Of a stretch of DNA of 26,297 nucleotides, positions 1-26,297 are shown one piece after another (within the stretch, counting starts at the first letter, position 1; the number at the start of each line of letters is the position of its first letter). The position numbers and the translations under genes are program-made. Source of the DNA: a virus. The stretch is from the IMG/VR virus record IMGVR_UViG_3300020404_000058, positions 1 to 26,297 of that record, one strand, 5' to 3'. The notes beneath the pieces were generated by a model. It saw nothing but the letters and a program-made list of their open reading frames with translations. It was not told the origin of the DNA and did not search any database.

Positions 1-2
1 GG

Positions 3-641
3 TTGGCTGCGGGCGCAGTGTCTACCGCTAAACTGCAAGAGGGAGCAGTGGTTGCAGGTGTGCTGGCCTCTTCGGCGGTTACCACTGCATCGATTGCCGA
101 TGACGCGGTGACCGAAGCCAAGCTAGCAGACACCGTTGTCGTTAGAGCCGACCGGCAAGTTGGCGACCCGTACGCATCTCTGCAAACGACATCGCTGACG
201 CAATACTACTCCTTCACGATACCGGGAGGCACGTTGGCGACGCGCACAGTGCGCGTCCACGCGCACGGCACGATGAAGCAGAACAGCGGCAGCACGCAGA
301 ACTTTAAGCACGTCGTGCGTCTTGGCGGCGTAGACATGCATGAGGCTAGCGGCAGCATCGCCAACGACGCCGATCAGATCGTGTGGATCATGCGGATGGA
401 TCTGAGCTTCCGCGCGGCGGGCGCTCAATTCTTGAGCGGCGAGTGGCGGGTAAGCTCTGCGAGCAATTCAGCAGACGGCATCTCCAACATCTTCGGCATG
501 CATCGGGATGGCACGTGGGGCAACAACGCCGTAGCGCAGACCGACAGCGGCGATCTAGCGCTAACGTTTCACCAGAACTGGGCAACCAGCCGCACCAACT
601 GCGAATACAAGGTCTACGCGATCAACGTGGAATATGTCTGA
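3..641 (+). CDS. Tail fibre protein, C-terminal part (5' truncated by window edge)
   Basis: The frame is open at the left edge, so this is the C-terminal 212 residues of a longer protein and the apparent first codon (TTG) is probably not the start. The first ~45 residues are degenerate repeats of the type GAVSTAKL, SAVTTASIAD, DAVTEAKLAD, the collagen-like trimerising repeat common in phage tail fibre shafts. The rest is Gly/Thr/Ser-rich and beta-like (YYSFTIPGG, RTVRVHAHGT), consistent with a receptor-binding tip. A holin-region cassette follows, as after gene 17 in T7-like phages. The stop overlaps the next start by 8 bases. The family is inferred from repeat style and position; the receptor is unknown. 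Confidence 0.72.
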   Translation: MAAGAVSTAKLQEGAVVAGVLASSAVTTASIADDAVTEAKLADTVVVRADRQVGDPYASLQTTSLTQYYSFTIPGGTLATRTVRVHAHGTMKQNSGSTQNFKHVVRLGGVDMHEASGSIANDADQIVWIMRMDLSFRAAGAQFLSGEWRVSSASNSADGISNIFGMHRDGTWGNNAVAQTDSGDLALTFHQNWATSRTNCEYKVYAINVEYV

Positions 642-876
642 CACACAGGGCAACGGTTGGGACGAGTATCGCCGACTGGTCATGGGCAGCATTGACCGGC
701 TTACGGTCGAAATACGCGAAGAGCGCAACAGCTTCAAACGAGAGATGCGCGACCTATACGCGCGCCTGTTTGACATTGAAAAGAAGATCGCTTCGCTTGA
801 GGTCCGTTGCGGGCTTGCCGGATTGATCGGCGGAGCCATACCGGTGACCGCTGCGTTGATGACTCGATACCTATGA
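634..876 (+). CDS. Small coiled-coil protein with C-terminal membrane segment (XhlA-like)
   Basis: 80 residues. Residues ~12-58 are a charged heptad-like helix (IDRLTVEIREERNSFKREMR onward). Residues ~60-78 (GLAGLIGGAIPVTAALM) form one hydrophobic helix ending close to the C-terminus. A soluble coiled coil plus a C-terminal anchor is the plan of XhlA-type haemolysin/holin accessory proteins. The start lies inside the end of the tail fibre gene, suggesting coupled translation. A role in membrane disruption or lysis timing is an inference from topology and position; motif evidence is lacking. Confidence 0.55.
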   Translation: MSDTQGNGWDEYRRLVMGSIDRLTVEIREERNSFKREMRDLYARLFDIEKKIASLEVRCGLAGLIGGAIPVTAALMTRYL

Positions 877-884
877 GATGACCC

Positions 885-1391
885 ATGGCCCACAATGACG
901 ACCTCGAACCCGACAACTCCAATAAGCAGACCTTTATCGTGAAAGACGAAAAGGCAGCATTGCGGATGAAACGCGAGGAGACTCGCGAAGCAGCGGCACG
1001 ATACAAAGCAATCGTGGCCCGCGAAAAAGCCGAGAAGGACGCAGACCGTCAGATGCGTCGTGAAGAAATCCAACTCGAACTAGCCAAGATGCGAATCGCA
1101 ACTTCGGCTAGTGAGAAGGCGCGGACGAATCTTGCGCTGACAACGCCTGCAATCTTAGTGCTTTTGATCGGCGGCTTTATTGCCATGCTAGGCATGGGCA
1201 CAATCCCTGATGAGTCTGTGTCGGTCGCATCAGCCCTGCTGACTCTGCTGGTCACAGGTTTGATGGCTAATTTGCGAAGCATTATCTCAGAGGGTAAACC
1301 TAACGAAGAACCCAACGGCAACGGCAACGGTCACGATGATCCAAAACCCAAGCCACCTGTGAAGAAACCTGACACTCCTAAAAAACCATGA
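885..1391 (+). CDS. Two-helix membrane protein, holin-like
   Basis: 168 residues in three parts. Residues ~20-80 are a Lys/Glu/Arg-rich helix (KAALRMKREETREAAARYKA onward). Residues ~85-135 hold two membrane segments (LALTTPAILVLLIGGFIAML and VASALLTLLVTGLMANL) joined by a short GTIPDES turn. The tail is low complexity (NGNGNGHDD, then Pro/Lys-rich PKPPVKKPDTPKKP). Two helices plus a charged tail fit a class II holin, but the N-terminal coiled coil is longer than usual, so another membrane role is possible. The stop overlaps the next start in an ATGA at 1388-1391. No strong ribosome site is visible upstream. Confidence 0.5.
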   Translation: MAHNDDLEPDNSNKQTFIVKDEKAALRMKREETREAAARYKAIVAREKAEKDADRQMRREEIQLELAKMRIATSASEKARTNLALTTPAILVLLIGGFIAMLGMGTIPDESVSVASALLTLLVTGLMANLRSIISEGKPNEEPNGNGNGHDDPKPKPPVKKPDTPKKP

Positions 1392-1618
1392 AGAGATTGA
1401 GTTTGCTAGCAGCCCTAATGCTGCTGTCTGCCTGCGAGGGCATTAGCGTTGCGGACGCCTACGTGGCCGCAGACAAGGCTACCTACGAGGCGATTGCGCC
1501 CGAATACCGTGCATACGTAGAAGCTGACGAGGGGCTCGACGCTCCCTCCAAGGCATCTCGCATGCGTCTTCTGAAAAGCTGGGAAATGCGTATTAACGCC
1601 AACAAGACTGACAAATGA
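1388..1618 (+). CDS. Small phage lipoprotein (possible outer spanin)
   Basis: 76 residues. It begins with a lipoprotein signal: MKR, a hydrophobic stretch (LSLLAALMLL), then the lipobox LSAC with Cys16. The mature part contains YEAIAPEYRAYVEAD and a C-terminal LKSWEMRI, a pattern I recall from small lipoproteins in phage lysis regions, though it lacks the Pro-rich character of lambda Rz1. It would be exported and lipid-anchored, which implies a Gram-negative-type envelope. It starts in the ATGA shared with the membrane protein before it and ends in another ATGA. The lipoprotein call is firm; the spanin role is only suggested by context, since no obvious inner-spanin partner is present. Confidence 0.65.
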   Translation: MKRLSLLAALMLLSACEGISVADAYVAADKATYEAIAPEYRAYVEADEGLDAPSKASRMRLLKSWEMRINANKTDK

Positions 1619-1890
1619 GTGATATTGACGTAAGTGCCTTGGTGGACTCACTTAAGGAATCTATTACCGCGCCTGAAAAGCAAGAGATCGTAGAGGCTAT
1701 TGCTGCCGATGCGGGCCGACTGGCGACCTTGTCGTTCACAGATCCAGAGGCAGCGGCTGCCGAAGTCCTGATCGTGAAGGCAACTATGGCAAATCTTGGT
1801 CAGGCAGAAGCTGCGACCGCTGTCAAAAAGATGACGGAATGGGTTACCGAAACCGCAAGTCGATTTGTCAGCAAGGTAATGCCCGTCTAA
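1615..1890 (+). CDS. Small acidic hypothetical protein
   Basis: 91 residues, Ala/Glu-rich and predicted mostly helical (DVSALVDSLKESITAPEKQE; EAAAAEVLIVKATMANLGQA). There is no signal, membrane segment or recognisable motif. It starts in the ATGA overlap at 1615-1618 and is the last gene of the lysis-type cassette. Its stop codon lies inside a perfect hairpin (1881-1895), followed by two terminators. I do not recognise the family. Confidence 0.6.
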   Translation: MSDIDVSALVDSLKESITAPEKQEIVEAIAADAGRLATLSFTDPEAAAAEVLIVKATMANLGQAEAATAVKKMTEWVTETASRFVSKVMPV

Positions 1891-1895
1891 CGGGC
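1881..1895 (+). other. Hairpin spanning the stop codon of the preceding gene
   Basis: GCCCGT at 1881-1886 is the perfect complement of ACGGGC at 1890-1895, with a 3-base loop. The TAA stop (1888-1890) sits in the loop. No T-run follows, so on its own it is a weak terminator. It may protect the 3' end of the transcript. Confidence 0.5.
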
Positions 1896-1933
1896 ACCCT
1901 TTCGCCTAACCCCTTTGTTTGGACGGGTTTACT

Positions 1934-1978
1934 AGCAGGCTGCATTACCTTCTGGGTTTGGGTGGTGCGCCTGCTTTT
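1934..1978 (+). terminator. Strong intrinsic terminator at end of lysis cassette
   Basis: AGCAGGC (1934-1940) pairs with GCCTGCT (1969-1975). After a single bulged T (1941), GCATTACC (1942-1949) pairs with GGTGGTGC (1961-1968), with two G-T wobbles. That gives 15 pairs around an 11-base loop. TTTT at 1975-1978 follows. The location, just after the last gene of a plus-strand unit, fits transcription termination. Confidence 0.68.
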
Positions 1979-1997
1979 CGGTTAATGGGCAACCGAA
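1977..1997. other. Hairpin between two terminators
   Basis: TTCGGTT (1977-1983) is the perfect complement of AACCGAA (1991-1997), with a 7-base loop. It starts at the T-run of the terminator before it and no T-run follows. It is part of a chain of hairpins filling the non-coding stretch 1891-2054. Confidence 0.45.
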
Positions 1998-2012
1998 TGC
2001 GCCGCAGCATAA

Positions 2013-2040
2013 AAAATACGCTTTCTCTCTAGCGTATTTT
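2013..2040. terminator. Bidirectional intrinsic terminator
   Basis: AAAATACGCT (2013-2022) and AGCGTATTTT (2031-2040) are a perfect 10-base inverted repeat around an 8-base pyrimidine loop. The A-run on one side and T-run on the other let it work on either strand, although the stem is A/T-rich. It lies 15 bases before the start chosen for the head module, so a head-gene promoter must either overlap it or read through from upstream. Confidence 0.6.
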
Positions 2041-2054
2041 GCTATCTTGCCTGC

Positions 2055-2387
2055 GTGCGCCAACACGCAATTTCGGATGAGTTAATTGAGCAGGATGCGG
2101 CAGACAGATCTGACCGCATTCAAGCTCGTATTAACCAGCATCGCGAAGACATGCGTTGGCTCATGGGGTCGCAGTCTGGCCGACGCATTGTGTGGCAATG
2201 GCTACGCGAAATGCGCTTCTTTATGCCGGTGATTGACACCAACGGCCTAGCGCAAAGCCACAAGGCTGGAGCGCAAGCCGTAGGCACCAAGATCGCAGAC
2301 GATCTGCTGGAGGCGTGCCCCGATCAGTTCACCTTGATGATCAAGGAATCCCATGACAGAAACCGAAGCACAAACTCCCGAAACTAA
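2055..2387 (+). CDS. Bbp19-like head-module protein
   Basis: 110 residues from a GTG start; the first in-frame ATG would remove ~30 residues. The core has REDMRWLMGSQSGRRIVWQW, FFMPVID..., AQSHKAGAQAVGTKIADDLL and PDQFTLMIKE. This pattern (WLM, GRR, W, then a helix ending in LMIKE) is that of Bbp19-family proteins found next to the scaffold and capsid genes of BPP-1-like podophages. The biochemical role is unknown; head assembly is inferred from synteny. No clear Shine-Dalgarno precedes the GTG. The C-terminus overlaps the scaffold gene by 35 bases. Confidence 0.68.
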   Translation: MRQHAISDELIEQDAADRSDRIQARINQHREDMRWLMGSQSGRRIVWQWLREMRFFMPVIDTNGLAQSHKAGAQAVGTKIADDLLEACPDQFTLMIKESHDRNRSTNSRN

Positions 2388-2979
2388 TAACGAAGGACAA
2401 GTTGCTGAATCTTTGCTGACAGGCGGTGACGCCGAGCAGCAACCACAAGAGCAGCAGCCGCAGGAAACTCCTGTTCAGCAGGAGCAACCGGCGGAAACCA
2501 GTCAGCCAGAAGGTGCGCCCGAATCATACGAGTTCCAAGCCATGGAAGGCTCCGACCTCGCTGTCGATTCGGCTCCGGTGCAAGCATTTTCTGAGGTGGC
2601 TAAAGACCTCAATCTCACTCAAGAACAAGCTCAGTCAGTGCTCGACAAAGTTGCCCCGGCACTGGCGCAGCAAAACGAAGACTACATTAACGATCTTCGT
2701 ACGCAGTGGGTTGAGCAAGTCGAACTCGATTCAGAGATCGGCGGAGACAATCTCCAAGAGAACCTGGGTAAGGCCATCCGTGTGCTCGACACATATGGAA
2801 CTCCTGAGTTTAAGACGCTGCTTGGGCAAACAGGTCTCGGCGATAACCCGGAGATGATCCGGTTCCTCGTCAGGACGCACCAAGATATCGGTGAGGATCG
2901 TTTCCTTACTGGTAGCCAGTCGGACAAAGAACAGCCGTTCTCTGCCCAAGATTTCTACAACAACTCAAAGATGAACTGA
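2353..2979 (+). CDS. Capsid scaffold protein
   Basis: 208 residues, strongly acidic. Residues ~1-60 are a disordered Gln/Glu/Pro-rich segment (QQPQEQQPQETPVQQEQPAE). Residues ~75-130 are helical (VAKDLNLTQEQAQSVLDKVA; QNEDYINDLRTQWVEQVELD). A C-terminal segment carries PEMIRFLVRTHQDIGEDRFL. An acidic disordered N-terminus plus helices, placed directly before the major capsid gene, is typical of podophage scaffolds, which guide procapsid assembly and are lost on maturation. AAGGA at 2343-2347 supports this ATG. Confidence 0.82.
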   Translation: MTETEAQTPETNNEGQVAESLLTGGDAEQQPQEQQPQETPVQQEQPAETSQPEGAPESYEFQAMEGSDLAVDSAPVQAFSEVAKDLNLTQEQAQSVLDKVAPALAQQNEDYINDLRTQWVEQVELDSEIGGDNLQENLGKAIRVLDTYGTPEFKTLLGQTGLGDNPEMIRFLVRTHQDIGEDRFLTGSQSDKEQPFSAQDFYNNSKMN

Positions 2980-2990
2980 GGAGTTCTTAA

Positions 2991-4019
2991 ATGCCTAACA
3001 TTAGTGCAACTACGCACCCTACGCTGCTGGATTACACCAAGCGGCAAGATCCTGATAAGAGCATCGCGACGATCGTCGAGACTCTTGCTCAGACCAACGA
3101 AGTGCTCGAAGACATGGTCCAACTTGAGGGCAACCTTGAGACCGGCCACCGCACCACTGTCCGTTCGGGTCTTCCGGCTCCGACGTGGCGCAAGCTCTAC
3201 GGCGGCGTCCAGCCGACTAAGAGCGAGACTGTGCAGGTCACGGACACCATCGGCATGATGGAAGCCTACGCCGAGGTTGACAAGCAACTTGCTGACCTGA
3301 ACGGCAACACGGCTGCGTTCCGCATGTCAGAAGACATGGCCCACCTTGAGGGCATGAACCAAGAGTTTGCAGACACGCTGTTCTACGGCGATGAAACGTC
3401 TGCTTCAGAAGAGTTCACTGGCTTTCTGCCGCGCTTCAACTCGTTGAGCGCTGAAAGCTCCGAGAATATTCTGCTGGACACTGACTTTGGTGGTGCTAAC
3501 GCAGCAGACGCTGACAACACCAGCATTTACTTGATTGTTTGGGGGCCGAACACTTGTCACGGCATCTACTCCAAAGGCAGCCAAATGGGTCTGTCAAAGG
3601 AAGACAAGGGCCAAGTAACTGTAGAAGACGTTGTCGGTGATGGCACGGGTGGTCGCATGGAAGCCTACCGCACGCACTACAAGTGGTGCTGTGGCCTGAG
3701 CGTTCGCGACTGGCGCTACATCGTGCGTATGCAGATCGACTCGACGAACCTGGGTGCAGATCCAGCTACGAGCGGCGTTGCAGACATTACGCAAATGATG
3801 TCGGATGCTTGTGAACTCATTCCGAGTCTCAGTGCAGGTCGTGCTGCGTTCTACTGCAACCGCAAGGTTAAGCAAACGCTGCGGAAGCAGTTTGTGACCA
3901 AGGTCAAGCAATCGACCTTGAGCATGGATGAAATTGGTGGCATGACCACCCTTACTTTCGACGGCATCCCGATCCGCAAGGTCGATGCCCTTCGCCTTAA
4001 CGAAGCTCGCATTAGCTAA
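2991..4019 (+). CDS. Major capsid protein
   Basis: 342 residues. Recognisable blocks are DTIGMMEAYAEVDKQLADLN, a MSEDMAHLEGMNQEFADTLF block ending in YGDE, SIYLIVWGPNTCHGIYSKGS, and a C-terminal GGMTTLTFDGIPIRKVDAL. These match the capsid proteins of BPP-1-like (Bbp17) podophages. It has the E-loop-like N-terminal half and late beta strands expected of an HK97-fold shell protein. Position between scaffold and cement genes supports the call. GAGGAG upstream (spacing ~8) gives a strong ribosome site for a highly expressed protein. The length is usual for the family. Confidence 0.88.
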   Translation: MPNISATTHPTLLDYTKRQDPDKSIATIVETLAQTNEVLEDMVQLEGNLETGHRTTVRSGLPAPTWRKLYGGVQPTKSETVQVTDTIGMMEAYAEVDKQLADLNGNTAAFRMSEDMAHLEGMNQEFADTLFYGDETSASEEFTGFLPRFNSLSAESSENILLDTDFGGANAADADNTSIYLIVWGPNTCHGIYSKGSQMGLSKEDKGQVTVEDVVGDGTGGRMEAYRTHYKWCCGLSVRDWRYIVRMQIDSTNLGADPATSGVADITQMMSDACELIPSLSAGRAAFYCNRKVKQTLRKQFVTKVKQSTLSMDEIGGMTTLTFDGIPIRKVDALRLNEARIS

Positions 4020-4034
4020 TAGGAGGACACACAG

Positions 4035-4493
4035 ATGTTGATTGATAAGAGTTTGGAAATGGCGGATGCCGTTGATATTTCGGCAAGCGCAGGTGGCCCG
4101 ACTAAAGTTGGAACGGGCATTGATCTCCGGCCTGTCGGTGTGACTGACAACGCCACGTTGGACATGTCGGTAGGTGAAAACCTTCAGTTTGTGGTCGATT
4201 TCACCACGGCTGTATTGTCGGGTGGCTCGGCTACGGTCAATGTTCACTTGACGACTGCTGACAACGAGGCGTTGACTTCGAACCCTGTCGATATTTTTAC
4301 GACGGGAGCGCAAGCCAAGGCTGATTTGATCGTGGGCAAGCGTTTCCGCGTTGCTCTACCTAAGGCAGACTACAAGCGATTCTTGGGTGTTCGAATCACT
4401 ACGGGAACAGCCACGACCACTGCGGGAGCAATCAATGCCTTCTTGGTCAAGGATGTGAACGCCTGGACCTCTACGGACACGCGCACTGACTAA
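4035..4493 (+). CDS. Bbp16-like capsid cement protein
   Basis: 152 residues, Thr/Ala/Val-rich and all-beta in appearance: MLIDKSLEMADA at the start, then VGTGIDLRPVG, NLQFVVDFTTAV, KRFRVALPKAD and FLGVRITTG. The order of motifs and the position straight after the major capsid gene match Bbp16, which decorates and stabilises the BPP-1 capsid at its threefold sites. A full AGGAGG at 4021-4026 precedes the ATG, in keeping with a protein needed in hundreds of copies. The stop overlaps the next start (TAATG). Confidence 0.8.
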   Translation: MLIDKSLEMADAVDISASAGGPTKVGTGIDLRPVGVTDNATLDMSVGENLQFVVDFTTAVLSGGSATVNVHLTTADNEALTSNPVDIFTTGAQAKADLIVGKRFRVALPKADYKRFLGVRITTGTATTTAGAINAFLVKDVNAWTSTDTRTD

Positions 4494-4693
4494 TGAAAGT
4501 CAGAGCAACAAATAGAGGCATTTGCCTCTCTCGTCGCTGGAAACCCGGCGAAGAGTTTGAGGTCAGCGAGCGGTCATTCAATCCTTCTTGGATGGAAGTG
4601 ATCGAGGAGGCACCGGCTAAAAAGAAGCCGGGTCGTCCCAAGAAGCAGCCGAAGGAAGACAAGCCTTCGGCGTCGGAGCAGGCGGAAGTCTGA
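4493..4693 (+). CDS. Small basic protein with AT-hook-like tail
   Basis: 66 residues. The N-terminal half (MKVRATNRGICLSRRWKPGE, then SWMEVIEEAP) looks folded. The second half is low complexity with KKKPGRPKKQ, a good match to the AT-hook core (basic-GRP-basic), then KEDKPSASEQAEV. It starts in the TAATG shared with the cement gene. Short proteins with such tails often sit here in podophage head modules. DNA contact inside the head, or a chaperone role, is a guess from the motif. Confidence 0.55.
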   Translation: MKVRATNRGICLSRRWKPGEEFEVSERSFNPSWMEVIEEAPAKKKPGRPKKQPKEDKPSASEQAEV

Positions 4694-4699
4694 GCCACA

Positions 4700-4733
4700 T
4701 AGTGCGGGGGTCGCAGCCGCCGCCCCCGCGCTA
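4700..4733 (+). other. GC-rich hairpin between head and tail genes
   Basis: TAGTGCGGGGG (4700-4710) pairs with CCCCCGCGCTA (4723-4733): 11 pairs with one wobble and a 12-base loop. No T-run follows, so it is more likely an mRNA processing, protection or attenuation element than a complete terminator. It would allow head genes to be expressed above tail genes. Confidence 0.55.
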
Positions 4734-4736
4734 TAC

Positions 4737-4774
4737 CTGACGGCGGCTACCTGAGGTAAGCCCGTGGCCGTCAG
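4737..4774 (+). promoter_or_regulatory. Long hairpin enclosing the ribosome site and start codon of the tail adaptor fusion
   Basis: CTGACGGC (4737-4744) is the exact complement of GCCGTCAG (4767-4774). Inside it, GGCTACC (4745-4751) pairs with GGTAAGCC (4755-4762) with one bulged A. This gives 15 pairs around a TGA loop. The probable Shine-Dalgarno (GAGGT, 4753-4757) lies in the loop and inner stem, and the GTG start codon (4764-4766) is in the CGTG bulge between the two stems. Translation of the large downstream protein should be throttled or switched by this fold. The pairing is seen directly; the control role is inferred. Confidence 0.55.
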
Positions 4775-7700
4775 AAAGTTTATTGTCGTTGCAGGTCAGA
4801 ATCAGGCTACAGAAGTAGCCAACGCAACGGAGTGGGAGGACAACCACCTCTACGCTGCCATCCGCAGCCCGCGCAACGCGGACTCGCAAACGCCAGACTA
4901 CGCATCTGGTCCCTACAACGACATCCTGACACTGCCCTTTACCTTCAAGGGCGGGCCTCAGTCAGACAACCTTGGGGCTACGACGTTCGGGTCGCACCAG
5001 ACGGCCAACGTCATGGGCAAGGCAACGCAGGCTATCAAGTACCTGACGTTCTACGACCCGACTGCTAGCTACCAGAATCTAGGAACGCAGACTACGTCGT
5101 GCTACCCCGGCACGGGCAAGGTGCTCGCAGGCTCTACGTCTACAAGCATCAACACATCAGTCACTTGGCAGTATGACCCGACAGGGCTTGTCATTACGCG
5201 CCGCAAGACTGGCACTACGCACACTGTAAATACAGCAGCAACTACCGGGACGACGCTTACTTTTGATGCTGCACAAGCTTTTGTGCCGCCTCCAGAAACG
5301 GGCGAACTGTTTGACTTTGTTCCTACGGCTGGCGCTGCGGGATCAACAACCACCGTCAAGTTGCACAACGAGTTTGGTGGAATCGCTGACCCAGGATCTG
5401 CTGGTGATCCGACTACTGGGGCTGCTATTGGCGGGAATGGTCAGCATCTTTGCTTCATCAACAAGATCTTAGACAGCAGTGGAGGCAACGCATCGGCTCG
5501 GGTCGTATGCCGTAGCCGACCTGTTTATGTGGGTCAGCCTATTAAGTTTGCCGAGGGTGGATCAGTCAGTATTCCAACCGGATTTGACAACACCACAACT
5601 TACTACGTCACGCGCAAGGCAGGTCTGCTAGAGACGGTTACGTCATCTGGCTACCTCAACAGCAGTAACCACATTAACTTTACTGGCGCTCACGGCTTAG
5701 GCGCAGATGAGATTGTTAAGTTAAAGGCAGTGACAGGGTCACTACCGAGCAATCTAAACAACACAGACAAATACTTTGTCCAAGTTGTAGATGAAAAGAC
5801 AATTCAGTTGGCTGCAGGCGTTGGCGGTAGTGCAATTGACCTTACTGGAACGGAAACTGACACGGTTCAGATTATTCGTCAGGACAGTTATGCCGCCTTC
5901 TTTATCTCAGACGCTCCAGGGGGAGATGAAAAGGTTGCTTCCGCTGACAGTGGACAGAACGCAATTGCAGCAAACAATCTTCTAATCTCGTTTGAGTCAT
6001 CATTCCGAGGCAGCCTGACTGGTCTTCAACTTCGTTGTTTATCAGGCACTCAAGCAAACGTCGGATTTGCACGGGCAATCCATGACGTAAAGTCTGAGAG
6101 CAACATCAATGTGTTGACTACGGAGGCATTCCCTGAGGCAACGGCAGAAGATGACACGTTTGCCATTGAGGTTCCGCCTCTCAACAACCAGTCAATCCCA
6201 TTCGAGAAGTGGGCTATGTGGTTGCCATGGTCTCCCTTTGAAGGCAGCGCACCGTTTGATGGGCCAGCAACGGTAGCCATTACCTCTACAGCCACTGCAT
6301 TAACGGTGACTGTGCAGGACTCACCAACGCTTGTAGGAGGCATTCCATCTGTTGGAAGTGCCGTCAAGTTCTTTACCAATGGCACTCTGACATCGCCGCT
6401 GGTCCCAGGCAAGATGTATATCGTGTCGTCAGTAGACGGATCGACACTGACCCTACAAGACCTAGATGCCGCAGACGTGTCTAAGATAGTTGGTGTAGAT
6501 GGCGGCACGGCTACTGGCAAGAGCTTTAACGGTGGTAAAACATTAGAGTCAGGCGCTAACTCACGCCATGTGATGTTTGTCTTTGATCAAGACAACAAGA
6601 GAAACCCGTATCCTCCAGGGTTCAACTACCCCAACCACCACGCTACGCCTCGCGCCTATCAGCCTTTTGATGGTCCAGGCCAGATCTCGATCGACCCTAG
6701 CATCAGCTTTCACCCCAGCCTTGCACTCAAGATGCATGAGCACACAGGCGAAACGATGCACGTCCTGGTCTGTGCCATGCGAGACACAAGCATTGGTCAC
6801 AAGGAGGTAGCTGCGTCTACAGACGCAATCACTCCCCACGGATGGCTAGATCAAGCACAGCAAAAGTCTTGGTCTCCTGGCGAGCCCAACAACTGCTTTG
6901 CTCGGCTCGAAGACATGCTTGACGCCGCCAAGCTAGCGTTTGAGGCAGACGGAGACACGGGTGATTGCATAGGCATCTTCTGGGCGCAGGGCGAGGAGGA
7001 TGCTCGACACCAGCCGCTAGCAGACAACTACAAGAACAGCGCCAGCAAGATCCGCTCGTCGATTCGCAAGGCCATCAAGGATCGCTCGCTGACCTCTCTC
7101 GAAGAGGACAAGATCCCGTTTATTCATCCGAAGATTACTACGTCTACGATCTGGACGTATGCTTCTACGGTCAACGCAGCCATCCAAGATCTAGCGGACG
7201 AGGATCACTTTACGCGCACGTTTGAGGTCAGCACGTTTGAGTTGACTGCGGACAAGAACCCTTCGTCGATCAACGGGTCTGTCAAGATCCACTACAGCGG
7301 AGTGGGCATGACCAGCTTAGCGGAGTCTGCCTACAGTGCATGGAAAGACACACAGCAGATGACTTCGCAGGAGATCGACATCTGCAACTTGGCGTTGGCT
7401 CACATCGGAGACAAGGCCACGGTCACCAGTCTCAATCCTTCAGATGGAAGCCACCAAGCCGATCTATGTGCTCGTTACTACCCCGTGGCTAGAGACCTCT
7501 GCTTGGAGCGACATCGCTACGACTTCACCATCAAGCAGTCTGCTTTGGTTGCTCTCACAACTAGCGGAAGAACAGACTTTGAGTATGCCTACCGGCTGCC
7601 GTCTGACTTCGCGGGAGCGATTTCCGTCATCGCGAAGGACTCGCTGGACGACCAAGTCAGTGCGGGCATCAAGATCCCGCAACCGTTTGTCATCGAGCTA

Positions 7701-7991
7701 AACGATGACTACGACCGGATCATCTACTGCAACTTGCAAGATGCAGTTCTTCGATACCAAGCCAAGGTCACCGACTCGTCTCAGTTCTCTAGGATGTTCG
7801 TTTACGCGGTTTCTTGGCAACTAGCCAGCATGCTTGCCGGTGCGTTGATCAAAGGCGACGAAGGCATGGGGGCGGTTAGGAATGCTGGTCAAATGGCTGA
7901 GTTCTACATGCAAAAAGCCGCAGCATTCGACAGTCGGACTACTCGCGAAAAGCCTGTCGTAGACGCCAACACCAACCCCTGGGATCGCTAG
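4764..7991 (+). CDS. Fusion: SGNH/sialate-O-acetylesterase-like domain + beta modules + T7 gp11-like tail adaptor
   Basis: 1075 residues. Residues 4-18 (RKFIVVAGQNQATEV) resemble block I of sialate-O-acetylesterase-type SGNH hydrolases, usually AGQSN. Residues ~60-600 are beta-rich Thr/Gly/Asn modules (e.g. TDKYFVQVVDEKTIQLAAGV). The hydrolase signature resumes at ~640: CAMRDTSI, then GIFWAQGEEDARH (block III, ~737-749), then KIHYSGVGM with His843. Residues 866-1075 (MTSQEIDICNLALAHIGDKA onward) are a complete T7 gp11-like tail tubular protein A, about 200 aa in T7, which joins portal to nozzle. At GQSN the Ser is Asn13, and the Asp three before His843 is Val, so esterase activity is doubtful. 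The enzymatic part may bind or once cut surface glycan. The gp12-like gene starts 2 bases after the stop. Confidence 0.75.
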   Translation: MAVRKFIVVAGQNQATEVANATEWEDNHLYAAIRSPRNADSQTPDYASGPYNDILTLPFTFKGGPQSDNLGATTFGSHQTANVMGKATQAIKYLTFYDPTASYQNLGTQTTSCYPGTGKVLAGSTSTSINTSVTWQYDPTGLVITRRKTGTTHTVNTAATTGTTLTFDAAQAFVPPPETGELFDFVPTAGAAGSTTTVKLHNEFGGIADPGSAGDPTTGAAIGGNGQHLCFINKILDSSGGNASARVVCRSRPVYVGQPIKFAEGGSVSIPTGFDNTTTYYVTRKAGLLETVTSSGYLNSSNHINFTGAHGLGADEIVKLKAVTGSLPSNLNNTDKYFVQVVDEKTIQLAAGVGGSAIDLTGTETDTVQIIRQDSYAAFFISDAPGGDEKVASADSGQNAIAANNLLISFESSFRGSLTGLQLRCLSGTQANVGFARAIHDVKSESNINVLTTEAFPEATAEDDTFAIEVPPLNNQSIPFEKWAMWLPWSPFEGSAPFDGPATVAITSTATALTVTVQDSPTLVGGIPSVGSAVKFFTNGTLTSPLVPGKMYIVSSVDGSTLTLQDLDAADVSKIVGVDGGTATGKSFNGGKTLESGANSRHVMFVFDQDNKRNPYPPGFNYPNHHATPRAYQPFDGPGQISIDPSISFHPSLALKMHEHTGETMHVLVCAMRDTSIGHKEVAASTDAITPHGWLDQAQQKSWSPGEPNNCFARLEDMLDAAKLAFEADGDTGDCIGIFWAQGEEDARHQPLADNYKNSASKIRSSIRKAIKDRSLTSLEEDKIPFIHPKITTSTIWTYASTVNAAIQDLADEDHFTRTFEVSTFELTADKNPSSINGSVKIHYSGVGMTSLAESAYSAWKDTQQMTSQEIDICNLALAHIGDKATVTSLNPSDGSHQADLCARYYPVARDLCLERHRYDFTIKQSALVALTTSGRTDFEYAYRLPSDFAGAISVIAKDSLDDQVSAGIKIPQPFVIELNDDYDRIIYCNLQDAVLRYQAKVTDSSQFSRMFVYAVSWQLASMLAGALIKGDEGMGAVRNAGQMAEFYMQKAAAFDSRTTREKPVVDANTNPWDR

Positions 7992-7993
7992 TC

Positions 7994-10900
7994 ATGCCGA
8001 AGACCCGCAAACTTCAGTTGTCGTTCGCTGGCGGCGAAATCGACACTCAGATGTATGGGCGTATCGACGCGCAGCAATATCAGTCTGGCCTTGCGACCTG
8101 CAAGAACTGGCTAGTAGACCCTAGAGGTAGCATACGTCGTCGCCCTGGGTTTCAACGAGTTGCTAGCAGTTTAGACAGCACCAAAAAGTCGCGACTCATT
8201 CCATTCACGTTCTCTGTTGATCAGCAGGTAGCAGTAGAACTGACTGATCAAAAAGCCAGATTCCATACAAACGGTGCGACAATCGTCTGGGCTGATTTCA
8301 AAGAGTTCCAACGCGAAGACTTAAATCAAACAGACGACACGATTGGGTTTGTGAATGAGCATGGATTTGTAGATGGCGATGCCATTACTTTCTATGCAGA
8401 AGATCACTCTTTTAGTTTTCTGCCGACACCGTTTTCAGATCCAGACGGCGATTACTTTGTTCGCGTTGTAGACAGCAAGACGATCCAAGTTTTTGATCAA
8501 GCCACAGGTGGCAGTGTTGTTCAGATCACAAGTTTTGGCACTGTTGGCAAAAAGTTTTATGCGTTCAAGCGAGGAGCCACAGATGGTTTTGTAGGCGGTG
8601 CTCGTATCTACAAGGAGTGGGACAACCGAACGACACCTGACTGCAAAGCTCGTCATAGAAACGGCCCTGGCACCAGCAGATTCTGTTTAGACTTTACAGC
8701 AGGTCAAGATCCAGGCCGTCGAAAGTTTGAGCAAGGGGAGTCGGTCGAACTAGTTGATCAAGATGGCAATGACGTGCCTGGGATTCCGAAACCACTCTAC
8801 GTCGATAGATTGGCAGGCAATGTCGGTGCTTTAATTTGTGGAGGAGCACAAAACAGTCAATCTGAACCATTCAGTTTTGGTCTGCGTACAAAGCTTGAAT
8901 ATGTAAACACTATCGCTGGCGGGCAACCCAACACGTGGATTAATGACACAACTCTGACCGCAATCAAAAACAACGCTGCCAACAACGTCACTGAAATATA
9001 CGTTCGCCAATACTGGCAGAAAGGCGACTTAGCTTATTTGCCTGGAGATGGCCCTGCTACAACAGGCATACCTTCAACTGAAGCTCACAGAGTCGTCAGG
9101 ATCGAAGCAAACACTGCTAGTGCTGAGGCAGTTCAAAACAAGTTTGTCACTCAAATTGGAGAAAACTCTTCTAGCCTAGAGAGCGATGGCGCGTTTTCCG
9201 TTGTGTCTCCGTTTTTAGAAACGGAGTTGTTTGACATCGAATACGATCAGTCTGGCGACATCGTTACTCTGACGCACCCTAATCATCAGCCGCAAGAACT
9301 GCGTCGTTATGACACGCTGAACTGGGACATTTCAGCAATCGACTTCAGTCCCAAACTTCCAGCACCTACGTTGTTCCCCGGTGTTCCCGTTCGTGGGCAA
9401 GCGTATTTGATAACAAAGTTTGATGGAAGCGACGATCAAACAGAGTTTATTGTCAACGATGGCGAGATCATGGCTGCGCCATTTGCAGTAGGTGACACGG
9501 TTTACATTGATAATACTGGCACCAGCAGCATCCCATCAACGGGTTACTACAGCATTGCAAACGTCCGCATCACCACTGTTAGCGGTGTTGATGTTGCCAA
9601 TAAAGTTCGACTACGTGCAGAAAACGGTGAGTCAGTTAGCGGAACCTCGACATCAACAGGAACGTTATCTGGCATAAACATGTATTACACGGTAACAAAT
9701 GCAGACCCTGACGAAGTCTATGTTGTTACAGCCGTTGATGAAAGAGGGCAGGAGTCGTTTGCCTCTAACGAAGAAACAGTCGCCAACAATGTTTTAGCGT
9801 CTCCAGGGGCTAGTAACGATTTGCAATGGACAGGAGTTCCAGGCGCAAGAAGCTACAACGTCTACAAAAAGCTCAATGGTTTGTTTGGATTTATCGGTCA
9901 GGTAAATCACGAAGCTGGAACATCAGCCTATCAATTCAAAGACGACAACATAGTTCCAGACTTTTCTCAGACTCTTCTAATTCCAGATGAAGAGGTAGAT
10001 GAAAGTTTTCAGCCTCGCGCTTCGGCCCGCTTCGAGCAGCGACGTTGTTTTGGTGGGTCAGATGCTTTGCCGCGAACTCTGTTTATGAGTCGATCTGGCA
10101 CAGAGTCATCTTTTTCGTATCGCTTACCTACTCAAGCTGACGATCGAATCTCAGTAGACATAGCATCGCGTGAAGCACACGTCATTCGACACATCGTGCC
10201 AGTGCAAGACTTGCTGCTGATGACTCAACAAGGTGAGTTTAGAGTCACCGCCATTAACAGCGATGCGATTACCCCTAGCACAATCGCACTGCGTCAGCAG
10301 TCGTATGTAGGCAGCAACAGCGTTCACCCTCAAGTAGTCAACAATTCGGTAGTGTTTTGCTCTGCGCGTGGCGGCCATGCCCGTGAGATCAATTTTCGCA
10401 TTGAAAATCAGGGCTACCTAACAGGTGACTTGTCGCTTCGAGCATCTCACTTGTTTGATGGCTTTACTCTCGACGATCTGGCCTACTCCAAGGCACCTGT
10501 GCCCGTCCTGTGGTTTGTGTCTAGCACCGGCAAGTTGTTGTGCTTGACCTACATTCCAGAGGAGCGAGTGCTGGCTTGGCACCAGCATGAGACCGAAGGA
10601 ACTATTGAAAGCGTTTGCTCGTTGTCTGAAGGCAGTTACGACAACATTTACGTTGTGGTGCTACGTGGCAGCAATCGTTCTATTGAACGCCTTGTCCAGG
10701 TTCGTGAAGAAGAACTGAAAGACGCTGTTTATCTTGATGCCAGCGTGACCATTGATGGCACCTACACTGGGACTGGCACGCTGTCTGTGCAATCCACAGC
10801 ATTGCCGATCAAAGACAGCGCGGTAACCATCACTTCGCTAGACGATGCAGGATCGACTGCTACCCCAGGCATCTTTAGCATTGCTGACGTAGGCTCTGCG

Positions 10901-11488
10901 ATTGAGTTTACATCTGGAACAAGCAAGCATCGAGTAACCATTGAATCGTTTGTTTCAGCGACTCAGTTAACGGGCACTTTGCAGTCGGACTTCCCAGGAG
11001 ACTTGATCAACACGCCTACCTCTACGTTTGCTTTTGCACGCAAAGAGTTTTCAGGGTTTGCTCACTTAGCCAATCAAGTCATCACGGTCCTCGTAGACGG
11101 CGAACGCACTGAGTCCGTCACGGTGTCTGACACAGGGACTGTGACCTTTAAGGACTTTGCCGTCAAGATCTGTGGCGGTCTGTCCTACACCTCGCAGGCA
11201 AAGACTCTACCGATGAGTCTAGAAATCGAGGCTGGTGCTCAGGGCCGCACCAAGAACGTCAACCAACTGTCCGTCAGGGTCGAAGACTGTGGCGCTCTGA
11301 AGGTTGGCATGGATGAGGCAGACACCAAGTCTGTCGAAGAACTCAAAGACACAGAACTCAAGACGGGCGAGTTTAGGACGCATGTGCCGTCAACCTGGGA
11401 CGAGGACACGCAGGTTGTCATTGAGGCATCAGGCGCAGCGCCTGCATCTGTGCTCAACATCACAACCCAGATTTCGATCGGAGACTAA
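7994..11488 (+). CDS. Tail nozzle protein, T7 gp12-like (tail tubular protein B)
   Basis: 1164 residues against ~794 for T7 gp12. The N-terminus, LQLSFAGGEIDTQMYGRIDA then YQSGLATCKNWLVDPRGSIRRRPGFQRV (two consecutive pieces), is the family hallmark. Residues ~115-195 hold an inserted beta module (DYFVRVVDSKTIQVFDQ) similar to one in the preceding protein. A fibronectin-III-like segment lies near residues 570-660 (EVYVVTAVDERGQESFAS, SYNVYKKLNGLFGFIGQV). The C-terminus (VRVEDCGALKVG... VVIEASGAAPASVLNI) again matches gp12. The product forms the hexameric nozzle under the adaptor; the extra modules probably decorate the outside. Confidence 0.85.
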   Translation: MPKTRKLQLSFAGGEIDTQMYGRIDAQQYQSGLATCKNWLVDPRGSIRRRPGFQRVASSLDSTKKSRLIPFTFSVDQQVAVELTDQKARFHTNGATIVWADFKEFQREDLNQTDDTIGFVNEHGFVDGDAITFYAEDHSFSFLPTPFSDPDGDYFVRVVDSKTIQVFDQATGGSVVQITSFGTVGKKFYAFKRGATDGFVGGARIYKEWDNRTTPDCKARHRNGPGTSRFCLDFTAGQDPGRRKFEQGESVELVDQDGNDVPGIPKPLYVDRLAGNVGALICGGAQNSQSEPFSFGLRTKLEYVNTIAGGQPNTWINDTTLTAIKNNAANNVTEIYVRQYWQKGDLAYLPGDGPATTGIPSTEAHRVVRIEANTASAEAVQNKFVTQIGENSSSLESDGAFSVVSPFLETELFDIEYDQSGDIVTLTHPNHQPQELRRYDTLNWDISAIDFSPKLPAPTLFPGVPVRGQAYLITKFDGSDDQTEFIVNDGEIMAAPFAVGDTVYIDNTGTSSIPSTGYYSIANVRITTVSGVDVANKVRLRAENGESVSGTSTSTGTLSGINMYYTVTNADPDEVYVVTAVDERGQESFASNEETVANNVLASPGASNDLQWTGVPGARSYNVYKKLNGLFGFIGQVNHEAGTSAYQFKDDNIVPDFSQTLLIPDEEVDESFQPRASARFEQRRCFGGSDALPRTLFMSRSGTESSFSYRLPTQADDRISVDIASREAHVIRHIVPVQDLLLMTQQGEFRVTAINSDAITPSTIALRQQSYVGSNSVHPQVVNNSVVFCSARGGHAREINFRIENQGYLTGDLSLRASHLFDGFTLDDLAYSKAPVPVLWFVSSTGKLLCLTYIPEERVLAWHQHETEGTIESVCSLSEGSYDNIYVVVLRGSNRSIERLVQVREEELKDAVYLDASVTIDGTYTGTGTLSVQSTALPIKDSAVTITSLDDAGSTATPGIFSIADVGSAIEFTSGTSKHRVTIESFVSATQLTGTLQSDFPGDLINTPTSTFAFARKEFSGFAHLANQVITVLVDGERTESVTVSDTGTVTFKDFAVKICGGLSYTSQAKTLPMSLEIEAGAQGRTKNVNQLSVRVEDCGALKVGMDEADTKSVEELKDTELKTGEFRTHVPSTWDEDTQVVIEASGAAPASVLNITTQISIGD

Positions 11489-11489
11489 C

Positions 11490-12233
11490 ATGGGCGACAC
11501 TTTAAGCGGTGCTTTTGGATCACTGCCCACTGCACAACAGGCTTCTGTTGCAGCTAGTGCTGGCGTAGACGCCATGTCGGGCATGGCTGGAATGTTTGGC
11601 ACTGGTGAAATCGCTGGTCAGGCTTTTCAACCTACGGTCACTCAAGCTGGAAACGCGGCGACGCAAGCCAGACTAGATCAAGCTCAAGGCTTTCAAATTG
11701 CTGGCGCGATCGCTCAGATCGGCGGCGCTATTAACAGCGAGATTGTCAGGTTCTACCAAGCCAAACAGGCTCAGTACGAAGCCAAGTCCAAGGCGTCGTC
11801 CATGCGGTTTCAGGCTGACATGGCGAACATCAACGCCCGTATGGCAGAAGACGAGGCTGTCAGCATCTTAGAAGCAGGTGAGCAACAGAAGTTCCAACTC
11901 ACCATGCGTGCAGGCATGGAGATGGCGCAGCAACTGACCCGACAGGGCGCACGCGGAATCAGGATCGGCGCAGGATCGGCAGCAGAGACACAGGCTAGCC
12001 TTGATCTGGTCAAAGAGATCGACGCCTACAACATCGACACAAACGCCATGAGGCAGGCTCAGTCCCGCCGCATGCAGGCTGTAAACCTCAGAAACCAAGG
12101 TTTGCTAGGCCGAGTGTCGGCAAGCAACATCGAAAGCATGGCACCTCGCAGTGGCAGTTTGCTTGGAACCGCTGGCCGCGTTGGCAGTGAGTTCTTCCGA
12201 TACATGGGCCAACAATACCGTAGTCAGAACTAA
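11490..12233 (+). CDS. Internal virion protein, T7 gp14-like
   Basis: 247 residues from the ATG at 11490, chosen because GGAG (11480-11483) lies 6 bases upstream and because a longer frame would run back into the gp12-like gene. The N-terminus is Gly/Ala-rich and amphipathic. The core is one long helical stretch (FRYQ-like QAKQAQYEAKSKASSMRFQ; NINARMAEDEAVSILEAGEQ; RGIRIGAGSAAETQASLDLV). The MRxx-QGxRGIRIGAGSA block is typical of gp14-class ejection proteins, which T7 inserts in the outer membrane as the first part of its DNA channel. Position between gp12- and gp15-like genes supports this. T7 gp14 is ~196 aa. Confidence 0.8.
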   Translation: MGDTLSGAFGSLPTAQQASVAASAGVDAMSGMAGMFGTGEIAGQAFQPTVTQAGNAATQARLDQAQGFQIAGAIAQIGGAINSEIVRFYQAKQAQYEAKSKASSMRFQADMANINARMAEDEAVSILEAGEQQKFQLTMRAGMEMAQQLTRQGARGIRIGAGSAAETQASLDLVKEIDAYNIDTNAMRQAQSRRMQAVNLRNQGLLGRVSASNIESMAPRSGSLLGTAGRVGSEFFRYMGQQYRSQN

Positions 12234-12235
12234 TC

Positions 12236-15200
12236 ATGGTCAGAGTTCCTAGCGTTGGGCTGTCGCCTATCTCGCGCCCACAGTTCCAAGCTCCCGGCGT
12301 TGTTGCCTTCCAAGGCACTGGCGAGTCTCAGCAAGCAGCGCGAGACGCGCAGCGACTAGGTCAGGTAGGCAACTTCTTGTCTGCTGTAGGCCGTGAAGCA
12401 GAGGACAAGGTCAACAACGCTAGAGCCCGCGAGTTCGCCAACACTTTTGAGAATGGCGTCAACAAGGCTCTGTTCACCTACGAGCAGACCAAGGGCAAAG
12501 ATGGCGTCACGGGTCTAGAAGCCTTCAACAAGGAGATCGAGGAGATCTACCAGGGCTCTAGCGGCATGTTGATGAACGACACGCAACGCCAAGCCGCTGC
12601 TCCGATCGTCGATAAGATCCGCAATCGAGCCAGCCTGCGTTCACAGGCACACTACGCAGAGGCTGCCTCTCAATATGAGCAACAGCAAATCGTTGCCGAG
12701 CGCATACAGTTAGAAGAAGCTCTTCGGGCAGAGCCTTTAGGAAACAACTCTATAGCGTTGTTTTTGCGTTTACGCCAAAACTTATCTAACGAGGCTAAAA
12801 ACAGAGGATACAGCGACGAACGATTGGATCTCCATGTTTTAACTGGCACTGACAAACTAATTGCCGACATCTTTAATGGACTTGCTAACAGCGAAGATCC
12901 AGAGAGTGCTGCACGATGGTTAAGTGCAGTTTCAATTTTTGAACAATCTCCTGTATCAGCAGTTCGCAGCGAACAGTCTCCTCAAAGAGGCATGACTGTT
13001 GAGCAAGCACAGGCCGCTAGCCCAGAAGAGCGCCAGCTTTTTGGTCGGACAATGCTGGATTCAACGCGAAAGCAACTAGAAAGCCAAGGTCGCGAAATTG
13101 TTGGTCAAGCATGGACGCGCACAACAGTAGAAGACTTGCTTCAAAAAACTGACGGGGACTTTTATGAAGCACTGGGTCAGTCGCGAATGCTTGCTGACGC
13201 TAACAACTGGACAGAAACGCAGCGCGAGTCTGTTACAAACTTTATCTACAAGCGTGCCCGAGAAGATCGCTTGCTTCGCGCAGATGCCCAAGGCCAAGCG
13301 TTAGACGACGCGCAGCAAGAATGGATTGACAACGGCGGTGTAGTGTCAAAAGCAACACGGTCAAAGCTGCGAGAGTATCGAGTTGAGAACAACTTTTTAA
13401 ACTGGGTAGACCAACAAGAACGTGTCAGCGGAGGGTCTGGTCGCTCAAGCGGAGGATCTGGTCGCTCAAGCGGAGCAGGTTCTACGTCTGGGTCTACTAT
13501 TGGCGGCGAGGCTTATTTTGCGGCTAATAACAACGAGCATGGATTTAACCGTCTAGCCCGTGAGCTTAGGAACAGAAAGCGCTTGACCAGCAAAGACCCT
13601 GTCACGCTGGACGATTTAAAACCGTTTTATGTAGAGCTTCGAGAAAAAGGAATAAGTCGCGCCGACACTAACAAGTTGGTAGAGGGTGTCAGGCAAGTGT
13701 TGTTCCCCGACTCAGTAGAGCCGCCTAAGGAAGACAATTTTGACACCGGCCAAATCAGTAGATACTCACAACTCTACTTCGATCAACAGTTTGTTGCGGA
13801 CGTAAAAAGGCGAGGGATAACGTTAGACGAAAACAACGATATAGACTCCGACGCAGTCAAAATGCGTAAAGCAGAGTTCGATCGTCAGGTAGATCGCATG
13901 TATCAGTCGATGCGAACTAACCCTAACAACCAAAACAAAACCAATCACCAAGTGTTGGACATGGCTATGGTTGCAGTAATAGATCGCCGCCAAATTACCC
14001 TGAAAGATTCAGACGACTTCGGCGGAGTCAAAGTGATTAACGGCTGGTTCTTGAGTGAAGCAGAACGCCAAGCAGCCATGACTGCCGCAGCAGGGCCAGA
14101 AGCCTTGTTGAATAGCCTAGAAGAAGCTGGGGGAACTAAGCGCCGTAACCCTAACGGTTCTTATGCTGACGAAACCATTCTACAAGCAGCAATGCGTCGT
14201 GTAGCTTTGTCTAAGCGAGGCTCTGATCTAGGTCGTCAAGAAGCACAACGAATGCGTAGTGTTTTGGGCAATTACATTCAGAGCGAAATATCCAAAGAAT
14301 ACCCTGGCTTGCCTGTCAACGATCCTAAACGGCCTACGCCTGCTGTTTGGATAAACGCTAATCAGGACAAGCTTAATGAAACCATGCTGCGGCTAGGCAT
14401 TCCGCAAGACTTAGCAACTTTAATTGCTTCCAAACCGGGCGAGGTGATCTCTGAAGAAGAGCTTTTTACAGCAGTACTGCAAGTTGTCGAAGAAGACGAG
14501 GACCGCAGATACCTAGCGTCTACTGATGGTGTTCGCCAAGCCTTGCGGTTCATCAATAGCACAATCGAAAACCCTGACTGGCGGCTTGAGTATGCAGAAG
14601 AAGATAAGCAAAACGCTCAGGCTGCTTTCAGTGCACAAAGGCAAACCTTGCAGACAGCTTTTCAAAGGCGTCAGACAGACCGCAATTTTTCAAGACCGCT
14701 TTTGCATCGCTACTTAGACAGCCAAAGACAAGCGTTTATAAACGTGTCAGGCATTCACCCTAATCAGTGGAATGCCGCAATGCAGCTTCACCCTGCTGTG
14801 CGAAATGATCCTGTCAGGCTTTCTTACGGGGACATTCCAGCAAGGGATCTCAGTGATCAAGCCCGAGAGTTGTATTCTAAAAATCTAAGCCCAGAAGGTG
14901 TGCGCGTAGTTTCAGAAGAAGAATTGCAGTCGCTTAAAGTCGTCTTAGGCGAAGACAACTTGGTGCTTTCGAACCGTGGGGCTTACTTTGACTCCGCGCA
15001 ACTACCAGAGCCGTTGCTGCAAGAATACGAAAGGATTCGAACAGAGCGGGCAGAAGCTAGACCTGCTCAACTCCGAGAGGCTCGCATTCAGCAGATTATG
15101 CAGCCTGTCAAACCGCGACCCGGTTTGATGGGACAACTTATAGATTGGATCTCAGATGCTCCTTTAGAGGGAAGAACTCGCGAAGAAGCCGAACTGATAT

Positions 15201-15385
15201 ACAATCAACGATTAAAGGAACGCCAAAAAAGATCACCAGCAGATAGGTTTGGTGATGGCTTAGAAGATTTCTGGGAAGAGGTGACTAGAGACCCTAACGC
15301 AGAAACAAAACAACGACAGAAAGATGAGCTTCGTAAAAAAGAAGAAAACATCCAGCGGTGGCTAGAACAAAATAAGGGTCGCTAG
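12236..15385 (+). CDS. Internal virion (ejection) protein, T7 gp15-like
   Basis: 1049 residues (T7 gp15 ~747). The N-terminus (VRVPSVGLSPISRPQFQAPG onward) and the following long helices (QQAARDAQRLGQVGNFLSAV; AREFANTFENGVNKALFTYE) match podophage gp15-class proteins. A flexible Gly/Ser linker with tandem GGSGRSS lies near residues 398-425. The remainder is highly charged and helical to the Lys/Glu-rich C-terminus. No enzymatic motif was found. It should assemble with gp14- and gp16-like proteins in the inner core and form the periplasmic tube on ejection. Codon and base use shift near 12690 from GC-richer to AT-richer. Confidence 0.76.
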   Translation: MVRVPSVGLSPISRPQFQAPGVVAFQGTGESQQAARDAQRLGQVGNFLSAVGREAEDKVNNARAREFANTFENGVNKALFTYEQTKGKDGVTGLEAFNKEIEEIYQGSSGMLMNDTQRQAAAPIVDKIRNRASLRSQAHYAEAASQYEQQQIVAERIQLEEALRAEPLGNNSIALFLRLRQNLSNEAKNRGYSDERLDLHVLTGTDKLIADIFNGLANSEDPESAARWLSAVSIFEQSPVSAVRSEQSPQRGMTVEQAQAASPEERQLFGRTMLDSTRKQLESQGREIVGQAWTRTTVEDLLQKTDGDFYEALGQSRMLADANNWTETQRESVTNFIYKRAREDRLLRADAQGQALDDAQQEWIDNGGVVSKATRSKLREYRVENNFLNWVDQQERVSGGSGRSSGGSGRSSGAGSTSGSTIGGEAYFAANNNEHGFNRLARELRNRKRLTSKDPVTLDDLKPFYVELREKGISRADTNKLVEGVRQVLFPDSVEPPKEDNFDTGQISRYSQLYFDQQFVADVKRRGITLDENNDIDSDAVKMRKAEFDRQVDRMYQSMRTNPNNQNKTNHQVLDMAMVAVIDRRQITLKDSDDFGGVKVINGWFLSEAERQAAMTAAAGPEALLNSLEEAGGTKRRNPNGSYADETILQAAMRRVALSKRGSDLGRQEAQRMRSVLGNYIQSEISKEYPGLPVNDPKRPTPAVWINANQDKLNETMLRLGIPQDLATLIASKPGEVISEEELFTAVLQVVEEDEDRRYLASTDGVRQALRFINSTIENPDWRLEYAEEDKQNAQAAFSAQRQTLQTAFQRRQTDRNFSRPLLHRYLDSQRQAFINVSGIHPNQWNAAMQLHPAVRNDPVRLSYGDIPARDLSDQARELYSKNLSPEGVRVVSEEELQSLKVVLGEDNLVLSNRGAYFDSAQLPEPLLQEYERIRTERAEARPAQLREARIQQIMQPVKPRPGLMGQLIDWISDAPLEGRTREEAELIYNQRLKERQKRSPADRFGDGLEDFWEEVTRDPNAETKQRQKDELRKKEENIQRWLEQNKGR
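13427..13468 (+). repeat. Tandem 21-base repeat encoding a GGSGRSS linker
   Basis: Two copies of a 21-base unit (13427-13447, 13448-13468) differ at one base (GGAGGG versus GGAGGA). A partial third unit (AGCGGAGC) follows. Together they encode part of a flexible Gly/Ser/Arg linker in the gp15-like protein. Confidence 0.85.
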
Positions 15386-15387
15386 AG

Positions 15388-18300
15388 ATGAACACGTTTT
15401 ACGGATCGCCCCTTTTGTTTGGATCTAACATGTCAGGTCAAATCCGTGCAAACCTGCTAGATCCCAACAGGCAAGACCCCAAGGCTTACGCTGCTAAACA
15501 CTCTTCTGTCGCGGCTCCTTTAGGGCCACAAGGACCACAAGATCCTCCGCGTAGTTTTGACAGTATTAAAGCGGAGTATTTGGCAAACAGAGCGTCTTCA
15601 GAAGAGTTTCTGCGTGAGTTTCCGACGCTTTCAGCCAACCTAGCCAACAAAGATTTTGTTGCGCTTGCTTACGACGACATTGGCAACCTGATTGAAACAG
15701 AGGGTTGGTGGAATCAAGTTGCTAACGGTTACGCGGTTGCTCGCAACACTGTCGAAATCGGGCAACTAGGCACTGGGGCCATGTTGGACGAGCGTGACCT
15801 TCGTCCTTACGAGCGCCAAAAACTGCGCCGTATGCGTGACCTGCAACGAGCGCACATGCAAAGCGAGCCAGGGTGGGTGGCTGCTGCAGCAGAACTTGTA
15901 GGGACCATGCAAGAGACATTGGTCTACTCAGGCGGCGTAGGCTTAACCCTTGCCAAGATACCTCCTCTTGCGCCTTTGGCTCCAATTGCAGCGGGGGTCA
16001 CTGCATTTGCTACGAGCTTCAACCTTGAAGCAGGCAACTTGTATGCAGAATTAGTAACCGAACTAGGTTACACGCCTGCACAGGCCAAGCAAATTAGCCA
16101 AGAGTATGGGGCTTACATTGCAGGCTTTGAATCTTTAGGTCTTCGAGGTGCTTCAGCGGGCCTGCGTGGATTGGGCCGTGAATTACTTAAGGGCAAAGGA
16201 AGCCCATTCTTAAACAAGCGTGACTTTGCTAAAGCCTTCAAACAGGTCGTAGTTAAAGACTTTGGTGTTAAGGGAGTTTTAGGGGAATCTGGGACTGAAG
16301 GTGTTCAGGAGGTCTTAACGGAAGCTGCTAAAGTCAAAGCCTCAGAACAGTATCAACCAGACAACCTCTACGAACCGGAATACTACGAGGCTTTCAGCCA
16401 AGCGTTTGTTCACACAGCAAAAGGCATGGTTGTGCTTGGTGGCATTCCTGCTGCTGCCCGGCTAGTGCGTGACACTGTGCGTGCTGCTGAGACGTTGCAC
16501 GACGAGAAAAAAGCAAGGCGAGCCGCTGAGCTTCGTCAACAGGCGTTGGTGCCACAGGCGCACGATCAAGTAGATGCAGAGTCAGGTGAGTCTTCAACTT
16601 ACGATCGCTACTACCTACGCGCCGAAGGGTTTTTAGATACTCTTAGGCAGATTGAGGAAGCGGAAGCGGCTCAAGGTTTGCCTGCTGGACAGTTCCGTGA
16701 GCAAGTAGAGCGTGAACAGCCTGGGTTAATTGCCAAACTAGAAGAAGCAGCAGGCCGCGAAGGCGATGTAGAGATGTCAAAGACGGACTTTGACAGGCTC
16801 TTTGCCAAGACTGAGAAGAAGACTTACGAGGTCTTGTTCCAGCATGTTGCTTTTATGGAAGGCGGGCTAACAACGTTGGAAAGCAAGGCGTTGATGAACA
16901 TCCGCGACCGTGTCATGTCAGACATGGACAAGGAGAGCAAGGAAGCCTTGGAAAACATGAAGGCTTTCGAGGAAGAGGTTGAAGCTGTCCGGCAAGAAAT
17001 TGAAGATCAATTGTCTTCACAGATTGGCGAGGAAGCGGCCAAGGGTTTAGACGCTTCTGCTAGCAGCACATTGTTGATGGCGTTTGTTCGGCGCGGAGCG
17101 GCTGTTTTGAACATCAGCCCCCGAGAGTTTGTTCAGAAATACATGCCACAAGTTGCTCAACAACCTCTAAACCAGCAGAAGGCAGACGAGGCTCAGGCCC
17201 AGCAGCAAACCCAACAGCAGACCGAGCAGCAACAGGTAGAAGTCAATAACGACGACCTCAAGGAGATGACCAAGTCGCAACTTCGTGCAGAGGCGAAGAA
17301 GCACCCTGGCGTCAAACGCAACGGCAAGGGGGTTACTGTCGATTCCCTTATCCAAGGGATTACGGAAGCGCGTGCAGCGGAGGCTCAAGCCCAGCAACGA
17401 CCTCAAACAGACACCCTAGATTCCGGCACCCTCTACAGCAAGGAGGGCGGTCGGACTCAAGCAAGAACAACAAAGTATGATGTTGCGCGCCAGCAGTTAG
17501 AAAACATCGCGTTGATTGAAAAGGCAGGCAAAATCGACACTCTTAGCGATGCAGAAGTTACAACTCTATACGACTCCCTTAAAAACGTAGGCTTCCAAAC
17601 TCAAGACGTAAGAACTCAACGTAGTGTTCTGCTTAACCTGCAAGGTAGAAGGGAGCAATACGAAGCAACTGTTGCCCAAGAATCGGAGTATGAAACACTC
17701 AAACTAAGGCAAGAGATTTCTCTCGGGTTTATTAGAGGATACGCCGCAGACGGGAAGGCTGGCGAGACTCGAATGAGCAATGACTTTGCTGATTCAGAGT
17801 CTGGGCTAAGAAAGGCTTTAGACGAATACGAGCGCCTAACTGGAGACGTTCTGCAAGAGTCTGAACTTGTCGGCATGATCCGCGATGTTCGCGGCAAGAC
17901 CATGCGCGCCGACAAAGCAGAGCAGCAAGACTCTGACGAAAGCTACCGTCGCAAAGCAGAGGGCTTAGAAGCAAAGCGGTCAGACATGGACATAGATGAC
18001 ATGTCGCGGCGCAAAAAATATGAAGCGGCGTATGGCATTTGGGAGGGTCGAGAAGCAACGCCACAAGGCATTTTCACAGGCGTTAGTGAGGATGTCTCAC
18101 GAACCTTTACCCTCTATAGCAAGGAGGGCGATCAGAAGCGCAAAACTCTAGGCACCGCCTCTTTCGAGGGCACGGACGCTATCCAGAAGATCCTGCTTGA
18201 CCCCGACGCCAAGCCAACAACTCTGATGCATGAGTTGATGCACTGGAACTTGGAGTTCTTGTCTGTGACTGGTTTGGCTATTGAGCAGAAGCCAGAGTCC

Positions 18301-21300
18301 GAGCGCACGGCCCTAGAGAAGCAGAACCTCAAGGACATCCAAGAACTGCTGAAGTGGGCTGGCTACGAAGGCACGTTGGAAGGCTGGCGCAACATGAGTC
18401 TTGATCAGCGTCGCCCGTTCCACGAAGCGATTGCAGCTTCTTTTGAACTGTATTTGTATGACCCTAATAAGTCTGCGCCGACCCCGCAGTTGAAGAGCAT
18501 CTTTGCGCGGCTAATCAAGTATCTGACTACGACCTACAAAGAGTTGGTTGTTAAGTTTCAAAAGGAATACGAGGACGAGTTCAAAAGGCCACTGCCGGGT
18601 TTGAACGAAGATGTCCGCGCAATCTTCGGACGCATGATGTCTGCCGAGCGGGACACGATGGCGTTCTTTGATGAGCACGACCTAAGCGCCATGATGGTTA
18701 CCCGCGAAGAGTGGGAAGCTGCTGGTCGAGATCCAAAGGATTACGAAGAATACGATCGCGAGTTCAAGGCTGCGCTAGCAGAATCGCAAGCAGAACTGAC
18801 TCAGCGCAGGATGGAGGAAATTGGCTGGCAAGGCCGTGCCCGTGAGCGAACGGCTGGAAAGATTCGGGGACAGCGTCGGCGCACGGAGTCGAAAGTTAGA
18901 GATGACATGGAAGAAGAAGTCCGCACGACTCGCGTCTTCCAACTTCGCAGCTTTATCTCTAACGGCTTCTATCAAGACACTAAGGCAGGAAGAGTCTCGC
19001 CAGACAAGGTGCCTAGCACACGCCTTAGTTATGAGCAGGTGGCTGCTATCGACGAGGAGATGGCGGTCGAACTTGCTAAGATGGGCTTGCTTAAGAGGCA
19101 GAACGGTTTGCCACTGGACGCAGCCCGCAAAATGTTCGGCTACGAGAGCAACGAGGAGATGCTGTTGGAACTCTCGGAGTCTCGCTCAATCCAAGGAGAG
19201 ATCGACTACCGCGTTGACCGCTACATGATTGAGGAGCAGTCAGGATTGACTGACCCCGTCTTGATTGAGGAGCGCATCCAAGCAGCGATTCACAGCCGAG
19301 CAAGAGAAAGGATGATCGGCTTAGAACTGAAATACATCCTGAACAATGGGCGCAACACAAAGGCAGAACTAGACCTTGCTCGCGGCATAGCTAAGGAAAT
19401 AATTTCCAACACGCCTACGGGTGACATCAACCTAACAGCTTACAATCACGCTGCCGTTCGTGCTCGCAAGAAAGCTCTCAAGGCTCTTAAAGACGGAGAC
19501 CTTGCTGCCGCCGCTTTTGCAAAGCGTCAAGAACTAGTCAACGAAGCGTTGATTCGCGAGGGCAAGAAGGCTCGCCAAGAAGTTGGCAAACTTGTTCGGT
19601 CTAGCCGCCGCGTGTTTAAGGCTCAGTCTGACGAGAAACTAGCCAAGCAGAAGAAAGATGTAATCATCGTCAAAGCTCTGCGTGCCTTGTTAGTGCAGCT
19701 TGGCATTGGGTCGATTGAAGGTGATCCTGTGGCGTTATTGGTGCGCTTCTCGCAGCACGACCCTGAGTTCTTTGCAGCTATAGCCAAGGAGATTGGATAC
19801 TTCCAAGGATTGGAACTGCAAGGTCCGGTGACTGGCGATCGTCGAAAGCAGATCGAGCGAATGAAGTTGGCCGATGTTCAGCGTTTGCGCGAACTGATCA
19901 ATGTCTGGATGAAACGAGCGAGCGACGTTCGATCAGCCGAACTGGAGGGTCGGAAAGAAGACGTTGAGACGATGCAGCAAGAACTGCTGGATCAAATCTC
20001 TACTATCCCGGTAGACCCAGATGCCTCTGCAAGGAAAAATAGCATTTGGTCTAACATCCGAGATTACTTCTCAGACCTCATTCGTTTTGAACACCTGTTC
20101 CGGCGCATCGACCAGGGTCAGATAGGTCCGTGGACGCGCTTGTTCGTGATGATCAAGGATGCTGGCAATGCTTACCGAGCAGAGAGCAAGGCATTCATGT
20201 CCAAGGACAAAGCCACGGGCAAAGGCTTTGACATGGAGGGTCGCCTTCGACAGTTAGACCTTACCATGCCAGGAGGAGAGAAGAGCATTGAGGTGACCTT
20301 CGGTGGGACAAAAGTAACTCTTGGCAGCAAAAATGCTGGAGCCAAGACGGAGATCATCCACCTAGCGATGCACTACTACGGCAACGCTAGTAACCGCGAG
20401 AGATTGGTATCTGGCTATGCTGGTGAAGACGCCACTGATGCCCAACTTCAGCGCACTGCTATCGACATTCAGAGGTTCTTGGAACAGCAGATCGCTGCTG
20501 GTGTGCTGACAAAGCAAGACTTTGAGTTTATGCAGGCGGTGTTTAATCACCTCAGTAGCGATGACATGCTGGGCCGTGCTCAAAAAGTGATGCGCGAGAC
20601 ACGTGGCTACGAGATGGAGACCATTAAATCTCAGCCGTTTCAGATCTTGTTCCCCGGCCAAGAAGGCACGACGGAGTTCAAGGGTGGATACATTCCTGTC
20701 AAGTTTGACCCAGACTTCCGACGCCAAACTGTGCAGACCTTGGAAGAAGGCGAGATGACGCTGGAGCAACAGCACGACTACATCTTGACCGTGCTGCCAG
20801 CTTTCACCAAAGACCGCTCGAAGACCCCTTCAGGCCAGCGCCTTCTTCTAGACTTGGCAAGTATCGGACACCATGCGATGGAGGTGTATCGCTACATCCA
20901 CATGACCAAGCCTGCGACCAACATCTACAGGGTAATCAACGGTCTGGACGGTCGAAGCCCTGTCGCTACTGCGTTCGTCGAGCGTTTTGGGCAAAGGGCT
21001 TACCGGAACTTGCTAAGTTGGATGAAGCGTTCTGCTTATCAGTCGTTCGAGCGTGACGACAGCCAAGTTGGGGACTTCCTCTACATGCTGGCTCGCAATG
21101 CCAACATCGGGATCATGTTCCTGAATGTTGGTAACGCTTTGCAGAACTACACAGGATTGATTATGCCGATGCGACGACTAGGCGCTCGTCGCGTGATGTC
21201 TGCTCTGACTCGCACGTTTATGAGCAAGACGATTAAGGAAGAGATTGCTGCCAAGTCGCCAGAGATGAAGGCGCGTTTAGAGCGCCAGATCTTTGACATC

Positions 21301-22182
21301 ATGGAGAACCAGCGCCGCCTGATGACTAGCGAGGATTCGGTCTGGACTAAGACTAAGGGCTGGGTTGCCAAGAACGCCTACATCTTGCAGCAGATCACGC
21401 AGAACCAAGTAGACATCGCTGTCTGGCAAGCGGCCTACAACAAGGAGACTGAGGCTGCTCTTAGCCAGGAGGGCGTGACAGAAGAAGAGGCCGAAGCAAG
21501 AGCCATTGCGTTTGCAGATAGCGTGGTGCGTAGCACGCAGATGGCTGGCGAGAAGGAGGATGTCTCGATGTTTGAGGCGAAGGGCGGTCTTTATAAAGCT
21601 TTCTTCCCTTTCAAGTCTTGGTTCGTCAACTGGATGAACAATGCCTACGCGCAGGGAGCGATCGACCTGAGCGAAAACGATCGGAACAAGGTGGCGGAAC
21701 TAGCGACCACCTACATGTATCTGCTTATGGTCCCGGCCATGCTGGCATCTGCAACCACGTTGATCGCCAGAGGCGAGGATTGGGACGATGATGATGACGG
21801 CTACAGCGACGACCTCATTGAGTTCTGGTTCCGCAGTCAGATGGATCAGGCAGTAGGTGGCATTCCGGTTGGGGCGGATGCCTGGAGGTTCTTCTCAAAC
21901 AACTGGTTCGACGACGAATACTGGAACAACCGCTTCCCGATTGCGCCTTGGCAGTCTGCCTTCGAGAGAGTGCAGAGGTCTTTAAGCAAGGCTGGCGATG
22001 ATCCCCTCAACCTAGCCTCCGAGATGGCGACCATGATGGGTGTCCCTGTGCGTGGCGTGTTCAACCGTGTGTCTCTAATTGGAGATCAACTAACTGGGGA
22101 ATTGGAGAGCGAAACCACATTTGACGCTCTCCGAGCTTTCCTGACAGGCCAGCGGAGCGACCTGCAACGGCTGAGTCAGTAA
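15388..22182 (+). CDS. Giant ejection/polyvalent virion protein with zinc-metallopeptidase motif, T7 gp16-like position
   Basis: 2264 residues, well above T7 gp16 (~1318). Residues ~158-265 hold hydrophobic helices (LTLAKIPPLAPLAPIAAGVT; YGAYIAGFESLGLRG), suiting membrane passage. A Gln-rich linker lies near 590-620, then a SAP/Rho-N-like stretch (LKEMTKSQLRAEAKKHPGVK, ~622-660). Residues ~920-1050 contain TTLMHELMHWNLEFL, with HELMH at 948-952 as a zincin HExxH. The downstream FHEAIAASFELYLYDPNKSA and IFARLIKYLTTTYKEL match the peptidase module of phage polyvalent proteins. Residues ~1860-2230 (FFPFKSWFVNWMNNAYAQGA, GEDWDDDDDGYSDDL) resemble their conserved C-terminal (LPD38-like) domain. 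No lytic transglycosylase motif was seen. It is probably packed in the head and ejected into the cell. Confidence 0.78.
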   Translation: MNTFYGSPLLFGSNMSGQIRANLLDPNRQDPKAYAAKHSSVAAPLGPQGPQDPPRSFDSIKAEYLANRASSEEFLREFPTLSANLANKDFVALAYDDIGNLIETEGWWNQVANGYAVARNTVEIGQLGTGAMLDERDLRPYERQKLRRMRDLQRAHMQSEPGWVAAAAELVGTMQETLVYSGGVGLTLAKIPPLAPLAPIAAGVTAFATSFNLEAGNLYAELVTELGYTPAQAKQISQEYGAYIAGFESLGLRGASAGLRGLGRELLKGKGSPFLNKRDFAKAFKQVVVKDFGVKGVLGESGTEGVQEVLTEAAKVKASEQYQPDNLYEPEYYEAFSQAFVHTAKGMVVLGGIPAAARLVRDTVRAAETLHDEKKARRAAELRQQALVPQAHDQVDAESGESSTYDRYYLRAEGFLDTLRQIEEAEAAQGLPAGQFREQVEREQPGLIAKLEEAAGREGDVEMSKTDFDRLFAKTEKKTYEVLFQHVAFMEGGLTTLESKALMNIRDRVMSDMDKESKEALENMKAFEEEVEAVRQEIEDQLSSQIGEEAAKGLDASASSTLLMAFVRRGAAVLNISPREFVQKYMPQVAQQPLNQQKADEAQAQQQTQQQTEQQQVEVNNDDLKEMTKSQLRAEAKKHPGVKRNGKGVTVDSLIQGITEARAAEAQAQQRPQTDTLDSGTLYSKEGGRTQARTTKYDVARQQLENIALIEKAGKIDTLSDAEVTTLYDSLKNVGFQTQDVRTQRSVLLNLQGRREQYEATVAQESEYETLKLRQEISLGFIRGYAADGKAGETRMSNDFADSESGLRKALDEYERLTGDVLQESELVGMIRDVRGKTMRADKAEQQDSDESYRRKAEGLEAKRSDMDIDDMSRRKKYEAAYGIWEGREATPQGIFTGVSEDVSRTFTLYSKEGDQKRKTLGTASFEGTDAIQKILLDPDAKPTTLMHELMHWNLEFLSVTGLAIEQKPESERTALEKQNLKDIQELLKWAGYEGTLEGWRNMSLDQRRPFHEAIAASFELYLYDPNKSAPTPQLKSIFARLIKYLTTTYKELVVKFQKEYEDEFKRPLPGLNEDVRAIFGRMMSAERDTMAFFDEHDLSAMMVTREEWEAAGRDPKDYEEYDREFKAALAESQAELTQRRMEEIGWQGRARERTAGKIRGQRRRTESKVRDDMEEEVRTTRVFQLRSFISNGFYQDTKAGRVSPDKVPSTRLSYEQVAAIDEEMAVELAKMGLLKRQNGLPLDAARKMFGYESNEEMLLELSESRSIQGEIDYRVDRYMIEEQSGLTDPVLIEERIQAAIHSRARERMIGLELKYILNNGRNTKAELDLARGIAKEIISNTPTGDINLTAYNHAAVRARKKALKALKDGDLAAAAFAKRQELVNEALIREGKKARQEVGKLVRSSRRVFKAQSDEKLAKQKKDVIIVKALRALLVQLGIGSIEGDPVALLVRFSQHDPEFFAAIAKEIGYFQGLELQGPVTGDRRKQIERMKLADVQRLRELINVWMKRASDVRSAELEGRKEDVETMQQELLDQISTIPVDPDASARKNSIWSNIRDYFSDLIRFEHLFRRIDQGQIGPWTRLFVMIKDAGNAYRAESKAFMSKDKATGKGFDMEGRLRQLDLTMPGGEKSIEVTFGGTKVTLGSKNAGAKTEIIHLAMHYYGNASNRERLVSGYAGEDATDAQLQRTAIDIQRFLEQQIAAGVLTKQDFEFMQAVFNHLSSDDMLGRAQKVMRETRGYEMETIKSQPFQILFPGQEGTTEFKGGYIPVKFDPDFRRQTVQTLEEGEMTLEQQHDYILTVLPAFTKDRSKTPSGQRLLLDLASIGHHAMEVYRYIHMTKPATNIYRVINGLDGRSPVATAFVERFGQRAYRNLLSWMKRSAYQSFERDDSQVGDFLYMLARNANIGIMFLNVGNALQNYTGLIMPMRRLGARRVMSALTRTFMSKTIKEEIAAKSPEMKARLERQIFDIMENQRRLMTSEDSVWTKTKGWVAKNAYILQQITQNQVDIAVWQAAYNKETEAALSQEGVTEEEAEARAIAFADSVVRSTQMAGEKEDVSMFEAKGGLYKAFFPFKSWFVNWMNNAYAQGAIDLSENDRNKVAELATTYMYLLMVPAMLASATTLIARGEDWDDDDDGYSDDLIEFWFRSQMDQAVGGIPVGADAWRFFSNNWFDDEYWNNRFPIAPWQSAFERVQRSLSKAGDDPLNLASEMATMMGVPVRGVFNRVSLIGDQLTGELESETTFDALRAFLTGQRSDLQRLSQ
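17428..17452 (+). repeat. Direct repeat copy 1 (25 bases, encodes TLYSKEGG)
   Basis: This 25-base stretch recurs 681 bases (227 codons) downstream at 18109-18133 with two differences (C/T at the 9th base, G/A at the 23rd). Both copies are in frame and encode TLYSKEG. They bracket an AT-richer block in the giant ejection protein gene. Confidence 0.85.
18109..18133 (+). repeat. Direct repeat copy 2 (25 bases, encodes TLYSKEGD)
   Basis: This matches 23 of 25 bases of 17428-17452. It lies just before the metallopeptidase segment. The sequence between the copies encodes a charged helical block (residues ~689-907) that could be excised or exchanged without breaking the frame. Confidence 0.85.
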
Positions 22183-22201
22183 ACTGTTTTCAGCAAACAA
22201 C

Positions 22202-22231
22202 TTGCATACCCCTTGCGCCTTACCGTATTTT
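22202..22231 (+). promoter_or_regulatory. Possible promoter before the small-protein cluster
   Basis: This is the only non-coding gap (64 bases) downstream of the ejection genes. TTGCAT (22202-22207) and TATTTT (22226-22231) are separated by 18 bases and could serve as sigma70-type -35 and -10 boxes. The start codon follows 15 bases after the -10 box. The -10 match is mediocre, and no Shine-Dalgarno is evident. Confidence 0.28.
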
Positions 22232-22246
22232 TGAGACACTACCAAT

Positions 22247-22738
22247 ATGGCATCCACCATTACAGCAGCCACCCTGACCGTGACCATCACGGAGGCGATC
22301 ACCCTCAACGGGTCTGCTCAGGGTGCGACCAACACGGTCACCGTTGACAACGTCAACGAGATCTCGAAGAGGATCGTCACCGTTCCTACCACGGAGTCGG
22401 GACTGCTTGGCTTTTCCACTACGTTGGAGACGGACCTTGCCAAGAGCTACCTAGCGGGTCAGTTCGACGAGGACGATGTCCGCTACATCCGCATCACAAA
22501 CAAAGATGACACCAACCATGTCTTGCTCACGTTCAAAAGCGAGGGCAACCATGAGTTCGCAGTCATCGTAGACAAGGGTCACTCCTTCATTTACCCGTGC
22601 GATATGGCGGGCGGATGCAAAGACACGATGGACGCTGGCACTTCTGCCTTGACCGTCGCCCTTGAGGATCTTGTAGATATTACGGCCACAGCCAACTCTG
22701 CTGCGGTCGATCTTGAAGTGTTTGTTGCGAGCTTATAG
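22247..22738 (+). CDS. Beta-rich virion-type protein of unknown function
   Basis: 163 residues, Thr/Val/Asp-rich. It opens with ATLTVTITEAITLNGSAQGA, followed by NEISKRIVTVPTTESGLLGF and DDVRYIRITNKDDTNHVLLT, and later FAVIVDKGHSFIYPCDM. The all-beta pattern and the phrase RITNxDDTN recur, as I recall, in small proteins of uncultured marine phages encoded near structural genes. A decoration or tail-associated structural protein is plausible. It follows a short gap with a possible promoter and may head a separate unit with the basic-protein genes. Confidence 0.6.
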   Translation: MASTITAATLTVTITEAITLNGSAQGATNTVTVDNVNEISKRIVTVPTTESGLLGFSTTLETDLAKSYLAGQFDEDDVRYIRITNKDDTNHVLLTFKSEGNHEFAVIVDKGHSFIYPCDMAGGCKDTMDAGTSALTVALEDLVDITATANSAAVDLEVFVASL

Positions 22739-22740
22739 CC

Positions 22741-22869
22741 ATGATGAAGAAGACCGGAAAGAAGTCCCCTGCCAAGAAGACCATGCCCGCCAAGATTGCC
22801 AAGAAGATGGGCAAGAAGGCAGGCAAGAAGCCCATGAAGAAGATGGGTGGTGGCCGTAGAGGCTACTGA
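22741..22869 (+). CDS. Very small Lys-rich basic protein (42 aa)
   Basis: 42 residues, of which 16 are Lys. It reads MMKKTGKKSPAKKTMPAKIA, then alternating Lys pairs with Gly, Ala and Met, ending GGGRRGY. The SPAKK and KAGKK motifs resemble tails of histone H1-like proteins. It starts 2 bases after the previous stop (either of two adjacent ATGs), and its TGA overlaps the next start. Non-specific DNA or RNA binding is very likely from charge alone; the function is unknown. Confidence 0.62.
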   Translation: MMKKTGKKSPAKKTMPAKIAKKMGKKAGKKPMKKMGGGRRGY

Positions 22870-23039
22870 TGGCTGCTAAGAAGAAGGGTGCTGGCCTGAC
22901 TGCCCGTCAGGAAGCCGCCATGAAGCGGCACTCCAAGCACCACACTTCCAAGCACATGAAGGAGATGACCCGGTTGATGAAGTCGGGCTCTACCTTCACT
23001 GCTGCTCACAAGAAGGCGATGAAGAAGGTAGGCAAGTAG
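22869..23039 (+). CDS. Small basic Lys/His-rich protein (56 aa)
   Basis: 56 residues: MAAKKKGAGLTARQEAAMKR, then HSKHHTSKHMKEMTRLMKSG, ending in FTAAHKKAMKKVGK. The pattern LTARQ...MKRHSKHH..KHM..M..LM..G..F..AH..AMKKVGK is one I recall from small proteins of marine phages with no assigned role. AGAGG at 22858-22862 lies 6 bases before the ATG, which overlaps the TGA of the previous gene. It was found by reading the sequence directly, being shorter than usual gene-calling limits. Confidence 0.68.
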   Translation: MAAKKKGAGLTARQEAAMKRHSKHHTSKHMKEMTRLMKSGSTFTAAHKKAMKKVGK

Positions 23040-23041
23040 TC

Positions 23042-23230
23042 ATGGCTGCTAAGAAGGCGAAGTCGCGGGTCAACGAGGCTGGTAACTACACCAAGCCGGG
23101 CATGCGTAAGCGTCTTTTCAACAGCATCAAGGCTGGGTCCAAGGGTGGACCTGCTGGCAAGTGGAGTGCTCGCAAGGCACAGATGCTAGCCAAGCGATAC
23201 AAGGCCGCCGGGGGTGGCTACCGTGGCTAA
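23042..23230 (+). CDS. Small basic protein (62 aa), conserved phage type
   Basis: 62 residues. It starts 2 bases after the previous stop with the same 15 bases (ATGGCTGCTAAGAAG) as its neighbour. The core NEAGNYTKPGMRKRLFNSIK then AGKWSARKAQMLAKRYKAAG and C-terminal GGGYRG form a compact Lys/Arg-rich unit. I recall the combination NYTKP.MRKRLF..IK.G.KGG..G.WSARKAQ.LA..YK from small proteins of marine phages and some bacteria. The biochemical role is not known; nucleic-acid binding is likely from charge. Confidence 0.7.
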   Translation: MAAKKAKSRVNEAGNYTKPGMRKRLFNSIKAGSKGGPAGKWSARKAQMLAKRYKAAGGGYRG

Positions 23231-23489
23231 GAAGAAGTCCCAGAAATCTCTGGAGAACTGGACTGGTCAGAAGTGGCGCACCCGTGACGGCAAGCCTGCC
23301 AAGCGCAAGACCAAGAGCGGCAAGACGGTGACTGCACGTTACCTGCCTGACGCTGCCTGGAAGAAACTCACCCCTGCCCAGCAGAGGGCTACGGACGCGA
23401 AGAAGCGTGCGGGCTCTCGCAAGGGTAAGGGGGTCGTATCCAACACCAAACCCGCGAAGAGGGCTAGTCGATCAGCCCGAGGCAAGTGA
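23223..23489 (+). CDS. Small basic protein, DUF5872-like
   Basis: 88 residues from the GTG at 23223 (MAKKKSQ); a GTG 9 bases earlier is also possible. The core NWTGQKWRTRDGKPAKRKTK, ARYLPDAAWKKLTPAQQRAT and DAKKRAGSRKGKGVVSNT matches my memory of DUF5872 proteins (TRDGKPA, ARYLP..AW..LTP, T..KK.AG...G.QFV.NT). Function unknown. It begins inside the previous gene (8-base overlap) and its TGA overlaps the next GTG. The Lys/Arg-rich C-terminus (AKRASRSARGK) extends past the core. Confidence 0.68.
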   Translation: MAKKKSQKSLENWTGQKWRTRDGKPAKRKTKSGKTVTARYLPDAAWKKLTPAQQRATDAKKRAGSRKGKGVVSNTKPAKRASRSARGK

Positions 23490-23758
23490 CTGTCAAGCGC
23501 GGCGGAGAGAAGTTCTCAGGCTACAACAAGCCCAAGAGAACACCGGGTCACGGCTCGAAGTCGCACGCTGTGCTGGCTAAGGTCGGTGACAAGGTCAAGC
23601 TGATCCGCTTCGGTCAGAAGGGCGTGAGTGGTGCGGGCAAGAACCCGAAGACAGCCAAGGGCAAAGCCCGCCGCAAGTCCTTCAAGGCCCGCCACGCGAA
23701 GAACATCGCGAAGGGCAAGATGTCAGCGGCTTACTGGGCCAACCGTGTCAAGTGGTAG
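23486..23758 (+). CDS. Small basic protein (90 aa), conserved family
   Basis: 90 residues from a GTG in the GTGA overlap. The whole length is a recognisable conserved unit: FSGYNKPKRTPGHGSKSHAV, LAKVGDKVKLIRFGQKGVSG, then KARRKSFKARHAKNIAKGKM and SAAYWANRVKW. This is widespread in phages and some bacteria with no established function. KLIRFGQ looks like a small beta hairpin and RRKSFKARHAKN a basic helix. It is the last of five Lys-rich genes and ends convergently, 11 bases inside the 3' end of the minus-strand gene. Confidence 0.75.
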   Translation: MTVKRGGEKFSGYNKPKRTPGHGSKSHAVLAKVGDKVKLIRFGQKGVSGAGKNPKTAKGKARRKSFKARHAKNIAKGKMSAAYWANRVKW

Positions 23759-24185
23759 CTAGGCACTGCTCTTCGACCGACTGCATAAACTTCATGGTCG
23801 CATCCCAGGGATCGACTAGCATTCCTTCAGAGCACAGGTAGTCGAGCAGTGACTTCTGGCACTTGAAGTGCGGGCCAGGATCAAACCACTCGTCTCCGTA
23901 GATCGGGGTAGCGATTCTAAGTAGGTGCTGTTCGTGGATCTTCCAGTCTTCGGACCACGCAAGCGCAACCAAGTTCATCCGGACCTTCTTTTTGATACCC
24001 GGCACCTTCTGGTTGCCGTGGATGCGGCAGATCGGGCAGTTCTTGGTGCCTCCCAGCTTTAACAAAGTGCCTTCATCGTTAAGCGCGGCGTAACACCAGC
24101 CCTGCCTGCCCTGTCGAGACTCTTGAAGCCTGTTGATGAGGCCCATGAGTTGAGGCGAGAACTCTCGGTGATCGTGATTCCTCAT
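23748..24185 (-). CDS. GIY-YIG-like protein (MUG113/T5orf172 type)
   Basis: 145 residues. WCYAAL (30-35) and LLKLGGTKN (41-49) occupy the places of the GIY and YIG strands. Arg54 in PICRIHG and Glu85 in KIHEQHLLRIATP fit the conserved Arg and Glu of the fold, and DEWFDPGPHF (98-107) resembles the EWF block of MUG113-type members. These are small GIY-YIG-fold proteins in phages, often presumed nucleases. The first Tyr of the GIY motif is replaced (W-C-Y). The start lies in an ATGA overlap with the helicase loader, so it belongs to the replication operon. Activity is uncertain. Confidence 0.6.
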   Translation of the reverse strand: MRNHDHREFSPQLMGLINRLQESRQGRQGWCYAALNDEGTLLKLGGTKNCPICRIHGNQKVPGIKKKVRMNLVALAWSEDWKIHEQHLLRIATPIYGDEWFDPGPHFKCQKSLLDYLCSEGMLVDPWDATMKFMQSVEEQCLATT

Positions 24186-24994
24186 TTCCTCTGATCCTCC
24201 CAGTAGAATCCCAGCATCTGCCCGTCCTGTCTCAGTCTTGAGATCATGGCTTCCCCTAGGTATTCCACGAACTCATCCTTGGTCATGTTCGACACTAGGA
24301 TGGTGGGCCTGACCTCTCGGTAGCGGCTGTCGAAGAGGGCGAACAGGCTGTCTGCGGCGTGCTTGCTGTCCTTGTGTCGCCCGACTTCGTCCACGACCAG
24401 CAGGCTGGGAGCGGTGTAGGCATCGAACACTTCGCTCTCCATCTCGGTAGCTCCGCTGCCGTAGCAGTTTCGCAGCCGGGTCAGGAACTCGTTGGCCGTG
24501 ACGTAGCAGGCGCTGTGACCCCTCTTCAGGATCAGGTTGTTGACGATCGAGCACGCGGCGAAGGTCTTGCCGGTGCCTGGGTTGCCGATGAAGATGAGGC
24601 TGGAGCCCCTCTCCAGCGCGATCTCGAACTCCTCCAGATACTTGCGAAGTTTGTCTCCGATCTTCTTCATCGCTGGATCTGTGTCGCGCCAGTTCTCCAG
24701 GGTTGCATCGAAGTATCGAGGCGGCACCCCGGCCTGGACCAGCAGAAGCTCGTTGACCTGCGACTTCACGGTGTCATCGTCGGTAAGCCATGCGTTGTAG
24801 CGGGCTTGTAGTTCCTTCTCCTCCTTCTCGATCTCTTCGTTGCAGCGCGGGCACTTCGTCCAGAAGGCTTGGCACCGTGGGTGCCGGTGAGCCATCAGAT
24901 CGGACTCGTAGTTGCCGTGCTCGGGGCACTTCTTCAGCCCCGACTCGACCACCCGCCATGCGTTCATGTATTCAGCCTTGTCGCTCTCTTCCAT
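24182..24994 (-). CDS. DnaC-like replicative helicase loader (AAA+ ATPase)
   Basis: 270 residues. The N-terminal part has a zinc-ribbon-like CPEH (23-26) paired with CPRC (48-51), as in many phage loaders. Walker A is GNPGTGKT (137-144), Walker B LLVVDEVG (~198-205), and sensor-like SNMTKDEFVEYLG and ISRLRQDG (Arg finger region) follow. Such proteins open and place the host DnaB ring at the origin. GGAGG at 25004-25008 (minus-strand reading) lies 9 bases before the ATG and sets the start. It follows the organizer gene after a 77-base gap, the lambda O-P order. Confidence 0.88.
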   Translation of the reverse strand: MEESDKAEYMNAWRVVESGLKKCPEHGNYESDLMAHRHPRCQAFWTKCPRCNEEIEKEEKELQARYNAWLTDDDTVKSQVNELLLVQAGVPPRYFDATLENWRDTDPAMKKIGDKLRKYLEEFEIALERGSSLIFIGNPGTGKTFAACSIVNNLILKRGHSACYVTANEFLTRLRNCYGSGATEMESEVFDAYTAPSLLVVDEVGRHKDSKHAADSLFALFDSRYREVRPTILVSNMTKDEFVEYLGEAMISRLRQDGQMLGFYWEDQRK

Positions 24995-25035
24995 TCTAAC
25001 GGCCCTCCCTGCCTCTGTAAGCCACTGAAATGCTT

Positions 25036-25070
25036 GGCACCTCCCCAGACACCCTGGAGAGATAAGTGCC
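25036..25070 (-). other. Stem-loop between organizer and helicase-loader genes
   Basis: GGCAC (25036-25040) pairs with GTGCC (25066-25070). Inside it, CTCCCCAG (25041-25048) pairs with CTGGAGAG (25054-25061) at 7 of 8 positions, with a 5-base loop and a 4-base bulge (ATAA) on one side. It fills most of the 77-base gap in the operon and lacks a T-run on the minus strand, so RNA processing or partial attenuation is more likely than full termination. Confidence 0.5.
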
Positions 25071-25071
25071 C

Positions 25072-25854
25072 TCAGAAGTCAATCTCGCCAGCCTCATGGA
25101 TATGCTCCCGAGGCGGGGCTTTCTGGGGTGCCACCAACTCATCCTCCCAGCATCGCTGGTGGATCCAGGTGGATGGATTCTTGCGGAAGCGCACGTCGGG
25201 GGTGGCCGCTACGTAGGCAGCGACGGCCCCCATGGCAGCCTCACGGTCCCGTTTGGTCAGGTTCTTCCAGGCGGTGAGGGCTGTCTTGGTGCTGGTCTTC
25301 TTGCCGTAGGCATCCCAGAACTCGTTGAACCCAGTCTCCTCGCGGATCTGCTTGTCGGTCTTCTTGGGCTTCTCATCCTTGGAGGATGGCTCAACGGTCG
25401 TGCTTCCAGAGTCCTTCTGTACTGTACTAGTACTAGTAGTACTAGTAGTACTATCACTAGGGGGGGTCTGGGGGGGATGTACGCTTTCAGTAAGTTGACC
25501 GTTACGCTTACGGTCACGGTGACGCCTGACGTATTCGGCGTTCATCACCTGCCTCTTGGTTCGCCGATGCCGATACATGTTTGGGCGATGCACGATGACC
25601 GTGTCGTCGTCAAACGCCGTAATCATCTTCGCCTTCTCAAGTTCGGTCAACGCCTTCTGCACTGACTGGATTCCTAGCCCTGAGATCTCTGAGCAGACTC
25701 GGTAGTCCTCGTCTACGACGATCTCACCCTGATCATCGGTCTCTAGAAGAAGGCAGATGAAGAGCCAGCGAGCGGGCACCGAAACGTGGTCACTCCACAG
25801 CGGTGAAAGCTGAAGTTGCTTGCCAAGCAGCTTTGTTTGCATTTCCATAAGCAT
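25072..25854 (-). CDS. Winged-helix replication initiator / replisome organizer
   Basis: 260 residues from the ATG at 25854; ATGs at 25881, 25848 and 25842 are alternatives, and none has a clear ribosome site. Residues ~8-90 are a winged-helix domain: WSDHVSVPARWLFICLLLET, DDQGEIVVD, then LGIQSVQKALTELEKAKMIT. A low-complexity Pro/Ser/Thr linker follows. Residues ~176-240 (FNEFWDAYGKK, ALTAWKNLT, NPSTWIHQRCWEDELV) are the C-terminal module typical of phage replication organizers. The protein should bind the origin and recruit the downstream loader and host helicase. The linker DNA is repetitive and has two C7 tracts. Confidence 0.75.
   Translation of the reverse strand: MLMEMQTKLLGKQLQLSPLWSDHVSVPARWLFICLLLETDDQGEIVVDEDYRVCSEISGLGIQSVQKALTELEKAKMITAFDDDTVIVHRPNMYRHRRTKRQVMNAEYVRRHRDRKRNGQLTESVHPPQTPPSDSTTSTTSTSTVQKDSGSTTVEPSSKDEKPKKTDKQIREETGFNEFWDAYGKKTSTKTALTAWKNLTKRDREAAMGAVAAYVAATPDVRFRKNPSTWIHQRCWEDELVAPQKAPPREHIHEAGEIDF
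25425..25476. repeat. Palindromic TACTAG/AGT microsatellite followed by two G7 tracts
   Basis: Positions 25425-25453 repeat TAGTAC/TACTAG triplet units. Two runs of seven G (25460-25466 and 25470-25476) separated by TCT follow. On the coding (minus) strand this is a C-tract, C-tract, then ACT/AGT repeat, giving a PPQTPPSDSTTSTTSTST linker. The repeat can pair with itself. Confidence 0.8.
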
Positions 25855-25892
25855 TACACGTAACCGTACATGTATTGCCATGCAAAGGAAAA

Positions 25893-26002
25893 GGGGCCGA
25901 AACTTTGTCTCGCCTGCTAGGGCGATAGGGGGAAGAAGTAGGGAGTGAGGCGCAGTCGCAGTCTCTGACCAACCGCAACGCGCACTACAAAGTCTCGGCC
26001 CC
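25893..26002. repeat. Large inverted repeat, 16-base arms
   Basis: GGGGCCGAAACTTTGT (25893-25908) and ACAAAGTCTCGGCCCC (25987-26002) are complementary at 15 of 16 positions. The 78 bases between can form side hairpins: TCGCC/GGCGA (25910-25914 with 25921-25925), and AGTGAGGCGC (25944-25953) with GCGCACT (25980-25986) stacked directly under the outer stem. The whole would be a branched structure in RNA or a cruciform in DNA. Confidence 0.7.
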
Positions 26003-26018
26003 AGGAATGCTAAAAGTA

Positions 26019-26066
26019 GTGGCGGCCAGTGGAAGGAAAGCAACCCCAAAAACCACTGACCGCCAC
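26019..26066. repeat. Inverted repeat, 14-base arms
   Basis: GTGGCGGCCAGTGG (26019-26032) and CCACTGACCGCCAC (26053-26066) are complementary at 13 of 14 positions around a 20-base A-rich spacer. It begins 17 bases after the larger inverted repeat. It could be a protein-binding operator, a replication element or, on the plus strand, an RNA hairpin in the leader of the nuclease-like gene. Confidence 0.7.
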
Positions 26067-26155
26067 AATCATCAAGACCCGGCTATGAAAACGGATCCCT
26101 CTCGCTCGTAATGCCAATTACTGAACCTCACGATAATTATCAAGAACAACCAGCC

Positions 26156-26297
26156 ATGTCTAGCCCCACTCAAAGATCTCTTCAGTATTGCCGCAAGAAC
26201 GGATGGACCGCAGGGGTCGTAGAGAAGTGGAACCAGTGGGCAAAGATCCGGCAGGATCTGTTCGGCTGCATCGACATGATCGTCATCGACGACCTCG
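26156..26297 (+). CDS. PD-(D/E)XK-type nuclease-like protein, N-terminal part (cut by window edge)
   Basis: 47 residues are visible: SSPTQRSLQYCRKNGWTAGV, then VEKWNQWAKIRQDLFGCIDM and IVIDDL. The pattern PTQRSL..R..G......VE.WN..AK.RQDLFG.ID is one I recall from phage proteins with a restriction-endonuclease-like fold. The Asp in DLFGCID would be the first catalytic acidic residue; the remaining motif lies beyond the window. An in-frame ATG 45 bases upstream (26111), overlapping the stop of a tiny open frame, is an alternative start. Neither has a clear ribosome site. A role in DNA recombination or processing is inferred. Confidence 0.6.
   Translation, partial: MSSPTQRSLQYCRKNGWTAGVVEKWNQWAKIRQDLFGCIDMIVIDDL

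Follow-up and report, generated by a model that had tools for sequence, protein, structure and literature searches.

A conserved pair of RNA hairpins at the capsid/tail gene boundary of a BPP-1-like virus clade: a candidate leader lowering translation of an esterase-adaptor gene

Each virion of a tailed phage contains capsid proteins in the hundreds and only a few tail adaptors. Several phages have a hairpin or terminator near the boundary between the corresponding genes, and others control single genes by RNA structures at or near the start site, as at the MS2 replicase operator. In T7, the Tphi terminator is found at the boundary equivalent to the one described here. BPP-1 carries a hairpin followed by a U-tract at the equivalent place (bbp15-bbp14) and phiV10 a similar hairpin one gene earlier, while BcepC6B has a gap of only 11 bases and no hairpin. 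In LUZ100 and T7 the capsid gene is described as being followed directly by a strong terminator (PMC10134795). Inhibitory RNA structures at the gene start are described for T4 e, soc, 49 and I-TevI; for e and I-TevI, early and late transcripts are distinguished by this block, late promoters lying beside the ribosome binding site (PMC3014915).

Here, we analyzed a virus record of 26.3 kb over its whole length (the window), whose structural genes are BPP-1-like. A protease/scaffold-type ORF (2353-2979, phrog_458) is followed on the + strand by the major capsid protein gene of the BPP-1 Bbp17/GP7 family (2991-4019; Pfam PF20911, E 6e-121; phrog_212), a Bbp16-like gene (4035-4493; PF21190, E 2.6e-16) and an ORF of 66 aa (4493-4693), which is also present in relatives and is the last gene 5' of the hairpins. 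The 66-aa protein contains a basic KKKPGRPKKQPK stretch, which we take to resemble an AT-hook, and judged by this stretch it could bind nucleic acids. After a gap of 70 bases the GTG start of a 1075-aa esterase-adaptor fusion gene follows (4764-7991, +). Gene order and Pfam/phrog matches confirmed the location of the hairpins between capsid and tail genes, as claimed in an earlier note on this DNA. No Rfam family matched the window above its gathering score and no tRNA was detected in it. A scan for sigma-70-like promoters, which does not cover phage promoters, listed none at 4690-4770. Elsewhere in the window a single ORF of 2264 aa was found at 15388-22182, and an IstB/DnaC-like ATPase is encoded at 24182-24994 on the - strand, in the direction opposite to the structural genes.

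The earlier note had named the gene after the hairpins a low-copy adaptor. The adaptor domain was indeed found, but fused to an esterase: the N-terminal part matched the SASA carbohydrate-esterase family of Pfam in 11 of 11 family members, and the C-terminal part carried the tail adaptor domain phrog_394 (aa 869-1065). The adaptor region covers the last 200 residues (aa about 866-1065) and matched the connector of PDB 8ck1 (E 4.4e-15). In distant relatives the adaptor gene begins directly with the adaptor domain, while in the window the N-terminal part of about 866 aa precedes it. An endosialidase beta barrel was matched in 3 of 11 members of the fusion family. Relatives share the MAVRKF start, which backs the GTG as start codon; among them are two stand-alone esterases from other phages (about 30% identity), both also beginning with GTG (L140, 3977-6088; L141, near 3531). 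A hairpin lies upstream of both stand-alone genes and is followed by TTTT in L140, terminator-like. Searching genome contigs for relatives of the esterase N-terminus yielded 24 candidate stretches, none of which was confirmed, and the N-terminal part had no match among INPHARED phages. A predicted structure of the fusion protein (mean pLDDT 50.7) was too poor for use.

Folding of the region 4640-4790 gave -77.8 kcal/mol compared to -54.6 kcal/mol (sd 4.3) for 200 shuffled sequences, none of which folded as low (z -5.4). As proposed before, two stable hairpins lie back to back, HP1 (4699-4734) and HP2 (4737-4774), separated by two bases. HP1 has a GC-rich stem of 13 pairs plus two inner pairs and, with -27.7 kcal/mol, was the most stable of 8752 overlapping 42-base windows on the + strand (mean -8.1 kcal/mol). 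HP2 (-20.7 kcal/mol) was folded around the Shine-Dalgarno sequence and the GTG start. Its outer stem (4737-4744/4767-4774) has 8 pairs and its inner stem (4745-4751/4755-4762) 7 pairs, so that the earlier count of 15 pairs was reproduced; the inner stem is not perfect, containing the one-base bulge A4758. The loop is UGA 4752-4754, and the bulge between the stems consists of C4763 and GTG 4764-4766. The Shine-Dalgarno sequence GAGG (4753-4756, position -11) lies with its G and A in the loop and with GG within the inner stem, and the outer 3' arm spans codons 2 and 3 and two bases of codon 4, both as the note had described. The start codon of the window was predicted unpaired (p 0.97) though enclosed by HP2. 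This placement in the bulge holds for the window and is lost in two relatives (L005, L011), for which a different inner stem was predicted, with the Shine-Dalgarno sequence placed entirely within the loop and two bases of the start codon (GU) paired.

Scanning IMG/VR with the capsid protein revealed 459 relatives, of which 80 were retained. Those with a capsid identity of at least 76% form the clade of the window, as far as their DNA reaches, since several end before the leader. A leader set was assembled from the capsid scan, esterase scans and a pattern scan; among the stretches from this and a further pattern scan (40 and 37) only family members carry the element, and the rest look like chance matches. 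The leader is present in 15 contigs including the window, 11 of a group 1 and 4 of a group 2; one group 1 contig is in two pieces with a short stretch between them missing. Leaving out near-copies or incomplete sequences (L003, L127 and the split contig), 8 group 1 and 4 group 2 sequences were aligned. A covariance model gave 14 full and 2 partial + strand matches among 85 sources, one place per source; it had been built from 12 of these 14 full matches, and the partial ones are the two ends of one contig. Its minus-strand matches (15-25 bits) overlap the + strand places. No match was obtained in 63 distant capsid relatives, nor in L140 and L141. A description of the leader was not found by title or abstract start among the open-licence papers retrieved for the leader/boundary or the fusion protein.

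Within group 1, identity to the window was 93-100% for HP1 and 89-100% for HP2. The five more distant members are only 46-54% identical to the window in the Bbp16 gene, 68-83% in the 66-aa ORF and 52-83% in the coding sequence past codon 4. In L012, L011, L005, L002 and L004 the 63 leader bases differ from the window at 1-5 positions, against a divergence of 31-49% at capsid-gene fourfold sites (P 7.8e-6 to 1e-15). Excess conservation of the leader was seen for 5 of 6 group 1 relatives compared, the sixth and closest one (L015; 0/63 differences, fourfold 7%) being too similar to inform. The leader part of HP2 (27 compared bases) showed 1 difference each in L012, L002 and L004, nearly the conservation of HP1. 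These comparisons demonstrate, at the level of sequence, strong constraint on the leader in group 1. In the group 2 contigs L008 and L013, 25 of 63 leader bases differ at 55-56% fourfold divergence (P about 0.01), not far from neutral, with HP1 differing at only 8 of 32 bases.

None of the 11 distinct sequences lacks any of the 13 counted pairs of HP1. Three of these pairs differ between groups 1 and 2, each changed on both sides, and one of these compensated changes, U-G to G-U, allows pairing only as + strand RNA. As these compensations all go back to the single divergence of the two groups, they represent few events. The substitution pattern demonstrates that HP1 is a conserved + strand RNA hairpin under selection. 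HP1 has the GC-rich stem at an operon end that is typical of a terminator, the operon end being taken from gene order only, but no U-tract follows the stem: the next letters are ACCTGACGG, and the terminator scan did not list HP1. Among the 63 distant capsid relatives an adaptor gene was found in 58 and, as far as their DNA reaches, none in 5. The gap before it was <40 bases in 38 of the 58 and at least 40 bases in 20, and all 20 of the latter, many of them near-identical contigs, carry a strong hairpin. A U-rich stretch, read by eye, comes after or at the stem end in 8 of these 20. Since hairpins or terminators are common at this boundary, HP1 appears to be the version of this clade, lacking the U-tract.

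For HP2 the groups differ. In group 1 the outer stem is invariant, and because it never varies, covariation is not available for it; the compensatory changes in related phages that the earlier note had named as a check were found at the three pairs of HP1 and not in the outer stem of HP2. Codons 2-4 are identical in 8 of 8 aligned group 1 sequences, and codons 2-5 show no synonymous change in these 8 sequences while codons 6, 7, 11 and 15 vary synonymously. L140 and L141 encode the same MAVRKF with other codons and without a hairpin of the HP2 type, in line with the proposed mutual constraint of coding and structure. Permuting the leader 5000 times per sequence with the coding part kept fixed, the duplex of leader and start region of the window was equalled in 6 and its fold in 9 of 5000 shuffles; in all three group 1 sequences tested the duplex was reached by 1-8 of 5000. 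The four group 2 contigs have lost three consecutive outer pairs of 8 without compensation and part of the inner stem as well, which is in part the very finding that the note had named as speaking against its reading. Here, for L008, 302 (duplex) and 1092 (fold) of 5000 shuffles were as good, which is not clearly above chance. An alternative register of 9 pairs, joining GGCGGCUAC (4742-4750, +) to GUGGCCGUC (4764-4772) with the start codon paired, is kept in 11 of 11 distinct sequences apart from one pair lost in 2. It is weaker in group 1 than the register of the earlier note and is the only start-site register left in group 2, where the starts were predicted to be closed for the most part by a different pairing, which involves downstream codons. 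Judged from these alignments and folds, the strong HP2 belongs to group 1, and group 2 keeps HP1 with only a weak pairing of the start.

Opening of the start site in the window was calculated to cost 9.6 kcal/mol in a narrow or 14.4 kcal/mol in a wide context. The wide-context value was the fourth highest of 16 genes (coordinate 11544 was excluded, not being a start codon), three other genes of the window requiring 15.5-22.1 kcal/mol, and the narrow-context value was lower than the median for 400 positions chosen at random (13.0 kcal/mol). In wide context, the window and 10 family members ranged from 14.4 to 19.4 kcal/mol, L141 required 7.1 and L140 9.7 kcal/mol. With such moderate opening energies the numbers alone do not mark HP2 as exceptional. 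Nevertheless, Shine-Dalgarno sequence and/or start codon lie inside a stable helix in group 1, as in the structures of T4 gene e type that sequester the ribosome binding site, and by the modelled structure HP2 may well lower translation initiation at the adaptor start. Taking together the conservation in group 1, the breakage in group 2 and the moderate opening energy, HP2 is best described as a clade-specific hairpin of a known kind that probably lowers translation.

In our preferred reading, to which we assign a probability of about 0.5, the two hairpins form one conserved RNA leader in which HP1 would act on the end of the capsid message and HP2 would lower translation of the adaptor. HP1 would stand where related phages have a terminator or hairpin of the capsid operon and, lacking a U-tract, would most likely mark or protect the abundant capsid mRNA at its 3' end while permitting partial read-through. 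In the read-through message HP2 would fold over the esterase-adaptor gene's Shine-Dalgarno sequence and start codon, slowing the binding of 30S subunits and keeping the amount of the large tail protein below that of the capsid proteins. The action of HP2 would be of the type of T4 gene e, soc and I-TevI, but constitutive. A second explanation assigns a function to HP1 alone, as 3' end or attenuator of the capsid operon; HP2 would then be an incidental product of a conserved, GC-rich start region and would place no limit on translation. All covariation sits in HP1, relatives often have a boundary hairpin and no HP2, in group 2 HP1 is present and a strong HP2 is missing, and the opening cost of the start site is ordinary. 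However, the near-HP1 conservation of the HP2 leader part in L012, L002 and L004 and the frozen codons 2-5 of group 1 speak against it, and we consider this explanation unlikely, if still of some weight. In a two-state leader, GGCGGCUA would pair either with the start region (closed) or, as a pseudoknot, with the HP1 loop (open), and adaptor translation would be set by HP1, through its state or through a bound protein. The HP1 loop strand AGCCGCCG (4715-4722, +) is complementary to 4741-4748, and in all aligned sequences AGYCGCC of the loop can pair with GGCGGCU in the 5' arm of HP2. Across both groups, each of the 11 distinct sequences could form seven of the 8 pairs, with one G-U in group 2, such pairing was reached in 45-110 of 5000 shuffled leaders (four sequences), and GGCGGCTA is the longest invariant block from HP1 to the start codon in the 12-sequence alignment. 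On the other hand, the pairing sequences are simple GC-rich words, the putative pseudoknot was scored by complementarity alone, and both strands are invariant except for a single wobble and the loss of an end pair, so that covariation cannot decide on the pairing. Beyond this complementarity nothing was found for the switch suggested by the earlier note. We regard the two-state leader as quite unlikely, and there is a slight chance that HP1 and the adaptor start codon compete for GGCGGCUA, the state of HP1 or a bound capsid-operon product setting the amount of the esterase-adaptor.

Two further explanations were considered. The conserved island might be a DNA boundary promoting recombination of tail modules instead of a regulatory RNA. 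In other phages, sequences of this kind have been suggested (PMC3029335), and such a boundary would fit the esterases of L002 and L004, which over the first 400 aa are only 39-40% identical to that of the window and strongly divergent despite the common leader. An exact match of 38 bases is present at the boundary, but comparable ones also occur within the capsid gene, and the compensatory changes in HP1, including the one from U-G to G-U, fit RNA and not DNA exchange, making this explanation very unlikely. Ribosomes in the +1 frame might alternatively cross both hairpins, stop at UGA 4752-4754 beside the GTG and thereby couple adaptor translation. The +1 frame is open from the stop of the 66-aa ORF to the UGA near the Shine-Dalgarno sequence (window 4693-4754) in 8 of 8 group 1 sequences; in group 2, however, its stop lies some 33 bases before the GTG. 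Third positions of this frame hold 17 of 35 changes (P 0.044 for this frame alone), which is not significant after testing three frames, and inspection by eye found no slippery site or start codon for the frame. Such coupling is therefore extremely unlikely, and with its weak periodicity the +1 frame was also rejected as main explanation in the form of a coding extension.

If the leader of two hairpins acts as proposed, a hairpin in the place of a terminator together with a hairpin at a start site would offer a compact natural means of setting the ratio of capsid to adaptor. Moreover, BPP-1-like phages can have a capsid/tail boundary hairpin that lacks a U-tract and is paired with a second structure. 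The leader joins two elements in an unusual combination, start-inhibiting structures being already known in T4. Compared to T7 and BPP-1, the window likewise has a GC-rich hairpin between capsid-side and tail genes, directly 5' of an adaptor-type gene. With phiV10 and LUZ100 it shares a GC-rich hairpin at the boundary of capsid-side and tail genes. HP1 differs from T7 Tphi and from the hairpins of BPP-1, phiV10 and LUZ100 in lacking a U-tract and in being followed immediately by a second hairpin over a start codon. Like the structures of T4 e, soc, 49 and I-TevI, HP2 places the Shine-Dalgarno sequence and/or the start codon of a phage gene in a helix within the mRNA. It differs from those of e and I-TevI by its position at the head/tail boundary and by the absence of a sigma-70-like promoter from the list for this place. 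The MS2 replicase operator and the T4 gene 32 pseudoknot (the latter in PMC3014915) resemble the leader as structures at or near a start, the predicted leader structure being a conceivable protein target.

Follow-up and report, generated by a model that had tools for sequence, protein, structure and literature searches.

Phage esterases and glycan-binding proteins are usually sought on tail spikes and tail fibres. One gene of IMG/VR virus record IMGVR_UViG_3300020404_000058 appears instead to make such a domain part of the head-tail joint, and the question raised by this locus is whether the domain is truly joined to a neck protein, whether it could still act as an esterase, and what it would do in that position. 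We examined the window, by which we mean the whole stretch of DNA analysed (positions 1 to 26,297 of the record, from an uncultured phage), together with related contigs and genomes, which carry working labels beginning with L.

Results

The fusion is encoded by one open frame

4764-7991, + strand: SGNH/SASA-adaptor fusion protein, 1075 aa (open reading frame; 25 other contigs hold a full-length homologue or share the joint)

The frame opens with a GTG start, with the Shine-Dalgarno-like CCTGAGGTA on its 5' side, and encodes 1075 aa without an internal stop; at the base composition of the window, the chance of a stop-free run of this length is P ~1e-20. A first-pass annotation of the locus had read it as one joined protein and had proposed a search for the same fusion in other phages. 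The joined reading was borne out, and the SGNH-gp11 joint is kept in 25 other IMG/VR contigs. The full-length fusion is found in L007-L014, L020-L028, L035, L069 and others; IMG/VR full-length homologues are 62-96% identical, the more divergent ones about 40%, and BFVD holds one uncharacterised full-length homologue (A0A516LTA4). Further homologues were gathered by means of the invariant motif YPPGFNYP, whose match in L074 was discarded as a chance occurrence that falls within no ORF. The DNA at the joint is almost identical, and in the same frame, in the window, L007 and L008. Because independent contigs share this frame and many of them carry the full-length fusion, a missed stop or an assembly error at the joint is ruled out, and the fusion and domain architecture of the protein are strongly supported. 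In one further genome, L029, many frameshifts break the fusion gene, probably as a result of poor read quality, and this genome was set aside.

The adaptor domain and its probable place in the neck

7359-7991, + strand: complete gp11/tail tubular A adaptor, residues 866-1075 plus the stop codon (profile matches)
2991-4019, + strand: major capsid protein, Pfam GP7 (Pfam)
4035-4493, + strand: Bbp16-type cement protein (Pfam)
4493-4693, + strand: small Bbp15-like gene that precedes the adaptor gene (gene-order comparison)
7994-11488, + strand: nozzle (gp12-like) tail protein (PHROG profile)

Residues 869-1065 match PHROG 394, 'tail protein', over profile positions 3-179 of 190 (E=9.5e-37), and the adaptor part also matches the connector protein of PDB 8ck1 (E=1.2e-11), in agreement with the earlier reading of residues 866-1075 as a complete gp11-type adaptor at the C-terminus. 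The order of capsid, Bbp16 cement, small Bbp15, adaptor and nozzle genes is common to the window and Bordetella phage BPP-1. The gp11-type adaptor of BPP-1, Bbp14, is 41% identical over the adaptor, but it is a stand-alone protein of 223 aa that lacks the SGNH module. The BPP-1 match seemed to continue 5' of the adaptor, but the sequence there was intergenic and contained a stop; for similar apparent extensions in Vibrio ALK and JG054, the genes inspected on the 5' side had no SGNH motif.

The near-complete genomes searched (41-43 kb) yielded one adaptor match and one SASA match each, both inside the fusion, and the frameshift-broken L029 genome yielded two partial adaptor matches. As the sole adaptor match in the near-complete genomes, the fused protein probably serves as the adaptor of the phage and is not an extra copy, which sustains the proposal that the module is built into the neck, probably in twelve copies. 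Its placement in the neck would follow from homology and gene order, and the copy number of 12 from known relatives. In SU10, gp11 is a dodecamer in which the C-terminal embracing loop contacts the portal and from whose helix bundle the fibres branch (PMC9509320).

A model of the fusion protein was built with AlphaFold on a 24-row alignment (mean pLDDT 65). In this model a long helix (residues 846-880) bridges the SGNH part and the adaptor, at moderate to low confidence. The adaptor part has a pLDDT mostly of 30-55, which is too weak to test the adaptor fold, and hence we infer how the module is oriented on the ring.

Several other features of the region were recorded. Just 5' of the fusion gene, positions 4694-4763 contain a strong GC-rich hairpin (about -37 kcal/mol for a 74-base stretch), the position of which is taken in stand-alone relatives by a C-rich stretch plus a T-run. 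Elsewhere in the window, 15388-22182 encodes a 2264-residue protein that matches PHROG 9880 and is probably an internal virion protein, and 24182-24994 (- strand) encodes a DnaC-like helicase loader. Limnohabitans phage DC33 (L004, PQ492659.1) is labelled Inoviridae and has BPP-1-type podovirus structural genes; the label looks wrong.

An SGNH fold is split by a beta-rich insert

4764-5063, + strand: N-terminal part of the SGNH fold, residues 1-100, with block I (alignment; superposition from residue 3)
5064-6587, + strand: beta-rich insert within the SGNH fold, about residues 101-608, fastest-changing and exchanged among close relatives (dS, identity profile, model strands)
5634-5861, + strand: 'HGL' beta domain at residues 291-366, with a relative in the nozzle protein (sequence comparison)
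6588-7358, + strand: C-terminal part of the SGNH fold, residues 609-865 (Pfam SASA 702-827; superposition)
6603-6638, + strand: signature motif NPYPPGFNYPNH, residues 614-625, core invariant across the module (alignment)

The N-terminal part had been annotated as an SGNH/sialate-esterase-like domain, with a Pfam SASA search and structure prediction of residues 1-865 suggested as checks, and both now point to that fold. Pfam SASA matches residues 702-827 with E=1e-6, above the gathering cutoff, and matches 24 of the 24 module members; NCBIfam gave nothing for the window fusion protein. The SGNH core of the AlphaFold model has a pLDDT mostly of 75-90. In a Foldseek search followed by VIA-align superposition, modelled residues 3-864 superposed on acetylxylan esterase 1zmb (Z 23.5, 2.1 A over 220 residues), NanS (3pt5, Z 21.4), the tailspike of cyanopodophage Pan3 (9vyh, Z 21.2) and sialic acid esterases (Z ~18). 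The model of an Ad1-fused homologue, L056, gave the same outcome (Z 22.2 to 1zmb), and in a PDB-wide profile search the QGE and DxxH blocks of the family aligned with those in 1zmb. The protein thus resembles the SGNH/SASA esterases 1zmb, NanS and SIAE in its predicted fold (Z 18-23) and in the alignment of blocks III and V, but it differs from them in its insert, in its phage neck placement and in the loss of Ser and Gly within its clade. According to the model, the SGNH fold is one domain, split by this insert of about 510 residues.

The SGNH parts and the adaptor are under purifying selection, SGNH dN/dS being mostly 0.04-0.24 between diverged pairs. Between the window and L007, dS is 0.254 in the insert versus 0.045-0.098 in the flanks, and between the window and L008 it is 1.395 versus 0.03-0.233; residues 241-400 have the lowest identity in the protein. 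When L007 was compared with window positions 3876-13985, the whole fusion gene was 90-99% identical, as against about 47-67% for the capsid and nozzle genes, and from this difference in identity the fusion gene seems to move between phages as one unit, or cassette. Exchange also touches other genes of these phages, namely those for the nozzle and internal proteins, so exchange of the insert is no specific proof of recognition.

The HGL-type domain is common to the neck fusion and the nozzle, with E=2e-4 within the window and 5e-10 with L011, and cyanophage baseplate wedge proteins contain domains that resemble it. A stretch of L069 that resembles insert residues 291-366 has a sub-cutoff match to an endosialidase beta-barrel family.

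Catalytic residues have been lost in the window clade

4794-4805, + strand: block I in degenerate form, GQNQ (residues 11-14), with Asn13 in place of the catalytic Ser (alignment)
6783-6785, + strand: block II oxyanion Gly position, here Asp674 (alignment)
6987-7004, + strand: block III QGEEDA, residues 742-747, intact at Q742-G743-E744 (alignment, PDB profile search)
7284-7295, + strand: block V, KIHY at residues 841-844, in which the spacing of Asp and His is disrupted (alignment)

Three stretches had been cited as SGNH blocks, and they fared differently on alignment. GIFWAQGEEDA holds up, with its QGEEDA intact, but FIVVAGQ stops one residue before the Ser position, and KIHYSGVGM has lost the spacing of its block, His843 being kept and the Asp displaced. 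These changes are not peculiar to the window. All eight sequences of its clade have GQN, not GQSN, at the block I nucleophile, and all eight have Asp, Ala, Ser or Asn for the block II Gly; block V is damaged in 8/8 as well, either by a displaced Asp or, in L011 and L013, by a change of His to Tyr. In contrast, every member outside the window clade that covers these sites keeps the Ser, the Gly, the QGE and the block V Asp and His, with extra residues between the Asp and the His in L047. A tree places the dead sequences beside Ser-bearing gp11-fused ones as a single clade with support 99/99, which implies that the catalytic loss happened once. As the Ser, the oxyanion Gly and block V are altered throughout the clade, the window protein is probably a pseudo-esterase, and the earlier description of the domain as glycan-active fails for it. 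Glycan binding by the window protein is possible.

The module is found on three types of neck ring

The module also lies N-terminal to two other kinds of ring protein. In nine contigs (L056, L061, L062, L067, L070, L075, L076, L078 and L079), the partner is the DnaT_2/PHROG 477 head-tail adaptor Ad1 (E ~1e-30). In four others (L047, L057, L068 and L073), it is a short gpW-type protein, and the C-termini of three of these four match PHROG 2545, 'head-tail adaptor Ad1'. The L047 C-terminus additionally matches NCBIfam head-tail joining just under the cutoff, and its gene is flanked by those for terminase gpA and a lambda-type portal, which is the position of lambda gpW; L073 has no profile match at its C-terminus and a gene order similar to that of L047. 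The readable in-frame C-termini comprise 26 of gp11 type (window included), nine Ad1 and four of gpW type, and none of any other type. Two contigs end before the C-terminus and stand outside these counts; L048 and L058 have no Ad1 match, and their C-termini were not seen.

In all fusions seen, the module is at the N-terminus of the ring protein. Lambda gpW forms a ring with 12-fold symmetry that attaches to the portal through its C-arm (PMC10721106). Since the portal is held by a C-terminal loop in gp11 and by a C-arm in gpW, the N-terminus is the free end in both, and by analogy the uniformly N-terminal fusions would fit a free ring N-terminus. The first-pass annotation had called the placement unusual; the adaptor fusion is real, but it is no one-off, because relatives with intact residues occur on gp11 and the module also occurs on the two other ring families.

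In the searches made, neither 50,697 GenBank phage records nor 84,980 species genomes yielded a sequence match to the module, and no prophage carrying it turned up in the species genomes. Derivation of the module from a GenBank phage tailspike was considered and rejected: the SGNH parts of the window, L047, L056, L061 and L069 had no match, and only the adaptor or the beta domain was matched. A search of the literature for neck connectors joined to a glycan domain found nothing.

Discussion

The explanation that we favour, and regard as fairly probable when taken whole, is that the adaptor carries an N-terminal SGNH collar for recognition of surface glycans, with deacetylation probable in its relatives. 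The fusion protein would join head to tail as the adaptor of a short-tailed phage of the BPP-1 kind, with each subunit bearing an N-terminal SGNH/SASA module, such that a collar of about twelve copies results. Because the C-terminal side of the adaptor holds the portal, its N-terminus would be free and the module could be mounted there. The module sits in like manner on neck rings of the Ad1 and gpW types in other phages. Most lineages keep the O-acetyl esterase residues and would probably trim surface glycans that are acetylated and lie near the virion. In the window lineage, where catalysis would have been lost once, the retained fold and the exchangeable beta insert would most likely serve as a non-catalytic glycan- or surface-recognition collar in adsorption. 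The outward position, the glycan ligand and the role in adsorption are what we infer, together with the function of the module as surface-glycan contact, enzymatic in most lineages and non-enzymatic in the window. Since this phage carries a tail fibre gene as well (window 3-641), receptor binding need not fall to the neck module.

The main rival to a recognition collar is a structural one, in which a bulky outward domain stabilises the head-tail joint or docks tail fibres and has no host ligand. A fold that stays under purifying selection with its catalytic residues gone would suit such a role. Moreover, SU10 fibres attach to the adaptor helix bundle and a fibre dock domain, near the expected site of the module, and the helix modelled at residues 846-880 could form a rigid SGNH-adaptor link. 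However, the closest stand-alone relatives, BPP-1 and Limnohabitans DC33, manage without the module, most relatives have an intact catalytic set that a scaffold does not need, and the insert diverges and is swapped faster than the remainder of the protein; on balance we consider a purely structural role unlikely. It is much less likely still that the ring bears few or no modules, either because the SGNH part is cleaved off or because a separate adaptor is made from internal Met866. Met866 does fall exactly at the start of the stand-alone BPP-1 adaptor, but its codon is not conserved (ACA in L011, GTT in L069, TCG in L071), which speaks against the internal start, its Shine-Dalgarno score in the window is weak, and the recurrence of the fusion with three ring families argues that the joining matters. 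Least probable of all is that the window protein is an active esterase through an unconventional catalytic residue, for although the QGEED block and His843 are retained and unusual catalytic triads exist in the superfamily (title of PDB 9h4u), the nucleophile, the oxyanion Gly and the DxxH spacing are all changed together, and clade members L011 and L013 also lack the block V His.

A recognition collar of the kind that we favour has partial counterparts in known systems. The Pan3 tailspike (9vyh) and the N4 tail chain likewise carry an SGNH-fold domain on the virion, and tailspikes of the O-antigen-dependent phages Moo19 and B2 have esterase activity (PMC11654681), but the esterases of Pan3, N4 and Moo19/B2 are on spikes or other tail parts and not in an adaptor ring subunit. 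Lactococcal neck passage structures also place glycan-binding modules at the neck, with variable ends that are shuffled (PMC6669499). They differ in being a separate protein, a proposed 18-mer collar with a CBM rather than SGNH domain, in phages of Gram-positive hosts. To our knowledge, the tail tubular A proteins of KP32, KP34 and OWB are of ordinary size without an added domain. They resemble the window protein as gp11-type adaptors for which action on the host surface, or binding to it, has been proposed, with hydrolytic activity reported for KP32 and KP34 (PMC5741709) and receptor binding for OWB (PMC7241545).

Recurrence of the module on three neck-ring types points to a swappable device for surface recognition, located at the neck of the phage, that has so far gone unrecognised. 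We would give even chances to the broader proposition that a neck-mounted SGNH family plugs onto the free N-termini of the 12-fold rings of gp11, Ad1/DnaT_2 and gpW to make a twelve-copy collar esterase in podophages and siphophages, with one lineage having turned it into a non-enzymatic recognition collar. The free N-terminus of the neck ring tolerates large domains, and the module is likely to occur in both short-tailed and long-tailed phages. Judged by its residues, the family naturally includes members that are probably active and members that are probably inactive, and the placement of the module indicates a neck-based route for touching the cell surface.
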